Origin: Caballeronia sp. NK8
GTDB lineage: Bacteria > Pseudomonadota > Gammaproteobacteria > Burkholderiales > Burkholderiaceae
Assembly: GCF_018408855.1 (NCBI RefSeq)
Contig: NZ_AP024323.1
Coordinates: 806,001 to 870,000, forward strand
DNA: 64,000 bases
Direction of reading: 5' to 3'
Shown here piece by piece: positions 1 to 64,000 of this stretch. Made by a program: the position numbers and the translations under genes. Within the stretch, counting starts at the first letter, position 1, and each line of letters starts with the position of its first letter. The notes under the pieces are model-generated. The model was given only the letters and a program-made list of their open reading frames with translations, was not told where the DNA came from and searched no databases.

Positions 1-40
1 CTTCCGATGTGTTGGGTGGTTGCTGCTACGCCAACATCGT

Positions 41-64
41 CTGTCGGTTGGCATCCAACTGATG
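41..64. promoter_or_regulatory. Candidate upstream activator site of GG-peptide gene 1
   Basis: Imperfect dyad TGTCGGTTGG-CAT-CCAACTGATG with a perfect GTTGG/CCAAC centre. Its centre lies about 120 bp upstream of the -12 element of the sigma-54 promoter at 159-174, a normal enhancer distance. The 9-mer CTGTCGGTT recurs upstream of the second peptide gene (13621-13629). Role as the binding site of the sigma-54 activator encoded at 2026-3339 is inference. Confidence 0.4.
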
Positions 65-140
65 CGGCTGTGTGATAGCCGATCCGAGGAGCGATGAATC
101 CGGCCGAAAGCCCGCGCAATCGGCCAATGGTCGAAAAGCG

Positions 141-157
141 CCGGCATGGGATGCCGG
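141..157. repeat. Short inverted repeat abutting the -24 element
   Basis: CCGGCAT-GGG-ATGCCGG, seven-base arms with a three-base spacer. It ends one base before the -24 side of the sigma-54 promoter. It could be a binding site that modulates polymerase access; no known regulator is recognised. Confidence 0.35.
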
Positions 158-158
158 T

Positions 159-174
159 CGGCATGAGCCTTGCA
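159..174 (+). promoter_or_regulatory. Sigma-54 (-24/-12) promoter of GG-peptide gene 1
   Basis: CGGCATGAGCCTTGCA matches the consensus TGGCACGNNNNTTGCA with only two substitutions. GG and GC are exactly 12 bases apart (g160-g161 and g172-c173). Predicted transcription start is near 185, giving a 35-base leader to the ATG at 220. A sigma-54 activator is encoded in the same locus. Confidence 0.75.
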
Positions 175-219
175 TTAAGTCCGTGCGTCCTGCCTGCAGG
201 CATTCACGGAGAAACCGAC

Positions 220-546
220 ATGTGCGCTCTCACCGTCACCGATCTTCATTACGACCGCGAGCTGGATCACGCGGCGATGTCGGCCATCAACGGCGGAGGC
301 GGCGCGCCATGGGTCTACGGCTGGATCACGCCGTATGTCGATCGCCCGTCGGGCGGCGCGGGCGGCGGCGCTGTCGTGAATCTCATCGACGTTACGAACA
401 ACATCTATGAGGTCACCAACAACGTCACCAACATCACGGTCGGCCAGATGATCAACCAGTTCCAGAACGTCGCGGTCAGCAACACCGGCAACGGCGCGAC
501 GCTCACGGTCAATCCGAACTCAGTGGCGGGAAACCGCGCGGGCTGA
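220..546 (+). CDS. Double-glycine leader peptide precursor 1 (probable C39/ABC-exported peptide)
   Basis: The 108 aa product begins with a 26-residue leader ending ELDHAAMSAINGG, the EL...M.xI.GG pattern cut by C39 peptidases. The leader shares 14 of 26 positions with the second precursor at 13114-13413. The 82-residue core has no Cys, so no lanthionine or disulfide chemistry is expected. It is rich in Asn (13), Gly, Val and Thr, with a VTNN repeat-like stretch that could favour beta-rich assembly. The ATG at 220 is preceded by GGAGA; an in-frame start at 94 would add a long unnatural N-terminus. It is driven by the sigma-54 promoter at 159-174, and the PP2C gene follows 105 bp downstream. 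Export by the transporter at 3336-6395 is inferred from the cleavage motif and shared locus. Function of the mature peptide is unknown. Confidence 0.82.
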   Translation: MCALTVTDLHYDRELDHAAMSAINGGGGAPWVYGWITPYVDRPSGGAGGGAVVNLIDVTNNIYEVTNNVTNITVGQMINQFQNVAVSNTGNGATLTVNPNSVAGNRAG

Positions 547-651
547 TCGGTGCACATCAAGATTCGTTTCGCGCGCGGGTTGGGTCACAATGGGCGGGAC
601 CGTCCGCAACAGTCGCCCGACGCCGCGCCATCCAGCATTCCGGAGGTTGCC

Positions 652-1422
652 ATGACCTTCAGCACCGAGTTTCGATGGACCTCCGCCGCCCGCACCGACA
701 CCGGCTGCGTGCGGCAGATCAACGAAGACGCGCTGCTCGATGCGCCCGAGCGCGGCCTGTGGGCCGTGGCGGACGGCATGGGCGGCCATGCGGTCGGCGA
801 CCTGGCGAGCCGGATGGTCATCGAGAGTCTCGCGAAGGTGTCGCCCGCGGGCGATCTGGCGGGCGTCATCGCCGATGCCCGCACGCGGCTTCTCGATGTG
901 AACGAACGGCTACGCCTGGAGGCGGCGCGGCGCCAGGTTTCGCGTATCGGCAGCACGGTGGTGCTGCTCGTGGCGCGCGACGGCGCGTGCGGTTACGTGT
1001 GGGCCGGCGACAGCCGTATTTATCTGCTCCGGCAGGGACGGCTGATGCAGCTCACGCGCGATCACAGTCATGTCGAGGAACTGAAGGCGCGCGGGCAACT
1101 GACGGCCGAGGAAGCGCTGCATCATCCGGCGCAGCATCTGATCACGCGCGCGGTCGGCGCGCTCGACATTCTCGAACTCGACGAGAACACGTTCACCCTG
1201 AACGATGGCGATACGTTTCTGCTATGCAGCGACGGGTTGTCGAATGAGGTGAGCGAAGCGGAGATGGCGAGCGAACTCGCGCCCGGCAATTGCGAGACGG
1301 CGGCGCAGAAGTTGTTGGAGATCGCCCTGGCGCGAGGCGGACGCGACAATATTTCGGTGGTTGTTGCGCATGCGGAGGATTTGATGGCGTCGGACAAGAC
1401 GCAGGTGAATCCGTCGATTTAA
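652..1422 (+). CDS. PP2C-family Ser/Thr protein phosphatase
   Basis: 256 aa, a single PP2C domain without membrane segments, so cytosolic. Metal-binding motifs are complete: NED near residue 24, VADGMGGH around 41, WAGDSR, CSDGLSNE and GGRDNIS near the C-terminus. It should hydrolyse phospho-Ser/Thr on proteins using Mn/Mg. The ATG at 652 has GGAGG eight bases upstream. It probably shares the sigma-54 transcript of the GG-peptide gene. Together with the twin-FHA protein at 8596-11208 it forms the reading and erasing half of a phospho-signalling circuit. No kinase lies in the window, so the matching kinase is presumably upstream or elsewhere. Confidence 0.9.
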   Translation: MTFSTEFRWTSAARTDTGCVRQINEDALLDAPERGLWAVADGMGGHAVGDLASRMVIESLAKVSPAGDLAGVIADARTRLLDVNERLRLEAARRQVSRIGSTVVLLVARDGACGYVWAGDSRIYLLRQGRLMQLTRDHSHVEELKARGQLTAEEALHHPAQHLITRAVGALDILELDENTFTLNDGDTFLLCSDGLSNEVSEAEMASELAPGNCETAAQKLLEIALARGGRDNISVVVAHAEDLMASDKTQVNPSI

Positions 1423-1430
1423 GTAGAGAC

Positions 1431-1688
1431 TCAGGGATGACGCCGTTGCTGAGTCTGCATGTACGCGCGCAGAAGCCGATTGATACGCGTCTGATATCCC
1501 TTTCCTTGCTGGCGAAACCATTCGAGCACGTCGGCATCCAACCGCATCGTCACGGCTTGTTTGGGCGGAACATGCAGTTCCGCCTGCTCGAAGAACGCGT
1601 CGTCGAGTTTTGGTATGTCGGAATAATCGATGTCGGCGTCCTTCATCTTCGCCAACCGGTCCCAGTCAGTTCCCGATTTCTTGCTCAT
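1431..1688 (-). CDS. brnA: BrnA-family antitoxin
   Basis: 85 aa. The C-terminal part (KQAVTMRLDADVLEWFRQQGKGYQTRIN) has the ribbon-helix-helix type sequence typical of BrnA, which neutralises BrnT and represses the operon. The ATG at 1688 overlaps the end of brnT by 23 bases, the usual toxin-first order of brnTA. It is convergent with the PP2C gene, leaving eight bases between stops. Confidence 0.85.
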   Translation of the reverse strand: MSKKSGTDWDRLAKMKDADIDYSDIPKLDDAFFEQAELHVPPKQAVTMRLDADVLEWFRQQGKGYQTRINRLLRAYMQTQQRRHP

Positions 1689-1947
1689 ATCTTTTCGCCT
1701 CGTGTCTGTCCGCTTTTCGCGCCGAGATGATACGGATCACATCCGCATATCGCTCGACATACACCACGACGCCTAATAGCTCCTTCATCCAGCCCAACGC
1801 TATCCAGCGTTCTTCTCCATACGCTTCCCGCGTATCGGGCCACGTCAACACCGGGTGATTGAATACGTCGACTGCATCTCGAAAATCGATTCCGTGCTTT
1901 CGAATGTTGGTTTGATTTTTCTTTTCATCCCATTCGAAATGCACGCA
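1666..1947 (-). CDS. brnT: BrnT-family ribonuclease toxin
   Basis: About 93 aa from the GTG at 1947. The product starts VHFEWDEKKNQTNIRKHGID, the hallmark BrnT N-terminus, and has the family's DTREAYGEERW and VVVYVER segments. BrnT is an RNase that arrests growth when free of BrnA. A TTG start at 1989 would add 14 residues without family support, so GTG is preferred. It is followed by brnA with overlap. It lies directly behind the sigma-54 regulator on the same strand, and may be a passenger stabilising this locus rather than part of its function. Confidence 0.82.
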   Translation of the reverse strand, partial: CVHFEWDEKKNQTNIRKHGIDFRDAVDVFNHPVLTWPDTREAYGEERWIALGWMKELLGVVVYVERYADVIRIISARKADRHEAKRYEQEIGN

Positions 1948-1967
1948 CCACCCGTATTGACGTTTGT

Positions 1968-1975
1968 ATGTACAT
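1968..1975. promoter_or_regulatory. Possible brnTA operator
   Basis: The perfect 8-bp palindrome ATGTACAT lies 21 bases upstream of the GTG start of brnT. BrnA is known to autoregulate its operon by binding near the promoter. Short palindromes arise by chance, so this is tentative. Confidence 0.25.
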
Positions 1976-2025
1976 TTTGCCTCCGACAAGCACGCAACGT
2001 CAACATGCTTTCGACGGCCAGGCCG

Positions 2026-3339
2026 CTACCCCTCCGCCTCCCGATTCTTCTGCGCCGCCGCCCGAAACTCCTTCGAATGCAGCCCATGCTTCTTCAAAAG
2101 CATCTGCAAATGCGACCGGTTCATCTCATACCGCCGCGCGAGTTCCGCGACCGTCCCGCCGGTTTCCTGCAAGCCCCGCTCGAGAAACGCGCGCTCCGCC
2201 TCATCGCTTGCGACGCGTTTGGCTTCCGCAAGCGAACTGGCCGTCGCGATGCCGTTGCCGCTCGCCGCCGGACCGCCCATCGCCAGCGAGAGTGATGACT
2301 TCGGGCGAATATCCACGGGCAGATGGTCGATGTCCGCCATATCGCCCGCCAGACAGGCGAGCCGGTACACCACGTTCCTCAACTCGCGAATATTCCCCGG
2401 ATAATCATAGTTGCGCAGAAAATCGCGCAGCCTCGGCGAGAGCTTCACCGGCCTGCGCTTCAACGTCGCCGCCGCTTCATCGCCGAAATAGGCGAGCAAC
2501 AGCGAAATCTCGTCGCGCCGTTCGCGCAACGCCGGCAGCGTCAGATGAATCACGCTCAGCCGATAAAACAGATCCTCGCGAAAACGCCCTTCTTCGCAGA
2601 ACTTGCGCAAGTTGCGATTCGTGGCCGCGACGATGCGCGTATCCACACCGATCGGCTCATCCGAACCCACGCGCTGAATCTCGTGCGCTTCGAGCACGCG
2701 CAACAGCTTCACCTGCCCCGACAAAGGCAACTCACCGATTTCATCGAGAAAGATGGTGCCGGTATGCGCGCTTTCGAATTTGCCCTTGCGATCGTTGGTG
2801 GCACCCGTGAACGCACCCTTGCGATGCCCAAATAATTCGGACTCCAGCAGATTATCCGGAATGGCGCCGCAGTTCACGGAAATATACGGCTTGTCCGCGC
2901 GCGAGCCGTTCGCGTGAATGACCTTCGCCATCAGTTCCTTGCCGGTGCCGCTTTCGCCGTCGATCAACACGGGCAAGTCCGTCGGCGCGGCTTTCTCGGC
3001 GATTTCCAGCGCTTCGAGCAGCTTCGGGTTATCGCCGAAGGTGCCTTCGAACACGAAGCTGCGCTCGATCAGCGCCTGCCGCCGCGCGCCTGCCGGCAGA
3101 TCGCGCTTCGGCTCCGCGGCCGCCGCCTGCACGAAACGCTCCTTGTGCGATAACTGCATGACTTCGTCGCGCAAGGTGCTCGCCTGCCGCAAGAGCTTTT
3201 CGATCTCGGGCCGTTCGAGGCGCGAGGTCCATCTGAGCGTCGAGCGCAGAATCTCGATTTTCTCGATGAGTCCCGCATACGAAATCGCCGATGTCGCTGG
3301 CGCGCTGGTATCGCTTTCCGGTTGATCGAGTATTTTCAT
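2026..3339 (-). CDS. Sigma-54-dependent transcriptional activator (bEBP)
   Basis: 437 aa. Residues 1-95 are a helical N-terminus with no recognisable receiver, GAF or PAS domain. The AAA+ domain follows (about 96-330), with Walker A GESGTGKE at 128-135, an intact GAFTGA loop at 175-180 that contacts sigma-54, and Walker B TIFLDE at 195-200. A Fis-type helix-turn-helix lies at about 390-420. The ATG overlaps the stop of the C39 exporter by 4 bases (ATGA), so it is translationally coupled to the export genes. Likely targets are the sigma-54 promoters at 159-174 and 13486-13501. How it senses a signal is not visible. Lack of a receiver suggests control through a partner, possibly the FHA/PP2C phospho-circuit. 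Confidence 0.92.
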
Positions 3340-6300
3340 GCTGCGCTCAGTTGCTTTTGCACGAGTTGGTAGTACATGCCCTTTCGCGCGACGAGTTCGT
3401 CGTGCTTGCCCTGCTCGACGATCCCGCCTTCGTACAGCACGAGAATCTTGTCGGCGCGCATGATCGTCGACAGCCGGTGCGCGATGATCACCGCCGTGCG
3501 CCCCTTCAATATCTCCTGCATGTTGCCGAGAATATTGCTTTCCGATTGTGTATCGAGCGCGGAGGTCGCTTCATCGAACACGAGCAGACGCGGGTCGTGA
3601 TAGAGCGCGCGCGCGATGCATAGCCGCTGAATCTGTCCGCCCGAAAGGCCCACGCCGCGCTCGCCCACCACTTGCTCATAACCTAGCGGCATCTTCGCGA
3701 TGAACGCGTGCGCGTCGGCCATCTTCGCCACTTCCTCGATGCGCCTTCTGTCCGGCGCTTCATCGCCGCTCGCGATGTTCTCCGCGATCGTGCCCGAGAA
3801 CAGCAGATTGCTCTGCATCACATAGCCGATCTGCGCGCGAAAGAAGCCTTTATCGACGACGTTGATATCGTAGCCATCGACCGTCATCTTGCCTTCGCTC
3901 GGCGCGTAGAAGCCGACGAGCAGTTTCGCGAGCGTCGTCTTGCCCGAGCCGCTGCGCCCGACGATCGCGATCAGTTCGCCCGGCCTGATATCGAAGCTGA
4001 TGTTCTCCAGCACGTAAGGCGCATCGCCTTCGCCATATCGGAAGTACACGCCGTTGAAGCTGATATCGCCCTGCAGGTCGGGCAGCATCACGCGCTGCTG
4101 CATGTCCTCGGGCTTCTGTTCCGGCTCGATGTCGAGCACGTCGCCGAGCCGCTCCATCGCGACGCCCGCGTCGTTCAGCAGGCTCCACAAGTTGATGAGC
4201 CCCATCAGCGGCGCAAGCACGCTGCCCATGTAGGCATTGAACGCGATCAGTTGCCCGATGGTGAGTTCGCGCGCGAGCACGAGATTCGCACCGACCCACA
4301 GCACGCCGATGGTCGTCGCCGCATTCAGCACCTGGCTGCACAGGCCCACCGCGATATTGAAGCGTTGCGACTTGTATTGCACTTCCAGCGACTTCGCGTA
4401 CTTCTTCTCCCACTTCAGGCGCACCGGCCGTTCGATGCCCATGCCCTTGACCGTCTCCACGCCGCCGAGCGCTTCCATCAGATAGGAACGCGCGTCCGTG
4501 CCTGCCGAGAACGTCTCGCGCGCGTTCTGCTTGATGCGCGGTGTCGCGACGATGGTGAGCACCATCATCGGAATCACGAACGCGATCAGCAGCAACGTGA
4601 GCTTCACGTTGTAGAGGAACATGATCGTGAAGTAGATGAAGATCATAAGCAGGTTCAGCACGGTCGACACCGTCGATTCCGTGAGGAACGCGCGGATCGT
4701 GTGATTCTCCTGAAAGCGCGCGAACACGTCGCCGGTCTTGCGCTTCGCGAAGAAGCCGAACGGCAGCGAGAACGTGTGCCTGAAAAATTGCGACATCATC
4801 GCGAAGTCCATGTTGCGGACCATGAAGTTCGCGAGGTAGGCGCGTATCGTCGTCATCAGTTGCGTGAACGCGCTCGCGATCACGAGCCCGAAGATCAGCA
4901 CGTGCAGGAGGTTGACGTTCTGATGCACGATCACGCCGTCGAGAATGTTCTGGATGATGAGCGGCGGTATCACGCCCAGCACCTGAATGACGAAGGTCGC
5001 GAGAAAGAGATGCAGCAGGATCTTCTTGTACGGCTTCAGATAGCCGACGAAGCGCAGCCACGGCGAGCGCGACACGGCCTTCTGCGCGAGATCCTGTCCC
5101 GGCGTGAACAGCAGGCATGTACCGCTCCAGCCGCGCTCGAACTCGCCGACCGTCATCTTCCGAAAGCCGATGGCCGGATCCGCGACCCACACGTTGTCGC
5201 TCGACACGCCATAGATGATGATGTAGTGGTATCCCTCCCAATGCGCGATGAACGGCATCTCGAAGCCGCGCAGCGATTCGAACGTGCACTGCACGCCGCG
5301 CGTCGTGAAGCCGAGCGATTCCCCCGCGCGCGAAAGCGAATCGAGCGTCGCGCCGGAGGTCGTCACGTTGGCGAGCTCGCGCAGCTTGCCGAGCGTCATG
5401 TTGATGCCGTAGTGGCGGCAGATCATCGCGAGACACGCGGCGCCGCAATCCATCTCCTCGGCCTGCTCGACCCACGCAAAACGCTTGATGACGCGTTCGC
5501 CCAGCTCGGGCCTGGTGTGCAGATCGAGCATCGCGGGCAGCTTGCGGCGCTCGGCGAGCTTCTTCTGCCGCTGCAATTCGCGCTCGCTGAATCGGATGCG
5601 CTCTTCCAGCACCTCGCGCAGCTTCACGTTGCGCTCGATGATGAAATGCACCGTCTTCTCGGGAATCACGAGCAGGCGCGTATCGGCGCTCGCGATCGCG
5701 GACGCCATCTGCTCCTGACGCATCACGCAGGCTTTCTCGCCGAAGATCTCGCCGGGGCCGAGCGTCGCGATCACATGCTGCACGCCGCTCTCTTCGCGCA
5801 CGATACGCACTTCACCCTGACGCACGACATAAAGACGCCGGTCGTCGCGCGAATCCTGCTTGAGAATCTCCTTGCCTTCGGCCACGCGCTTCACGCCGAC
5901 GCTGCGCACGCATTCCTCGAGTTCCGCCTTGTCGAGCTTGCCGCGCAGATCGAACAGCTTCGCGACGAAGCCGCCCGCCGAGTTGATCGCGACATAGCTC
6001 GTGATGAACGCGAGCGCGGCCGGATTCTTCGCGATGACGGGCTCGATCGCGACGCGCGGAATATGCAGCAGTTCGGTCTTGCCGGAGGAACGCACCGACG
6101 ACTCATGGCGGTACTCGCGCAGCATGGCGATATCCGCGAAGGTCTCGCGCTCCTTCTTCACCCCCATGCTGATTTCCTTGCCGTGCTCCTCGGTGAAGAT
6201 GCGCACGGACCCCGCCTTCACGATATAGAGCCCGTCGGCCGCATCGCCCGCATTGCAGACGGTCTCGCCGAAGCCGAAGCGGCGCGACACCGCGTGCGTC

Positions 6301-6395
6301 GCCAGATGCTCGATCTCCTCGCGCGTGAAGGGCGAGAGAATCTCGACCGACGAGAGAAACTCGGCGGGCGAATCAAGGCTCGATGGAGCGTCCAT
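3336..6395 (-). CDS. cNMP-binding/C39 peptidase/ABC exporter fusion for GG-leader peptides
   Basis: 1019 aa. Two Crp-like cyclic-nucleotide-binding domains come first (about 15-135 and 145-265). A C39 peptidase follows (about 305-430) with oxyanion Gln311, catalytic Cys317 in DCGAACL, His390 in GYHYIIIYG and Asp406 in DPAIG, all present. The ABC transmembrane domain spans about 455-745. The ATPase has Walker A GRSGSGKTT at 813, LSGGQ at 917, Walker B LLVFDE at 937 and H-loop His973. It should cut GG leaders in the cytosol and export the core, with HlyD-like and TolC-like partners encoded upstream. The cNMP-C39-ABC order is known from cyanobacterial HetC-like transporters; two regulatory domains suggest gating by a small ligand. 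It starts 23 bp after the isomerase gene and overlaps the sigma-54 activator by 4 bp. Confidence 0.93.
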   Translation of the reverse strand: MDAPSSLDSPAEFLSSVEILSPFTREEIEHLATHAVSRRFGFGETVCNAGDAADGLYIVKAGSVRIFTEEHGKEISMGVKKERETFADIAMLREYRHESSVRSSGKTELLHIPRVAIEPVIAKNPAALAFITSYVAINSAGGFVAKLFDLRGKLDKAELEECVRSVGVKRVAEGKEILKQDSRDDRRLYVVRQGEVRIVREESGVQHVIATLGPGEIFGEKACVMRQEQMASAIASADTRLLVIPEKTVHFIIERNVKLREVLEERIRFSERELQRQKKLAERRKLPAMLDLHTRPELGERVIKRFAWVEQAEEMDCGAACLAMICRHYGINMTLGKLRELANVTTSGATLDSLSRAGESLGFTTRGVQCTFESLRGFEMPFIAHWEGYHYIIIYGVSSDNVWVADPAIGFRKMTVGEFERGWSGTCLLFTPGQDLAQKAVSRSPWLRFVGYLKPYKKILLHLFLATFVIQVLGVIPPLIIQNILDGVIVHQNVNLLHVLIFGLVIASAFTQLMTTIRAYLANFMVRNMDFAMMSQFFRHTFSLPFGFFAKRKTGDVFARFQENHTIRAFLTESTVSTVLNLLMIFIYFTIMFLYNVKLTLLLIAFVIPMMVLTIVATPRIKQNARETFSAGTDARSYLMEALGGVETVKGMGIERPVRLKWEKKYAKSLEVQYKSQRFNIAVGLCSQVLNAATTIGVLWVGANLVLARELTIGQLIAFNAYMGSVLAPLMGLINLWSLLNDAGVAMERLGDVLDIEPEQKPEDMQQRVMLPDLQGDISFNGVYFRYGEGDAPYVLENISFDIRPGELIAIVGRSGSGKTTLAKLLVGFYAPSEGKMTVDGYDINVVDKGFFRAQIGYVMQSNLLFSGTIAENIASGDEAPDRRRIEEVAKMADAHAFIAKMPLGYEQVVGERGVGLSGGQIQRLCIARALYHDPRLLVFDEATSALDTQSESNILGNMQEILKGRTAVIIAHRLSTIMRADKILVLYEGGIVEQGKHDELVARKGMYYQLVQKQLSAA

Positions 6396-6418
6396 GTTCT
6401 ATCGCGTTTCCGGTCGGG

Positions 6419-7171
6419 TCAGCGGGCTTCGATGACATGTTCCTGCGCGCGCGTCATCATCCATTCCTCGCGCAGCAGGCGGCGGATTTCCGCGGACACG
6501 TCTTCGTCGAGCTTGGCGGGATACTTGGCCGTCACCGCGAAGATTTCATACGACGCGCCGTCCGCCGAGACGAACGGCCCGAGCAGATCGCCCACTTCCG
6601 CGTTGAAGACTTTCGCCTCGACCTCCGGCTTCATCTGACCGCGCATCACGCGGCCGATCACGCCGCCTTCGTCGCGCGTATCGGCAAGCGAGTGCTCGCG
6701 CGCCATCTCGGCGAAGCTGTCGGGATCGTCGTTGAGATACGAGATCATCTCCTTCGCGCTGCCTTCGGTATCCAGCAGGATATGGCTCACCTCGATGCTG
6801 TCGAACTTCGGTGAATTGAGCTGGAAGTACTCTTCGACCTCGCGCGGCGTGCCGACCTTGTCGAGCATCTTCTCGTGATAGAGCGTATCGGTGATGAACA
6901 CCTCGAACTCGTCGAGACTCACGTGCAGCGCATCGAGATAGTTGTTCATGTCCGCCGCGCGATGCAGCCCGCGAATGCGGCGGAACTGATCGGCGCGATT
7001 CTGGATGTCATCGTCGCTCACGACGATGCCGGACTTCTTCGCCGCGCGCACGGTCAGCTTGTCGCGCACGAGTTGCTCGATGAGACCGTCGAACTGACCG
7101 TTCAACTTCAACAACCTGATGAATTCGCCGACGTCGACCACTTCGTCGTCGATACGCACAATCGCCGTCAT
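6419..7171 (-). CDS. SurA/PpiC-like peptidyl-prolyl isomerase of the export locus
   Basis: 250 aa. A helical SurA-N-like region (1-110) is followed by a parvulin rotamase domain (about 125-215) with the family pattern EVSHILLD...FAEMAREHS...GGVIGRV. No signal peptide is visible, so it may act on precursors in the cytosol or be exported unconventionally. The ATG at 7171 has GGAGAA seven bases upstream. An upstream in-frame start at 7207 lacks this. Position between adaptor and exporter suggests it handles the peptides before or during secretion. Similar isomerases occur next to C39 exporters in other bacteria. Confidence 0.85.
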   Translation of the reverse strand: MTAIVRIDDEVVDVGEFIRLLKLNGQFDGLIEQLVRDKLTVRAAKKSGIVVSDDDIQNRADQFRRIRGLHRAADMNNYLDALHVSLDEFEVFITDTLYHEKMLDKVGTPREVEEYFQLNSPKFDSIEVSHILLDTEGSAKEMISYLNDDPDSFAEMAREHSLADTRDEGGVIGRVMRGQMKPEVEAKVFNAEVGDLLGPFVSADGASYEIFAVTAKYPAKLDEDVSAEIRRLLREEWMMTRAQEHVIEAR

Positions 7172-7244
7172 ATCGTTCTCCGTTCGGTTCTCTGTTGAAT
7201 TGCGCATCTTGTCCGCGTTGCGGCGTTCGTGTAACCCCCCATTC

Positions 7245-8618
7245 CTATCCCGCCACGTTGCGGAACGGATCGAGCCCGAGGTCGATCAGGCGCCGCTCGC
7301 GCACCACGATCTCAGCGGTCGCCGTCATGCCGTAGCGCAGCGGATACTTCGTGTCCGCGACCTGGTACGAATCGCGATCGAGCGTCACGCGTCCTTCATA
7401 AACCGGCTGCTTCGTGCCCGGGCTCGGCTTGGTCGCGGGCGAGATGAATGCGAGGGTGCCCTCGATCACGCCGTAGCGCTGATAAGGAAACGCGTTGAAC
7501 TTGAGCTTGACGCGCTGCCCTTCACGCAGAAACGCGCGGTCGTGCTCGGCGATCTCGATCTTCAGCACCGGCTTCGCATTGGCGGGCGCGATGCCGCCGA
7601 GCGGCGTGTTCGCCTGAATCTTGTCGCCGGGCTGCGTCGAGGTCACATCGGTGATCACGCCCGAAACCGGCGCGAGAATCAGCAGAAAATTATCCTTGTC
7701 GATGTTCTCGAACTTGATGCGCGCCGCCGCGTCCGCGACCAGACGCGCGGTCTGTAGTTGCAGACGCAACTTGTCCTCGGTGCTGGCGACTTCGCGCATC
7801 GCGGCTTCGTATTGCAGGCGCAGGCTCGTCGCTTCCTGGCCGCTCGTTTCGAGTTGACGCTTGGCCTGCGTGAAATCGTGGCTCAGGCGAAAGTCCAGTT
7901 CCGCCAGGCGCGACTGCTCGACCCGATACGCGCCGTCTGCTTCGAGATACGTGTTGCGCTTCGCATCGACCTGCGTTTCCGCCACGCCGCCGCCGCCCGG
8001 CAATGCGAGCAGGCGCTGAAAGCGGTCGTACTCGACCTTGGCGGCGTCGCGCGCGCGGCGCGCGTTTTCCAGCGTGCTGCGCGCTTCCTGCAACTGCGCC
8101 TTCTGACCTTCTGCAAGTTTGCTCGTGCCTTCCGCGACGCGCTGCTGATGCTGATGCTCCTCCACGTCCATCTGATCCTTGAGCGCGGCGATGCGGCGCT
8201 CCATCAGCAGTTTCTTCTCGGGAAACTGCTTCCACTCGCGTTCGGCGTCATCGAGCTTCAGTTGCGCTTCGAGCGCATTCGTCGCCGCCTCGATCGCGCC
8301 GCGCGCATTCAGGCGCGCCACGACATCGTCCTTGCGCACGGGCTGCCCTTCGGCGATATAGAGGTCGGCGAGTTCACCATCGATCGGCGCATAGAAACGG
8401 CGCACTTCCGATTCGGGCGCGAGCGTGCCCTGCGCGCTGACCATCACGTCCGCATGGCCGACGAACGACCACACGAGCGCCGACGCGACCAGCGCCACCA
8501 TCGCGAAGACGAGGCCCTGCGTGAGCCGGGCCGGCTCGGCGGTCAGAATGGCGATGCCTTCGGCGCCGTGCTCGCCGAGCGCCTCCGACAACGACTTAAG
8601 GTGTGCGTCTCTCTTCAC
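7245..8618 (-). CDS. HlyD-family membrane fusion protein (type I secretion adaptor)
   Basis: 457 aa. A short cytosolic tail precedes one transmembrane helix (about 32-54). A lipoyl-like half motif follows (PIDGELADLYIAEGQPVRKDDVV), then a long coiled coil (about 115-300), a second half-lipoyl and a beta-barrel region ending near READ-type repeats. It bridges the inner-membrane ABC exporter and the outer-membrane TolC-like protein. The GTG start at 8618 has GGAGG eight bases upstream. The gene overlaps the FHA gene by 23 bp, indicating one operon. Confidence 0.9.
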   Translation of the reverse strand: MKRDAHLKSLSEALGEHGAEGIAILTAEPARLTQGLVFAMVALVASALVWSFVGHADVMVSAQGTLAPESEVRRFYAPIDGELADLYIAEGQPVRKDDVVARLNARGAIEAATNALEAQLKLDDAEREWKQFPEKKLLMERRIAALKDQMDVEEHQHQQRVAEGTSKLAEGQKAQLQEARSTLENARRARDAAKVEYDRFQRLLALPGGGGVAETQVDAKRNTYLEADGAYRVEQSRLAELDFRLSHDFTQAKRQLETSGQEATSLRLQYEAAMREVASTEDKLRLQLQTARLVADAAARIKFENIDKDNFLLILAPVSGVITDVTSTQPGDKIQANTPLGGIAPANAKPVLKIEIAEHDRAFLREGQRVKLKFNAFPYQRYGVIEGTLAFISPATKPSPGTKQPVYEGRVTLDRDSYQVADTKYPLRYGMTATAEIVVRERRLIDLGLDPFRNVAG

Positions 8619-11208
8619 TGCCCGTGCCTCCGCCGATCAGACTCAGCTTGGTATTGAGAAGTCCTGGTTCGAGCACCATGCGCAGGTCCTGCAGCGAACG
8701 CCGCTGCAAGTCCGCTTCGGTGTCGATCTCGCTGGCGAGCGCGGTCCATTTCGCCGTCGCGCTATCCGCCTTCACTTGCCTGAAGATACGCATGCCGCGT
8801 GTGGCCGCATCCTGCGCGTCGGACAGCAGGCGCGCCTGCGTCCTGAATACGTCCGACACGCCCGATTCGAGCCGCTGCGACCCGCCGATGCCGCCATTCG
8901 TCCGATACTGCTGCCAGGCCGTTTGCGCCTGCGTCATCAGTGTCTGCGCGCGGCTGGTGGCCTTGTCCTTGAGCGCTGCAACTTCGGGCGCGACCGCCTT
9001 CGCGTAGAACGTGTCGGCATCGAGATCGAGGGTTTCGTAGAACGACAGCAGCGCGTCCTCGTAATTTTTCGAACCGCGCGCCTTCTGCACGTCGGCGAAC
9101 TGCGCGGCCACGGCCTTTTTGTGCGCGAGTTCCTTTTGCACCGTGGGCGACCACGTACCTTGCGGCAGCTTCTGCAGGCCATCGATTGCCTGCGCGCTCT
9201 GGCCGCGGTTCCACGCATCGGCGACGCTCGTGTATTGCGTGAGTACATCGGCCGGGGGCAACTGGCTCGCGCTCATCTGTTTGAATTTTTCCTGGAACGG
9301 CGGCGTCGAAAAACTGGTCTTGCCCACCGAGCCCGCGAGCGGCGCGAGGCTCGCGCCATTGAGACCGCGACGCAGACCGGCATAGGCATCGAGATCGGCG
9401 CGCACGCGGTCGAGACCCGCGAGGCGCGGATATTTATCGGCGTATTCCTTCAGCGTCGCGTTGATCGCATCGGGATCGTCCTGGCCGAGACTCTTGATGA
9501 TGCTCGCATTGAGCCGGTCGATGGCCGCGAGATAAACGGAGTCGTCGCTTTGCAGCTTGCGCAGATGGCTCAGCGCGAGCGCATAGGGATCGCGGAACTC
9601 GGACACGTATCCCGCGATGCGGTCCAGATCGCGCTGATGCCCTCCCGCGTCCGCTTCCCAGTGCTTCAGGATCGCGCTGATGCGCGACTCATCGCCATAC
9701 ATGCGGATCGGCGCCTCGGCCCCGCCGCGGCCCATCACGAAGCTTTCCAGCTTGCCGATCCATTCGAGTTCGTCGACCAGCGAATGCACATCGGGGTTGT
9801 GCTCGGCGAGCGTTCGCATCTGCACGATGATCGCGTCCGCGCTCGCGAAATCGCCCTTCTTCAACGCGGCGAGCCAGCGCGGCACGTTCGATTTGAGCAC
9901 GGCCTCGGTGTTCATCGAGGCAAACTGCGTGTCCTTCGGATGCGTCTTGAGGTAGTCGTTGGTGACCGTGGCCGCCTCGCCGAATTCGCCGCTCGACATC
10001 AGCGACTTCGCCTCACGCTCGGGCATGCCGATGTAAAAGAGCGCCGAACCGCCCGCGACGAGCACGGCCAGCACGCACGCGAGCACGATGCGCGTGCGGC
10101 GCGCGGCGTGCGGGTCGTCGCTGGCGAGCGCGCGGCGCACTTCGCCCACGAAGAGCGCGAACTTGCTGCGCTTCGCGGCACGCGCGTCCGGGCGCTTTTC
10201 CTCGGCGGGCACGGGCTGCGCTTCTTCGTTGACCTCGTCTTCGCGCGCTGCCGCCTGATCGACGCAGAAGATATCGAGGAACGAATGCGCCGAGCCGACG
10301 AACGTGGTCTTGTCGCTGTCGAATTCGTCGTCGTGGTGAGTGGGCGCGACGGCTTGCGCCACCATCTCGGTGAGCGTCGATTCGCCTTCGTCGCCGTGCA
10401 GTTGCACCCGGTACGCGAAGTGCGTGCCGCCGAACGCGACGGTATCGCCGTTCTTCAGCTCGACCGCCGACGCGCCGAGCCGCTCGCCGTTGATGAAAGT
10501 TCCATTGGTGCTGCCGAGATCCTCGACGAACGGCGCGCCGCCCTTGATGAAGACGTGCGCGTGCCGCCGCGACACGTAATTGACCTGATGCGGATACTGC
10601 TCGCGATAGCGCGAAAAAGTCTCATCGCTCTTGCTGACCAAAAACGGGAACTGCGCGAGTTCGACCGGATGCAGGCCGAGATCGTCGCGCTGCGGCGTGA
10701 GCGTGAGGCCGACAGGCTTCGGCGCGTCGAGCCGCCGCGTGCGCGGCGCGAACTGCACGCGATACGAAAGCCGGCTGCCGAATGAAATGGTGTCGCCGTT
10801 TCGGACGCGCGCGGGCGTGTCGCGCACGGGCGTGCCATTCACGGCAGTGCCGTTCTTGCTGCCGAGATCGGCGATATAGACGAGCCCATGCTCGACGAAG
10901 ATGCGCGCATGGCGGCGCGAAAGCTGCGCCACGGCTTCGGCGGGGCTCGTGTCGAACGGCGCCTCGGTGCGGCCGATCGCGAAGAGATTCTCGTCGATAC
11001 GGATTTCCGTGAGCCGCTCGGCAAGCTCGCCGGCAAGCTCTGGATGCGGCGCGGGCTTGAGGATGACGTCGAACGCCTCGCTCACGCCGGGCTGCTGTAT
11101 CGCGACGGAAACGCCTTGAGCCATGTCCATGTCACGAGGTACGTCCAGAGGAATGCCCGGCAACGCCGGGCGCATGGACAGGTTGGACGGCGCCGAAATC
11201 GATGTCAT
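8596..11208 (-). CDS. Twin-FHA-domain membrane protein of the peptide-export locus
   Basis: About 870 aa. Two cytosolic FHA domains bind phosphothreonine. The first (about 75-150) has GRTE, SRRHA and LGSKNGT. The second (about 190-270) has SRRHAHVF and LGSTNGTFING. An acidic linker leads to one transmembrane helix (about 373-395), then about 470 residues of helical, presumably periplasmic sequence of unknown fold. This layout suggests it relays a phosphorylation state across the inner membrane or docks phosphoproteins at the exporter. The start is taken as the ATG at 11208; a GTG two codons earlier is also possible. It overlaps hlyD and lies 144 bp after the TolC-like gene. No kinase is encoded nearby; the PP2C at 652-1422 is the obvious antagonist. 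Confidence 0.85.
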   Translation of the reverse strand: MTSISAPSNLSMRPALPGIPLDVPRDMDMAQGVSVAIQQPGVSEAFDVILKPAPHPELAGELAERLTEIRIDENLFAIGRTEAPFDTSPAEAVAQLSRRHARIFVEHGLVYIADLGSKNGTAVNGTPVRDTPARVRNGDTISFGSRLSYRVQFAPRTRRLDAPKPVGLTLTPQRDDLGLHPVELAQFPFLVSKSDETFSRYREQYPHQVNYVSRRHAHVFIKGGAPFVEDLGSTNGTFINGERLGASAVELKNGDTVAFGGTHFAYRVQLHGDEGESTLTEMVAQAVAPTHHDDEFDSDKTTFVGSAHSFLDIFCVDQAAAREDEVNEEAQPVPAEEKRPDARAAKRSKFALFVGEVRRALASDDPHAARRTRIVLACVLAVLVAGGSALFYIGMPEREAKSLMSSGEFGEAATVTNDYLKTHPKDTQFASMNTEAVLKSNVPRWLAALKKGDFASADAIIVQMRTLAEHNPDVHSLVDELEWIGKLESFVMGRGGAEAPIRMYGDESRISAILKHWEADAGGHQRDLDRIAGYVSEFRDPYALALSHLRKLQSDDSVYLAAIDRLNASIIKSLGQDDPDAINATLKEYADKYPRLAGLDRVRADLDAYAGLRRGLNGASLAPLAGSVGKTSFSTPPFQEKFKQMSASQLPPADVLTQYTSVADAWNRGQSAQAIDGLQKLPQGTWSPTVQKELAHKKAVAAQFADVQKARGSKNYEDALLSFYETLDLDADTFYAKAVAPEVAALKDKATSRAQTLMTQAQTAWQQYRTNGGIGGSQRLESGVSDVFRTQARLLSDAQDAATRGMRIFRQVKADSATAKWTALASEIDTEADLQRRSLQDLRMVLEPGLLNTKLSLIGGGTGSEERRTP

Positions 11209-11278
11209 GTGCACCCGGCGGCTGTTGAGAGTTTAAGTCACGCATCGTCGTAGTCAATCGTGCAGCAACGGCTCGTCA

Positions 11279-11294
11279 TGCAAATAACGGGCGA
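11279..11294 (-). promoter_or_regulatory. Weak sigma-54-like promoter before the FHA gene
   Basis: On the minus strand TCGCCCGTTATTTGCA has a perfect TTGCA -12 element and correct spacing, but the -24 element is poor (CG instead of GG). It lies about 70 bases upstream of the FHA start. It could add sigma-54 control of the export genes. Confidence 0.3.
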
Positions 11295-11352
11295 TTTAAA
11301 AACGATCGTTAGTTATTCATATCATTGCGTTCGACGTAATTCGTGAAGCGCT

Positions 11353-12801
11353 TCACTTCACCTCGTCCTTGCTCGCGCTTTGCACGTCGATCATCGGCCA
11401 GCCGCCGCCGAGCGCCTTATACAGCGTCACCGTGTCGGACAGAATCTGCTGATGATTCGCGAGCAGCGCGAGTTGCGCGGCGAGCAGTGTGCGCTCCGTC
11501 TCGAACACCTGAAGCTGCGAGATCACGCCCTCTTTCAGTTGCGCGTCGATCTGCGCGGCGACGATCGTCAACTGATCGACTTCCTGCTGCAACTCGACAC
11601 GCTGCTTCGTGTGCGAATCGAGATTGACGAGCGCGTTCTCCACTTCCTCGAACGCGTTCATCACCGTGCTGCGATATTGCTGTTCGGCGACCTGCGTCTG
11701 CGCTTCGGTCGTTTTCACGTGGGCGCGCACGGACGGATCGAGAATCGGGATATTGATGCTCGGCACGAAGCTCAACGTGAACATCTTCAGCAGATCGGTC
11801 AGCTGAAAGCTCGCCGAGCCGGCGCGGCCGGTCAGATTGATGGTCGGCAGTTGCGCGAGCTTCGCCTGGCCGACGAGGTCATAGGCTTCGAGCACGCGAT
11901 ACTCCGCCGCGATCAGATCGGGGCGGCGCGCGAGCAGTTGCGACGGCAGGCCGCTCGGCACCGGCGGCACCTGCACGCGCTTTTGCAGCTTGCCGTCGGG
12001 CATTCTGAATTCGCCCGCGGGCACGCCGATCAGCGTGGAGAGCGCATTGTTCGCGAGATCGCGCGAGCGGCGCAGTTCCAGCAGCTCGCGCGTCAGGCGA
12101 TTGAGTTCCGCGCGCTGCGTGAGCACCTGCGTCTTCGGCACGAGACCGTTCTTCTGCATGCCTTCGAAGATCGTCAGGATCTGCTGGTTCGTGGTGATGG
12201 TCTGCTGCTGCTGGGCGATCTGATCGTCGAACTGGAGAATCTGGAAGTATGTCGTCGACACGAGCGAGACGAGTTCGAGGTAGCCCGCGCGCCAGTCGGC
12301 CTCGGTCGCGCGGAATTCGGCTTTCTGCGCCTGCACGCCCTTCTCGACCGAACCCCAGATGTCGATGTCCCAGCTCACCTGCGTCGCCAGGTTGTACTGC
12401 TTCGAGAACTTCTGGCCGGTGGTCTTCTCGAAGCTCGCGCCAGCGCCCAGATCCATCGACGGCAACGCGCCCGCGCGCGCCTCGCCGATCTGCGCACCCG
12501 CAACCTGAATGCGCGCGGCCAGCACCTTGATGTCGAAGTTGTTGCTGATTGCCTTCTCCACCAGCGCGTCCAGAGTCGGATCGTGGAACTGCTTCCACCA
12601 GTCGGGCTGGATGGTGTCGGACGCGGCGACCTTGGATGAGTCGATTTTCGTGAAGGCGGTTTTCTCGGGGGTATCGGGACGCTGATAGGTCGGCACTTTC
12701 ACGTCGATGCAGCCCGACAGCAGCGCCGCGGCAATGAGCGCTGGCAGCACGGCCCCTTTTCGCTCGATGGTCACGCGCAACGATGACAACAAGGCTTGCA
12801 C
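11353..12801 (-). CDS. TolC-like outer-membrane efflux lipoprotein (NodT/OprM type)
   Basis: 482 aa. A lipoprotein signal ends in LLSGC, so the protein is acylated and anchored in the outer membrane. Two OEP repeats follow (about 55-260 and 270-470), with the usual WWKQFHDPTLDALV start and long helices. It forms the trimeric outer duct for the HlyD-like/ABC pair. GTG start at 12801 with GGGAG seven to eight bases upstream. The family normally serves RND pumps; the location ahead of FHA, HlyD and C39-ABC genes on the same strand assigns it here to type I peptide export, though it could serve other pumps too. Confidence 0.9.
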   Translation of the reverse strand: MQALLSSLRVTIERKGAVLPALIAAALLSGCIDVKVPTYQRPDTPEKTAFTKIDSSKVAASDTIQPDWWKQFHDPTLDALVEKAISNNFDIKVLAARIQVAGAQIGEARAGALPSMDLGAGASFEKTTGQKFSKQYNLATQVSWDIDIWGSVEKGVQAQKAEFRATEADWRAGYLELVSLVSTTYFQILQFDDQIAQQQQTITTNQQILTIFEGMQKNGLVPKTQVLTQRAELNRLTRELLELRRSRDLANNALSTLIGVPAGEFRMPDGKLQKRVQVPPVPSGLPSQLLARRPDLIAAEYRVLEAYDLVGQAKLAQLPTINLTGRAGSASFQLTDLLKMFTLSFVPSINIPILDPSVRAHVKTTEAQTQVAEQQYRSTVMNAFEEVENALVNLDSHTKQRVELQQEVDQLTIVAAQIDAQLKEGVISQLQVFETERTLLAAQLALLANHQQILSDTVTLYKALGGGWPMIDVQSASKDEVK

Positions 12802-13113
12802 GATCTCGCTCCCGGTGAACGCGCACCGACGGTCAGGTTTTAGTGATGAGAAGCGCGGCGCCCGTTCGGTTCTTCAAGTAAATCACACGGCGCGCCGGGA
12901 CTCCATACGGGTTAAGTCACGTGGCGCGCGCGTGCTCTTTGACACGTCGCGCGCCCGTGACGCGGTCCGGCTGGAGGATGCGACCCTCGCCGAACCGCAA
13001 CGCCCCGGAATGCGGGCGGTGTTACAGCGGAGATCCCCGTACCCCGCTTTTACTGCTGACGGCATGGATGCTTTACTGCGTCGGCGCGCCATTCATTCCG
13101 CGCGCCGATCGCT
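12802..13113. other. 312-bp gap between GG-peptide gene 2 and the TolC-like gene
   Basis: No gene seen. It holds the strong hairpin at 12923-12955. No convincing sigma-54 promoter was found here, so the export genes may be read from the promoter in front of the peptide gene, or from an unrecognised sigma-70 promoter. Confidence 0.5.
12923..12955 (-). other. GC-rich hairpin between peptide gene 2 and exporter operon
   Basis: A 12-bp stem (GGCGCGCG/CGCGCGCC plus CGTG/CACG, one bulged T) with an eight-base loop. No T-tract follows on the minus strand, so it is not a classical terminator. It may attenuate or stabilise the transcript, giving much peptide mRNA and less transporter mRNA. That role is inference. 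Confidence 0.4.
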
Positions 13114-13413
13114 TCATGCGAGATTGCCCGCCAAGCCGAAGTTGACGTTGGCGATGTTGCGCGCGTCCTGCTTCGGCGCCACCGTGGATTGCGACTTGAG
13201 CGCCTCGGCGAACGCGATGTTGCTGCCGTTCTGGTTGAACGTGGTCTGCGTCTGGTTGATGATCTGCTGCGGGTTGAACGGCATCGAGAGCGTCGCCCCG
13301 TCCATCGAGATGAAGCCGGGGAACAGCACGGCACTGCCTCCATGCACGGCCGACATCGCACGGCGGTCGAGTTCGGTGGTGACGGGAAGGTCCTTGATGG
13401 TCAGCGTCTTCAT
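13114..13413 (-). CDS. Double-glycine leader peptide precursor 2 (probable C39/ABC-exported peptide)
   Basis: 99 aa. The 26-residue leader ends ELDRRAMSAVHGG and aligns without gaps to the leader of the 220-546 product. The 73-residue core is Cys-free and Asn/Gln-rich (9 Asn, 7 Gln; for example NPQQIINQTQTTFNQNG), otherwise unlike core 1. ATG at 13413 with AAGGAG eight bases upstream. A strong sigma-54 promoter lies 70-90 bp upstream. It precedes the TolC-FHA-HlyD-isomerase-exporter genes on the same strand. Core composition suggests an aggregating or fibre-forming peptide rather than a small pore-forming bacteriocin, but no function can be assigned. Confidence 0.82.
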   Translation of the reverse strand: MKTLTIKDLPVTTELDRRAMSAVHGGSAVLFPGFISMDGATLSMPFNPQQIINQTQTTFNQNGSNIAFAEALKSQSTVAPKQDARNIANVNFGLAGNLA

Positions 13414-13485
13414 TTCCGTGCTCCTTGGGTGCGCATTGCGCATTCGGTGGTGGCTTCGACAACTTGTCTGCTTGCAACCATTCAA

Positions 13486-13501
13486 TGCATAGGGTGTGCC
13501 A
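13486..13501 (-). promoter_or_regulatory. Sigma-54 (-24/-12) promoter of GG-peptide gene 2
   Basis: On the minus strand TGGCACACCCTATGCA carries a perfect TGGCAC -24 element and a TGC -12 element. GG and GC are exactly 12 bases apart. Predicted start is near 13475, about 62 bases before the ATG at 13413. Confidence 0.75.
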
Positions 13502-13620
13502 ACCGCGTCATGCACCTGCTGTTTTTCGTGTCCGCCCTTACTGCATACGGCTCTCGGCGGTACCTGAAATTTCTTGCCGTAACCATCGTGATGTCGCTCG
13601 ACCAACACTTCGGACTCCGA

Positions 13621-13640
13621 CTGTCGGTTTCGTTGCGACA
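13621..13640. promoter_or_regulatory. Candidate upstream activator site of GG-peptide gene 2
   Basis: The dyad TGTCG-N9-CGACA starts with the same CTGTCGGTT 9-mer found at 41-49. Its centre is about 143 bp upstream of the -12 element. Binding by the local sigma-54 activator is inference; a shared 9-mer alone could be chance. Confidence 0.4.
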
Positions 13641-13752
13641 TCTCCCGACGACGCGCAGACGAACGTCTCCCTCCGCGTTACGCACGCGGAATCGAAGTCG
13701 ATGAAGGAAACCGGGAAAGGCGCCGCTCGGCCTGCTCCAGCAGCGCCCGAAC

Positions 13753-14211
13753 TCACTTGACGTAAATCGTGATCTTCCTGGAATACACCGGCGGGTTATG
13801 CGGTATGTGCTTGTCGTCGCCCATCAGAAGCTGAATCGTGTGCTTGCCCGGCGGCAGTTCGAGCATCGTTTCGGTTTCGCCGGCGCCGTAGTGCAGGTGA
13901 TTGCGATCCGATGGAATCTCCTGATCCATCGGCGGCAGGTCCACGTCGATCAACAAATGATGATGCCCCGTGTTCGGAAACTTCACCCCGCGCGGCGCGA
14001 CGCCCATGTAGCGCAGCCCGAACCAGACCTTGAACGGCTTGCCCGCAGGCAGGGTCTGGCCATCGTTCGGATAGCCGATATAGGCGTAAGCGTTGGCGGG
14101 CGCGGGCGTCGGCCCGGCGAACGCGCAAGGCGCGACGCACGCCGTCGCCAGCGCGGCGGCGACGAGGAGCGAACGCGAGAGCGCGAGCGCGTCAGCGGAT
14201 CGATTCTTCAT
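13753..14211 (-). CDS. DUF4399-family exported protein (copy A)
   Basis: 152 aa. Signal peptide to about residue 32 (ending CAFAG). A DUF4399 domain follows with the conserved blocks GHHHLLIDVDLPP and IPSDRNHLHYGAGETE, then PPGKHTIQLL. His-rich motifs could bind metal; no activity is established for the family. The ATG at 14211 is chosen over a TTG at 14229. It lies 48 bp behind copy B and is probably co-transcribed with it. Why this pair sits beside the peptide-export locus is unknown. Confidence 0.85.
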   Translation of the reverse strand: MKNRSADALALSRSLLVAAALATACVAPCAFAGPTPAPANAYAYIGYPNDGQTLPAGKPFKVWFGLRYMGVAPRGVKFPNTGHHHLLIDVDLPPMDQEIPSDRNHLHYGAGETETMLELPPGKHTIQLLMGDDKHIPHNPPVYSRKITIYVK

Positions 14212-14259
14212 GTCGTATGCCCTCGGCAAATGCGCGGGTTTCGCGAGTCATTTCACGGC

Positions 14260-14697
14260 TCATTTCACAGTGATCGTGATCTTCTTCGAATAGACCGGCG
14301 GATCGTGCGGAACGTGGTTGTAGTCGCCCAACAGCAACTGCAGCGTGTGTTTGCCCGGCGGCAGTTCGAGCCGCGCATCGGTTTCGCCCGCGCCGTAGTG
14401 CAGATGATTGCGATCGGACGGAATCTCCTGATCGAGCGGCGGCAGGTCCACGTCGATCAGAAGATGGTGATGCCCCACGTTCGGCAGATCGACGCCCTTT
14501 GGACAGATGCCCATGTTGCGCAAGCCCATGCGAACCCACAGCTTGCCGCCGGAAATCACGGCGCCGTCGGGCGGCCAGATGATGTACGCCTCGGCGTTCG
14601 GCGGCGCGGGCGTGCGTGCACGCGCGGCGGAGAACGACGAATCGGCGGCCAGTGCGGCCAGGGAAGCCAGCGCGCCAAGCACGGTTCTTCTCAGCAT
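14260..14697 (-). CDS. DUF4399-family exported protein (copy B)
   Basis: 145 aa with an N-terminal signal (RRTVLGALASLAALA) and a DUF4399 domain almost identical in its central part to copy A (GHHHLLIDVDLPPLDQEIPS and following). It clearly arose by duplication of its neighbour. ATG at 14697 with GAGAGG ten bases upstream. First gene of the probable two-gene operon. Confidence 0.85.
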   Translation of the reverse strand: MLRRTVLGALASLAALAADSSFSAARARTPAPPNAEAYIIWPPDGAVISGGKLWVRMGLRNMGICPKGVDLPNVGHHHLLIDVDLPPLDQEIPSDRNHLHYGAGETDARLELPPGKHTLQLLLGDYNHVPHDPPVYSKKITITVK

Positions 14698-15040
14698 GTT
14701 ATGCACGCCTCTCTCGTTGAAAGGGCTCGCGGATGGGCCAGCGAAATTGCGCCTCGAAACGCGCGAACGCTCGTGCCCGGAGCGGGATGTATCGCGTGAT
14801 GCATCGTCTTCGGCTTTTAGATTAGGACGTAACGTTTAAAAAAGATACGTACACAGGAGGGTCGTTCGTCCCTCATGACGAACCCCTTCTTTCAGGGGAT
14901 TCAGGCTGCGCGCGAGCGCGTGCTATCGTTGTTGGTGCTGATTCACGAGGGCGCGGACCTCGCCCGAAGCAAGCCTCGGCATACCAGCGCGAATGCGCCG
15001 CTATGCCCTCCACTCAAAGCCGGACGGACAGGGTGTGAAT
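14698..15040. other. 343-bp divergent promoter region
   Basis: It lies between the DUF4399 pair (minus) and the caspase-like gene (plus). It holds an AT-rich stretch around 14830-14850 and the inverted repeat GTTCGTC-N6-GACGAAC at 14864-14883, a possible operator. No reliable gene was found; an open frame from 14875 only overlaps the start of the caspase-like gene. Confidence 0.5.
14864..14883. repeat. Inverted repeat GTTCGTC-N6-GACGAAC
   Basis: Perfect seven-base arms in the divergent promoter region. It may be an operator for either side, or a hairpin in the leader of the caspase-like gene. No known regulator is recognised. Confidence 0.35.
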
Positions 15041-16978
15041 ATGTGGCGAACTCTACTCATCGCGGGCGTGTTCATGACGATCGGCGGCGTGTTTGCGCCA
15101 GCGAGCGCGGCGCCCTCTTCAATTGCGTCTTTTGCCTCGCCGGCCGCGCAAGCGCCGAAACATCGCGCGCTCGTGATCGGCAATGCTGATTACGCCGAGC
15201 ATCCCCTCAGAAGCGCATCGCGCGATGCCGATGACATGAGCGCGGCGCTCGCCTCGCTCGGTTTCGACGTCACCCGCCGCACGAATCTCGATGAAGCCGC
15301 GATGCGTCAAACGCTCGATGCGTTCACGGCGCGTCTGGGCCCGCACGATACGGCGCTCGTCTATTTCGCCGGTCACGGCGTACAGGCGGGCGGCGACGCG
15401 CTGCTCGTGCCGCTCGACGCACGCGAACGCGAGCCCGTGACGCTCGTGCGCGACGCGCTTTCCGCGAAAGAGATCGTCGAACGGATGACGCGCGCGCGGC
15501 CCGGCGCGGCGAATATCGTCGTGCTGGATATGTGCCTCACCGATCCGTTCGGGAAAACGAGCATGCGGGCGTGGCCGCTGCCGCCGCACACGCTCGTCGC
15601 GTATGCGGCCGCGCCGGGCGATGCCGCCACCGAAGGCGAGCGCAACGGGCGCTACACGGCGGCGCTTTTGCGCGCGCTCGACGCAGGCTCGCCGCTGACA
15701 TCCGCGGCCTTCGCCACCGCCGCATCCGATGTCGCGGCGACATCGCGTGGCGCGCAGCGGCCGTGGCTCGCATCGACGCTCGATACAGACTTCGCGATCG
15801 CCGATGCATCGGCGCGCATGCACATCGCCGGTACGGACGTGAACGCCATCGATCCGGCCGAATCCGCCAGCGCCATCCGCACGCGCGGCATCCTTCCGAA
15901 AGACAGCAACGAGCAGTACGAACTGACCTTCTGGGATTCGATCAAGGACAGCACCTTCCCCAGCGACTACGAGGCTTATCTGAAGTCCTATCCGAACGGC
16001 CGTTTCGCGGCGCTCGCCAAGGCGCGCATCGAGCGCCTGCGCGCGTCGGGAGCGGCGACCGCCAAGCCGGCCGCATCGGCGCCATCGGCACCGCCCGCGG
16101 CGACGGCCACGCCTGCCGCACCGACGCCGAAGCCGCCGCCAGCCACCGCCGCAGCACCGGACAAACCGCGCCCGAGCACACCGGCCGCGCCCGCCGCCGC
16201 CGCGCCTGCGGCACCGGCCGCCGCAGCCGCGAAGCCCGCCGCGAAAACCGCGAGCGGCGGCGAACTGAAGGATTGCCCGTCGTGTCCCGTGCTGATTCCG
16301 CTTTCGCCCGGCAGCTTCACGATGGGCAGCAACAACGACGATCCCGCCGAGAAGCCGCCGCATCGCGTGTCGATCGGGCATCCGTTCGCCATCGGCAAAT
16401 ACGAGGTGACCTTCGAGCAATGGAACGCGTGCGTCGATGCGGGCGCCTGCACACGCATCGCGCCGGAAGGCGACACGGCCCCGCCCGCCAATGCGCCGAT
16501 GCGCAACGTGAGCTGGGACGACGCGCAGGTCTACGTCAAATGGCTGAGCAAGATGGGCGGCAAGGCGTATCGGCTGCCTACGGAAGCGGAATGGGAATAT
16601 GCCGCGCGCGGCGGCACGCAGTCGACCTACTGGTGGGGCGACCAGATGAAAAAAGGCACGGCGGACTGCAAGGACTGCGGCGATCCGTACAAGCCCGAAG
16701 CGCCGACGCCGGTCGGGTCGTTCGCGGCGAATCCGTACGGTCTTTACGACATGAACGGCAGCGTGTGGGAATGGGTCGCCGACTGCTGGCACAGCTCGTA
16801 CAAGAATGCGCCCGCCGATGGCCGCGCGTGGGACGATCCCTCGTGCTCCGTGCGCGTGATTCGCGGCGGCTCGTGGCGCGAAGGCGCGGCCTACATGCAA
16901 TCGGCGACGCGCTTCAAATACAGTTCGAGCGTGCGGCAATCGCAGAACGGTTTCCGGGTCGCGCGCGATCTGGAGTGA
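15041..16978 (+). CDS. Secreted caspase-like (C14)/SUMF1-like fusion protein
   Basis: 645 aa. Signal peptide (about 1-23). A caspase p20-like domain (about 40-255) has the dyad His112 in YFAGHG and Cys165 in VVLDMC. A short tetrapeptide-repeat-like segment lies near 290-335, then a long Pro/Ala linker (about 340-405). The C-terminal formylglycine-generating-enzyme-like domain (about 415-643) has SFTMGS, GKYEVTFEQW, RLPTEAEWEYAARGG, WEWVADCW and RGGSW. The Cys pair that true formylglycine enzymes carry after RGGSW is absent, so this half probably binds rather than oxidises. ATG at 15041 is chosen because it opens the signal peptide. Substrate unknown; periplasmic. Confidence 0.85.
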   Translation: MWRTLLIAGVFMTIGGVFAPASAAPSSIASFASPAAQAPKHRALVIGNADYAEHPLRSASRDADDMSAALASLGFDVTRRTNLDEAAMRQTLDAFTARLGPHDTALVYFAGHGVQAGGDALLVPLDAREREPVTLVRDALSAKEIVERMTRARPGAANIVVLDMCLTDPFGKTSMRAWPLPPHTLVAYAAAPGDAATEGERNGRYTAALLRALDAGSPLTSAAFATAASDVAATSRGAQRPWLASTLDTDFAIADASARMHIAGTDVNAIDPAESASAIRTRGILPKDSNEQYELTFWDSIKDSTFPSDYEAYLKSYPNGRFAALAKARIERLRASGAATAKPAASAPSAPPAATATPAAPTPKPPPATAAAPDKPRPSTPAAPAAAAPAAPAAAAAKPAAKTASGGELKDCPSCPVLIPLSPGSFTMGSNNDDPAEKPPHRVSIGHPFAIGKYEVTFEQWNACVDAGACTRIAPEGDTAPPANAPMRNVSWDDAQVYVKWLSKMGGKAYRLPTEAEWEYAARGGTQSTYWWGDQMKKGTADCKDCGDPYKPEAPTPVGSFAANPYGLYDMNGSVWEWVADCWHSSYKNAPADGRAWDDPSCSVRVIRGGSWREGAAYMQSATRFKYSSSVRQSQNGFRVARDLE

Positions 16979-16982
16979 GCCG

Positions 16983-18854
16983 CTAGCGGCCGGCCGCCTT
17001 CACGATGATCTGCGCCTGCGTGTCGCGCTCGATCGTCTTCAGCGCGGCCGACGCCGCCCGGAAGTCGTCGGGTGTGCAGACCTGCTTGCCGAAGCGCGCA
17101 TCCAGCGTGCGCGAAATCTGGATGACATTGGTCGACGGATCGAACAGATAGCGCGCGCGATAGCGAAAGAACCCGCTCGTCAGGTCGACATCGTCCGGGA
17201 CTTCGGCCACGCGCATCGCCTTTGGCAGCGTGATCTGCGACACCTCGTCGAACGCGCCGCCGATGCACAGATACGGCTGCGTGCGCGTGCGCTCGGCGAG
17301 CCAGTTGCGCGTCTGCGTCGCGATGCCGCCCGACAGGCTCGTCAACGCGGGCAGCGCGGTCGTGCCCGTCGGCCAGACGATGTCGTCGAGCGTGCCGCGC
17401 AAGGTGGTCGCGAACGGACCGCCGGTCGCATCGACATCGCTCGTGGTCAGCGCGCCCGCGCCGCGCAGATTCGTGAAGCGCAGCCGGTCCGCCGCGATCT
17501 GGTCGCGCCGCTGCCCGTTCGCGGCCCGCAGCATCATCCGCTCGATTTCCGCGCTCCAGCCCGCATCCTCGACCCAGTAGGCAAAGTGCGCCTCGCCTTG
17601 CGGCGCGACCTCGATCTGCAGGCGCGCCGTGCGCGCGAGCGGCTGCGTCGCGGGCGTGCGCGCGAGCGTGCCGCTCGCCACGCGCAGCGCGGGCCGGTCC
17701 ATGTCCGCGAGCGGCAGAAAGCCGAACTCGACGCTCGCCGCCGTGCTGTCCGCATACGTGTTCAGATCCGGCAGCCAGGTGATGACGTGATTGATCGCGC
17801 CCGACCCGTAGCCCGGCACCGACGGCAGCGTATAGACCGAGCCCAGGCCGATCAGCGCGGGCTCGTTGCGGATGCCGACGGCATCGAGCAGCGCGCCGTA
17901 CAGCGCGACGTGATCCTTGCAGTCGCCGTAGCGGTTCGCGAGCACGTCCGTCACGCGATGCGGCACCGCCGGACTCTGCCCGATGAACATCGCGACATAG
18001 CGGATCGTATGGCGCACCCAGTCGTACAGCGTTCTGGCTTTCGCGCGGTCGTCGGCGTCGTGTCGGGTGAGCGACTGCGCGAGCGCGCGAATCGCGGGAT
18101 CGCTCGCGCCCGGATCGGTGGCGGCGTCGCGGTAACTTTTCGCGAAGCTCGCGTAATCGGCGAAGGTCGTGACCATCAGGCGATCGCCGTACTGCGCGTA
18201 ACCGACCGAGCCGCCTTCGATGCGCGCGATCCGCTCGCGCCGGTACACGAACGCGTAGCGCGTGCGCCCGTTCTCCGTCACGGGCGGTTCGGCGACATAG
18301 CCGCGCGCGTCGGCATAGAGCGGTTTGTCGGCCGGCAGATCGAACACGAGCCGCTGCTGCAACACCGGCCGCTGCCCCGGATCGACGAAATAGTTGAACT
18401 GTCCCGGAATCACCGCCGCCGCCTGGCTCTTGCGAAAGCGCAGATGCACGGTCGATCCGGCGCCCACCGCCGGAAAGATCACCGCGCGCAGTTTGGCGTC
18501 CTGAAAGGTCGGCGCGCCCGCCGAGCGCGGCTCCTGAATGTCGCGGATCTGGTCCGCGGAGACATCGTGGCGCACGCCGTTCGCATCGACGGTAAAAGCC
18601 TCGACGATATCCACCTGCGACACGCTCCTGTCATACCAGACATAGCGCTGTGCGATTTCATCGACGCCCGCGGCGGTGTTGGCGCGCAGCACGGCGATGT
18701 CGTCTTCGGTGAGCGAGCCGTCGGCCGCCACGACGAATTCGTGGACGTCGCTGACGACAGTCGACGGATCGTCGTCCGGCGCCGCGACGGCGCGCGACCA
18801 CACGCACGCGCCGACGACGACGCACGCCAGACGGGAGATGGAGCGACGTGCCAT
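16983..18854 (-). CDS. DUF3857/transglutaminase-like exported protein
   Basis: About 623 aa. An N-terminal signal (RLACVVVGACVWSRAVA) is followed by a DUF3857 domain (about 40-220) and a transglutaminase core (about 270-390). The core has the Cys-His-Asp triad in NRYGDCKDH, INHVITWL and TYADST. A DUF3858-like C-terminal part follows. Such proteins are periplasmic thiol peptidase- or transglutaminase-like enzymes of mostly unknown substrate. The start is set at the ATG at 18854, which opens the signal; an ATG at 18875 is also possible. It is convergent with the caspase-like gene, with four bases between stops. Confidence 0.85.
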   Translation of the reverse strand: MARRSISRLACVVVGACVWSRAVAAPDDDPSTVVSDVHEFVVAADGSLTEDDIAVLRANTAAGVDEIAQRYVWYDRSVSQVDIVEAFTVDANGVRHDVSADQIRDIQEPRSAGAPTFQDAKLRAVIFPAVGAGSTVHLRFRKSQAAAVIPGQFNYFVDPGQRPVLQQRLVFDLPADKPLYADARGYVAEPPVTENGRTRYAFVYRRERIARIEGGSVGYAQYGDRLMVTTFADYASFAKSYRDAATDPGASDPAIRALAQSLTRHDADDRAKARTLYDWVRHTIRYVAMFIGQSPAVPHRVTDVLANRYGDCKDHVALYGALLDAVGIRNEPALIGLGSVYTLPSVPGYGSGAINHVITWLPDLNTYADSTAASVEFGFLPLADMDRPALRVASGTLARTPATQPLARTARLQIEVAPQGEAHFAYWVEDAGWSAEIERMMLRAANGQRRDQIAADRLRFTNLRGAGALTTSDVDATGGPFATTLRGTLDDIVWPTGTTALPALTSLSGGIATQTRNWLAERTRTQPYLCIGGAFDEVSQITLPKAMRVAEVPDDVDLTSGFFRYRARYLFDPSTNVIQISRTLDARFGKQVCTPDDFRAASAALKTIERDTQAQIIVKAAGR

Positions 18855-18953
18855 GTCGAAGTGTCCGCGCCGCATGAGTGAAAGCTCATCGTACAGGAGG
18901 ACGTCGCCGCCGCGCACGGCCGTCCCGCCGCGACTCGACGAAGCACGCGACAA

Positions 18954-18974
18954 TTTGTATCATATTGCGATACA
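18954..18974. promoter_or_regulatory. MarR-type operator
   Basis: Perfect inverted repeat TTGTATC-N7-GATACAA in the intergenic region ahead of the HPP-marR-clc genes and behind the start of the DUF3857 gene. Size and AT content match MarR-family operators, and a MarR regulator is the second gene downstream, so autoregulation is likely. Confidence 0.6.
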
Positions 18975-19061
18975 ATTTTGAGATTGACGCACGCTTGCGC
19001 CCGCGCCACCGATCCGGCCAGCCAGTGTGATCCTCCACAGACTCCACCGGAACGCCGAAAA

Positions 19062-20216
19062 GTGTCGCGTAACGCATTGCTTCGCTGGCTGCATGGCTTT
19101 CTTCCCGCTCCCGTCAACCTGCGCTGGGTGGAACGTCTGCGCGCGGGTCTCGGCGCGCTGATCGGCATTGCGCTGACGGGCGGGGTCGCGCATCTGCTCG
19201 TCGGCGATGCCGCGGCCATACCGTTTCTCATCGCGCCGATGGGCGCTTCCGCCGTGCTGCTCTTCGCGGTGCCCGCGAGCCCGCTGGCGCAGCCGTGGTC
19301 GATCATCGGCGGCAACATCGTGTCGGCGGCGGTCGGCGTCACCTGCGCGATGTTCGTCCACGATCCCGTCGATGCCGCCGCGCTCGCCGCCTGCCTCGCG
19401 ATCTGCGCGATGTTCGCGCTGCGCTGCGTGCACCCGCCGTCCGGCGCGGTCGCGCTGACGGCCGTGCTCGGCGGACCGTCGATCCACGCGCTCGGCTACG
19501 GTTTCGTGCTCGCGCCAGTGGCGATCCAGTCCTTGGCGCTGCTTTCGTCGGCGGTCGTGTTTCACTCGCTCACTGGCCATCGCTATCCGCACGGCCACGC
19601 CGCGCCGAAGCCCGCCGCCGCGCCGCCCGACGCCGCATCGTTCACGCGCGCCGATCTCGAAGCGGTGCTCGCGCGCCGCAGCGAAATGCTCGACGTCGAT
19701 CCCGACGATCTCGAAGCGCTGCTGCGCGAAACGCAGTTGCAGGCCTACGCGCGCCGCTTCACGGAGTTCACCTGCGCGGACATCATGTCGCGCACGGTCG
19801 TCTCGGTGACGCCGCAGACCAGTGCGCGGGCGGCGCTCGCGCTCCTCGACCGGCATCAGGTGAAGGCGCTGCCGGTGATCGACGCGACGCACCGCGTATG
19901 CGGCATCGTCACGCGCGCGGACCTCGCGCCGGTGCGCCGCGGCGGCTTCGCCGAGGGCATGAAGCACGCGATCGAGCGGCTGATGCGCGGCCCGTCGGAC
20001 GCACCGCCGCTCGTCGCCGCACTGATGACGACCGACGTCTGCTCCGTGAAGACGGACACCGCCATCGCCGAACTGGTGCCGATGTTCGCGCACTTCGGGC
20101 ACCACCATATTCCGGTGATCGGCCCGCACGATCAGCTCGCGGGCATGATCACCGAGACCGATCTGATTTCAGGCCTGTATCGACAATCGTTCGCGGGCGA
20201 GCGCAAAAGCGCCTGA
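19062..20216 (+). CDS. HPP-family membrane protein with CBS domains
   Basis: 384 aa from the GTG at 19062. Four to five hydrophobic segments (about 18-165) include the signature RCVHPPSGAVAL. A linker is followed by two CBS modules (about 240-300 and 325-380), which bind adenine nucleotides. Related HPP proteins of plants and cyanobacteria have been linked to nitrite transport; substrate here is unknown. A TTG at 18978 is possible but would overlap the promoter region. First gene of an operon with marR and a ClC channel, both ion-related and controlled by the palindrome at 18954-18974. Confidence 0.85.
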   Translation: MSRNALLRWLHGFLPAPVNLRWVERLRAGLGALIGIALTGGVAHLLVGDAAAIPFLIAPMGASAVLLFAVPASPLAQPWSIIGGNIVSAAVGVTCAMFVHDPVDAAALAACLAICAMFALRCVHPPSGAVALTAVLGGPSIHALGYGFVLAPVAIQSLALLSSAVVFHSLTGHRYPHGHAAPKPAAAPPDAASFTRADLEAVLARRSEMLDVDPDDLEALLRETQLQAYARRFTEFTCADIMSRTVVSVTPQTSARAALALLDRHQVKALPVIDATHRVCGIVTRADLAPVRRGGFAEGMKHAIERLMRGPSDAPPLVAALMTTDVCSVKTDTAIAELVPMFAHFGHHHIPVIGPHDQLAGMITETDLISGLYRQSFAGERKSA

Positions 20217-20241
20217 TCCGCGTCGCCCCTCACGACATCCG

Positions 20242-20652
20242 ATGAACCACCCGCGCACGCTCAACAAGCCGGACTTCGAGCAGTTGTCCGAATTCCGTTA
20301 TCAGATGCGGCGCTTCGAGCGCTTCTCCGAGCGCGCCGCGCAGGACGAAGGCATCACGCCGCTGCAATACCTGCTGCTGCTGCACATCAAGGGCTATCCG
20401 GGCCGCGACTGGGCGACGGTCGGCGAGCTGGCCGAGCGGCTGCAATCGCATCACCACGGCGTCGTGGCGCTGGTCACGCGCTGCGAGACGGCCGGGCTCG
20501 TGCGCCGCGCGCCGAGCGAAGACGATCGACGCCAGGTGCGGGTGCATCTCGAACCGCGCGGCGAGGACGTCCTCGAACGCCTCGCTGCGCTGCATCGCGC
20601 GGAGCTGAAGTCGCTCGAAGGGGCGTTCCGCGTGCCGCAAATCGATCTTTGA
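20242..20652 (+). CDS. MarR-family transcriptional regulator
   Basis: 136 aa. Winged helix-turn-helix typical of MarR (TVGELAERLQSHHHGVVALVTRCETAGLVRRAPSED, then DRRQVRVHLEPRG). It probably represses its own operon at TTGTATC-N7-GATACAA upstream. The ligand is unknown. Starts 25 bp after the HPP gene and ends 19 bp before the ClC gene. Confidence 0.9.
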   Translation: MNHPRTLNKPDFEQLSEFRYQMRRFERFSERAAQDEGITPLQYLLLLHIKGYPGRDWATVGELAERLQSHHHGVVALVTRCETAGLVRRAPSEDDRRQVRVHLEPRGEDVLERLAALHRAELKSLEGAFRVPQIDL

Positions 20653-20671
20653 ATTTCCGGGAGCACTGACC

Positions 20672-22423
20672 ATGGACCATCACAAACGCGACTTTTCGGT
20701 CAACGACCGGCTGCTGAAGATATGCGGGCTCGCCGCCATCATCGGCGGGGTCAGCACGCTGGCGGCCGTCGTGCTTCTCGGGCTCATCCATCTCTTCACG
20801 AACCTGTTCTTCTTCGGCACGTTCTCCATCGAGGACCGCTCGCCCGCGCTCAACACGCTCGGGGCCTGGGTCATCGTGATTCCGGTGATCGGCGGCCTGA
20901 TCGTCGGGTTGATGGCGCGTTTCGGCTCGGAAAAGATTCGCGGCCACGGCATTCCCGAGGCGATCGAGGCGATCCTGTTCGGCAAGAGCCGCATGTCGCC
21001 GAAGGTGGCGATTCTCAAGCCGCTGTCGTCGGGCATCGTGATCGGCAGCGGCGGGCCGTTCGGCGCCGAAGGCCCGATCATCATGACCGGCGGCGCGCTC
21101 GGCTCGCTGATCGCGCAGTGCATCGACGTGACGGCCGCCGAGCGCAAGACGCTGCTCGTCGCGGGCGCGGCGGCGGGCATGACCGCCGTGTTCGGCACGC
21201 CGGTCGCGGCGGTGCTGCTGGCGGTGGAACTGCTGCTGTTCGAATGGCGGCCGCGCAGTTTCCTGCCGGTGGCGCTCGCGTGCGCGGTCGCGGGTTTCGC
21301 GCGCGCGGCGGTGTTCGGCACGGGCGCGCTGTTTCCGCTCGAAACGCAGCCGCCGCAGATGATTTCGCTGCTGTCGTGCCTCGTCGCCGGGCTGCTGTCG
21401 GGCGCGCTGGCGTCGGGCTTGTCGGCGGCGCTCTACAAGCTGGAGGATCTGTTCGGCAAGCTGCCGATCCACTGGATGTGGTGGCCGGCGCTCGGCGCGG
21501 TGGTCGTCGGCATCGGCGGGTATATCGAGCCGCGCGCGCTCGGTGTGGGCTATGACGTGATCGGCGATCTGCTGCATCAGCACATCGCGATTCAGGTGGC
21601 GCTGTCGATTCTCGCCGTGAAGGCGGTGATCTGGGTCGTCGCGCTCGCCTCCGGCACCTCGGGCGGCGTGCTCGCGCCGCTACTGATGCTCGGCGCGGGC
21701 CTCGGCACCGCGCTCGGCGCGATCCTGCCGGGCCACGATGCCGCGCTCTGGCCGCTCGTGTGCATGGCCGCGACGCTCGGCGCGACGCTCGGTGCGCCGC
21801 TCACCGCGATCGTCTTCGCGTTCGGTCTCACGCACGATGCGAACGCGCTGTTGCCGCTGCTCGCCGCGACGCTCGTCGCGCATGGCTTCGCGACCGTCGT
21901 GATGAAGCGCTCGATCATGACGGAGAAGATCGCGCGGCGCGGGTATCACATCTATCGCGAATACGGCGTGGACCCGCTGGAGCGTCATCATGTCGATGAA
22001 GTCATGACGCGCGACGTGCTGACGATCGACGCCGCCACGCCTCTGACCGACGTCCTCACGCGGCAGTTCGGGCCGCATCAGGCGCATCGGGCGTATCCGG
22101 TGGTGCGTGACGGCGTGCTCGTCGGCGTGCTGGATCGGGCGATGCTGGGGACGTTAATGGAGCGCGAGGCGAACGTGGCGGTCGGTGAGGCATTGCAGCG
22201 GCTCCGGCCGGACGCGCCGGTCTTCGCGCTGCCGGGCGAACCGTGCCGGCTCGCCGCGACGCGCCTGGCCGTGCATGAACTGGAGCGCCTGCCGGTGGTC
22301 GCAGACAGGCAATCGCTGCGGCTCGTCGGCATCGTGTCGCGCAGTGATCTCGTGAAGCCCGCGCGCAAGCACTTCGACGAGGAACATCAGCGCGAACGCT
22401 TCAGGGGTTTTCGGCGGGCGTGA
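20672..22423 (+). CDS. ClC-family chloride channel/antiporter with CBS domains
   Basis: 583 aa. The ClC transmembrane domain (about 15-420) has the selectivity-filter motifs GSGGPFGAEGP (gating Glu present) and GTPVAAVLLAVEL. Two C-terminal CBS domains lie at about 445-570. It moves chloride or related anions across the inner membrane, possibly in exchange for protons. ATG with GGGAG ten bases upstream. Its 3' end overlaps the convergent TPR-GT9 gene by 23 bp. Confidence 0.92.
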   Translation: MDHHKRDFSVNDRLLKICGLAAIIGGVSTLAAVVLLGLIHLFTNLFFFGTFSIEDRSPALNTLGAWVIVIPVIGGLIVGLMARFGSEKIRGHGIPEAIEAILFGKSRMSPKVAILKPLSSGIVIGSGGPFGAEGPIIMTGGALGSLIAQCIDVTAAERKTLLVAGAAAGMTAVFGTPVAAVLLAVELLLFEWRPRSFLPVALACAVAGFARAAVFGTGALFPLETQPPQMISLLSCLVAGLLSGALASGLSAALYKLEDLFGKLPIHWMWWPALGAVVVGIGGYIEPRALGVGYDVIGDLLHQHIAIQVALSILAVKAVIWVVALASGTSGGVLAPLLMLGAGLGTALGAILPGHDAALWPLVCMAATLGATLGAPLTAIVFAFGLTHDANALLPLLAATLVAHGFATVVMKRSIMTEKIARRGYHIYREYGVDPLERHHVDEVMTRDVLTIDAATPLTDVLTRQFGPHQAHRAYPVVRDGVLVGVLDRAMLGTLMEREANVAVGEALQRLRPDAPVFALPGEPCRLAATRLAVHELERLPVVADRQSLRLVGIVSRSDLVKPARKHFDEEHQRERFRGFRRA

Positions 22424-23648
22424 GCGCGGCGAGATCGGCGCTGAGGTCGGCGAGCGGCTGCGTCCAGTCGCCGAGTTCGGTCTGACGGTACAGACGCATC
22501 GACGGATACCACGGCGTGAAGCGCTGGCAATCGAGCCAGCGTGAATCGCAAGCCTGCGACAACAGCAACCACACCGGGCGATTCAGCGCGCCGGCGAGAT
22601 GCGCGGTGCCCGTGTCGATAGTGATGAGCAGATCGAGCTGCTCGAGCACGCGGGCGGTGTCGCCGAAGGTCGAAAGCTGCGGCGCCATGTCGATGACGTC
22701 GTGGCGTTGCATGACGGCGCGTGTGTCTTCGCTGATTTCGCCGACCTGCAACGAATAGAAGCGGCACGCACGATGGGCAAGCACCGGTTCCAGCCGCTCC
22801 AGCGAAATCGACCGATACGGCTCGTGACGCACGCCGCTCGCGCTCGTCCAGACGAGACCGATTTTCGGACGCCGGGTGTCGGCGTTCAGCAGCGCGCTCG
22901 CCGCGTCGGACAAGGTTTTGGCCGGATCGATGGCGATGCGCGCGCCCGGATTCTCCGCAGGAAAGTACGGCGAGCGTTGATATCGCGCGTAAAGACTGAA
23001 GCCGAAAGTGACGCGATCGCAGCGCTCGAGTTCGGCATTGCGCTGCTCCTCCGTCGCCATCGACAGCGTCACAGCGTCGCTCTGGCGGACGATCTCGTTC
23101 CATCCCGGGAACTGCTCCAGGACCACCTCACGCGCGCCTTCGCGAAGCAGGACATCGACGTAGCGCGAGAACTGCACGAAGTCGCCGAAACCGCCTTCGC
23201 AAGCGATGAATATGCGCTTGCCCGCGACGGGTTCGTCCATGCCGAGGAGCTTTTGCAACAGTGCGGCCCGCCAAGCGGAATGACTTGCCAGAATGAGTTG
23301 GTGGAACGCGTCAGCGTGCGCCGGGCCGCGGATCACGCGGTATCGCTCGTTCGCTTCGTGAAACTTGCCGAGGATGAATTGCACGATCGCGAGTTCTTCG
23401 GAGAGGATGTAGCGATCGAGGTTATTCATCGACTCGTCCGCCAGCGCGCGTTTCAGATGCTTCTCCGCTTCGGCGTGCAGACCGGCAAAGCTCAGGTCGA
23501 TGCCAAGCTGGCCGATCCAGCAGCCGGGATCTTCGGACGCGGACAATCGTTTCCCAAGGGCCCGGGCCTCGCCTGCGCGGCCGGCCAGCCGGAGCGCGCG
23601 CATCAGTTCCAGTGGCGGCATGTTTTGCAGATCATTTGGCTGGGCCAT
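22401..23648 (-). CDS. TPR protein with glycosyltransferase family 9-like domain
   Basis: 415 aa. An N-terminal helical tetratricopeptide-like part (about 10-130) precedes a GT9/heptosyltransferase-like domain (about 140-410) with IFIACEGGFGDFVQFSRYV, KIGLVWTSA and LLITIDTGTAHLAGAL. Proteins of this type often modify flagellin or other surface structures, but no acceptor is evident here. No clear ribosome-binding site precedes the ATG at 23648. Stand-alone gene. Confidence 0.8.
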   Translation of the reverse strand: MAQPNDLQNMPPLELMRALRLAGRAGEARALGKRLSASEDPGCWIGQLGIDLSFAGLHAEAEKHLKRALADESMNNLDRYILSEELAIVQFILGKFHEANERYRVIRGPAHADAFHQLILASHSAWRAALLQKLLGMDEPVAGKRIFIACEGGFGDFVQFSRYVDVLLREGAREVVLEQFPGWNEIVRQSDAVTLSMATEEQRNAELERCDRVTFGFSLYARYQRSPYFPAENPGARIAIDPAKTLSDAASALLNADTRRPKIGLVWTSASGVRHEPYRSISLERLEPVLAHRACRFYSLQVGEISEDTRAVMQRHDVIDMAPQLSTFGDTARVLEQLDLLITIDTGTAHLAGALNRPVWLLLSQACDSRWLDCQRFTPWYPSMRLYRQTELGDWTQPLADLSADLAALTPAENP

Positions 23649-23839
23649 GACGGATGGTGGTTGTCTGAGAGGTCTGGGCGAAGGCTGGATATGCTACTTC
23701 CTCACTGCGTCCGAAAACGCAAAAAAGCGTAACTTCAAGGTAGACGCAGTTGCCCGGACGTAGAAAGGGACTTTGCGTCATCGTGCATTTCGGGGAGAGA
23801 AAGAATCTAACCGACGGTTACGCTTCGAGGAGCTGACAA

Positions 23840-23866
23840 ATGGCCTTTCGCCCGCACCGCCCATGA
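23840..23866 (+). CDS. Possible leader mini-gene coupled to the aldo/keto reductase
   Basis: ATG at 23840 preceded by GAGGAG at seven bases. It encodes MAFRPHRP and stops at TGA 23864-23866, which overlaps the next ATG (23863-23865) as ATGA. The downstream gene has no Shine-Dalgarno of its own, so its translation may depend on ribosomes finishing this eight-codon frame. Confidence 0.4.
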   Translation: MAFRPHRP

Positions 23867-24768
23867 TCACCCGCCGCGACTTCCTCCGCCTCGCCGCAGC
23901 CGCGCTCGCCACGCAGGCCGCGCAAGCCGCCGAACCGCCCTCGCAAGCCATGCACAAACGCCCCATTCCCTCGACGAACGAGCCCTTGCCCGTCGTCGGC
24001 TGCGGCACCTGGCGCACCTTCGATGTCGACGATGACCCCACGCGCCGCCGCGAGCTCGCCGAAGTCCTGCGCGTGCTGTTCGCCGCGGGCGGCTCGGTGA
24101 TCGATTCATCGCCGATGTACGGCTCGTCGGAAGCGGTGGCGGGCGCGCTGCTCGCCGCATCGCATACGCGCGACAAGGCGTTCATCGCCACCAAGGTCTG
24201 GACCGATGGCCGCGCCGCCGGCATCGCGCAAATGGAGCAGTCGATGCGCCTGTGGCAGACCGGTCGCATCGACCTGATGCAGATTCACAACCTGCTCGAC
24301 TGGCGCACGCAGCTCGCCACCCTGCGCGACTGGAAAGCCGCCGGCAAAGTGCGCTACATCGGCGTGACGCATTACACGTCGAGCGCGTTTCCTCAGGTCG
24401 AAGCGGTGCTGCGTTCCGAGCGCGTCGATTTCGTGCAGATGAACTATGCCGCCAACGATCGCGATGCCGAAGCGCGCCTTCTGCCGCTCGCCGCCGAACG
24501 CGGCGTCGCGGTCATCGTGAACCAGCCGTTCGGCGGCGGCTCGCTGCTCGCGAGCCTGCGCAATCGCCCGGTGCCCGCGTTCGCGGGGGAGTTAGGCTGC
24601 ACGACATGGGCACAGCTTCTGCTCAAGTTCGTGTTGGGCAACCCGGCCGTGACCTGCGTGATCCCTGGCACGGGGCGGCCCGAATACATGATCGACAACG
24701 CGCGCGCGGGCATCGGCGTCTATCCGGATGCGGCGATGAGACAACGCATCGCCGACGCGGTCGCGTAA
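23863..24768 (+). CDS. Tat-exported aldo/keto reductase
   Basis: 301 aa. Starts MITRRDFLRLAAAALATQAA, a twin-arginine signal peptide, so it is folded in the cytosol and exported to the periplasm. The AKR domain has the catalytic Tyr in SSPMYGSSE, Lys in ATKVW and a C-terminal NADPH-site segment (VIPGTGRPEYM). An alternative start at 23773 would bury the Tat motif. Substrate unknown. Confidence 0.87.
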   Translation: MITRRDFLRLAAAALATQAAQAAEPPSQAMHKRPIPSTNEPLPVVGCGTWRTFDVDDDPTRRRELAEVLRVLFAAGGSVIDSSPMYGSSEAVAGALLAASHTRDKAFIATKVWTDGRAAGIAQMEQSMRLWQTGRIDLMQIHNLLDWRTQLATLRDWKAAGKVRYIGVTHYTSSAFPQVEAVLRSERVDFVQMNYAANDRDAEARLLPLAAERGVAVIVNQPFGGGSLLASLRNRPVPAFAGELGCTTWAQLLLKFVLGNPAVTCVIPGTGRPEYMIDNARAGIGVYPDAAMRQRIADAVA

Positions 24769-24778
24769 GGAGCAAACC

Positions 24779-25201
24779 ATGAGCGATCCCTACGACCTTC
24801 AGCGCTTCGTCGACGCACAGAAAAGCGTCATCGACGAGGTGCGCGCCGAACTTCGCGCCGGCCGCAAGCGCACCCACTGGATGTGGTTCGTGTTCCCGCA
24901 GATCGCCGGTCTCGGGCACAGCGCGATGGCGCAGCACTACGCGATTTCATCGCTCGACGAAGCGCGGGCCTATCTGGTGCATCCGGTGCTGGGCGCACGG
25001 CTCGTCGAGCTGACGCGCATCGTCGATGGCTTGGAGGGGCGCAGTGTCGGCGAGATCTTCGGCTATCCGGACGACATGAAATTCCATTCGTCGATGACGC
25101 TCTTCGCGCATATCGCCGATACGCCGGACGTCTTCCTCGACGCGCTGCGCCACTACTTCGCAGGCCGGCCCGACGACGCGACGCTCGCGCGCCTGCGCTG
25201 A
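24779..25201 (+). CDS. DUF1810-family protein
   Basis: 140 aa matching the DUF1810 pattern: DPYDLQRFVDAQ, THWMWFVFPQIAGLG, YAISSLDEARAYL and KFHSSMTLFAH. Cytosolic; family function is not established. ATG has AAGGAG nine bases upstream. Ten bp behind the reductase, so probably co-transcribed. Confidence 0.88.
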   Translation: MSDPYDLQRFVDAQKSVIDEVRAELRAGRKRTHWMWFVFPQIAGLGHSAMAQHYAISSLDEARAYLVHPVLGARLVELTRIVDGLEGRSVGEIFGYPDDMKFHSSMTLFAHIADTPDVFLDALRHYFAGRPDDATLARLR

Positions 25202-25255
25202 CGGGCATGACGGTTGCGCTTCCCGGTGATCGATATGTCACGGGAGCCGAACGCC

Positions 25256-25471
25256 ATGAGCAAACCATTCAAGCTGCGCGATCACGTCCGCTGGAACACG
25301 CCGCAAGGCGAGACGACGGGACATATCGTGCGGATCGTCACCGAGCGCATGACGCTCGACGGACACACCGTCAACGCGTCGCGCGACGATCCGCACTACG
25401 AAGTCGAAAGCGACAAGAGCGGCAAACGCGCCGTGCACAAGGCCGATGCGCTCACGCGTCTATCTCACTGA
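25256..25471 (+). CDS. DUF2945/TUDOR-like small protein
   Basis: 71 aa. KLRDHVRWNTPQGETTGHIVRI and YEVESDKSGKRAVHKADAL match the small beta-rich DUF2945 (hypervirulence-associated TUDOR-like) family. GGGAG stands ten bases before the ATG at 25256. An in-frame ATG at 25235 is less likely. Role unknown; often seen with stress genes. Confidence 0.75.
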   Translation: MSKPFKLRDHVRWNTPQGETTGHIVRIVTERMTLDGHTVNASRDDPHYEVESDKSGKRAVHKADALTRLSH

Positions 25472-25650
25472 ATTCAGTATCGAATTCAACTTCGCCGCGC
25501 GCCGCACGTTCGCACTTTTATAGTGCGCGCGGCGCAAGCTTTCACCGCTCCTGCAAAGAAACCGATTAACGTTCAAACTTCTACCGCGCTGGAAGCTTGA
25601 ATCGCGCACGTCCATTGAAACAGTCTGCCCATCCTTTGAGGAAACCAAGA

Positions 25651-26088
25651 ATGAAATCGAAGCTCGTGGCACTGCTCGTTGCATCGTCGGCACTCGGCCT
25701 GACTTCCACGGCATCCTACGCCCAGGTCGCGGGCGCGCAGCCGCTCGGGGTGACGGTCGAAGTCTCGACCGCCATCATCGACGGCTGGAGCGTCAAGAAA
25801 TCCGTCCTCAACAAGCCTGTCGTGAACGAACAGGGAGAGCGCGTCGGCGTGATCAACGACATCATCGTCGCGCCCGACAAGTCAGTTTCGTTCGCGATCA
25901 TCGCGGCGAACAAGTTTCTGGGCGTCGCGCGTCACGATGTCGCGATTCCAATCGAGCAACTGGATGTGAAGGACGGCAAGTTCGTGCTCGCGGGCGCGAC
26001 CAAGGACGCCATCAAGGCGCTGCCCGAGTTCCAGTACAACAAGGTGAAGGCGACGCCCAAGCCGCGCGCGGAATTCGAGCATCATTGA
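25651..26088 (+). CDS. Exported PRC-barrel domain protein
   Basis: 145 aa. Signal peptide (1-24, ending SYAQ) followed by a PRC-barrel domain (about 50-125: SVLNKPVVNEQGERVGVINDIIV, then VAIPIEQLDVKDGKFVLAGA). Periplasmic. ATG at 25651 with TGAGGAAA upstream. The gene ends at a strong terminator (26109-26133). Confidence 0.87.
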   Translation: MKSKLVALLVASSALGLTSTASYAQVAGAQPLGVTVEVSTAIIDGWSVKKSVLNKPVVNEQGERVGVINDIIVAPDKSVSFAIIAANKFLGVARHDVAIPIEQLDVKDGKFVLAGATKDAIKALPEFQYNKVKATPKPRAEFEHH

Positions 26089-26108
26089 TGCGTCATCCGA
26101 CATAAACC

Positions 26109-26133
26109 AGGGCGGCCGCGCGCCGCCCTTTTT
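26109..26133 (+). terminator. Rho-independent terminator after the PRC-barrel gene
   Basis: Stem AGGGCGGC/GCCGCCCT with a five-base loop followed by TTTTT, 20 bases after the stop. Confidence 0.85.
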
Positions 26134-26158
26134 CATCCTTACCGCCCGGGAGCACGCG

Positions 26159-27151
26159 ATGTTCAACGCCCTCATGCTCGACCAACAGGACGATCGCACC
26201 GTCGCGTCCATTCAGTCGATCGACGAATCCCGGCTCGCCTCACCCGGCGATGGCGACGTGCTCGTGCGCGTCGACTTCTCGACGCTCAACTACAAGGACG
26301 GGCTCGCGATCACGGGCAAGAGCCCGGTCGTGCGCAAGTGGCCGATGGTGCCGGGCATCGACTTCGCGGGCGTCGTCGAAACGAGTTCGCACCCGGATTA
26401 CCAGCCCGGCGACAAGGTCGTGCTGAACGGCTGGGGCGCGGGCGAAACGCATTGGGGCGGGCTCGCGCAGAAGGCGCGCGTGCCGGGCGACCATCTGATC
26501 GCGCTGCCCGCGAACATCACGACACGCCAGGCGATGGCCGTCGGTACGGCGGGCTATACGGCGATGTTGTGCGTACAGGCGCTGGAAAAACACGGCGTCG
26601 CGGCAACAGACGGCGACGTCCTCGTGACAGGCGCGAACGGCGGCGTCGGCAGCTTCGCGGTCGCGATTCTGGCAAAGCGCGGCTATCGCGTGATTGCGTC
26701 GACCGGTCGCCCCGAGGAAGCCGCGCGGCTGCGCGCGCTGGGCGCGGCGGACATCGTCGAGCGCGCGACGCTGTCCGAGCCGGGCAAGCCGCTGCAGAAG
26801 GAACGCTGGGCGGCGGCGGTCGATTGCGTCGGCAGCCACACGCTCGCCAATGTCTGCGCGAGCCTGCGCTACGGCGGCGCGGTGGCCGCGTGCGGCCTCG
26901 CGCAAGGCATGGATCTGCCCGCCACGGTCGCGCCGTTCATCCTGCGCGGCGTCGCGTTGCTGGGCGTGGACAGCGTCTACGTGCCGCGCGAGCGGCGTAT
27001 CGCGGCGTGGCAGGCGATCGCGGACGAAGTGCCGGTCGCGACCATCGAAAGCGTCGCGACGACCATCGCGCTCGCCGATGCGCCCGAAGCCGCCGCGCGT
27101 CTGCTGCGCGGCGAAATCAAGGGGCGCGTGATCGTCGATGTGAACGCGTAG
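26159..27151 (+). CDS. acuI: Acrylyl-CoA reductase/YhdH-type NADPH oxidoreductase
   Basis: 330 aa medium-chain reductase without zinc ligands. FSTLNYKDGLAITGK, the NADPH site TGANGGVGSFAVAILA and VDSVYVPRERR are typical of AcuI/YhdH, which reduces acryloyl-CoA and similar enoyl thioesters. Cytosolic. The ATG follows GGGAG by seven bases. Convergent with the chemoreceptor gene, seven bp apart. Confidence 0.87.
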   Translation: MFNALMLDQQDDRTVASIQSIDESRLASPGDGDVLVRVDFSTLNYKDGLAITGKSPVVRKWPMVPGIDFAGVVETSSHPDYQPGDKVVLNGWGAGETHWGGLAQKARVPGDHLIALPANITTRQAMAVGTAGYTAMLCVQALEKHGVAATDGDVLVTGANGGVGSFAVAILAKRGYRVIASTGRPEEAARLRALGAADIVERATLSEPGKPLQKERWAAAVDCVGSHTLANVCASLRYGGAVAACGLAQGMDLPATVAPFILRGVALLGVDSVYVPRERRIAAWQAIADEVPVATIESVATTIALADAPEAAARLLRGEIKGRVIVDVNA

Positions 27152-27158
27152 ACGCGGG

Positions 27159-28841
27159 TCAGAAGGTGCTCCAGCCGTCGCCGCCGGCGACCTTCGCCGT
27201 CTGAACCTGAACCCGCGCCACGCGAGGTGCGGCCTTCGGGCGCGGCGCGGCCGGAGCGTGCGCGGTGAACGCAGCCGCCGCGCCCTGCACCGTGAAGAAC
27301 GCCACGGCTTCGTTGAGCCTGCGCCCCTGCTCTTCGAGCGAGGTGGCCGCCGCCGCCGCTTCCTCGACCAGCGCCGCGTTCTGCTGCGTGACTTCGTCCA
27401 TCTGCGTGATCGCCTGATTCACCTGCTCGATGCCGCGTCCCTGTTCCACCGACGCCGCCGCGATCTCCTCCATGATGTCCGTCACACGCGCGACGGCCTG
27501 CGTGACTTCGGCCATCGTCGTGCCCGCTTCGCCCGCCAGCACGGAGCCGTCGCGCACCTTGGCGGTCGAATCGGCGATCAGTTCCTTGATTTCCTTGGCC
27601 GCCGTCGACGAGCGCTGCGCGAGGCTGCGCACTTCGCTCGCGACGACCGCGAAGCCGCGGCCCTGCTCGCCCGCGCGCGCTGCCTCGACCGCCGCGTTGA
27701 GCGCGAGGATATTCGTCTGGAACGCGATACCTTCGATGATCCCGGTGATCTCGGCGATCTTGCCGGAGCTGTCGCTGATGCCGTTCATCGTGTCGACGAC
27801 GCGGCCCACCACATCGCTGCCCTTCTTCGCGATATCCGACGCATTCGATGCGAGCGTGCTCGCCTGCTGCGCGTTCTCGGCGTTCTGACGCACCGTGGAC
27901 GTCAGTTCTTCCATGCTCGCCGCCGTTTCCTGCAGGGACGCCGCCTGTTCCTCGGTGCGCTGGCTCAGATCGGTATTGCCGGTCGCGAGCTCCTTCGCCG
28001 CGCCGCCGACCGCGCCGCTGCTCTCGCGCACGCGGCTGACGGTTTCGGTGAGGCGCGTGTTCATGGTGGCGAGCGCGCGCAGCAGGTCGCCGGTTTCGTC
28101 CGCCGTTTCCGCGACGATGTGGCTCGTCAGATCGCCACGCGCCACGGTCTGCGCGATGCCGACCGCCTCGCCGATCGGCGTCGTGATCGAGCGCGTGATC
28201 GCGATGCCCGCGCCCACCGCGAACAGCGCGGCAGCCGCGCACAGCGCGATCAGCACGTTGCGCTGCATCTCGTAGTTCGCCTCGTAGTCGCGCACGATCT
28301 CGTCGCGGCGCGTGGCGGTGTAGCTGGCGTAATCATCGGTGGCCTTGACCAGTTGCGCGAGCAGCGGACGGCACTCTTCGTCCATTCTGACGATCGCCTC
28401 GTCGCGCTTGCCCGCGAGCGCGAGCCCGACGATGCCCGTCGCGACCGGCCCGTACAGCGTCTCCACGCGCGCCATCTCGGCGACCAGGCTACGGGCCTTC
28501 TCGCTCGTGTCGGTCGCGTTGGCGACCATGTCCTTCAATTGCCGCAGGCGCGCCTGCACGTCCTCGTGCGCGCGGGTGACGTCGGCTTTTTCGAGTTCGA
28601 GGTCGGCGGGCTTCGTGACGAGCACGAGATTGCGCGCCGCGATCGCCCGCCGGTCGACGGCGGTGCGGATCTGCCCGGCGACATCGGCGCGGGCGTTGAT
28701 GCCGTGGACATAGCGGACGAAGCCGTCCGTCGCGTTGGACAACGCGCGCAGCGACATGCCTGCGACCAGCACGACCAGTAAGGCGAGAATGCCGAATCCC
28801 GCGATCAGCTTGTTTTTGATCGTGATGTTCTTGAGGTTCAT
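27159..28841 (-). CDS. Methyl-accepting chemotaxis protein
   Basis: 560 aa. Transmembrane helix at 10-30, periplasmic four-helix sensor (about 35-190), second membrane segment (about 192-212), HAMP (about 213-265) and a cytoplasmic signalling domain with the hairpin tip around [20 protein letters not shown]. Methylation regions such as [17 protein letters not shown] are present. The C-terminus is not a clear CheR/B-docking pentapeptide. ATG at 28841 with GAGAG nine bases upstream. Ligand unknown. Confidence 0.92.
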
Positions 28842-29059
28842 GTTTTGGGTTCTCTCAGTGGTCCATTCATGGGACATACGGCGCCGTTTCCGCGTGTATG
28901 ACGCGGCGCTCTTCTTGCTGATTACGGCGGGCCGCTTCGGGTCCTGAAGGGAAAAGATGCAAATAGTCTGCACTTTGTCCACGCCGATCGGTAATCCCGC
29001 TACCATGCACGACGGACCCTGTTGAGTAAGCATTACCTTTCTCTTGCCCATTGATCCCG

Positions 29060-30316
29060 ATGCCCGATCTCCTCGCCTACCGCACACCCGAATTCGAAGC
29101 CGCGCTTGCAACATTGCCGCCCACGCCGACGACCGCACTCGCCACCGACGAGCCTTACTGGGCGGCGGTGCGCGGCCTGTGGCGCCACTCGGACGCGCTG
29201 ATCAATCTGGAGAACGGCTTCTGGGGCGCGATGACCGAACCGGTGAAGGCGATGTTCCATCACTGGACCGAGCGCGTGAACCACGAGACGACTCTGCTGA
29301 TCCGCCCGCACCTGATGACGCTGTATCAGGGCCTGCGCGAGCGCGTCGCGAAGGAAATGGGCTGCGCGGTCGAGGAAATCGAGCTGACGCGCAACGCGAC
29401 CGAAGCGCTGCTCGCGCTCATCAGCGGCTACAACCGCCTCGCGCCGGGCGACACGGTGCTCTACAGCGATCTCGATTACCCGTGCGGCAAGGACGCGATG
29501 GAATGGCTGCGCGAGCGGCGCGGCGTCACGCCCGTGCGTCTGACGATGCCCGAGCCCGCGACGCGCGAAGCGGTTCTCGAAACCTACGCGCGTGCGCTGC
29601 GCGAGCATCCGCGCACGCGGCTCGTGCTGCTCTCGCATGTGTGCTTCGCGACGGGCCTCGTCATGCCCGTCGCCGAACTGTCGGCGATGGCGAAGGCAGC
29701 GGGCGCGGACGTGATCGTCGATGCCGCGCATTCGTGGGGCCAACTGGACTTCGACGTGCCCGACCTCCACGCGCCGTTCGCCGCGCTGAACCTGCACAAG
29801 TGGATCGGCGCGCCGCTCGGCTGCGGCGCGATCTACATCCGCAAGGGAGATCTCGCGTCGATCGATCCGTATCTCGGCGACCGCACCTGGCCCGCCGACG
29901 ATATCCGCGCGCGCGTGCACACCGGTTCGCCGAACTTCGCCGCATGGTTCACGCTGCCCGCCGCGCTGGATGTGCACGGGGCGATCGGCGCGAAGGCGAA
30001 GGAAGCGCGCCTGCGGGCATTGCGCGATGCGTGGGCGGAGCCCGCGCGCGCGCTCCCCGACGTGCAGGTCATGACGCCGCCCGACCCGACGATGAGCGCC
30101 GGCATCACCGCCTTCCGGCTCAACGGACACGCGACCAGGGCGGGCTGCGACGCGATTGTGGCCGCATTGCGCGAGCGCTTCGGCGTGTTCACGGTGACGC
30201 GTCCCGGCCCCGATGCGGGCGAAGTCGTGCGCGTGACGCCCGCGCTGTTCTCGCGCATGTCGGACGCGCAGCGGCTGCTCGAAGGCATCGCGACGCTGTC
30301 GCGCGAGCTGAAGTAG
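29060..30316 (+). CDS. Class V aminotransferase-like PLP enzyme
   Basis: 418 aa. Fold-type I PLP enzyme similar to isopenicillin-N epimerase-like and cysteine-desulfurase-like proteins: [22 protein letters not shown] and the PLP-lysine in [13 protein letters not shown]. Start taken at the ATG at 29060; no strong ribosome-binding site. Substrate cannot be assigned. Divergent from the chemoreceptor gene. Confidence 0.82.
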
Positions 30317-30322
30317 TAGCGG

Positions 30323-31153
30323 CTAACCCGCGACCGGCCGCGCGTCGAGACGCTCGATCAGGCCTTCGAGCGCAGTCGAGCACGGCGCTTCGACTTTGAG
30401 CGCAAGCAGCGCGTCGGCGCGTGTCTTGCCGATGTTGATCGCCGCGATCGGCTTGCCGCTCTTCGCCGCCCACTCGCAGAAGCGGTAGCCCGAGTACACC
30501 ATCAGCGACGAGCCGACGACCAGCATCGCGTCGGCGGCTTCGAGCGAGCGCGCCGCGTCGTCGACGAGCGCGCGCGGCACGCTCTCGCCGAAGAACACCA
30601 CATCGGGCTTGAGCACGCCGCCGCAGCGCGTGCAGCCGGGCACATCGAACGCGGCGAAATCGAGATCCTCGATGTGCGCGTCGCCGTCCGGCACGGCGGG
30701 CGCCGTGTAGCCGACGAAGTCCGGATTCGCCGCTTCCAGCAGACGTTGCACCGCCGCGCGCGTATGACGCTCGCCGCATTCGATGCAGCGCACCCGGCCG
30801 ATATTGCCGTGCAGCTCGATCACATCGGGATTGCCCGCGCGCGTGTGCAGCCCATCGACATTCTGCGTAACGAGCCGATGCACCCGCGAGCGCGCCGCCA
30901 GCGCCCGCAACGCGTGATGCGCGCCGTTCGGCTCGGCTTTGGCGACCACCGGCCAGCCGATCAGACTGCGCGCCCAGTACCGCCGCCGCGCATAGTCCGA
31001 AGCGAGGAAATCCTTGAGCAGGATGGGCGCGCGACCCGTGCGCTCGCCTTCGCGGTCGCGATAACAGGGAATGCCCGACTCTGTGCTGATGCCCGCGCCC
31101 GAGAGCACGAACAGCCGCGGATGCCGCTCGACGAATTCATGAAGCTGCTGCAC
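30323..31153 (-). CDS. Sir2-family NAD-dependent protein deacylase
   Basis: 276 aa. NAD motifs VLSGAGISTESGIP and TQNVDGLH, catalytic His in ELHGN, and two zinc Cys pairs (CIECG and CTRCGG). Removes acyl groups from lysines using NAD. GTG start at 31153 with AAGGA eight bases upstream. Convergent with the PLP-enzyme gene. Targets unknown. Confidence 0.9.
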   Translation of the reverse strand: MQQLHEFVERHPRLFVLSGAGISTESGIPCYRDREGERTGRAPILLKDFLASDYARRRYWARSLIGWPVVAKAEPNGAHHALRALAARSRVHRLVTQNVDGLHTRAGNPDVIELHGNIGRVRCIECGERHTRAAVQRLLEAANPDFVGYTAPAVPDGDAHIEDLDFAAFDVPGCTRCGGVLKPDVVFFGESVPRALVDDAARSLEAADAMLVVGSSLMVYSGYRFCEWAAKSGKPIAAINIGKTRADALLALKVEAPCSTALEGLIERLDARPVAG

Positions 31154-31336
31154 GTGCCGTCCTTTTTTCGCGTTTTGCGGGGTTCGCTCTCGTGGAAATA
31201 TAAGGCGAAACCGCGCGCGCCGCTGACCGCGTCTCTGGCCTTACCACTTTCACATTATTTAAATTGGCTTGACCAAATCCGCTGGCATCGTTAGATTGTT
31301 GAACGCCCCACTCCAACGACTCCACGAGACAAGAGC

Positions 31337-32347
31337 ATGCTGACCGTCATTTGCGAAACGCCCGGAACCCTGAAAGCTGAACAGCGCGAGAAGCCGCAGC
31401 GCGGCGACAACGAAGTGCTGTTGCGCGTGAAGCGCGTCGGCGTGTGCGGCACCGATCTGCACATCTTCACCGGCAATCAGCCGTATCTGTCGTATCCGCG
31501 CGTGATGGGCCACGAACTCTCCGGCGTGATCGAGGAAGCGGACCCGGCGAGCGGCCTGAAGGCGGGCGACACGGTCTACGTGATGCCTTATCTCTCGTGC
31601 GGCAAGTGCATCGCGTGCCGTCAGGGCAAGACCAATTGCTGCGTGAATATCCAGGTGCTCGGCGTGCATCGCGACGGCGCGTTCACGGAATATCTGAATC
31701 TGCCCGCGCAGTTCGTTCACAAAGCCGAGGGCGTCACGCTCGATCAGGCCGCGATGATCGAATTCCTCGCGATCGGCGCGCACGCCGTGCGCCGCGCGGA
31801 CGTGAAGCCGGGCCAGCGCGTGCTGGTCGTCGGCACGGGTCCGATCGGCATGGCGGCCATCACGTTCTCACGCCTGCGCGGCGCGAACGTCACCGCGCTC
31901 GACACGCGCGAAGACCGCCTCGCGTTCTGCAAGCGCGAACTGAAAGTGGACGCGACCGTGCAGATCGGCGAGCACGACAAGGAAACCTTGTCGACGCTCA
32001 CGAACGGCGAATTTTTCGACGTGGTGTTCGACGCGACCGGCAACTCGCGCGCGATGGAACGCGGCTTCGAGTTCATCGCGCACGGCGGGAAGTATGTGCT
32101 GGTGTCGATCGTGCCGGACCGCATCTCGTTCGCCGATCCGGAGTTCCACAAGCGCGAAGCGACGCTGCTCGCCAGCCGCAACGCGACGCCCGAGGACTTC
32201 GAGACCGTGCTCGCCGCGATGCGAAAAGGCGAAGTCCCGACCGATGCGCTCAATACGCATCGTCTGACGCTCGCCGACGTGCCCGAGCGATTCTCGTCGC
32301 TGCTCGATCCGAAGGCGGGCGTCGTGAAGGCGATCGTCGAGTGCTGA
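31337..32347 (+). CDS. Zinc-dependent medium-chain alcohol/polyol dehydrogenase
   Basis: 336 aa. Catalytic zinc ligands in GVCGTDLH and GHELSG, structural zinc cysteines in CGKCIACRQGKTNCC, and NAD site VVGTGPIGMAA. Closest by feel to sorbitol/L-threonine/galactonate-type dehydrogenases; the exact substrate is not readable. Stand-alone gene divergent from the sirtuin. Confidence 0.87.
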   Translation: MLTVICETPGTLKAEQREKPQRGDNEVLLRVKRVGVCGTDLHIFTGNQPYLSYPRVMGHELSGVIEEADPASGLKAGDTVYVMPYLSCGKCIACRQGKTNCCVNIQVLGVHRDGAFTEYLNLPAQFVHKAEGVTLDQAAMIEFLAIGAHAVRRADVKPGQRVLVVGTGPIGMAAITFSRLRGANVTALDTREDRLAFCKRELKVDATVQIGEHDKETLSTLTNGEFFDVVFDATGNSRAMERGFEFIAHGGKYVLVSIVPDRISFADPEFHKREATLLASRNATPEDFETVLAAMRKGEVPTDALNTHRLTLADVPERFSSLLDPKAGVVKAIVEC

Positions 32348-32355
32348 TGGTTTGA

Positions 32356-32754
32356 TCAGGGCGCGCCGCGTGCGTAGCGCGGCCGCCCTTGCGCGTCGTG
32401 CCACGGCTCGGCGCTTTGGCACCAGATTTCGTATTGCGGCGGATACAGCCCGGTTTCATCGAAGATGCCGGTCGGCACTTCGATCTCGTCGACACCGTCG
32501 AACGCCAGATATATCGGCGATCCGCACAGAGGGCAATGGTGCCGCCTGCCTGTTGTCGAACTCTCCCACGCGGTGGTGTCGCCCGACACCTGAAACGCAG
32601 CGCGCGGAAAAATCGCATAGACGCCGAACGGCGCGCCGTGGATACGCCGGCACGTCATGCAATGGCACAGGTTCACTTCCTTCGGCTCGCCCGTGACGCG
32701 CACGCGCACCGCGCCGCAGGCGCATCCGCCTTCGTGGATCGGCTGAGCGGTCAT
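32356..32754 (-). CDS. GFA-family (glutathione-dependent formaldehyde-activating-like) protein
   Basis: 132 aa. Zinc-binding motifs CACGAV, CHCMTCRR and CPLCGSP fit the GFA family. Cytosolic. GGGAGG lies seven bases before the ATG. Role in formaldehyde detoxification is the family reference only; many members have other uses. Convergent with the dehydrogenase gene. Confidence 0.87.
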   Translation of the reverse strand: MTAQPIHEGGCACGAVRVRVTGEPKEVNLCHCMTCRRIHGAPFGVYAIFPRAAFQVSGDTTAWESSTTGRRHHCPLCGSPIYLAFDGVDEIEVPTGIFDETGLYPPQYEIWCQSAEPWHDAQGRPRYARGAP

Positions 32755-32812
32755 GGGTCGGTCCTCCCGCGAGTCGCTGCGCGCCCGGGATCGCCCGGGC
32801 GCGCAGCGAGGT

Positions 32813-33382
32813 TCAGCGCGTGAAGTAGCCGCGATTCTGCATGCATTCGCTATAGGCGCGCCAGTAGCGCGTCATTGGCGGCTCGGGCGGCGGCAGCGGC
32901 GGCATCTTCATGTCGCCGCCGTAGATCGCATCGGATGCGCCGGATGCGCCGGCCGCCATCGATGCCGGCATCGCGGGCATGCCGGGCATCGCGCCGGACG
33001 CGCCAGGCAGCCCGTTGGCGCCCGACACCCGCCCCGGCGGCAAGGCCGACGCCGCGATCGCCGCCGATGCGCCCGATGCGGGCGCCGCAGCCGAGGCCGC
33101 GAGCGCACCCGATGCCCCCGATGCGCCCGGCGGCAATGGCGGTTCGACCGGACGCGGCGGCGTGAGCACGCGCGTTTCGCGCTGGGCATCGCGCGGCGGC
33201 GTTTGCGATTCGCGCGCCATGTTCACTTTCGTCGTCTGGTTGGCGTAGCCGTAGCAGGCGGCGTTGTCGACCGATTGCTGCCACGTGCTCTGGCTGCGTC
33301 CGGGCACGGTGAGCGGCTGTTGCGCGAAGGCGCTGCTACACGCCGCGAGCAAGGCGATTCCCGCATAAGTGGAAGGTCTCAT
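32813..33382 (-). CDS. Exported low-complexity Gly/Ala/Ser/Pro-rich protein
   Basis: 189 aa. Signal peptide (1-20, ending SSAFAQ). A short conserved-looking part follows (TWQQSVDNAACYGYANQTTKV), then a long region of GASGA, ASAAA and PP repeats, and a C-terminal RYWRAYSECMQNRGY motif. The repeat region may be a flexible spacer; the end parts, each with one Cys, could be the functional modules. Not recognised as a named family. Confidence 0.7.
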   Translation of the reverse strand: MRPSTYAGIALLAACSSAFAQQPLTVPGRSQSTWQQSVDNAACYGYANQTTKVNMARESQTPPRDAQRETRVLTPPRPVEPPLPPGASGASGALAASAAAPASGASAAIAASALPPGRVSGANGLPGASGAMPGMPAMPASMAAGASGASDAIYGGDMKMPPLPPPEPPMTRYWRAYSECMQNRGYFTR

Positions 33383-33580
33383 TGGCTTGCAGTTCCCCGA
33401 TGCAGTTTTATTAGTCGTTGCAGGCGCGCGACGCTCATGCGTGATCGAGCGTCGCGAGTCTGCGCCGGGCCTGCTGTCAAGGATACCGCGGTCGTTCAAC
33501 CGTCCACGCCAGAAGCACTGGCATCTTCCGCCAACATTCAGACAATGCGCGCGCCGGCACATATCGAGGAAGACCGCGCG

Positions 33581-34240
33581 TCAGAACTTCATGCCGACGC
33601 CCACGCCGATGATCCACGGATCGATCTTGAGCGAGCCGAGATCGGCGCCGTCCGCCGAAGCGCTCGTGCGCATCCAGATTTTCTTCACGTCCGCGTTGAC
33701 GAAGAGGTTCGTCGCCACTTGCACGTCGACGCCCGCCTGCAGCGCCGGACCGAAGCTGCTGTGCCTGATCGACACGGGCGTGTCGCCCGCCTTCAGCTTG
33801 TCGTTGTAAAAATACGTGTAGTTCACGCCCGCGCCGACATACGGACGCACGCGGCCAGCGTGATTGAAGTGATATTGCAGAAGCAGCGTCGGAGGCAAGA
33901 CGCTCACGCCGCCGAGCCCTCCGATGCCCGATGTCACCTGATGCCGCGAGGTCGCCAGAATCAGCTCCACGCCGATCTCGTCGCGGATCATGTAGGTGAA
34001 ATCGAGCTCCGGCACGATCGCGTTGTTCACGTCGACGCTGAGCGTGCCGAGCGCGCCGCCGGCTTTCACATCCGGCTGGATGCTGATGGCGCGCAGCCGC
34101 ACGAGCACGTCGCCGGCGTGAATGCCGCCCATCGAATCGTCCGACGATGCTTCGCCCGCCGCGTGCGCCACGCCCGCAAACAACGCCGCGCATGTCAGCG
34201 CAAATGCCCCGAGACCTTTTCTCATTTCTATCTTGTTCAC
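33581..34240 (-). CDS. ompW: OmpW-family outer-membrane protein
   Basis: 219 aa. Signal peptide (ending AHAAG) and an eight-stranded barrel with family features (HAGDVLVRLRAISIQP, GVELILA, LPPTLLLQYHF, VRPYVGAGVNYTYF, C-terminal GVGMKF with terminal Phe). It forms a narrow hydrophobic channel for small compounds. The GTG at 34240 or the ATG at 34225 could be the start; the latter begins directly with the signal. Confidence 0.92.
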   Translation of the reverse strand: MNKIEMRKGLGAFALTCAALFAGVAHAAGEASSDDSMGGIHAGDVLVRLRAISIQPDVKAGGALGTLSVDVNNAIVPELDFTYMIRDEIGVELILATSRHQVTSGIGGLGGVSVLPPTLLLQYHFNHAGRVRPYVGAGVNYTYFYNDKLKAGDTPVSIRHSSFGPALQAGVDVQVATNLFVNADVKKIWMRTSASADGADLGSLKIDPWIIGVGVGMKF

Positions 34241-34426
34241 GTTAAAAATGAGAATTGTCCTAGCTGCTCGAAACCGCGCCCTTGACGGCTATCAACGCGC
34301 TTCGACCCGCGCGGGAACATCCGCGGAGAGCTTGCGCATTGACAAGTGCGCGCCGCTACGCCGCACTATTGCGGGCCCGCGCCTTGCTGAGATCCCGAAA
34401 AGTGCAGAACAAATGGGAGGCAGCAG

Positions 34427-34720
34427 ATGAGACCCACACTCAGCACCTACGGACGCATGGCGGGGATTCTGCTCGGCGGCATGCTGGCCGCCGTGGCGAG
34501 TGCCCAGCAGGCGCCGGGCAAACCGAACAAGCTCGACTACGACAGCACGCCCGCGTATCAGGAGAAAAACGTCACGCCGCCCGCGGCAGCCGCCGCGAAC
34601 GCCAGCGACGCGTTGAAGACGCGACCGGGCAAGACGTCATCGGGCAAGGGCGCCGCGCCCGACCGGCCGAACGGTCTCGGCTTCGACGCGGGCGCGAACA
34701 GCATGGGCAAAAAGCAGTGA
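34427..34720 (+). CDS. Small exported hypothetical protein
   Basis: 97 aa. Signal peptide (about 1-26, ending ASAQQ) and a polar, Lys/Gly/Pro-rich mature part without recognisable domain (KPNKLDYDSTPAYQEKNVTP). GGGAGG stands eight bases before the ATG. Periplasmic; function unknown. Convergent with the next gene. Confidence 0.75.
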   Translation: MRPTLSTYGRMAGILLGGMLAAVASAQQAPGKPNKLDYDSTPAYQEKNVTPPAAAAANASDALKTRPGKTSSGKGAAPDRPNGLGFDAGANSMGKKQ

Positions 34721-34736
34721 TGCGACGTCGCCGCGA

Positions 34737-35249
34737 TCAGGCGTCGGCGGGCTTGCCCGGCCACGGCCAGGTCGAATAACGCGACGTTTTCGACTTGCTC
34801 TTTTTCTGCGGAACCGACGGCGCCGCGGCCTCGTGCGCCGGCGCCGCGCTTTCCGCGACATCCGGCAACGCTTCGCCGAACCACGGCACCTCCTTTCGCC
34901 GCTCTTCTGCGTAGGCATCCCAACCCTTCGCGTTATCGGCGAAGAGATCGTGCTTGACGGTGTTGGCGAGCATCGGCCGATTCAGCGTTTCGTCGAGCAG
35001 TGCCTTCGGCCATACGAAGAACGCACCCGACGCGCGCCGGATGAAATCGCGCGGCGTCATCTTTTCGTCGATGAAGCCGAGCAGCGTGAAGCCCGCGAGC
35101 GCGTCGTTGCCCTTCACCGCTTCGCCGATGCTCGCGTATTCGTCGGCGCATTGGCTCAGGCAAAACACCGACTCCAGCACATCGCCCAGATGCAGAAGCA
35201 ATGCGCGTCGTTCGTAGGGATCTTGCGTGGCGGTCTGTTGTTTCGTCAT
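34737..35249 (-). CDS. Conserved-looking hypothetical protein
   Basis: 170 aa, cytosolic, mainly helical, with an acidic centre and a basic C-terminal tail (QKKSKSKTSRY). No family recognised. Codon use matches neighbouring genes, supporting a real gene. Stand-alone on the minus strand. Confidence 0.65.
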   Translation of the reverse strand: MTKQQTATQDPYERRALLLHLGDVLESVFCLSQCADEYASIGEAVKGNDALAGFTLLGFIDEKMTPRDFIRRASGAFFVWPKALLDETLNRPMLANTVKHDLFADNAKGWDAYAEERRKEVPWFGEALPDVAESAAPAHEAAAPSVPQKKSKSKTSRYSTWPWPGKPADA

Positions 35250-35353
35250 TCGCTGTTCCGATATGTCGAGGGTGGATTCTGCGGCGCGCGTACTGCCGGG
35301 CGCGCCGCGTTCATCTCAATTTTAACGAACCCGTCGCGACGCCGTCGTCACGA

Positions 35354-36322
35354 TCACTTCGTGAAGCGTGTGCGAAAGCTCAGCCGATAGTCATTCGGCG
35401 ACACACCGAGCCGCCGCGCGAACACGAGCCGCATGCGATCCGCCGTGCCGAAGCCGCAATCCCAGGCGACGGTTTTCAGCGGCGTGTCGCTGCTCTCGAG
35501 CATATTGCGGGCCGCGTCGACGCGCGCGCGTTCGACGAACTCGTGCGGCGTCATCTGCGCGAGCTGCACGAACGCGCGCGCGAAGTTGCGTTCGCTCATG
35601 CCGGCGACGCTCGCCAGTTGCGCGACCGCCAGCCGCTCGCCGATATGCTCCATCACGTAAGCCTGCACCTTCGCGACGGGCGACGTTTCATCGGCGGGCG
35701 CGCTGAGATACGGGCTGAACTGCGACTGGCCGCCGCGCCGCTGCGCGAACACGACGAGACGCTTCGCCACCGCGAGCGCGACCTGCGCGCCGTGATCCTC
35801 GGCGACGAGCGCGAGCGCGACATCGATGCCCGCCGTCACGCCCGCCGACGTGACGAGATTGCCGTCGCGCATGTAGATGCGGTCCAGTTCGACACGCGCG
35901 CGCGGAAAACGCTCCGCGAGACGCGGCGCGTTCTGCCAGTGCGTGGTCACGTCGCGGCCGTCGAGCAGACCCGCGTGCCCGAGCGCGAACGCGCCCGTGC
36001 AGATCGAGCCGTAGCGCTCGCAGCGCGATGCGACATCGGTGAGCCAGGCGCTCAGACGCGGATCGGGTGCATCGACGGGAAGACTCGGGCCGCCCGCGAC
36101 GAGCGCGGTGCCGAAACGGCGATCCGCTTCGTCGAACGACAGATCCGCGACGAGCCGCGTGCCGTTCGATGCCCGCACGATGCCCTCCTCGGGTCCGACC
36201 AGCGCGATCTCGTAGGCGTCCGATGCGCCAATGAAACCGTTCGCTTCCGCGAAAACGTCGACGGGACCGGCCACATCGAGCGCCTGCACACCCTGGAAGA
36301 TTGCGATCGCAACTGTACGCAT
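35354..36322 (-). CDS. GlxA-type regulator: DJ-1/PfpI domain plus AraC DNA-binding domain
   Basis: 322 aa. DJ-1/PfpI-like sensor domain (about 1-190) with the conserved Cys in YGSICTGAF. AraC helix-turn-helix pair (about 215-315) with AQLASVAGMSERNFARAF and ...AWDCGFGTADRMRLVFARRLG. ATG at 36322 selected because it opens the DJ-1 domain; weak ribosome-binding site. Divergent from the HD hydrolase gene at 36516, its likely target. Confidence 0.88.
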   Translation of the reverse strand: MRTVAIAIFQGVQALDVAGPVDVFAEANGFIGASDAYEIALVGPEEGIVRASNGTRLVADLSFDEADRRFGTALVAGGPSLPVDAPDPRLSAWLTDVASRCERYGSICTGAFALGHAGLLDGRDVTTHWQNAPRLAERFPRARVELDRIYMRDGNLVTSAGVTAGIDVALALVAEDHGAQVALAVAKRLVVFAQRRGGQSQFSPYLSAPADETSPVAKVQAYVMEHIGERLAVAQLASVAGMSERNFARAFVQLAQMTPHEFVERARVDAARNMLESSDTPLKTVAWDCGFGTADRMRLVFARRLGVSPNDYRLSFRTRFTK

Positions 36323-36515
36323 CGAAAGGAATGTCCGTGATGGGTTCGCTTGGCAGGAGACGACGTGCGACTGGCAGGGTTCGACGCGTCGTTCCGATTG
36401 AGACGTGAAGGCGTTTTGACGAGACTTGAAGGCATCCGGCGCGCTGCGCGATTTTAGCAACGCACAGGCATTCGCGCGCTGGAGCCACTCACACTCACAT
36501 CACGGAGCCACACTC

Positions 36516-37205
36516 ATGAGCGAAATCATCGCAGGCATCAGGATTCCCGACAGTCAGATGGCGCGCGAAGCCACGCAACTCGTGCGCGATACCGAACCCG
36601 ACCTGCTCTATCATCATTCGCGCCGCGTGTTCCTGTTCGGCGCGCTCGCCGGCGAGCGCAAGCAACTGAAGTACGATCCGGAGTTGCTCTATATCGGCGC
36701 GATGTTCCACGACATGGGTCTCACCGAAGCGTACAGCAGCCCGCACGATCGCTTCGAAGTCGATGGCGCGAACGCGGCGCGCGATTTCCTGCGCCAGCAC
36801 GGCATCGTCGAATACGACATCGAGCAGGTATGGGACGCGATCGCGCTGCACACGACGCCGGGCATTCCGCAGTACAAGAAGCCGGTCGTCGCGCTGGTCA
36901 CGGCGGGCGTGGAAATGGACGTGCTCGGCCTCGCCTACGACGAATTCAGCGCCGATCAACGCAGGCTCGTGGTTGCGGCGCATCCGCGCGAGGCGAACTT
37001 CAAGGAGGGCATCATCGATGCGTTCGCGAAGGGCACCATCGACAAGCCCGAGTCGACGTTCGGCAACGTCAAAGCAGATGTGCTCGCGTTGAAAGACCCG
37101 AACTACAAGCGGCTGAACTTCTGCAGCATCATCCTCGGCTCGGCGTGGAACGACCAGCCTCACGATCATGCGACGTGCCGCAATCCGGCGCATCAGCACG
37201 CATGA
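36516..37205 (+). CDS. HD-domain phosphohydrolase (cyanamide hydratase-like)
   Basis: 229 aa. Metal ligands of the HD superfamily: H in YHHSRR, HD in AMFHDMGL, and D in the later region. The general layout resembles fungal/bacterial cyanamide hydratase-like HD proteins. Cytosolic. ATG follows CGGAG by nine bases. Substrate unknown. The divergent GlxA-type regulator suggests inducible expression. Confidence 0.85.
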   Translation: MSEIIAGIRIPDSQMAREATQLVRDTEPDLLYHHSRRVFLFGALAGERKQLKYDPELLYIGAMFHDMGLTEAYSSPHDRFEVDGANAARDFLRQHGIVEYDIEQVWDAIALHTTPGIPQYKKPVVALVTAGVEMDVLGLAYDEFSADQRRLVVAAHPREANFKEGIIDAFAKGTIDKPESTFGNVKADVLALKDPNYKRLNFCSIILGSAWNDQPHDHATCRNPAHQHA

Positions 37206-37207
37206 AG

Positions 37208-37918
37208 TCATCGACAGACGCGGTACGGTCCCATGTCGACGTGAAAGTGCGTCTTGTGCAGCGCGTTGTAGTCGGGACCGAGCGTCGTGTCGAATGAACG
37301 GCATGCGCCTTCGTGGACGCGGCGAAGGAACTGGCCGTCGGGCGACGCTGCATCGTCCCAGCGCGCAAGCGTGATGCGGCGTCCGTCGTCGAGCACGAAA
37401 CCCGTCAGGTCGATGGCGTTCGCGCTCGCGTGCTGGCTCAATGCCGCGTCCTGCTGATGATTCACGTTGCGGCACGCATAGCTGCCGACATGTTCGATGC
37501 GCGCGACGCGTTTGCCATACGTATCGAGCGCGGCGGGCTGGAGATACTGATGCGCGAAATACGCCATGCCGAGCGCGAGCGGACAGGTCGCGAGAAACGG
37601 CGCGCTGAAGCGCAGATCGTCGGCCTGGGTGACGCGCACCACGTCCGCGAGCGCGCAGCCGCCCGGCCCGGTCGCATCGGCCATCTCGCGATAGGCGAGA
37701 CCGGAGCGCGCGAGCGAGGCATCGCAGCGTTGCGCGTCGTGCATCGTGCGCCATAGCTTGAAGCGCGTGAGCGGACCTTGCGGCGCGCGCACGTCGAGCG
37801 GCGCGAATGGATCGTAGCGCGCGGGCAGCGCGACGCGCTTCGAATACACCGCGTAAGCGAACGCGACCACGCCGATCAGCGACGCCAGCAACAGCCACGC
37901 GACGATGCGTGCGATCAC
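37208..37918 (-). CDS. Extensin-like domain membrane-anchored protein
   Basis: 236 aa. One N-terminal membrane anchor (about 4-26). The extensin-like domain (about 55-236) has C-terminal His-rich HASANAIDLTGF and THFHVDMGPYRVC, typical of the bacterial ExtC/DUF extensin group related to peptidoglycan peptidases. Periplasmic. GTG start at 37918. The stop lies three bp after that of the HD gene (convergent). Confidence 0.87.
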   Translation of the reverse strand: MIARIVAWLLLASLIGVVAFAYAVYSKRVALPARYDPFAPLDVRAPQGPLTRFKLWRTMHDAQRCDASLARSGLAYREMADATGPGGCALADVVRVTQADDLRFSAPFLATCPLALGMAYFAHQYLQPAALDTYGKRVARIEHVGSYACRNVNHQQDAALSQHASANAIDLTGFVLDDGRRITLARWDDAASPDGQFLRRVHEGACRSFDTTLGPDYNALHKTHFHVDMGPYRVCR

Positions 37919-37927
37919 GCGAAGCGC

Positions 37928-38971
37928 TTACGCGTCGTCGGCCGCGTGCGCGGCGTTGACGCGTTCGGCGAGTTTCGCGTCGTAGCTCGAATGCACGTGC
38001 ACGCGTTTCTTCTCGGGATACGCATACGAATACGCCTTGCGCAGCGCGAGGGATGCCTCGTGAAAGCCCGACAGAATGAGCTTCTGCTTGTTCGGATAAT
38101 TGGCGATATCGCCGACCGCGAAGATGCCCGGCCGCGACGATTCGTAATTCGACGTATCCACTTCGATGCGCCCGCCGCGCACATCGAGATTCCAGGTCGC
38201 GATCGGACCGAGTTCCGAGACGAGGCCGTACAGCGCGACGATCTTGTCCGCCGCGAGATCGGTCGCGCCTTCGACCTGCTTCACGCGCACGCCGCGCAAT
38301 GTGCCTTCGGGCGCGTCGAGCGATTCGATCATGCCGACGACGAACTCCATTTCGCCCGCTTCGACCGCGCGCTTCATCGTCGCGACGGAATTCGCCGCCG
38401 CCGAAAAACCGTTGCGCCGATGCACGAGCGTGAGTTTCTTCGCGATGTCCTTCAATGCAAGCGCCCAGTCGAGGGCCGAGTCGCCGCCGCCCGCGACGAT
38501 GATGTTTTTGTCGGCGAAATTCGCCGCGCGCGAGACGCTGTAGTGGATGTCCTTGTCTTCGAGCGCGGCGGCTTCGGGCAATTGCAGCCGCTGCGGCACG
38601 AAGGCGCCGTTGCCCGCGGCGATGAGGATCGCGGCGCAGTCGAAGGTCATGCCGCCTTCGGTGGTGACGGTCCAGCGATGATCGTTGTCGTGTTGCGTGA
38701 CGGATTGCACGCGCTGATCGAGATGGATCGGGACATCGAAGGGGCGAATCTGCTCCAGCAACCTGTCGACGAGTTCGCGCGCGGTGCATGAGGGGATCGC
38801 GGGGATATCGTAGATGGGCTTGTCGGGATAGAGCTCGATGCATTGTCCGCCGATGCGGCCGAGCGTATCGACGATCTGGCATGTGAGACCGATCACGCCG
38901 GCTTCGAAGGCGGCGAATAGCCCTACTGGGCCCGCGCCTATGATCAGGACGTCGGTTTTGATTGCTTCCAT
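37928..38971 (-). CDS. Ferredoxin/flavodoxin-NADP+ reductase (thioredoxin-reductase-like type)
   Basis: 347 aa. FAD site IIGAGPVGLFA near residue 10, GGQCIELYPDKPIYDIP, NADPH site VAGGGDSALDWA, and a C-terminal FAD segment (GIFAVGDIANYP). It passes electrons between NADPH and ferredoxin or flavodoxin. ATG at 38971 preceded by AAGGAAAA. The frame stays open far upstream through the frameshifted immunity gene, but residues before this ATG do not belong to the family. Ten bp separates it from the extensin-like gene. Confidence 0.9.
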   Translation of the reverse strand: MEAIKTDVLIIGAGPVGLFAAFEAGVIGLTCQIVDTLGRIGGQCIELYPDKPIYDIPAIPSCTARELVDRLLEQIRPFDVPIHLDQRVQSVTQHDNDHRWTVTTEGGMTFDCAAILIAAGNGAFVPQRLQLPEAAALEDKDIHYSVSRAANFADKNIIVAGGGDSALDWALALKDIAKKLTLVHRRNGFSAAANSVATMKRAVEAGEMEFVVGMIESLDAPEGTLRGVRVKQVEGATDLAADKIVALYGLVSELGPIATWNLDVRGGRIEVDTSNYESSRPGIFAVGDIANYPNKQKLILSGFHEASLALRKAYSYAYPEKKRVHVHSSYDAKLAERVNAAHAADDA

Positions 38972-39116
38972 TTCGGTTTCGCTTTTCCTTGGTCTGCTGG
39001 TTTTTTCAGCATTCTTTGGGTCACGATACAGAAAGGTCTTGCTTGCAGCAATCAAGTCCCTGTTGGGGTAGCGGCGATTTTTATTGCTCCGTTTGGCTTG
39101 TGCGGCTTCTGTCCGA

Positions 39117-39592
39117 CTACGGGTAAGCGTTCGTACCGTCGACCCTGACGATTTTCCATGCGTCACCGGATTGTTGTAGAACGACGATGAGGCCATCTTG
39201 TCCGTCGATCCGAGCATTACCGGTACGATCATCGCACCCGCGAGTTCAAAACCGGGAAGCGTGACGATATTGACGGACCAATCATGTTCGTCATAGTCCT
39301 GCACCTTCACGAAGTAGTCGGTGTCTCCGGGTAGTCGGTTGTGGCGATAGTCATTTCTGAGTCGGTCAACCGTCTCTTTTGCAACGTATTGGAAGATGCC
39401 GTTGTCCAGCAGCGGAAACTTCGCTTTGGCCTGTTGCCCGATATACCACGTGTAGAACGCCTTGACTTCTTCGTCGGGCGCGGCGACGCGGATTTGGGCA
39501 TGCGCGATCGAGTGGAAAACGACGCTCACTACGAGCGCCAGTACGAGGAAGACGCGCGTAAATATCTTGTTCACGTCGCGAGCCTTACTCAT
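39117..39592 (-). pseudogene. DUF3828-like periplasmic immunity gene, frameshifted
   Basis: The start (ATG 39592) encodes a signal peptide (NKIFTRVFLVLALVVSVVFH...AHAQ) and a DUF3828-like region with FYTWYIGQQAKAKFPLL and YVAKETVDRLRND. At about 39215-39235 the frame is lost. The natural C-terminus (RIDGQDGLIVVLQQSGDAWK, then IVRVDG, ending TAG at 39117-39119) continues in another frame. A single-base loss fits. The gene overlaps the effector by 8 bp; cytosolic effector plus periplasmic partner is the pattern of amidase effector/immunity pairs. Either a sequencing error, a dying gene, or recoding. Confidence 0.65.
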
Positions 39593-39962
39593 GCCGGTAA
39601 ATCTGAAAAGCGGGTCTTGCCGTCCGATAGGCTGGACCGGGATAAAACCCGTCAGTGCCGCCGCGCTGCCGGAAATCCGACACCCACGAATGGCCGTCGA
39701 ACATCGCCATGTGTCCATGCGGATGCCCAGGCGCAGGCTGGATGACAACGACGTCTCCACGTTGCAGCGCTACGACGTCTGAAACCTCCGAAAACCCCGA
39801 CGACTCCAGTATCGGTCCATAGTCCTTTGCGGAATGCGTAGTCGTGAGCGTGACACCGCCATGTTCAATTGCACGGCGCACGTATCGCGCACAGTTACCG
39901 GTGCTATGACGTTGCGCCTGGATATCGGCGTAATTCGCAGCGGCATTCTTGTCAAACGGCAT
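39585..39962 (-). CDS. Probable peptidoglycan amidase effector (NlpC/P60-CHAP-like, Tae-type)
   Basis: 125 aa without signal peptide. Cys24 in STGNCARYVRRAIEHGG, GDVVVIQP, His84 in HGHMAMF and Asp96 in WVSDF form a cysteine-amidase arrangement as in type VI secretion amidase effectors. These cut peptide bonds in the wall of rivals after delivery. ATG at 39962 has AAAGAG nine bases upstream; an ATG three codons earlier also exists. The overlapping downstream gene is a likely immunity partner. No type VI genes lie in the window, so this would be an orphan pair. The islet is AT-richer than its surroundings, suggesting transfer. Confidence 0.7.
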   Translation of the reverse strand: MPFDKNAAANYADIQAQRHSTGNCARYVRRAIEHGGVTLTTTHSAKDYGPILESSGFSEVSDVVALQRGDVVVIQPAPGHPHGHMAMFDGHSWVSDFRQRGGTDGFYPGPAYRTARPAFQIYRHE

Positions 39963-40323
39963 GCTAAACATCTCTTTATGGAATGAGAGTTCCACATGCT
40001 ATAGGTGTCTCTGTCCGAATTGCAATGTCGGAAATACGAGAAAACTGGCACGTTCAAGATAGGATACCTACCAAACACTTGCCACGCCTCGAAGCCGATC
40101 ATTCTTGCGGCCACCAGTCAACTTTTTGGCGGAGGAACTTTCGGAAACTTCAACTGTACCCGAGCATGTCGAGTAGCTAACCTGCGTTCAGACATGCGCA
40201 GTGAGGCAGTGTGCTGCTCGTGCTTGCACCTCTTGCCGCATCATCGAATGCTTCTTTGGATCTGCCGCAAAGAAAACAATTGCTGCAAAATCAGGATTCC
40301 CTAGAAGCAAAACCAAACCACAC
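39963..40323. other. 361-bp AT-richer gap
   Basis: No supported gene on either strand; only short frames with no family features. Base composition is clearly lower in GC than the flanks. It may be the remnant of inserted DNA carrying the effector pair. Confidence 0.5.
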
Positions 40324-41130
40324 TCACCTGCCCGCATTCAACTCCCGCGCATAATACATCGCCGCCGCATCGATCTCCTCAGCGGTCATATTCCGCGCCA
40401 CATTGCGCATGACCTCATTGATATCATTCGTCCGCGTCCCGTTGGCAAACGCAACCAGCTGCGCTTTCGTATAAGCCGCCGGCAGGCCATCGAGCCACGG
40501 ACTGCCCGCCTTGTTATCGATGCCCCCATGACACGCCGCGCAAGGCGCGATATTACGCATCGGCGATCCATGCGCCACGATCGCCGGTGCAAGCGCATCG
40601 CTCACCTTGCGCTGCGCGGGCGGGCGCGGCAGGCTCGCGTAATACGCCGCGAGATCGCGCATATCCTGATCGCTCAGGTTCATCGCCATCGGCGACATCA
40701 CCGCGTTCGTACGCGCGCCCTTCTGAAAATCGATCAACTGCTTGTAGATCACCGACCCATACTGCCCCGCGAGATTCGGCGAATTGGCGTCGCTCATGCC
40801 GCGCTCGCCATGACACATCGTGCAGCGCAAGGCCAGCGTCGCGCCGCGCCCGACAGAATTCGCGCTCACGTTCACGAGCAATTGCGGCGTCACTTCGACG
40901 CTCGTCAGCTTCATCTTCGGCTCGACGGTCGTATCGCCCGCATACCAGTTGCGCGGCACGCCCGCCGCGCTGCAGATCGCGTTCCAGATGCCGGTGAAGG
41001 ACGCATCGCGCTGCGCCGAGGGCAGCCACACGAAGCCGATCAACGCCGATACCACCGCGATCGCAATCGTCCCCAGCACGCTGACCGTGAACCAGCGGTT
41101 GCGGAATGTGAAGAGGCGTTCTTCGCTCAT
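40324..41130 (-). CDS. Membrane-anchored diheme cytochrome c (c4-like) of the ba3 oxidase operon
   Basis: 268 aa. N-terminal anchor (about 13-33), two heme-attachment motifs CTMCH and CAACH, each in a class I cytochrome domain with later axial Met candidates. Periplasmic electron donor to the adjacent oxidase. The ATG at 41130 overlaps the subunit I stop as ATGA, so they are coupled. It is the last gene of the oxidase operon. Confidence 0.88.
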   Translation of the reverse strand: MSEERLFTFRNRWFTVSVLGTIAIAVVSALIGFVWLPSAQRDASFTGIWNAICSAAGVPRNWYAGDTTVEPKMKLTSVEVTPQLLVNVSANSVGRGATLALRCTMCHGERGMSDANSPNLAGQYGSVIYKQLIDFQKGARTNAVMSPMAMNLSDQDMRDLAAYYASLPRPPAQRKVSDALAPAIVAHGSPMRNIAPCAACHGGIDNKAGSPWLDGLPAAYTKAQLVAFANGTRTNDINEVMRNVARNMTAEEIDAAAMYYARELNAGR

Positions 41131-42752
41131 CGCTGCGCTCCGATCGGCACCGCGGGCACCGCCGTGTCCGAACGCGCGATGAGCTGCGCGATCGGATAGC
41201 CGTAGTTGACGAGCGTGAGGCCGATCATCAGCACGAGCCACAGCGCGAAACTGTTCAACGCCACCGGAATGGTGCGCGGCTCATGCACGGCGCGGCTGAA
41301 GCGGAACTCCTCGACCGTGACCTGCGGCGCGCGATGCGCCTTGATCAGCACGATGAAGAACAGCACCGCCGACACCACCAGAATGAATCCGCCCAGCACC
41401 GAAATCGCCACCGACAAACCTTGCGCGGCGATCTCCGGATCGTTGTAGTCGTAGAACGCCATGCGCCGCGGCATCCCCAGAATGCCGACGAAATGCCACG
41501 GAAACGTCAGCACGATCATGCCGATAAACCACAGCCACAATTGCCAGCGCATCAGCTTCAGGCTCTGCAACGCGCGGCCCGTCAGATGCGGCCACAGGTC
41601 ATACGCGATCGCAAAGTACATGATGACGATCGCGCCCGCGAAGATCAGATGAAAGTGGCCCGTCACCCATTGCGTGTTGTGCACGGTCGAGTCGAGCTGA
41701 TAGCTCATGTTGATGAGCCCACCCGCGCCGCCGAAGCCGAGCATCACGAAGGAGAACGCGACGGCGAGCATCATCGGGTTATCCCATGGCAGCGCCTTGA
41801 TCCAGCCGAGCGGCCCGCGTCCGCCGCGCAGCCGCGCCGCGATCTCCACCGATGCGCAGATCGTGAACACCGTCAGCAGCGTCGGCACGGCGACGAGCGC
41901 GGTAAACACCGAATGCATGAACTTGAAGCCAGAGCCCACTTGCGGATCGGCGAACAGATGGTGAATGCCGATCGGCATCGACACGACGAGGAACAGGATG
42001 AACGAAATGCGCGCCATCGCATCGCTGTAGAGCCGGCCGCCGATCGCGCGTGGAATGATCGTGTAGTACGCGATATAAGCGGGCATCAGCCAGAAATAGA
42101 CGATCGCGTGCAGCGTCCACGAGAAGAACACGCGCGCGAGCCCCGCGTCGATGGTCGATTTCCAGCCGAGCGCGACGGGCAGGATCATGAAGAGCACTTC
42201 GATCGCCGCGCCGACCGCCGTCCAGCCCCACAGATACGCGCCCGCCACTGTCGCGAACATCGCGAGCGGCACCGGCTTGCCACGGTTCTCGCGCTTCCAT
42301 GACGCGAGATTCACCGACATCAGCGCGACCCACACCCACGAGCCGACGACGACGAGCACCACGCCGATGTAGTAGAACGCGTTGCCGATCATCGGCGGAT
42401 AGAAGGTGTAGAGCACCGAGGCGAGTCCCATCGCGACGGGCACCATCGCGACGACCGCGCCGACGGCGACGAGCCAGAAGCCGAGCCACGCCCAGCGCAG
42501 GCCGACCAGCGGACGCTTCAGCGCAAGCTCGGAGACCGCGTAGCCGAAGCCCATCGCGATCAGCGTGGGAAAGACGTAGCCCATCGCGGAGCCGTGCGCG
42601 GTGACCGAGCGATAGTAGATTTCCGGATTCTGCAGCCACGGATGCAGCGGGCTGCGCACGAGCATCTGCCACGCGCCGAGCAAGAGCGCGACGCCGAAGG
42701 CGATGAACGCCAGCCAGAAATGCGCGAGGACGAGGCGCTTGCTATTGAACAC
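41127..42752 (-). CDS. ba3-type cytochrome oxidase subunit I
   Basis: 541 aa with about 13 transmembrane helices. Heme-copper motifs: HxxxY cross-link in HAIVY, CuB histidines in GIHHLF, and heme ligands in GHFHLIF. The short sequence and pattern fit B-family (ba3-like) oxidases, which have high oxygen affinity and simple proton channels. GTG start at 42752 with GGAGAG six bases upstream. It overlaps subunit II by 11 bp and the cytochrome c by 4 bp. Confidence 0.9.
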   Translation of the reverse strand: MFNSKRLVLAHFWLAFIAFGVALLLGAWQMLVRSPLHPWLQNPEIYYRSVTAHGSAMGYVFPTLIAMGFGYAVSELALKRPLVGLRWAWLGFWLVAVGAVVAMVPVAMGLASVLYTFYPPMIGNAFYYIGVVLVVVGSWVWVALMSVNLASWKRENRGKPVPLAMFATVAGAYLWGWTAVGAAIEVLFMILPVALGWKSTIDAGLARVFFSWTLHAIVYFWLMPAYIAYYTIIPRAIGGRLYSDAMARISFILFLVVSMPIGIHHLFADPQVGSGFKFMHSVFTALVAVPTLLTVFTICASVEIAARLRGGRGPLGWIKALPWDNPMMLAVAFSFVMLGFGGAGGLINMSYQLDSTVHNTQWVTGHFHLIFAGAIVIMYFAIAYDLWPHLTGRALQSLKLMRWQLWLWFIGMIVLTFPWHFVGILGMPRRMAFYDYNDPEIAAQGLSVAISVLGGFILVVSAVLFFIVLIKAHRAPQVTVEEFRFSRAVHEPRTIPVALNSFALWLVLMIGLTLVNYGYPIAQLIARSDTAVPAVPIGAQR

Positions 42753-43308
42753 AGGACACTCTCCGCGAAGCGACCGGCACCTTGTCGGCCATCTGCATGA
42801 ATTCGGCGCGATCGACCACCTTCACATGCGCCCACATGTTCTGATGCCCCGTGCCGCAGTATTCGTGACAGGGCATCAGATGTTCACCAGGCTTGTCGAA
42901 GGTCGTCTTGAAGGTCGAGACATAGCCCGGCTCCAGCATCGAATTGATGTTCGTGTTGGTGATGAGAAACCCGTGGATGACGTCCGAGCTCGTCGCGCGG
43001 AAGGTGATCGGCACGCCCGCCGGCACGACCAGGCATTGCGGCGTGAACGAATACTGCTGCGCGACGATGCGCACCGTCACCGAGCCGTCCGCCTCGGGCG
43101 CGCTGCCGAGATTGCTTTCGATGAATTCGCCCGACACGTGCAGCGTTTCCGGGCGAACCGTCTCGACGCGCGAGGGCGGCATCATCGCCCAGTGCACGCC
43201 GGTATAGACGACCATGCCGACCAGCACGACGACGATCGCGAGAACGAGGATCGCCCAGCGCCGTTCGACCCGTTCGGCGACGTCGTGCGAGCTTCGATTG
43301 ATGGCCAT
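42742..43308 (-). CDS. ba3-type cytochrome oxidase subunit II (CuA)
   Basis: 188 aa. One membrane helix (about 20-42) and a periplasmic cupredoxin domain with the CuA motif PCHEYCGTGHQNMW. It accepts electrons from cytochrome c. It follows the small subunit gene by 18 bp and overlaps subunit I. Confidence 0.92.
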   Translation of the reverse strand: MAINRSSHDVAERVERRWAILVLAIVVVLVGMVVYTGVHWAMMPPSRVETVRPETLHVSGEFIESNLGSAPEADGSVTVRIVAQQYSFTPQCLVVPAGVPITFRATSSDVIHGFLITNTNINSMLEPGYVSTFKTTFDKPGEHLMPCHEYCGTGHQNMWAHVKVVDRAEFMQMADKVPVASRRVSCVQ

Positions 43309-43326
43309 ATGCGATGCCTTATTGAA

Positions 43327-43497
43327 TCACTGGAGCACGCCGCGCGGCAGAAATACGGCGAAGTAGAAGATGAACCACATGCTGATCACGATCGCGGTCG
43401 AGATACCCGCGAGCGCGATCGCGCCCGACGGCCCGCGCTTCACGATCTCGTCGAGCTTCGCGTCTTCCTTCGTGAGTTCGTTCGGGTCTTCGTTCAT
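43327..43497 (-). CDS. 56 aa membrane subunit of the ba3-type oxidase
   Basis: Reading the minus strand from the ATG at 43497 gives MNEDPNELTKEDAKLDEIVK followed by a single membrane helix (about 28-48) and PRGVLQ, stop TGA at 43327-43329. One helix with a charged N-terminus resembles subunit IIa of ba3 oxidases. It fills the gap between the triheme cytochrome gene and subunit II exactly. It is too short for routine gene finding. Confidence 0.75.
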   Translation of the reverse strand: MNEDPNELTKEDAKLDEIVKRGPSGAIALAGISTAIVISMWFIFYFAVFLPRGVLQ

Positions 43498-43519
43498 GGT
43501 GTGATCGATGCCTCGGTAC

Positions 43520-44782
43520 TTAGTAAAGTGGCGCCGAACGCAGCTCGTTCACTTCCTTCACGCTGACCGGCGCGCCGTGGTTGCCCCACGCGGTGCGGAT
43601 ATACGTGACCACGGCCGCGACCTCGAGATCCGAGAGCGACTGCGCGAACGGCGGCATGCCGTAGGGCTTCGGGTTCTTGAACGTGCCGGGCGGATAGCCG
43701 CCGTTCAGCACCATGCGGATCGGGTTCACGGCCGAGTTCATCACGATCGACTGATTGTTCGCGAGCGGCGGGAAATCGGGCGGCTTGCCCTGACCTTGCG
43801 TGGCGTGGCATTCGGCGCATTGGGCCTCGTAGACCTTCTTGCCGAGCGGCGCGAGGTCCGAGCGCGCCTCGACAGCCGCCTGGCTCGGCGGCTCCGCTTT
43901 GTCGCCCGAACGCGCGGGCAACGCCTTCAGATAGACAGCCATCGCGCGCACGTCGTCTTCGGTCAGATATTGCAGGCTGTCGTAGACGACTTCGGCCATC
44001 GGTCCGTAGACCGCGCCGCGATTGGACACGCCCGCATGCAGCAGACCGACGATATCGTCGAGGCTCCAGTCGCCCAGACCCGCTTCGCGGTTCGACGTGA
44101 GCGACGGCGCGTACCAGTTCTGAATCGGGATCAGGCCGCCTTCGAACGCCTTCGACTTCACATTGCCGCCGAGCGCGTTGATGGCCGTGTGGCACATCGA
44201 GCAGTGTCCGAGCCCTTCGACCAGATACGCGCCGCGATTCCATTCGACCGATTGCGTCGCGTCGGGCTCATACTCGCCCGCGCGGAAGAACAGCGAGCGC
44301 CAGCCGAGCAGCAGCTCGCGGCGATTGAACGGGAAACGCAACTCGTGCGGCCGGTTCGGCTGATGCACCGGCGGCGTGGACATCAGGAACGCGTAGATGG
44401 CGTCGGAATCGGCGCGCGTGACTTTTGTATAGGACGTAAAGGGCATCGCCGGATAGAGCAGCGAGCCGTCGCGCGACTTGCCCGTGTGCATCATCGTGTA
44501 GAACTCGGCGGCGGTCCATTTGCCCAGCCCCGTCTCCTTGTCCGACGAAATGTTGGGTGTATAGAGCGTGCCGAAGGGCGTGTCCATCGGGCGGCCGCCG
44601 CCGAAGGTCTTGCCCGCGGGCAGCGTATGGCACGCGATGCAATCGCCCGCGCGCGCAAGATACTCGCCGCGCTTCACGGTGGCGGCGTCGGCGGCCTGCG
44701 CCGTGGCCTGCTGGATGGGCGCGGCGCACGCCGCAAGAAAGACCGCGACGGTCAGCGCTCGGAACGGGCGAAATCGGAGCAC
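43520..44782 (-). CDS. Triheme membrane-associated cytochrome c
   Basis: 420 aa. Signal region (FRALTVAVFLAACAAP) and three cytochrome c motifs: CIACH, CSMCH and CAECH. Spacing fits the alcohol-dehydrogenase-type triheme cytochromes that feed quinol or substrate electrons onward. GTG start at 44782 with GAGGA seven bases upstream. Between a diheme cytochrome and the oxidase genes, it likely links to the same chain. Confidence 0.88.
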   Translation of the reverse strand: MLRFRPFRALTVAVFLAACAAPIQQATAQAADAATVKRGEYLARAGDCIACHTLPAGKTFGGGRPMDTPFGTLYTPNISSDKETGLGKWTAAEFYTMMHTGKSRDGSLLYPAMPFTSYTKVTRADSDAIYAFLMSTPPVHQPNRPHELRFPFNRRELLLGWRSLFFRAGEYEPDATQSVEWNRGAYLVEGLGHCSMCHTAINALGGNVKSKAFEGGLIPIQNWYAPSLTSNREAGLGDWSLDDIVGLLHAGVSNRGAVYGPMAEVVYDSLQYLTEDDVRAMAVYLKALPARSGDKAEPPSQAAVEARSDLAPLGKKVYEAQCAECHATQGQGKPPDFPPLANNQSIVMNSAVNPIRMVLNGGYPPGTFKNPKPYGMPPFAQSLSDLEVAAVVTYIRTAWGNHGAPVSVKEVNELRSAPLY

Positions 44783-44795
44783 GTCGGGTCCTCGG

Positions 44796-45518
44796 TTAGT
44801 TGTGAACGCTGCCGCAGGCGAGCGGCATCCTGAACGAACCGGCGGCGACGGGCACTGGATCGGTCGGCGCGGGCAGCGACGCAAGGTAGGCCGCGATCGC
44901 GGTGATGTCGCGATCGCTCAACAGTTTCGAGACTTGCCCCATGCAATCCGGCGCGACGGTCGAACGCGTGCCATAGCGCCACGCGCCCAGTTGCGCGCTG
45001 AGATAGTCGGCGTGCAGGCCGAGCAGCCCGGGAATCGCGGGTTCCATGCCGGTCATCGCCGCGCCGTGGCAGCTCACGCAGGCAGGCACCTTGCGCGCGG
45101 CGTCGCCCTTCGTGACCAGCGCCTTACCGAGATCGAGCGTTTTTGCATCGACCTTGACGGGCGCGGGCGGCGGGAACGGCGGACGCTCGCTCGCGAAGTA
45201 GTCGGCGATCTGCTTCAGGTACGCATCGGGCAGATACGCAAGCAGGTAGTTCATCGGCGGATACTTGCGCCGGCCATCGCGGAACGCGAGCAACTGGTTG
45301 TACAGATAGCCGGCGGGTTTGCCGGACAGGCGCGGGAAGTAGTCGTTGTCGGTGCCCTCGCCGCGTGCGCCGTGGCAGGCCGCACAGCCCATCACGCGGG
45401 CCTGCATCGTATCGGGCGCGCGCTCCAGTGGAGCGGCATCAGCCGCGAGCGCGCCGCAGCTGGAAAACGCGAACAGCGCGGACAAGAGGAAAGCGCCGAG
45501 CTTTGCCACGTTTCGCAC
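44796..45518 (-). CDS. Diheme cytochrome c (c4-like)
   Basis: 240 aa. Signal peptide (ending ALAAD) and two heme motifs CAACH and CVSCH. Periplasmic electron carrier. GTG start at 45518 behind GGGGGTT. First gene of the cytochrome/oxidase operon, 13 bp before the triheme gene. Confidence 0.9.
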   Translation of the reverse strand: MRNVAKLGAFLLSALFAFSSCGALAADAAPLERAPDTMQARVMGCAACHGARGEGTDNDYFPRLSGKPAGYLYNQLLAFRDGRRKYPPMNYLLAYLPDAYLKQIADYFASERPPFPPPAPVKVDAKTLDLGKALVTKGDAARKVPACVSCHGAAMTGMEPAIPGLLGLHADYLSAQLGAWRYGTRSTVAPDCMGQVSKLLSDRDITAIAAYLASLPAPTDPVPVAAGSFRMPLACGSVHN

Positions 45519-45853
45519 GTAACCCCCGTTGTCGATTTGCCGTGTTCGATTAGTCGGGCGCGAGGCATGCGTCCGACGCGGTTCTTCAAGGCGCTGCGAT
45601 GTTCTTGGTGCCGATGGGTTGCGCTAGGCTTTTCTGATCTTAGAAGAGACGGCCCGTTTTTCCCAGCTTGGAGATTGTCTCAATGCATGACGTCGATGCG
45701 GTTCGCACAATGCATCCTTCTTTGCGTTTGAACAATGAATAGCATCTTTTTTAAGACGGGCAATGACTTTGTGCCGATCCGCTACTGAATACAGGTCATC
45801 GCTTTGAACAGTCGATCGAATTATTTCAAGACAAGCGATGCGTCACGCACCGC
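45519..45853. other. 335-bp gap upstream of the cytochrome operon
   Basis: It must contain the promoter of the cytochrome/oxidase operon and the 3' end of norR. AT-richer than genes. No FNR box, sigma-54 promoter with correct spacing, or small gene was convincing. Confidence 0.5.
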
Positions 45854-47407
45854 TCATTTGAGGCCGAGCCGCTTCGCCAGCCGGTTGAGATTCGCGCGAT
45901 CCATCCCGAGCTCGCGCGCGGCCGATGCCCAGTTCTGATCGTGACGCTTGAGCGCGTCGAGGATGAGCGTGCGCTCGTACGCGCTCACCGCATCGCGGAA
46001 GTCAGCGCCCGGCGCGGGCAACGCCGGCGTGGTGGGCGCGATCGCTGGCGTGCCGGGCGGGCCGCCGCCGGACAGCGTGAGATCGTCGGCGGTCAGCGTC
46101 AGGATGCGCGGGCGCTCCCGATGCGCCGCCAGCGCCTTCAACGCGCTGCGCCCGATCAGATGCTCCAGCTCGCGCACGTTGCCGGGCCAGCGGTACGCGA
46201 GCAGCGCGGCCTGGGCATCGGCGGAAAGACGCAGGCTCAGCAGACCGAGACGCGAGCGGTTCTCCTCTAGAAAGTAGCCTGCGAGCAGCAATACGTCGCG
46301 GCCACGCTCACGCAGCGGCGGCACCACCAGCGGATACACCGACAGCCGATGATAGAAATCCGCCCTGAACCGCCCCGCGCGCACTTCCTCGGCGAGATCG
46401 CGATTCGTGGCGGCGATCAGCCGCACGTCGACCTTGTGCTCGCTGTCGGAGCCGATGCGCTGCAACTGGCCGTTCTGCAGCACGCGCAGAAGCTTCGCCT
46501 GCACCGGCAACGGCAGTTCGCCGACTTCATCGAGAAAGAGCGTGCCGCCATCGGCGAGTTCGAACTTGCCGCGCCGGTCCGACGACGCGCCCGAGAACGC
46601 GCCGCGCACATGCCCGAAAAGCTCGCTTTCGACCAGCGTATCGGGCAGCGCCGCGCAGTTCAGGCTGACGAGCGGCTTGTCGGCGCGCGGCGAGAGCGCG
46701 TGGATCTCGCTCGCGACGAGTTCCTTGCCGACGCCCGTCTCGCCGGTGATGAGCACGGTGAGATCGCTCGACGCGACGATCGCGATCTCCTCCTGCAAGC
46801 GGTTATGCGGCTCGCTGCTGCCGATCATCTCGCGCCGCCGCGGGCCGCTTGCCTGCCGATACACCTCCGCGCGCTGGCGCTCGGCCTCGCTCGTTCGTGC
46901 GAGGCTGTCGATGCGCTCGGCCACGCTCACGGTCGCCGCCGCGAGGCTGAGAAAGGCCTGCAGCGACGCCATGTCGATGCCGTCGAAGCGCGCGGGATCG
47001 AGCGCGTCGAGCGTCAGGACGCCCCAGGCGTGCCCGTTGATGAAGAGCGGGCAGCCGAGGCAATCGTGCACCTCCAGATGGCCGCTCACGCCTTTCACGA
47101 GGCCATCGTAGGGATCGGGGAGATCGGAGCCGGCGGCGAAGCGCGTCGGCTCCTCGCTCGCGAGAATGCGCGCGAAACGCGGATGCTCGCTCACCCGAAA
47201 GCGCCGTCCGAGCGTATCGCTCGACAGACCATCGATGGCGAGCGGCACCAGCGTGTCGCCGTCGAGCCGCAACAGCGCGGTGGCGTCGCCGGGAAAGAGC
47301 GCGCGCAGCGTGTGCAGCAAACGCCGGTAGCGCTCGGTGTCGGGCATCGCGCTCGACAGGTCCTCGATCAGCGGAACGAGGGCGTCGAGCAGCACGCGCG
47401 AAGTCAT
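45854..47407 (-). CDS. norR: NorR-type nitric-oxide-responsive sigma-54 activator
   Basis: 517 aa. GAF sensor (about 20-170) including the LPDPYDGL stretch that surrounds the iron ligand in E. coli NorR. AAA+ domain with Walker A GETGVGKE at 222 and Walker B LFLDE. The sigma-54 loop reads GAFSGA (269-274) instead of GAFTGA. C-terminal Fis helix-turn-helix (EL..DRANLNRLAKRLG). ATG at 47407 fits the family N-terminus. Divergent from hmp, its likely target. Confidence 0.92.
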   Translation of the reverse strand: MTSRVLLDALVPLIEDLSSAMPDTERYRRLLHTLRALFPGDATALLRLDGDTLVPLAIDGLSSDTLGRRFRVSEHPRFARILASEEPTRFAAGSDLPDPYDGLVKGVSGHLEVHDCLGCPLFINGHAWGVLTLDALDPARFDGIDMASLQAFLSLAAATVSVAERIDSLARTSEAERQRAEVYRQASGPRRREMIGSSEPHNRLQEEIAIVASSDLTVLITGETGVGKELVASEIHALSPRADKPLVSLNCAALPDTLVESELFGHVRGAFSGASSDRRGKFELADGGTLFLDEVGELPLPVQAKLLRVLQNGQLQRIGSDSEHKVDVRLIAATNRDLAEEVRAGRFRADFYHRLSVYPLVVPPLRERGRDVLLLAGYFLEENRSRLGLLSLRLSADAQAALLAYRWPGNVRELEHLIGRSALKALAAHRERPRILTLTADDLTLSGGGPPGTPAIAPTTPALPAPGADFRDAVSAYERTLILDALKRHDQNWASAARELGMDRANLNRLAKRLGLK

Positions 47408-47491
47408 TGCGACTACGTAGGCAGTCCTTTTGACTAGAGTCGAATCGACCATATGCGAAATTAACTGATTGATTTATCGACGATTCTACTC

Positions 47492-47507
47492 TGGCACAGT
47501 TCGTGTA
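47492..47507 (+). promoter_or_regulatory. Possible sigma-54 promoter of hmp
   Basis: TGGCACAGTTCGTGTA: -24 element perfect, -12 element degenerate (GTGT in place of TTGC). It lies 70 bp before the hmp ATG and opposite norR, where a NorR-dependent sigma-54 promoter is expected. Confidence 0.45.
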
Positions 47508-47575
47508 TGAGATGTTGTCGAAGACTTTCGATGCGGAAGCGCCCCGCTTCCGCCCATCACACGAGGAACCGAAGC

Positions 47576-48757
47576 ATGCTGTCAGCAGAACATCGCGCCA
47601 TCGTCAAGGCAACCGTCCCCCTCCTGGAAAGCGGCGGTGAAGCGCTCACCCGGCACTTCTACAACAAGATGCTCACCGAGTACCCCGAAGTGCGCCCGAT
47701 GTTCAATCAGGCGCATCAGGCCAGCGGCGCGCAGCAGCGCGCGCTCGCCAACGGCGTGCTGATGTACGCGCGGCATATCGATCAACTGGAGAAGCTCGGC
47801 GGGCTCGTCGGCCAGATCATCAACAAGCACGTCGCGCTGAATATCCAGCCGGAGCATTATCCGATCGTCGGAAGCTGCCTGCTCGCGTCGATCCGCGAAG
47901 TGCTCGGCGAGGAGATCGCGACCGACGCCGTCATCGACGCGTGGGCCGCCGCCTATGGGCAACTCGCCGATCTGCTGATCGGGCTGGAGGAAGGCATCTA
48001 CAGCGAGCGCGAACAGGCGCCGGGCGGATGGCGCGGCACGCGGCGTTTCGTCGTCGCGCGCAAGGAAAAGGAGAGCGACGAAATCACCTCGTTCTATCTC
48101 GTGCCCGAAGACGGCGGCGCGCTGCTCGACTTTCATCCGGGTCAGTACATCGGTCTGCGCGTGCTCATCGACGGTGAGGAACTGCGCCGCAATTACTCGC
48201 TGTCCGCCGCGCCCAACGGCCACGAATATCGCATCAGCGTGAAGCGCGAAGCAAATGGCAAGGTGTCGAACTTTCTGCATGAGAACGTGCGCGAACGCGA
48301 CGTGCTGGAGCTCTACCCGCCCGCCGGCGATTTCAAACTCGAGCAAAGCGAGAAGCCGCTCGTGCTGATCAGCGGCGGCGTCGGCATCACGCCGACGCTC
48401 GCGATGCTGCAGGCCGCGCTCGAAACGAAGCGTCCGGTCCACTTCATCCACTCGGCCCGGCACGGCGGCGTGCATGCGTTCCGCGCGGTCATCGAGGATC
48501 TGGCGGCGCGCCATCCGCAGCTCAAGCGCTTCTACTGCTACGAGCACAAGCGCGACGGCGATCACGAAGCGCACGGCATCGGCTTCGTCGATGAAAAGCT
48601 GCTCGACACGTGGCTGCCGAAGAACCGCGATGTCGACGCGTATTTCCTCGGACCGAAGGCGTTCATGAAGGCCGTGAAGAAGCATCTGAAGACGCTCGGC
48701 GTGCCCGAGGCGCAAAGCCGCTTCGAGTTCTTCGGCCCGGCTGCGGCGCTCGACTGA
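47576..48757 (+). CDS. hmp: Flavohemoprotein, nitric oxide dioxygenase
   Basis: 393 aa. Globin domain (1-140) with proximal His in NKHVALNI, FAD-binding domain with RRNYSLS, and NAD domain with GGVGITPTLAML. It oxidises NO to nitrate with O2 and NADH. ATG at 47576 with GAGGAA eight bases upstream. Divergent from norR and followed by a strong terminator. Confidence 0.95.
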   Translation: MLSAEHRAIVKATVPLLESGGEALTRHFYNKMLTEYPEVRPMFNQAHQASGAQQRALANGVLMYARHIDQLEKLGGLVGQIINKHVALNIQPEHYPIVGSCLLASIREVLGEEIATDAVIDAWAAAYGQLADLLIGLEEGIYSEREQAPGGWRGTRRFVVARKEKESDEITSFYLVPEDGGALLDFHPGQYIGLRVLIDGEELRRNYSLSAAPNGHEYRISVKREANGKVSNFLHENVRERDVLELYPPAGDFKLEQSEKPLVLISGGVGITPTLAMLQAALETKRPVHFIHSARHGGVHAFRAVIEDLAARHPQLKRFYCYEHKRDGDHEAHGIGFVDEKLLDTWLPKNRDVDAYFLGPKAFMKAVKKHLKTLGVPEAQSRFEFFGPAAALD

Positions 48758-48783
48758 TCGCGCGGGTAGCGCGGCGCTTTCCG

Positions 48784-48813
48784 ACCCGCGGTGCATTCAG
48801 CCGCGGGTTTTTT
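48784..48813 (+). terminator. Rho-independent terminator after hmp
   Basis: Stem ACCCGCGG/CCGCGGGT with a nine-base loop, followed by a run of T. Confidence 0.85.
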
Positions 48814-48962
48814 GCGTGCCCGCGCAGCATCGAAAATGCCGTCTTGCTGGTCACCTGAAATTTCCAAAAACCGGTCATTTCAAATAGCCGCCTGAACGCC
48901 TAATCTTCTCTTGCCGCGCCGATCTGGCGCACTCTCCGAACCCAAGCAAAGAGGATACTTCA

Positions 48963-49400
48963 ATGCAACCCCGTCTCGACTTCTACAAAGCCAGCCCCGC
49001 CGCAATCAAGGCGCTCGTCGGTGTCGAAGAGCGCATCGCGAAGTCGGCGCTCGAAAAATCGCTGACCGAACTGGTGCGCCTGCGTGCATCGCAGATCAAC
49101 GGCTGCGCGTTCTGCGTCGACATGCACACGACCGATGCGCGCAAGGGCGGCGAAACGGACCGCCGTCTGGCGACGGTGGTCGTGTGGCGCGAAACGCCGT
49201 TCTTCACCGATCGCGAGCGCGCCGCGCTGGAGTGGACCGAAGCGCTGACGCTCGTGTCGCACGATCACGTGCCCGACGCCGTCTGGGAAGCCGTGAAGCC
49301 GCATTTCAGCGACGAGGAAATCGTTGACCTGACGCTGCTCGTCTCCGCGATCAATAGCTGGAACCGCTTTGCGATCGCGTTCCGCAAGACGCCGGCGTGA
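48963..49400 (+). CDS. Carboxymuconolactone decarboxylase/AhpD-like protein
   Basis: 145 aa. All-helical AhpD fold with the redox pair CAFC and His in CVDMHTTDA. Peroxidase or thiol-related activity is typical. Probable first gene of an operon with the cupin and nnrS. Confidence 0.88.
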   Translation: MQPRLDFYKASPAAIKALVGVEERIAKSALEKSLTELVRLRASQINGCAFCVDMHTTDARKGGETDRRLATVVVWRETPFFTDRERAALEWTEALTLVSHDHVPDAVWEAVKPHFSDEEIVDLTLLVSAINSWNRFAIAFRKTPA

Positions 49401-49410
49401 GGGTATCGAC

Positions 49411-49821
49411 ATGAGAATGCGCAAGATTCTCGTCGTCGCGGCCGCGCTGATGCTCGGCGCGGCCAACGCCGGCGCGCACGACACGACCGGCGCGGAGATC
49501 GTCACGCCGGTGATGAAGCAGGCGATTCCGGAAGCCGCCAGCAAGAACGTGCTGATGGCGACGGTCTCGTACAAACCAGGACAGGCGTCCGAAGCGCATA
49601 TGCATCCGGGGTCGATTTTCGCGTACGTGCTGGAAGGCCATGTGACTTCGCAGCTCGAAGGATCGGCGGCGAAGACGTATGGTCCGGGCGAATCGTGGTA
49701 CGAGCCGCCGGGGGCGCATCACATCGTCTCGAAGAATGCGAGCGCGACGAAACCGGCGAAGCTGCTCGTGTTCGCGGTCGTCGGCGAGAACGATCCGGTC
49801 AAGCAGCCGATTCCGCATTGA
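49411..49821 (+). CDS. Exported cupin-domain protein
   Basis: 136 aa. Signal peptide (ending NAGAHD) and a cupin fold with metal ligands in EAHMHPGSIFAYVLEG and PPGAHH. Periplasmic metal-binding protein of unknown substrate. Starts ten bp behind the AhpD-like gene, so co-transcribed. Confidence 0.87.
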   Translation: MRMRKILVVAAALMLGAANAGAHDTTGAEIVTPVMKQAIPEAASKNVLMATVSYKPGQASEAHMHPGSIFAYVLEGHVTSQLEGSAAKTYGPGESWYEPPGAHHIVSKNASATKPAKLLVFAVVGENDPVKQPIPH

Positions 49822-49851
49822 TCGGAGCGATGTTTTCAACGTGAGGATGTC

Positions 49852-51081
49852 ATGAAGATCGCAGAACCGAACGCCGTTTTCATCGCAGCGCCGGAAGGGC
49901 GAAAGCCTGAACATCGGCGGCGCCTCGCGCTGTTCGATCTCGGCTTTCGGCCGTTTTATCTGTGCGGCGCGGCGTTCGGCGCGCTCGCCCTGACGATCTG
50001 GCTGCTCGTGCTCGCGGGCGTGCCGCTCTTTGGCGGCTATCTGTTGCGCGCGGACCCGATCGGTTGGCACGCGCATGAAATGGTGTTCGGTTTCGCGGCG
50101 GCGATCGTCGTCGGCTTTCTGCTGACGGCGGTGCGCGCGTGGACCGGGCGCGATACCGCGAAAGGCGCGGCGCTCGCCTCGCTCGCACTGCTCTGGCTCG
50201 CGGGCCGCGTGCTCGTGTGGAGCGGACCGGCGCTGCCGGCTGCGGTCGTCGACAGCGTGTTCCTGCCCGTCGCGGCGCTCTTGCTGCTGCGCGTGCTCGT
50301 GAAGGCGGGCAACCGGCGCAACTATTTCATCGCTGCCGTGTTGCTGGCGTTCGGCGCGCTGAACGCCGCCTTCCATGCCTTCTCGATCGACGCGCGCCCC
50401 GATCTCGCGATGCGCACCGTGTACGCATCGGCGGGCATCGTCGTGTTGCTGGTCGGCGTGATCGGCGGACGCGTTATCCCGATGTTCACCGCCAACGCGA
50501 TCCCCGGCTTCGTCGCGCGACGCTGGCGCTTCGTCGAACTGACGGTCGCGCCGCTCACGCTCGCGGCGTTCTTCGCCGACGCCTTCGCGCTCGATGGCGC
50601 GATCGTCGCGCCGCTCGCCTTGCTGGCGTGCGGCGTGCATCTCGCGCGGATGACCGGCTGGCGCTCCTATGCAGTACGCGGACGCCCTATTCTCGCGATC
50701 CTGCATCTCGCGTATGCATGGCTGCCGCTCGGGTTTGCGATGCTCGCGCTCTCCGCCCTCGGATGGGCGCGCGTGCCGCACAGCCTCGCGATGCACGCGT
50801 TCGCGGCCGGCGCGATCGGCGGCGCGATCATCGCGATGATCACGCGCACCGCGCGCGGACATACGGGCCGCCCGCTCGTCGCGGACAGGCGCGACGTTAC
50901 GTGTTACGCGCTCGTGATGGCGGCGGGCGCGCTGCGCGTGTTCGGTCCGCTCGTCGCGCCGTCGTGGCATTCGGCATGGATCTTCGCCGCCGGCATCTGC
51001 TGGGTGGCCGCGTTCACGCTGTACGTTGCGAGTTACGCGGCGCCGCTCGCCCGGCCGCGCGAAGACGGCAAGCCGGGTTGA
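49852..51081 (+). CDS. nnrS: NnrS-family heme-copper membrane protein
   Basis: 409 aa, about 12 membrane segments. Signature RPFYLCGAAFGAL and WHAHEMVFGF near the N-terminus, and GRVIPMFTANAIPGF. NnrS protects against NO-derived stress. Its place behind hmp and the NorR regulator supports a nitrosative-stress cluster. ATG with GAGG seven bases upstream. Confidence 0.93.
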   Translation: MKIAEPNAVFIAAPEGRKPEHRRRLALFDLGFRPFYLCGAAFGALALTIWLLVLAGVPLFGGYLLRADPIGWHAHEMVFGFAAAIVVGFLLTAVRAWTGRDTAKGAALASLALLWLAGRVLVWSGPALPAAVVDSVFLPVAALLLLRVLVKAGNRRNYFIAAVLLAFGALNAAFHAFSIDARPDLAMRTVYASAGIVVLLVGVIGGRVIPMFTANAIPGFVARRWRFVELTVAPLTLAAFFADAFALDGAIVAPLALLACGVHLARMTGWRSYAVRGRPILAILHLAYAWLPLGFAMLALSALGWARVPHSLAMHAFAAGAIGGAIIAMITRTARGHTGRPLVADRRDVTCYALVMAAGALRVFGPLVAPSWHSAWIFAAGICWVAAFTLYVASYAAPLARPREDGKPG

Positions 51082-51158
51082 GACGGCAACGCTTTTTGAC
51101 ATCCGAATGGGCGGCTTCCGCGACAATCGCGTCCGCCCTTCCCGATTCCGATGTCACC

Positions 51159-51302
51159 ATGAAACACCTTCGTATTCTTTGCGCCGCAGCCCTGCTCGTC
51201 GGCGCTTCCCTCACGCTCTCCGGCTGCGGCCTGTTCGGCTGCAGCGGTTTCGCGTCCAACGGCGGCGGCTTCGGCGGCTGCAGCGTCGGAACGCGGTTCT
51301 GA
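51159..51302 (+). CDS. 47 aa lipoprotein
   Basis: Signal ending LTLSGC with lipobox Cys, then a Gly/Cys-rich remainder (GLFGCSGFASNGGGFGGC). No family recognised. Ribosome-binding site weak. Possibly part of the nnrS transcript. Confidence 0.55.
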   Translation: MKHLRILCAAALLVGASLTLSGCGLFGCSGFASNGGGFGGCSVGTRF

Positions 51303-51462
51303 CCGCGCGGTCCCTGCGCATGCAGGGCTCGCTTCGTCTATCTCCCGAATAATCGCGCCGCCCCCGCGCGTGCCGGGTTTGCCCGCGCACCGTTCGCGAG
51401 GACACTACGTTCATTGGGCAACCGTCGGCGGCAGTCAAAACCGACATCGACTGGAGACAGGC

Positions 51463-51639
51463 ATGAACGCTCACGTAAGTCTGCTACTTCTCGCTCTCGT
51501 TGCACCGGCCTGCGCGCTGGCCGTGCGGGTGTGGGTCGCCAGCATCGACGCGTGCGTGCCGCGCCTCGCCTTTTGCGCCGTGCATCGCGGCGCGTCCAAT
51601 CCAAGGCGGCATCTGCTCTCGTTCCGTGCGTCGCCGTAG
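51463..51639 (+). CDS. Small hypothetical protein with hydrophobic N-terminus
   Basis: 58 aa. Signal- or membrane-like start (SLLLLALVAPACALAV). CTGGAGACAGG lies right before the ATG. No homologue recognised; coding status uncertain. Confidence 0.4.
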   Translation: MNAHVSLLLLALVAPACALAVRVWVASIDACVPRLAFCAVHRGASNPRRHLLSFRASP

Positions 51640-51813
51640 TGCGCGACGGCGCTGAACGCCCATCCTGCTGCCGCGGGATCGCTCGAATCACGGGGATAAG
51701 GGAGCGAGGAGACCACCTGCCGGCGGCACGACAAAACGCGCATCCGCCATGCGGCCCGCGCGCCGCATGAAGAAGTCGCAGCCGCGGAAAGCGCGAGCTC
51801 GATAACTAGAAAC

Positions 51814-51834
51814 GGGCGACACGCCGGGTCGCCC
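51814..51834 (-). terminator. Probable terminator of the MFS antiporter gene
   Basis: Stem GGGCGAC/GTCGCCC with a seven-base loop, 27 bases after the stop on the minus strand, followed by a short T-rich stretch (GTTTCT). Confidence 0.5.
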
Positions 51835-51860
51835 GCCCTGCTGACATTACGCCCCGAGCA

Positions 51861-53174
51861 TCAATCCTTCACGGGCGAATACGGCATGTCCAGCGATGTA
51901 GCGCGCGCATGCTTCTGCGAATGTGCGTTGCGCATCGGCTTCAGCACGAAGAGCGCGAGCAGCGCCGATATCGCCGCCATGCCAGCGGCCAGCATGAACA
52001 CCGCGTGCCAGCTCCCCGTCATCGACGTGATGACGCTCGAGAACGGCACCAGCAGCGCTGCCGTGCCTTTCGCCGTGTAGAGCAGACCCGCGTTGGTCGC
52101 CGCGAACTTCGGTCCGAAGGTGTCGCCGCACGTCGCCGGGAAGAGGCTGTAGATCTCGCCCCACGCGAAGAACACGATGCCGGTCAGCACCACGAACGCC
52201 ACCGGATTGTGCCCATACTTCGACAGCATCACGATGCCGACCGCCTCGATCGCGAACGCGATGAACATCGTGTTCTCCCGCCCGATCCGGTCCGATACCC
52301 AGCCGAAGAACGGCCGCGTCAGCCCGTTGAGCACGCGATCGATGGTCAGCGCGAAGGTCAGCGCGGGAAGCGTCAGACCGAGCAGCGACACGGGCGAATC
52401 ATGCAGGCCGAAGTCCTTCGCGATCGGCCCGAGCTGCGCCGTCGCCATCAGGCCGCCGGCGGCCATCATCACGAACATCAGGTACATGACCCAGAAGATC
52501 GGCGACGCCAGCACCTGCTTCGGGCTCGCGTTGTAGACCGCCGTTTTGACGGCGCTTTTCACCGACGCGATCATCTTCTCGGGCGGCGCAAACAGCGCCA
52601 TGCCGAGCAGGAACACGACGAGCCCCTGGCCGAGACCGAACCACAGGAACGTCGCTTCATAGCCGCTCGACTTGATCATGTGCGCGATCGGCACGACGGT
52701 CGCAGCCGAGCCCATCCCGAAGCCCGCCGCCGTGATGCCCGCAGCCAGCCCGCGCCGCTCCGGGAACCACTTCAGCGCATTGCCGACGCACGTGCCGTAC
52801 ACCGCGCCCGCGCCGACACCGCCGACCGCCGCCGCGAAGTACAGCAGCGGCAGCGACGACGCCACCGAGTTGAGCGCCCACGCAATCGCGCATAGCAGGC
52901 CGCCGCCGACCACGACGGGCCTGGGCCCGTACTTGTCGACGAGATAGCCTTCCACCGGCACGAGCCAGGTTTCCGTCACGACGAAGATCGTGAACGCAAC
53001 CTGGATGGCCGCGCGACCCCAGTGATACTTCTCGTCGATCGGATTGACGAAGAGTGTCCAGCCATACTGCATGTTGGCGATCATCGCCATGCAAATCACG
53101 CCGAAAACCAACTGCACCCACGGCGACGCCAGGCGCGACACCTTGTCTTCGCGGCCCATCTGGTTCATTCCCAT
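51861..53174 (-). CDS. oxlT: Oxalate/formate antiporter-type MFS transporter
   Basis: 437 aa, 12 membrane segments. N-terminal WTLFVNPIDEKYHWGRAAIQVAF and the family's central loop fit OxlT-like MFS carriers. It exchanges small organic acids. ATG at 53174 with AAGGAG eight bases upstream. A near-palindrome at 53254-53276 may be its operator. Confidence 0.87.
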   Translation of the reverse strand: MGMNQMGREDKVSRLASPWVQLVFGVICMAMIANMQYGWTLFVNPIDEKYHWGRAAIQVAFTIFVVTETWLVPVEGYLVDKYGPRPVVVGGGLLCAIAWALNSVASSLPLLYFAAAVGGVGAGAVYGTCVGNALKWFPERRGLAAGITAAGFGMGSAATVVPIAHMIKSSGYEATFLWFGLGQGLVVFLLGMALFAPPEKMIASVKSAVKTAVYNASPKQVLASPIFWVMYLMFVMMAAGGLMATAQLGPIAKDFGLHDSPVSLLGLTLPALTFALTIDRVLNGLTRPFFGWVSDRIGRENTMFIAFAIEAVGIVMLSKYGHNPVAFVVLTGIVFFAWGEIYSLFPATCGDTFGPKFAATNAGLLYTAKGTAALLVPFSSVITSMTGSWHAVFMLAAGMAAISALLALFVLKPMRNAHSQKHARATSLDMPYSPVKD

Positions 53175-53253
53175 GCCTGTCTCCTTGGCAAGCTTGCCTT
53201 GTGTATTCGGACGCCGAACGGCGCCTCCCACGACGCTTTTTCATGCCGCGTCG

Positions 53254-53276
53254 CATATACACAGTATGTGATATAT
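53254..53276. promoter_or_regulatory. Possible operator of the MFS antiporter gene
   Basis: AT-rich imperfect dyad ATATACAC-AGTAT-GTGATATAT, about 80 bp upstream of the start, of the size bound by GntR-like regulators. No matching regulator gene is adjacent. Confidence 0.4.
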
Positions 53277-53370
53277 CAAGTAAGTCAAGCGAAAGAAATG
53301 ACGGGGTTTTCACTTATGAAAGCTTTCAGCGTAAGCGCATGAAAGCTGCAGTGCGCGCCTTTGCACAGAC

Positions 53371-53404
53371 AAAAAAAAGCCCGGCAGAGACAGGCCTGCC
53401 GGGC
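53371..53404 (-). terminator. Rho-independent terminator of the porin gene
   Basis: Nine-base stem GCCCGGCAG/CTGCCGGGC with an eight-base loop, followed on the minus strand by eight T. It is about 118 bp after the porin stop. Confidence 0.8.
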
Positions 53405-53521
53405 GATGAGCGTGGCGAGACATGGCAATCCGCAGCACGCACCTCTATTTATAATTGAAAGACAAACGTAATGTAAACTGGTATTTTTGTAGGGTTTACG
53501 CTGTGCTGTATCTGACCGTTC

Positions 53522-54922
53522 TCAGAAGACGTTCACGGGAACGTTGACCATCAGGCGGTACACGTCGCTGGTGCCGTCCGGATAGTACGCGCTGTTGCTG
53601 TGGTGATGCATGTAGTAGAACTTGATAGACGTGTTCTTGAACTTGCCGTCGGGGATCGTGTAACTCGGGATCACGCCGATTTCGTAGTGCGTACCATGCA
53701 GCGGTTCGCCGTTGATCACGTAGTTGGCGGCCTGCGCGGTGCCGCTGTTGGCCATCGAACTGCCATCCGCGCCCCATCCATACGCACTCCACAGCGTGAA
53801 CTTGAAGCCCGGCATGCCGTACTCCTTCATGTTCAGCGTGTAAGACAGGCTCACGGATTTTTCGTGCGGCTGGTTGTAGTCGACATCGAGCGAATTCGAG
53901 AGGTAATCGCCCGCCGACTGGCCCATGTAGTCGAAGGTCTGATCGCTCACGATCTGCTGGAACGCGAACTGCAGCGTGTGCGCGCCGTGCGTGCCGGCGA
54001 GCGCCAGCGAGTACGCGTTGTTGTTGATCGAACCCTGCCGCTTGTCGCCGATCGCGCCCGTGTAGTAGTAGTTCAGCGAGCCGGTCCAGCGGATGCTCTT
54101 CGGGTCGCCGATGCTCTGCGTCGCCGTCAGATAGTACTGCTGCCACACGTTGTTCGCGACGCTGCCGTACAGCGAAACCGCGGTATCGTCGCCGCGCGTC
54201 CAGTCGCCGCCGAAGTACGTGAACTGCGAGACGTGCGTGCCGCCGTATTCAGTCGTGAGACCGGTAACAGTCGTCATGCCGCGCGCGATGACGCCGTCCA
54301 CCGTGCCGGCCTTCACCGTCAGGTTCTTGATCTCGTCGCTCGCGAGCGAGAAGCCGCGATAGGTCGGCGGCAGCGCGCGGTTGTCGTGCGGCACGAGGAA
54401 CGGGTTGTCGAAGAGTTGCTGACCGTATTTGAGCACCGTGTTCGACACGCGCGCCTTTACGTCCCACACGCCCGGATACGCCCACGCGAGCTGATTCGAT
54501 CCGCCGCCGTCCGTGCCGACGTGCACGCGATTGCCCGCGCCGTTGCCGCCGTTCAACTTGAACGCGCCGAACAGCGACACATCGCCGCCCAGCCCGATCA
54601 GCCCCTTCGTATAGCCCGATTCGAATACCGCCTGCGCGCCAAGCACCCAGGCGTCCTTCTTGCCCGCGCCCTTGAACTCGTCATGTTCGGTGAAGGAACG
54701 CGCGAGGATATTCAGATGCGAGTCCTCGATGAAACCCTTCGATTTCGCCTGGCTGCTCACCGGCGCGTCCGCTTCGGTATTGGGCGGCGAATCCGGCGGC
54801 GCCTCGGTGTGGCGCGAAGGCGGCTGGGCATCGGTTTCATCGGCGTGCGCGGCGACTGCGGCAGCCATGACACCACTGAACAGCAAAATCGATAGCGCGA
54901 GTGAACGTTTTTGTTTTTTCAC
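53522..54922 (-). CDS. OprD-family outer-membrane porin
   Basis: 466 aa from the GTG at 54922, which has TGGAG nine bases upstream; a GTG five codons earlier is possible. Signal peptide (ending AHAD), then an 18-strand-like OprD barrel with SHLNILARSF..., KARVSNTVLKYGQQLFDNPFL and a terminal Phe. OprD porins take up amino acids, peptides or small acids. Neighbouring peptide importer suggests peptide uptake, but the antiporter suggests organic acids. Confidence 0.9.
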   Translation of the reverse strand: MKKQKRSLALSILLFSGVMAAAVAAHADETDAQPPSRHTEAPPDSPPNTEADAPVSSQAKSKGFIEDSHLNILARSFTEHDEFKGAGKKDAWVLGAQAVFESGYTKGLIGLGGDVSLFGAFKLNGGNGAGNRVHVGTDGGGSNQLAWAYPGVWDVKARVSNTVLKYGQQLFDNPFLVPHDNRALPPTYRGFSLASDEIKNLTVKAGTVDGVIARGMTTVTGLTTEYGGTHVSQFTYFGGDWTRGDDTAVSLYGSVANNVWQQYYLTATQSIGDPKSIRWTGSLNYYYTGAIGDKRQGSINNNAYSLALAGTHGAHTLQFAFQQIVSDQTFDYMGQSAGDYLSNSLDVDYNQPHEKSVSLSYTLNMKEYGMPGFKFTLWSAYGWGADGSSMANSGTAQAANYVINGEPLHGTHYEIGVIPSYTIPDGKFKNTSIKFYYMHHHSNSAYYPDGTSDVYRLMVNVPVNVF

Positions 54923-55144
54923 GAAAAAAATCTCCACTTTTTAATTCAACTTCTAACGGCTTGATCGAAACTAAGGATTGCGAAAAGCCTCACCCGGCGA
55001 CGTGGATAAAGCGTCGAGGTGTACAGGCGGATTTGGCAAACGGGGCAACAGAGGCGGCGCGGCCGCCTCATGGGTCAGTGTGATTTATTGCGGGGGAATC
55101 GTGTCCTCTGTTGTCGTGGGTTGTCTATCAGTGCGGCGTGCGTT

Positions 55145-57107
<1,963 letters not shown>

Positions 57108-57110
57108 GGC

Positions 57111-58001
57111 TCACCTGTCCTTCGGATCGAGCGCGTCGCGCAGCCCGTCGCCGACAAAGTTGATGCAGTAAAGCGTGATGGACAACAACGCCGCCGGGAA
57201 CAGCAGAATCCACGGCGCGGATTCCATCACGCCGACGCCGTCCTGGATCAGCACGCCCCAGCTCGTCATCGGTTCCTGCACGCCGAGACCGAGAAACGAC
57301 AGCACCGATTCCGTGAGAATGACGCCGGGCACGGTCACGGTCGTGTAGATCGCGACGATGCCGAGCAGATTCGGCACCACGTGCCGCGCGATGATGCGCC
57401 GCGTCGGCACGCCGATCGCGCGCGCCGCCTCGACGTACTCCTTCGAGCGGATCGAGAGCGTCTGGCCGCGCACGACGCGCGCCATGTCCATCCACGAGAA
57501 GATCGTGATGGTGATCACGACGAGATAGAACTCGCGGCCGAGCAGCGTCACCATCAGGATCGCGATGAGCAGATACGGAATGGCGTACATCATGTCGACG
57601 ACGCGCATCATCGCGTTATCGACGCGCCCGCCGACGAAGCCCGCGATCGCGCCCCACACGATGCCGAGCGTGACCGACGTGAGCGTGGCGAGCGCGCCGA
57701 TCATCAGCGACACGCGTCCGCCGACGAGGCAGCGCACGAGCAGATCGCGGCCGGTGTCGTCGGTGCCGAACAGATGCCAGTTCGCGAGCGTGGGCGGCGT
57801 GCCGGTCGCGTTCCAGTCGGTGGAATCGAACGCGTTCGGCAGGAGCCACGGCCCGATGATGCACGCGAGCGTGATCAGCACGAGCAAGGCGAGGCTCACG
57901 ACCGCGGCCTTGTTGCGCAGGAAACGCGCGCGCGCGTCCTGCCACGGACTGCGGCCCGCGACCGCCTTTTCGAGCATGGGTGCAAGAGAAGCAGATTTCA
58001 T
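57111..58001 (-). CDS. dppC: Di/oligopeptide ABC importer permease (DppC-like)
   Basis: 296 aa. N-terminal OppC-N helix, five to six membrane segments, and the EAA loop VEAARAIGVPTRRIIARHVVPN that docks the ATPase. ATG at 58001. Eleven bp after dppB. Confidence 0.92.
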   Translation of the reverse strand: MKSASLAPMLEKAVAGRSPWQDARARFLRNKAAVVSLALLVLITLACIIGPWLLPNAFDSTDWNATGTPPTLANWHLFGTDDTGRDLLVRCLVGGRVSLMIGALATLTSVTLGIVWGAIAGFVGGRVDNAMMRVVDMMYAIPYLLIAILMVTLLGREFYLVVITITIFSWMDMARVVRGQTLSIRSKEYVEAARAIGVPTRRIIARHVVPNLLGIVAIYTTVTVPGVILTESVLSFLGLGVQEPMTSWGVLIQDGVGVMESAPWILLFPAALLSITLYCINFVGDGLRDALDPKDR

Positions 58002-58012
58002 CGCGCACCCTC

Positions 58013-58933
58013 TCAGTAGCGGATTTTCGGATCGAGCCATGCGTAAGCAAGGTCGACCAGCAGATTGAGCAGCACGGCGACCACCGTCACCAGCACGACG
58101 AGGCCGAGCACGAGCGTGTAATCGCGATTGGCCGCGCCGTTCACGATCAGCTTGCCGATGCCCGGCAGCGAGAACACCGATTCCGTGACGACCGCCGCCG
58201 TGATCGACGAGATCGCGAGCGGCCCGATCACCGAGACGACCGGAATCAGCGTCGGCTTGAGCGCGTGGCGCAGCACGATGGTGTGCATCGGCAAGCCCTT
58301 TGCCCGCGCGGTGCGGATGTAGTTCGTGTTCAGCACCTCGATCAGGCTCGCGCGCGTCACGCGTCCCACGGTCGCGACGTTGATCATCGCGAGCAGCGCG
58401 ATGGGCAGCGCCATGTAGCGCAACTGGAAGTCGTTCCAGCCGCCCGCCGGCAGCCACTTCAGCAGGATCGCGAAGACGAGGATCAGCACCGGCCCGAGCA
58501 CGAACGACGGAAACGCATTGCCCGCGTTGCTGACGAGCATGAGCGCGTAGTCCGCGATGCTGTTGCGGCGCAGGGCCGCCGCGCAGCCGAGCGCGACGCC
58601 GGTCACGATGGCGAGCAGCATCGACACGCCGCCGATCGTGAGCGACACCGGCAGCGCGCGCAGCACGAGGTCGTTCACGCTCCAGTCGGCATAACGGAAC
58701 GACGCGCCGAGGTCGCCGTGCAGAAGGCCGTCGAGATAGAGCAGATACTGCTTCCACAGCGGCTCGTCGAGGTGATACTTCGCCCGCAGGTTCGCGAGCA
58801 CTTCCGCGGACACCTTGCGCTCGCCGTCGAACGGACCGCCCGGCGTCGCGTGCAACAGCAGGTAGCAGATCGTCACGACGATCAGGAGTGTCGGCAGCGT
58901 GAGCAGCACGCGCCGCAACGTGTAGGACCACAT
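58013..58933 (-). CDS. dppB: Di/oligopeptide ABC importer permease (DppB-like)
   Basis: 306 aa, six membrane segments, EAA loop IRTARAKGLPMHTIVLRHALKP. ATG at 58933 with AAGGGGA upstream. Lies 40 bp behind the binding-protein gene in a five-gene importer operon. Confidence 0.93.
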   Translation of the reverse strand: MWSYTLRRVLLTLPTLLIVVTICYLLLHATPGGPFDGERKVSAEVLANLRAKYHLDEPLWKQYLLYLDGLLHGDLGASFRYADWSVNDLVLRALPVSLTIGGVSMLLAIVTGVALGCAAALRRNSIADYALMLVSNAGNAFPSFVLGPVLILVFAILLKWLPAGGWNDFQLRYMALPIALLAMINVATVGRVTRASLIEVLNTNYIRTARAKGLPMHTIVLRHALKPTLIPVVSVIGPLAISSITAAVVTESVFSLPGIGKLIVNGAANRDYTLVLGLVVLVTVVAVLLNLLVDLAYAWLDPKIRY

Positions 58934-58973
58934 GAGCGTTCCCCTTCGCTAATGTCAGTGAAACCGATGAATG

Positions 58974-60611
58974 TCAGTGCTTGACGATGTAGAGATCCTT
59001 GCTGCCGTAGTGATCCATCGGGTTCTTGAGCGAATAGCCGCCGACATAGCTCTTCACCAGACGCGGCAAGCCGTATTGCAGCAGCGGCAGCATCGGATAG
59101 TCGTCCATCACGATCTTGGCCGCCTGGGTCTGCAGCTGCGTGCGCTTGGCGAGATCCGCCGTTCCGGCCGCTTCCTTGATGAGCGCGTCGGCCTTCGGGC
59201 TGCAGTTGAAGTTGTCGTTCTGCTCCGACTTGCATTGCACGAGCGTGAGGAAGGTCGTCGCGTCGTTGTAGTCGGCCACCCAGCCGTTGCGCGCGATCTG
59301 GTAGTCGCCGCTATGACGCTTCTTGAGCAGCACCTTGAATTCCATCGACTCGATGTCCATCGTGAGGCCGAGCTTCGTCTTCCATTCCGATGCGACGAAA
59401 ATCGCCATCTTCTTGTTGTAGTCGCTCGTGTTGGTCGCGAAATGCAGCTGCGTGCCCGGCTTCACGCCCGCCTGTTCCAGCAGCTTCTTCGCTTCTTCGA
59501 CGCGCTTTGCCATCGGCCAGGCCGACCATTCGTAGTTCGATACGTCCGCGCCGCTCACGCCCTTCGGAAGCAGCCCGTACAGCGGCGTCTGGCCGTCGGC
59601 GGTCACGCGCTGCGCGAGCAGATCGCGGTCGATGACCATCGAAAGCGCCTTGCGCACGCGCACATCCTTCAGCAGCGGATCGCGATTGTTGAAGCTGTAA
59701 TAGCGCGTGCCGAGAATCAGCGAGTTGCGGATGTCCTTCGGGAATTGCTGGCTGTACTTCGCGTACGTGCCTGTGGGCAACTGATACGTCATGTCGTTTT
59801 CGCCGGACTGGAACAGCTTGACGTCGGTGTTTTCGTCCTCGACCGGCAGATAAGTGACCTGCGTCAACTGAACGTTCGTCTTGTCCCAGTAGTTCGCGTT
59901 CTTCGTCAGCACGAGCTTGCTGTTGACCTGCCAGTCCTTGAGTTGAAACGCGCCGTTGCTGACGAGATTGCCCGGCTTCGTCCAGTCCTTGCCGAATTTT
60001 TCTACCGTCGCGCGATGAATCGGCCCGAAATTCGGATTCGACATCAGTTCGGGCAGGAACGGCACGAGGCCGTCAGTTTTGACTTCGATCGTGTTCGCGT
60101 CGATGGCGCGCATGCCGAGCGCGCTCGCCGGCTTTTTGCCCGCGACGATATCCGCGCCGTTTTGCAGGAACGGACCAAACACGCTCGCATACGACGACGC
60201 CGTTTTCGGGTCGACGAAGCGCTGGCTGCCGTAGACGAAATCGTTTGCGGTGACGGCGTCGCCATTGGACCAGCGGGCGCTCTTGCGCAAGTGGAAGATC
60301 CAGGTCGTCGAGTCCTTCTGTTCCCACTTTTCCGCGACACCCGGCACTACTTTTCCGTCCGAATCGGTGGCGGTCAGGCTCTCGAACAGATCACGCGCGA
60401 CGTTGGCCGCCACTACGGTTTCGACCAGCGCAGGATCGAGCGTCTCGACCTCGGAGCCGTTGTTGCGCACGAGTTCCTGCTTCGCGGCGAGCGTGACGCC
60501 GGACGGCACGATGGCGGCCGACGCGTGCAATGCGGACAGGGACAGCAGCGCCGCCGCCGCGGCGAATTTCGTGCGCTGGATCGATGCTTGGGAAATGGCA
60601 AAAACCGTCAT
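58974..60611 (-). CDS. Oligopeptide-binding protein (OppA/MppA-like)
   Basis: 545 aa. Signal peptide to about residue 32. SBP5 fold with ETLDPALVETVVAANVARDLFE, RWSNGDAVTANDF and DYNDATTFL. It delivers peptides to the DppBCDF membrane complex. ATG preceded by a strong AAGGAGG. First gene of the operon; a LysR gene is divergent 443 bp away. Glutathione-type peptides are possible because a gamma-glutamyltransferase lies close by. Confidence 0.92.
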   Translation of the reverse strand: MTVFAISQASIQRTKFAAAAALLSLSALHASAAIVPSGVTLAAKQELVRNNGSEVETLDPALVETVVAANVARDLFESLTATDSDGKVVPGVAEKWEQKDSTTWIFHLRKSARWSNGDAVTANDFVYGSQRFVDPKTASSYASVFGPFLQNGADIVAGKKPASALGMRAIDANTIEVKTDGLVPFLPELMSNPNFGPIHRATVEKFGKDWTKPGNLVSNGAFQLKDWQVNSKLVLTKNANYWDKTNVQLTQVTYLPVEDENTDVKLFQSGENDMTYQLPTGTYAKYSQQFPKDIRNSLILGTRYYSFNNRDPLLKDVRVRKALSMVIDRDLLAQRVTADGQTPLYGLLPKGVSGADVSNYEWSAWPMAKRVEEAKKLLEQAGVKPGTQLHFATNTSDYNKKMAIFVASEWKTKLGLTMDIESMEFKVLLKKRHSGDYQIARNGWVADYNDATTFLTLVQCKSEQNDNFNCSPKADALIKEAAGTADLAKRTQLQTQAAKIVMDDYPMLPLLQYGLPRLVKSYVGGYSLKNPMDHYGSKDLYIVKH

Positions 60612-61054
60612 GGGGATCCTCCTTCTTAGTCTCGTTTATCGCTTGTGCTTTTCGTTGTCCTTGCGGACGTTCGCGGCCTTCGCGCATCGAATGTTTATCG
60701 CATTCAGGATAAACAAGCCGCGCTCGAACTTAGCAAAGCTAACGAAAAGCTTTCTGATTGCTGTCGGTGCGCTACGCTCACGCACACTGGCGACGCGCGT
60801 CGGACGCGGGATTTCTTACGTCGACGCTTTCATTCGCGCTTCAGGCTGGCGGCGAGTATTTCGCATCAATAAGACGGATGCCACTCACATGTGCTTATAG
60901 ACACTAAATTTTTCGAATACTCGTTCAATTTGTTGGTTAAACGCACTTCGAAGCTTTTGGCCCGCACACAGGGATGCGGCAGCAAGTGCTTGTTTCCTAT
61001 AAGATTGCGTCGCATTTTTTGACTTTTCTCAGCCGCTCACGAGCCGTCCGCAAG
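60612..61054. other. 443-bp divergent regulatory region
   Basis: AT-rich. No gene supported. It contains the palindrome TTAGC-AAA-GCTAA (60730-60742) and must hold promoters of the importer operon and of the LysR gene. Confidence 0.5.
60730..60742. promoter_or_regulatory. Possible operator of the peptide-importer operon
   Basis: Perfect palindrome TTAGC-AAA-GCTAA about 120 bp upstream of the binding-protein ATG. A LysR-type regulator encoded divergently could bind here. Confidence 0.35.
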
Positions 61055-61984
61055 ATGATCCGTTTTCGCCAGATCGAGGCTTTTCGCAGCCTCATCATGA
61101 CCGGCACCAGTGTCGGCGCAGCAAAAAAACTCCATGTGACCCAACCCGCGATCAGCCGTCTGATCGCCGATCTCGAAGCCGATCTCGGCTTCAGCCTGTT
61201 TTCGCGCATCGGCGGCCGCCTGAATCCGACGACCGCCGGGCTGCGCTTCTACAAGTCCGTCGAGGAAAACTTCCTCGGGCTGGAACGTCTGAAGCAGGTC
61301 GCCGACATGATCCGCGAGGAAGCCTCCGATGGCCTCACCGTCGCATGCATGCCCGTGCTCGCGACGACGCTCCTGCCGCCCGTGCTCGCCGATTTCACCG
61401 AGCGGCATCCCGGCGTGCCGATCAAGGTCGATTCGGTGAAGGTGCCCGAAGTGCTCGTGAACCTGCAGAACCACAAGGCCGATGTCGCGTTGAGCCTCGC
61501 GTTCCCGGCGGTCGCGGGCATCGAGGTGGAGACGCTGCTCAAGGCGCCCGCCTCGTGCGCGATGCCTGCCACGCACAAGCTCGCGAAAAAGAAAATCGTG
61601 CGCCCGGCCGACTTGCGCGGCGAAAAGCTCATCGGCTGGCTGCCCAACTCGCGCCAGCCCTACGATGCCGAGCAATCGCTGATTTCATCGACGGAAGACC
61701 GCCCGCGCTACACCGTCTTCACCGACACGGCCCACACGCGCTACGCGATGGTCGCGGGCGGGCTCGGCATCTCGATCGTCGAGCCGTTCGCGGCGAAGGT
61801 CTGGCGCCCGCACGGCGTGGTCGTGCGGCCATTCGAGACCGACATCGAATATGAATACGTGCTGTCGTATCCGAGCAGCGGTATCCGTTCGGATCTGGTC
61901 GCGGCGTTCCGGGATTCGGTGAAGCGCATCGTGGAGCACTATTCGTTCGATGCGCCGGAAGAGGTTCTGCTCGCCGCCGAGTGA
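61055..61984 (+). CDS. LysR-type transcriptional regulator
   Basis: 309 aa. N-terminal winged helix (FRQIEAFRSLIMTGTSVGAAKKLHVTQPAISRLI) and a LysR substrate-binding domain (about 92-295). The start at 61055 fits the family. Probably controls the divergent peptide importer, and perhaps the following genes. Confidence 0.93.
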   Translation: MIRFRQIEAFRSLIMTGTSVGAAKKLHVTQPAISRLIADLEADLGFSLFSRIGGRLNPTTAGLRFYKSVEENFLGLERLKQVADMIREEASDGLTVACMPVLATTLLPPVLADFTERHPGVPIKVDSVKVPEVLVNLQNHKADVALSLAFPAVAGIEVETLLKAPASCAMPATHKLAKKKIVRPADLRGEKLIGWLPNSRQPYDAEQSLISSTEDRPRYTVFTDTAHTRYAMVAGGLGISIVEPFAAKVWRPHGVVVRPFETDIEYEYVLSYPSSGIRSDLVAAFRDSVKRIVEHYSFDAPEEVLLAAE

Positions 61985-62056
61985 CGCGCCGAACACGCTT
62001 TCGCGCTTCGTTTCATACTCTTGCTTGTTGCCAATTCCCATCCACACGGAGCATTC

Positions 62057-62818
62057 ATGCACGATCTGAAAGGCAAGTCGATCCTCATCACGGGCGCGAG
62101 CACCGGCATCGGCGCGGCGGCGGCGCGCGCGTTCGCGCAGTACGGCGCGAATGTCGCGGTGCACTACAACAGCTCGAAAGACAAGGCCGAAGAAGTCGCG
62201 AAGGACGTGCGCGCGCTCGGCGTCACGGCGATCACGGTCGGCGCGGACGTGCGCGATTCGAAGGCGATCGACGCCGCCGTCGCGCAGGTCGTCGACAGCT
62301 TCGGCAAGATCGACGTGCTCATCAACAACGCGGGCAGCCTCGTGAAGCGCGAGCCGATCGCCTCCGTCAGCGACGAACTCTTCGACGAGATCATGCACAT
62401 CAACGCGCGCTCGGTCGTCGCGTTCACGCGCGCGGCGCTGCCGTCGCTGCGCTCGGGCGGCGGCGGTTCGATCATCAACGTGACGTCTGTTGCGGCGCGC
62501 AACGGCGGCGGCCCGGGCGCGCTGCTCTACGCGGCCTCGAAGGGCTTCGTCAGCACGATCACCAAAGGCATGGCGAAGGAACTGATGCCCGATCGCATCC
62601 GCGTGAACGCCGTCGCGCCCGGCGTGATCCAGACGCCGTTTCAGGAGCGCTTCACCACGCCGGAACAACTGGAGTCGTTCCGCAAGTCGATTCCGATGGG
62701 CTTCATCGGCGAGCCCGACGATTGCAGCGGCGCGTTCCTCTATCTCGCGTCCGAAGCGATGTCGCGCTATGTGACCGGACAGATAATCGACGTGAACGGC
62801 GGCCAACTGATGCCGTGA
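62057..62818 (+). CDS. Short-chain dehydrogenase/reductase
   Basis: 253 aa. Rossmann TGASTGIG, NNAG, catalytic Ser in NVTSVAARNGG and YAASK, classical SDR layout. NAD(P)-dependent oxidoreductase of unknown substrate. ATG at 62057, GGAG ten bases upstream. Between the LysR and ggt genes on the same strand. Confidence 0.92.
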   Translation: MHDLKGKSILITGASTGIGAAAARAFAQYGANVAVHYNSSKDKAEEVAKDVRALGVTAITVGADVRDSKAIDAAVAQVVDSFGKIDVLINNAGSLVKREPIASVSDELFDEIMHINARSVVAFTRAALPSLRSGGGGSIINVTSVAARNGGGPGALLYAASKGFVSTITKGMAKELMPDRIRVNAVAPGVIQTPFQERFTTPEQLESFRKSIPMGFIGEPDDCSGAFLYLASEAMSRYVTGQIIDVNGGQLMP

Positions 62819-62891
62819 TCCTCGCGCGGCGTGCCGCGTGGTATATAAGCGTCTGGTCTTTCGTCGCAGATAACACAGGAGAACGCAGGAG

Positions 62892-64000
62892 ATGTCCGTC
62901 AACCAGAAACCGCGCTTCCGCTCCCTCGCGCTCGGCGCCTTCGTCGCGTCCGCGCTCATGACGGCGGGATTCGTCGAGACCGCGCCGGCCTACGCGAAAA
63001 CCGCCGACAGCCAGCCGCAGGTCCTCACCGCGTCGGCCGTTGCGGTGGCCGACAAATACGCCGCCGATACCGCCGAGCAGATCTTCAAGCTCGGCGGCAA
63101 TGCGGTCGATGCGGCCGTCGCGATCGCCTTCACGCTCGCCGTCACCTATCCGGAAGCGGGCAATATCGGCGGCGGCGGCTTCATGACGCTCTACGTCGAT
63201 CATCGTCCGTACTTTCTGGACTACCGCGAGCGCGCGCCGCTCGCCGCCACGCGCAACATGTATCTCGACGACAAGGGCGAGGTCATCAAAGGCATGAGCC
63301 TGTTCGGGCATCGCGCGGTGGGCGTGCCCGGCACCGTCGACGGCATGTGGGAAGCGCAGAAGCGCTTCGGCAAGCTCAAGTGGAAACAGGTGCTCGCACC
63401 CGCGATCAAGTACGCGCAGGACGGTTTCGTCGTCGACGATCAACTGGTCAAGCGCCGCGACGACGCGTCGAAGGATTTCGCCGGCAAGACCAACTTCGAT
63501 CTGTATTTCGGCGGCATGAAGGCGGGCGAAGTCTTCAAGCAGCCCGATCTCGCGAAGACGCTGCAACGCATCTCCGACAAGGGGTCCAAAGGCTTCTACG
63601 AAGGCGAGACCGCCGAGCTGATCGCGAAGTCGATGGAAGGCCACGGCCTCATCACCAAGCGCGACCTGAAGGACTACAAGGCCGTGTGGCGTCAGCCGAT
63701 CACCGCGAGCTGGAACGGCTATCGCGTGATCACCGCGCCGCCGCCGAGCTCGGGCGGCATCGGCCTCGTGCAGTTGCTGAAGATGAAGGCCGATCTCAAG
63801 GACAAGTTCCAGAACGTGCCGCTCGATTCCGCGCAGTACATTCACCTCGTCGCGGAAATCGAGAAGCGCGTGTTCGCGGATCGCGCTCAGTATCTCGGCG
63901 ATCCCGATTTCTACAAGGTGCCGGTCGCGCAGCTCACCAATGACGACTACATCCTGAAGCGCGCGCAGGAAGTCAATCCGGACGAGCCTTCGGACACCAA
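62892..64000 (+). CDS. ggt: Gamma-glutamyltransferase, 5' part (gene runs off the window)
   Basis: First about 369 residues. Signal peptide (ending APAYAK). NAVDAAVAIAFTLAVTYPEAGNIGGGGFMT, DYRERAP and GVPGTVDGMWEA are diagnostic. The autocatalytic Thr and small subunit lie beyond the window. Periplasmic; cleaves gamma-glutamyl bonds such as glutathione. ATG at 62892 with AGGAG directly upstream. Next to a peptide importer that could take up the released Cys-Gly. Confidence 0.92.
   Translation, partial: MSVNQKPRFRSLALGAFVASALMTAGFVETAPAYAKTADSQPQVLTASAVAVADKYAADTAEQIFKLGGNAVDAAVAIAFTLAVTYPEAGNIGGGGFMTLYVDHRPYFLDYRERAPLAATRNMYLDDKGEVIKGMSLFGHRAVGVPGTVDGMWEAQKRFGKLKWKQVLAPAIKYAQDGFVVDDQLVKRRDDASKDFAGKTNFDLYFGGMKAGEVFKQPDLAKTLQRISDKGSKGFYEGETAELIAKSMEGHGLITKRDLKDYKAVWRQPITASWNGYRVITAPPPSSGGIGLVQLLKMKADLKDKFQNVPLDSAQYIHLVAEIEKRVFADRAQYLGDPDFYKVPVAQLTNDDYILKRAQEVNPDEPSDT

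Follow-up and report, generated by a model that had tools for sequence, protein, structure and literature searches.

In Caballeronia sp. NK8, we found a locus that on balance appears to encode a type I secretion system for small, N/Q-rich GG-leader proteins. In this interpretation, the system is switched on through sigma-54 and gated by a kinase, a phosphatase and an FHA protein, and its cargo is most likely matrix or surface material. The features of the window, which is the whole stretch of 64,000 nucleotides that was analysed, are collected in Table 1.

Table 1 Features of the secretion locus, in window positions
Feature	Positions	Strand	Basis or detail
Enhancer-like dyad TGTTGG-N7-CCAACA upstream of peptide A	18..36	none	2 mismatches
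Second enhancer-like dyad upstream of peptide A	42..60	none	2 mismatches
-24/-12 (sigma-54-type) promoter-like site, peptide A	159..174	+	10/12 consensus positions
Peptide A precursor (class A), 26-aa GG leader and 82-aa core	220..546	+	108 aa
PP2C phosphatase	550..1422	+	Pfam PF13672
Sigma-54 activator (bEBP; GAFTGA motif, no receiver domain reported)	2026..3339	-	PF00158, E 2.5e-70; motif by eye in translation
Exporter: two cNMP stretches, C39 peptidase, ABC membrane and ATPase domains	3336..6395	-	Pfam
PpiC/SurA-type peptidyl-prolyl isomerase	6419..7207	-	PF00639; TIGR04500 below cut-off
HlyD-type periplasmic adaptor	7245..8618	-	PF13437
Twin-FHA protein, one membrane segment (by eye), alpha-helical repeat C-terminal region	8596..11214	-	PF00498, two stretches
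TolC/NodT-family outer-membrane channel (OEP)	11353..12801	-	PF02321; TIGR01845 above cut-off
Peptide B precursor (class B), 26-aa GG leader and 73-aa core	13114..13413	-	99 aa
-24/-12 promoter-like site, peptide B	13486..13501	-	10/12 consensus positions
Enhancer-like dyad upstream of peptide B	13589..13607	none	2 mismatches
DUF4399 protein a (signal-peptide-like start, by eye)	13753..14229	-	PF14347
DUF4399 protein b	14260..14706	-	PF14347
Caspase-like protein, C-terminal FGE/sulfatase-modifying domain; signal-peptide-like start (by eye)	14993..16978	+	PF00656, PF03781

As a first-pass annotation of this DNA had proposed, two precursors with matching leaders flank the exporter genes. Their leaders are identical at 14/26 positions, with GG at both leader ends, and the cores are indeed rich in Asn and Gln (20% N+Q in peptide A, 22% in peptide B) and free of Cys. 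Throughout the family, cores are nearly always Cys-free and contain 21% N+Q, versus 6.8% in other proteins of the loci. Leader conservation, whose failure was to count against the annotation, is evident in both classes: positions D8, L9, L15, D16, M20, G26 and G27 show no variation or are conserved at 90% or more among 101 aligned class A sequences, and the leader is also kept in class B (18 sequences). The exact leader pattern matches only the peptide A and B genes in the 9.2-Mb genome. A chance leader match can be rejected, given this conservation and the co-occurrence of the peptides with the exporter. Even without their leaders the two cores align (hhalign probability 90, E 1.6e-6), and they are thus homologous to each other.

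The exporter has the properties of C39 (PCAT) type I secretion, in that a C39 domain with Gln, Cys and His is fused to ABC membrane and ATPase domains and the GG-leader precursor genes are linked to it. Its residues 303-1012 match PCAT structures by sequence, and a cNMP-fold domain with two PF00027 stretches precedes C39. The catalytic residues, previously described as complete, are nearly universal in an alignment of 99 rows that includes some genomes twice (Gln311 in 99/99; Cys317 and His390 in 98/99). Pfam also agrees with the identities first assigned to the PP2C, sigma-54 activator, cNMP-C39-ABC, isomerase, HlyD, twin-FHA and TolC-type channel genes. Both the adaptor and the channel occur in the window and in loci L028-L046. 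HlyD lies within 10 kb of peptide A in 76/80 named loci, in which the channel is beyond the fetched reach. From these sequence features we infer that the peptides are cleaved after GG and exported by the C39 exporter.

The upstream regions point to a sigma-54-dependent regulon, with a bEBP that carries the sigma-54 interaction domain, -24/-12 sites and an upstream dyad. A -24/-12 site matching at least 10/12 positions is present in 83/89 unique class A upstreams, versus 1.95% of 4000 control windows. The dyad is found in 87/88 class A and 17/29 class B/C upstreams; the reversed dyad, used as a control, occurs in 0/88 and 0/29, respectively. Site and dyad occur together upstream of both peptide genes in the window and in 82/88 distinct class A upstreams; among class B/C upstreams, a good -24/-12 site is limited to 14/29. 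On its own, the dyad lacks specificity, with 139 matches per strand genome-wide versus 173 for the reversed pattern.

Peptide A, the exporter, the FHA protein, the kinase and the DUF4399 pair are present in exactly the same 22/100 Burkholderiaceae genomes, a co-occurrence inflated by shared ancestry, and were not found in the other 78/100. The first-pass annotation would have been refuted by exporters lacking peptide genes, but the exporter and peptide A share these 22 genomes. DUF4399 has two matches in each of them, and the kinase is located away from the locus in four. Presence is patchy within genera (e.g., 4/7, 1/7 and 2/7 genomes), and a neighbouring control gene does not follow the distribution of the five parts. 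The gene set appears to be gained or lost as a unit in soil bacteria related to Burkholderia. Among the 80 named loci found by peptide A, 77 have the exporter within 10 kb. Of the remaining three, two are on short contigs; in the third, the PP2C gene is followed by other genes, as far as fetched.

We propose that the sigma-54 activator binds the dyads and would thereby turn on the peptide genes from their -24/-12 promoters. The long-type C39 exporter would cleave off the leader behind the GG and act with HlyD and the NodT-type channel to move the core out of the cell, and the PpiC isomerase may help the core to stay soluble. The Ser/Thr (Hanks) kinase belonging to the system, situated about 157 kb away in the NK8 genome, has Pkinase and DUF4384 domains and, judged by eye, a membrane segment with a long C-terminal part behind it. 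Together with PP2C and the membrane FHA protein, whose model has a mean pLDDT of 91 over residues 401-872, it could act as a switch based on threonine phosphorylation, with either the activator or the exporter under its control.

Outside the cell, the constant class A cores and the variable, often multi-copy class B cores would most likely assemble into a matrix or surface structure; the DUF4399 pair and the caspase-like protein are putative extracytoplasmic helpers. Since the AlphaFold model of peptide A shows no fold (mean pLDDT 52) and a Pfam search at E<=0.1 gave zero matches for either window peptide, the curlin repeat included, the suggestion of assembly draws on composition and precedent. 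The precedent is EbfG/PteB of Synechococcus elongatus: in the matched passages of two papers (PMC4997328, PMC9981879), EbfG1-4 depend on PteB for efficient secretion, the system has a biofilm role, and EbfG1-3 formed amyloid in tests. By analogy, the NK8 cargo probably works in a similar way, acting outside the cell. A stronger claim, which we regard as doubtful, is that this is a distinct secretion machine in which a threonine-phosphorylation switch of kinase, PP2C and membrane FHA scaffold controls the C39 exporter and the sigma-54 regulon. The product would be an on-demand, self-assembling amyloid-like fibre of constant class A and variable class B subunits, trimmed or anchored by the secreted caspase and the DUF4399 pair.

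It is also conceivable, if unlikely, that the cores are signalling peptides. Once exported, they would be detected, perhaps by the kinase through its extracytoplasmic portion, and the kinase, FHA protein, PP2C and sigma-54 activator would complete the loop. The architecture of the kinase and its co-inheritance with the peptides are consistent with this idea, as is the strong conservation of class A, and HetC, another cNMP-C39 exporter, is proposed in the matched text of PMC10986499 to export a signal. However, the cores, which share N/Q motifs and have several paralogs, are at 70-80 aa long for a signal, and no receptor was identified.

Bacteriocins typically have GG leaders and C39 exporters, and class B varies in the manner already mentioned, so that a bacteriocin or microcin system of two peptides, used in competition, has to be considered; we judge it to be slightly less likely still. 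When small ORFs lying outside the known genes were searched in 20 loci, one proved to be widely shared. The conserved small protein that it encodes, some 1 kb upstream of peptide A in 78/80 named loci, could have an immunity function and makes the bacteriocin reading a little more likely. However, its family occurs in 50 plasmid records and the exporter in 4, so it is not specific to the system. Moreover, the class A core is under purifying selection (pooled dN/dS about 0.25), the mean net charge of the cores is -1.4 for A and -0.7 for B, and no bacteriocin family scores above its cut-off. That the leaders merely look alike and the C39 exporter does not carry the peptides is hardly credible: it gains room from the fact that cleavage and export are predicted from sequence, but the exact co-occurrence, the linkage, and the promoter sites and dyads argue against it.

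The proposed secretion of cargo as a matrix or surface material is closest in function to EbfG1-4/PteB, which likewise comprises small GG-motif proteins that need a C39 ABC transporter for efficient secretion. By contrast, the matched passages (PMC4997328, PMC9981879) mention no sigma-54 activator, kinase/PP2C/FHA proteins, DUF4399 or caspase, and the likeness drawn here is one of function. Long-type CAP_ED-C39 exporters of cyanobacterial cluster groups I, II and VI share the N-terminal cNMP domain, C39 and ABC, with HlyD and a rotamase (SurA) beside the exporter (matched parts of PMC3140520). HetC has the same exporter domains but, in the available text of PMC10986499, no GG-leader gene or adaptor nearby, unlike the NK8 locus. 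The NK8 exporter differs from all of these cyanobacterial exporters in its two cNMP stretches, and the regulatory and cargo modules differ as well, as far as the portions of these papers extend. The ligand of HetC is ppGpp. In NK8-type exporters, the canonical phosphate-binding Arg positions of the cNMP domain vary.

A distant sigma54-PpiC-HlyD-cNMP2-C39-ABC-FHA operon (L141, L142) has relatives of five of the gene types in adjacent positions. However, its isomerase, HlyD and exporter are only 23-34% identical to ours, one FHA domain is apparent by eye in L141 versus two in NK8, and tblastn at E<=1e-4 found no class A or B peptide there. Threonine-phosphorylation switches are best known from type VI secretion, where PpkA, PppA and Fha have such roles. 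The threonine phosphorylation pathway of type VI secretion (PMC5995506, in the matched portion) similarly ties a kinase, a PP2C and an FHA protein, the three gene types compared here, to a secretion machine, but in NK8 the machine is a type I exporter, and its FHA protein spans a membrane segment and ends in a long helical region. A C39 ABC exporter is also combined with HlyD in NHLP/NHLM bacteriocin export, but the NK8 locus scores below the TIGR03796 and TIGR03794 cut-offs (the exporter reaches 553.8 of the 853.3 bits for TIGR03796). The literature matches listed, in their matched passages, describe no phosphorylation-controlled secretion gene set of this make-up, which fits the earlier view that the combination is not a described system.

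To our knowledge, few C39 exporters with known cargo lie outside enterobacterial microcins and cyanobacteria. The locus bears on whether Gram-negative GG peptides are limited to killing or do more. Joint inheritance and shared promoter sites link the cargo to its exporter, phospho-switch and regulator, and the question is therefore directly testable by gene removal; the carriers are culturable soil and plant-associated species, among them the non-pathogenic strain Paraburkholderia xenovorans LB400 (locus L080). Should the cargo assemble, a major group of plant- and soil-associated bacteria would have a functional fibre that belongs to neither the curli nor the Fap family.

We now note some additional properties of the locus. 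The span 220..13413, initially taken as the locus, lies within a real one but is too short, as conserved genes extend rightwards to about 16978 and start left of the window. The kinase, DUF4399 pair, caspase-like protein, shared sigma-54 sites with dyads, and core homology are likewise additions to the first description. An LRAT-domain protein and the conserved small protein are on the other side of peptide A, which makes an immunity function conceivable. The caspase relative adjoins the locus in 17/19 fetched loci, and the other two stop at a contig end. No class B gene was recognised in loci L040 and L045. A known defence system was considered and rejected: padloc gave only generic matches (kinase, sigma-54/AAA, ABC, cNMP, PP2C, caspase) and none to either peptide, the FHA protein, the isomerase or DUF4399 protein a, in a scan that left out HlyD, the channel and DUF4399 protein b. 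A relaxed leader search of the NK8 genome gave a third match, with 2 mismatches, in a class D gene beside the kinase that has a basic core. Because its promoter evidence is weak (a -24/-12 site at 11/12 but 134 nt upstream, and a dyad with 3 mismatches), this gene is only a possible third cargo. The PP2C start is probably near 652, because homologs align from residue 35.

Genes for PP2C, a sigma-54 activator, a cNMP-cNMP-C39-ABC exporter, a PpiC isomerase, HlyD, a twin-FHA protein and a NodT-type channel lie between the genes of peptides A and B. The exporter locus flanked by two GG peptides that was described in the first-pass annotation is real, and the system is larger than set out there. 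A scan of genomes with a profile of class A (the kind of leader-bearing peptide exemplified by peptide A; peptide B is class B) confirmed 184 places, and we analyzed the best 80. No farther than 10 kb from peptide A, these best 80 of 184 loci contain PP2C in 79 cases, the activator and the exporter in 77 each, the isomerase and HlyD in 76 each, and the FHA protein in 73. An exporter is missing from three loci: from two whose contigs are 3965 and 5675 bases long, and from L067, where PP2C is followed by other genes. Exporter and peptide A are encoded on opposite strands in 73 of 77 loci, as in the window, and on the same strand in the four inverted loci (L116, L117, L123, L126). In 19 loci (L028-L046), the set runs on into the channel, a class B peptide, a DUF4399 pair and a caspase protein. 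The caspase gene is present in 17 of these, the remaining two being cut off by the end of a contig. None of the genes in L040 and L045 was recognized as class B.

Features of the system and its surroundings (window positions unless a locus is named; G000, own genome; L027, fetched locus reaching left of the window; L138, fetched locus with the kinase)
Feature	Position	Strand	Remark
Peptide A	220-546	+	26-residue leader ending GG
Peptide B	13413-13114	-	26-residue leader ending GG
Dyads	18-36, 42-60, 13589-13607
Fourth dyad match	14315		inside a DUF4399 gene
BrnT/BrnA toxin-antitoxin pair	1431-1989		between PP2C and activator
DUF4399 pair	13753-14706		conserved-looking His residues
80-aa protein, no Pfam match	L027:14957-15202		just left of window; ~1 kb upstream of peptide A, divergent
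LRAT-domain protein	L027:15240-15743		adjoins 80-aa protein; divergent from peptide A
Kinase, 792 aa, Pkinase domain	G000:C2:646361-648739 = L138 10361-12739		~157 kb from peptide A
Class D leader gene, basic 45-aa core	L138 9974-10186		divergent from Ser/Thr kinase

L064 and L067 carry other genes in the gap between PP2C and the activator, which in L057 and L060 spans several kb. The gap thus looks like an insertion point, with the BrnT/BrnA pair apparently not part of the system.

Co-occurrence of the class A peptide and the gene set in Burkholderiaceae, suggested earlier as a check, was observed. Every part was searched for in the same 100 genomes, one of which is the own genome. Five parts each occur in 22 of them, and the five sets are identical: the FHA protein (E<=1e-10), class A profile (1e-5), kinase (1e-70), cNMP-C39 part of the exporter (1e-60) and DUF4399 (1e-25). 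Each cut-off was fixed ahead of its search, and they are unequal because some families have paralogs. DUF4399 has exactly two matches in each positive genome, and none was found at E<=1e-25 in the 78 genomes without the system. A control neighbor gene, DUF3857, is in 36 of 100 genomes (18 of the 22 positive, 18 of the 78 others). The seven genera having the system do so in 7/8, 4/7, 1/7, 3/3, 1/3, 4/7 and 2/7 genomes. Since the genomes share common ancestry, these counts are given without a probability. Across the order, class A was found in two genomes out of 250, and these are Burkholderiaceae. Isomerase relatives above 60% identity occur in 3 of 398 genomes of the phylum, again all Burkholderiaceae, with six more at 23-36%. 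Among plasmid records, the exporter is in four. It is carried by a 3.2 Mb Burkholderia stagnalis replicon that is recorded as a plasmid (NZ_CP156686.1 1217892-1219205) and by three Caballeronia replicons, and so sits on secondary replicons too.

We called -24/-12 sites at a match of at least 10 of 12 to the literature consensus. Two lie in the window's first 20 kb, preceding peptide A by 61 nt and peptide B by 88 nt; the whole 64 kb has seven. Such sites precede class A in 83 of 89 unique upstreams, versus 1.95% of 4000 windows drawn at random from these loci. A dyad, GTTGG-N7-CCAAC, is prominent in 27 of 81 non-redundant upstreams (at most 3 in shuffles, 8 for the runner-up dyad). With up to two mismatches allowed, 92 of 95 class A genes have TGTTGG-N7-CCAACA no more than 400 nt away, versus a density of 0.011 per 400 nt in the rest of the loci. 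Among unique upstreams, the dyad occurs in 87/88 for class A, 17/29 for B/C and 2/8 for D/other, its reversed form in 0/88, 0/29 and 1/8, and a good -24/-12 site in 82/88, 14/29 and 1/8. Some genomes are present twice among the loci; identical upstreams were removed from the 89- and 88-upstream counts, and duplicates kept in the 95-gene count and the C39 residue alignment. Genome-wide, the dyad is no commoner than its reversed control (139 versus 173 matches), and is therefore informative solely beside promoters. The activator encoded in the locus is inferred to bind the dyad. The genetic unity of the system and sigma-54 control of its peptides are, in our view, very probable.

The leaders of peptides A and B match as had been claimed (14 of 26 positions identical), and their cores (the part after GG) are Cys-free and Asn/Gln-rich (N+Q 20% and 22%), also as stated. 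The C39 residues of the exporter are conserved, and in sequence comparison its residues 303-1013 match PCAT1- and ComA-type structures. The peptides probably leave the cell through this exporter. Canonical cNMP domains carry a phosphate-binding Arg at motif positions. Both cNMP domains of the exporter vary there, so cAMP is an unlikely ligand, judging from sequence. The domain of HetC, a cNMP-C39 exporter, is reported to bind ppGpp (PMC10986499), and cyanobacteria are reported to have long-type C39 exporters accompanied by HlyD and SurA (PMC3140520). A distant operon (L141) encodes a sigma-54 activator, isomerase, HlyD, cNMP-cNMP-C39-ABC and FHA, and another locus (L142) has relatives of the same five genes. 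Both belong to other Pseudomonadota families, and Magnetococcales MAGs are among the closest named relatives of the L141 exporter. Among the open-licence PMC papers listed, titles and abstract openings yielded no description of the gene combination, which agrees with the initial view that it could not be named as a described system.

Of the 22 positive genomes, 18 have the kinase relative no more than ~6 kb from peptide A or from the DUF4399 pair; in the other four (own genome, G030, G061, G081) it is apart from both. Given this proximity and the shared 22 genomes, kinase, PP2C and FHA protein travel together. A kinase/phosphatase/FHA pathway is described for T6SS (PMC5995506), and we lean towards phospho-gating here. 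The sole further leader-like gene found in the own genome (two mismatches to the leader pattern) is the class D gene next to the kinase; class D relatives are near the system in L035, L036, L038, L039 and L143.

Class A is conserved (alignment consensus ...GGGAPWVYGWITPYV...QMINQFQ.VDV.NTG.NSNI.V), with a pooled core dN/dS of ~0.25 (88 sequences, 3453 pairs). Class B is variable, with as many as four copies. With leaders removed, core profiles of A and B align at E 1.6e-6 (probability 90), and align weakly for B and C (9e-4, 23) and A and C (2e-3, 14). Cys occurs in 1/169 A, 2/42 B and 0/4 C cores, and mean net charges are -1.4, -0.7 and +0.5. At E<=0.001, 139 relatives were found for peptide A (best 120 of 139 listed) and 21 for B; among matches listed, the closest named ones are mostly Caballeronia. 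AlphaFold gave no fold for peptide A, and a Pfam search of both peptides matched no family. A matrix or surface role for the cargo, which we propose tentatively and rank ahead of signaling and bacteriocin, therefore rests on composition, cargo homology and precedent. In the cyanobacterium Synechococcus elongatus, the C39 transporter PteB is reported as required for efficient secretion of the small GG-motif proteins EbfG1-4 (PMC4997328), and EbfG1-3 are reported to form amyloid in tests (PMC9981879).

In a search for small conserved genes, the 80-aa protein was found in all of the best 80 of 184 loci, within 3 kb of peptide A in 78; the LRAT-domain protein has the same counts. The 80-aa protein may have an immunity role. 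Both proteins may belong to the system, but the family of the 80-aa protein, in 50 plasmid records versus the exporter's four, is not specific to it.
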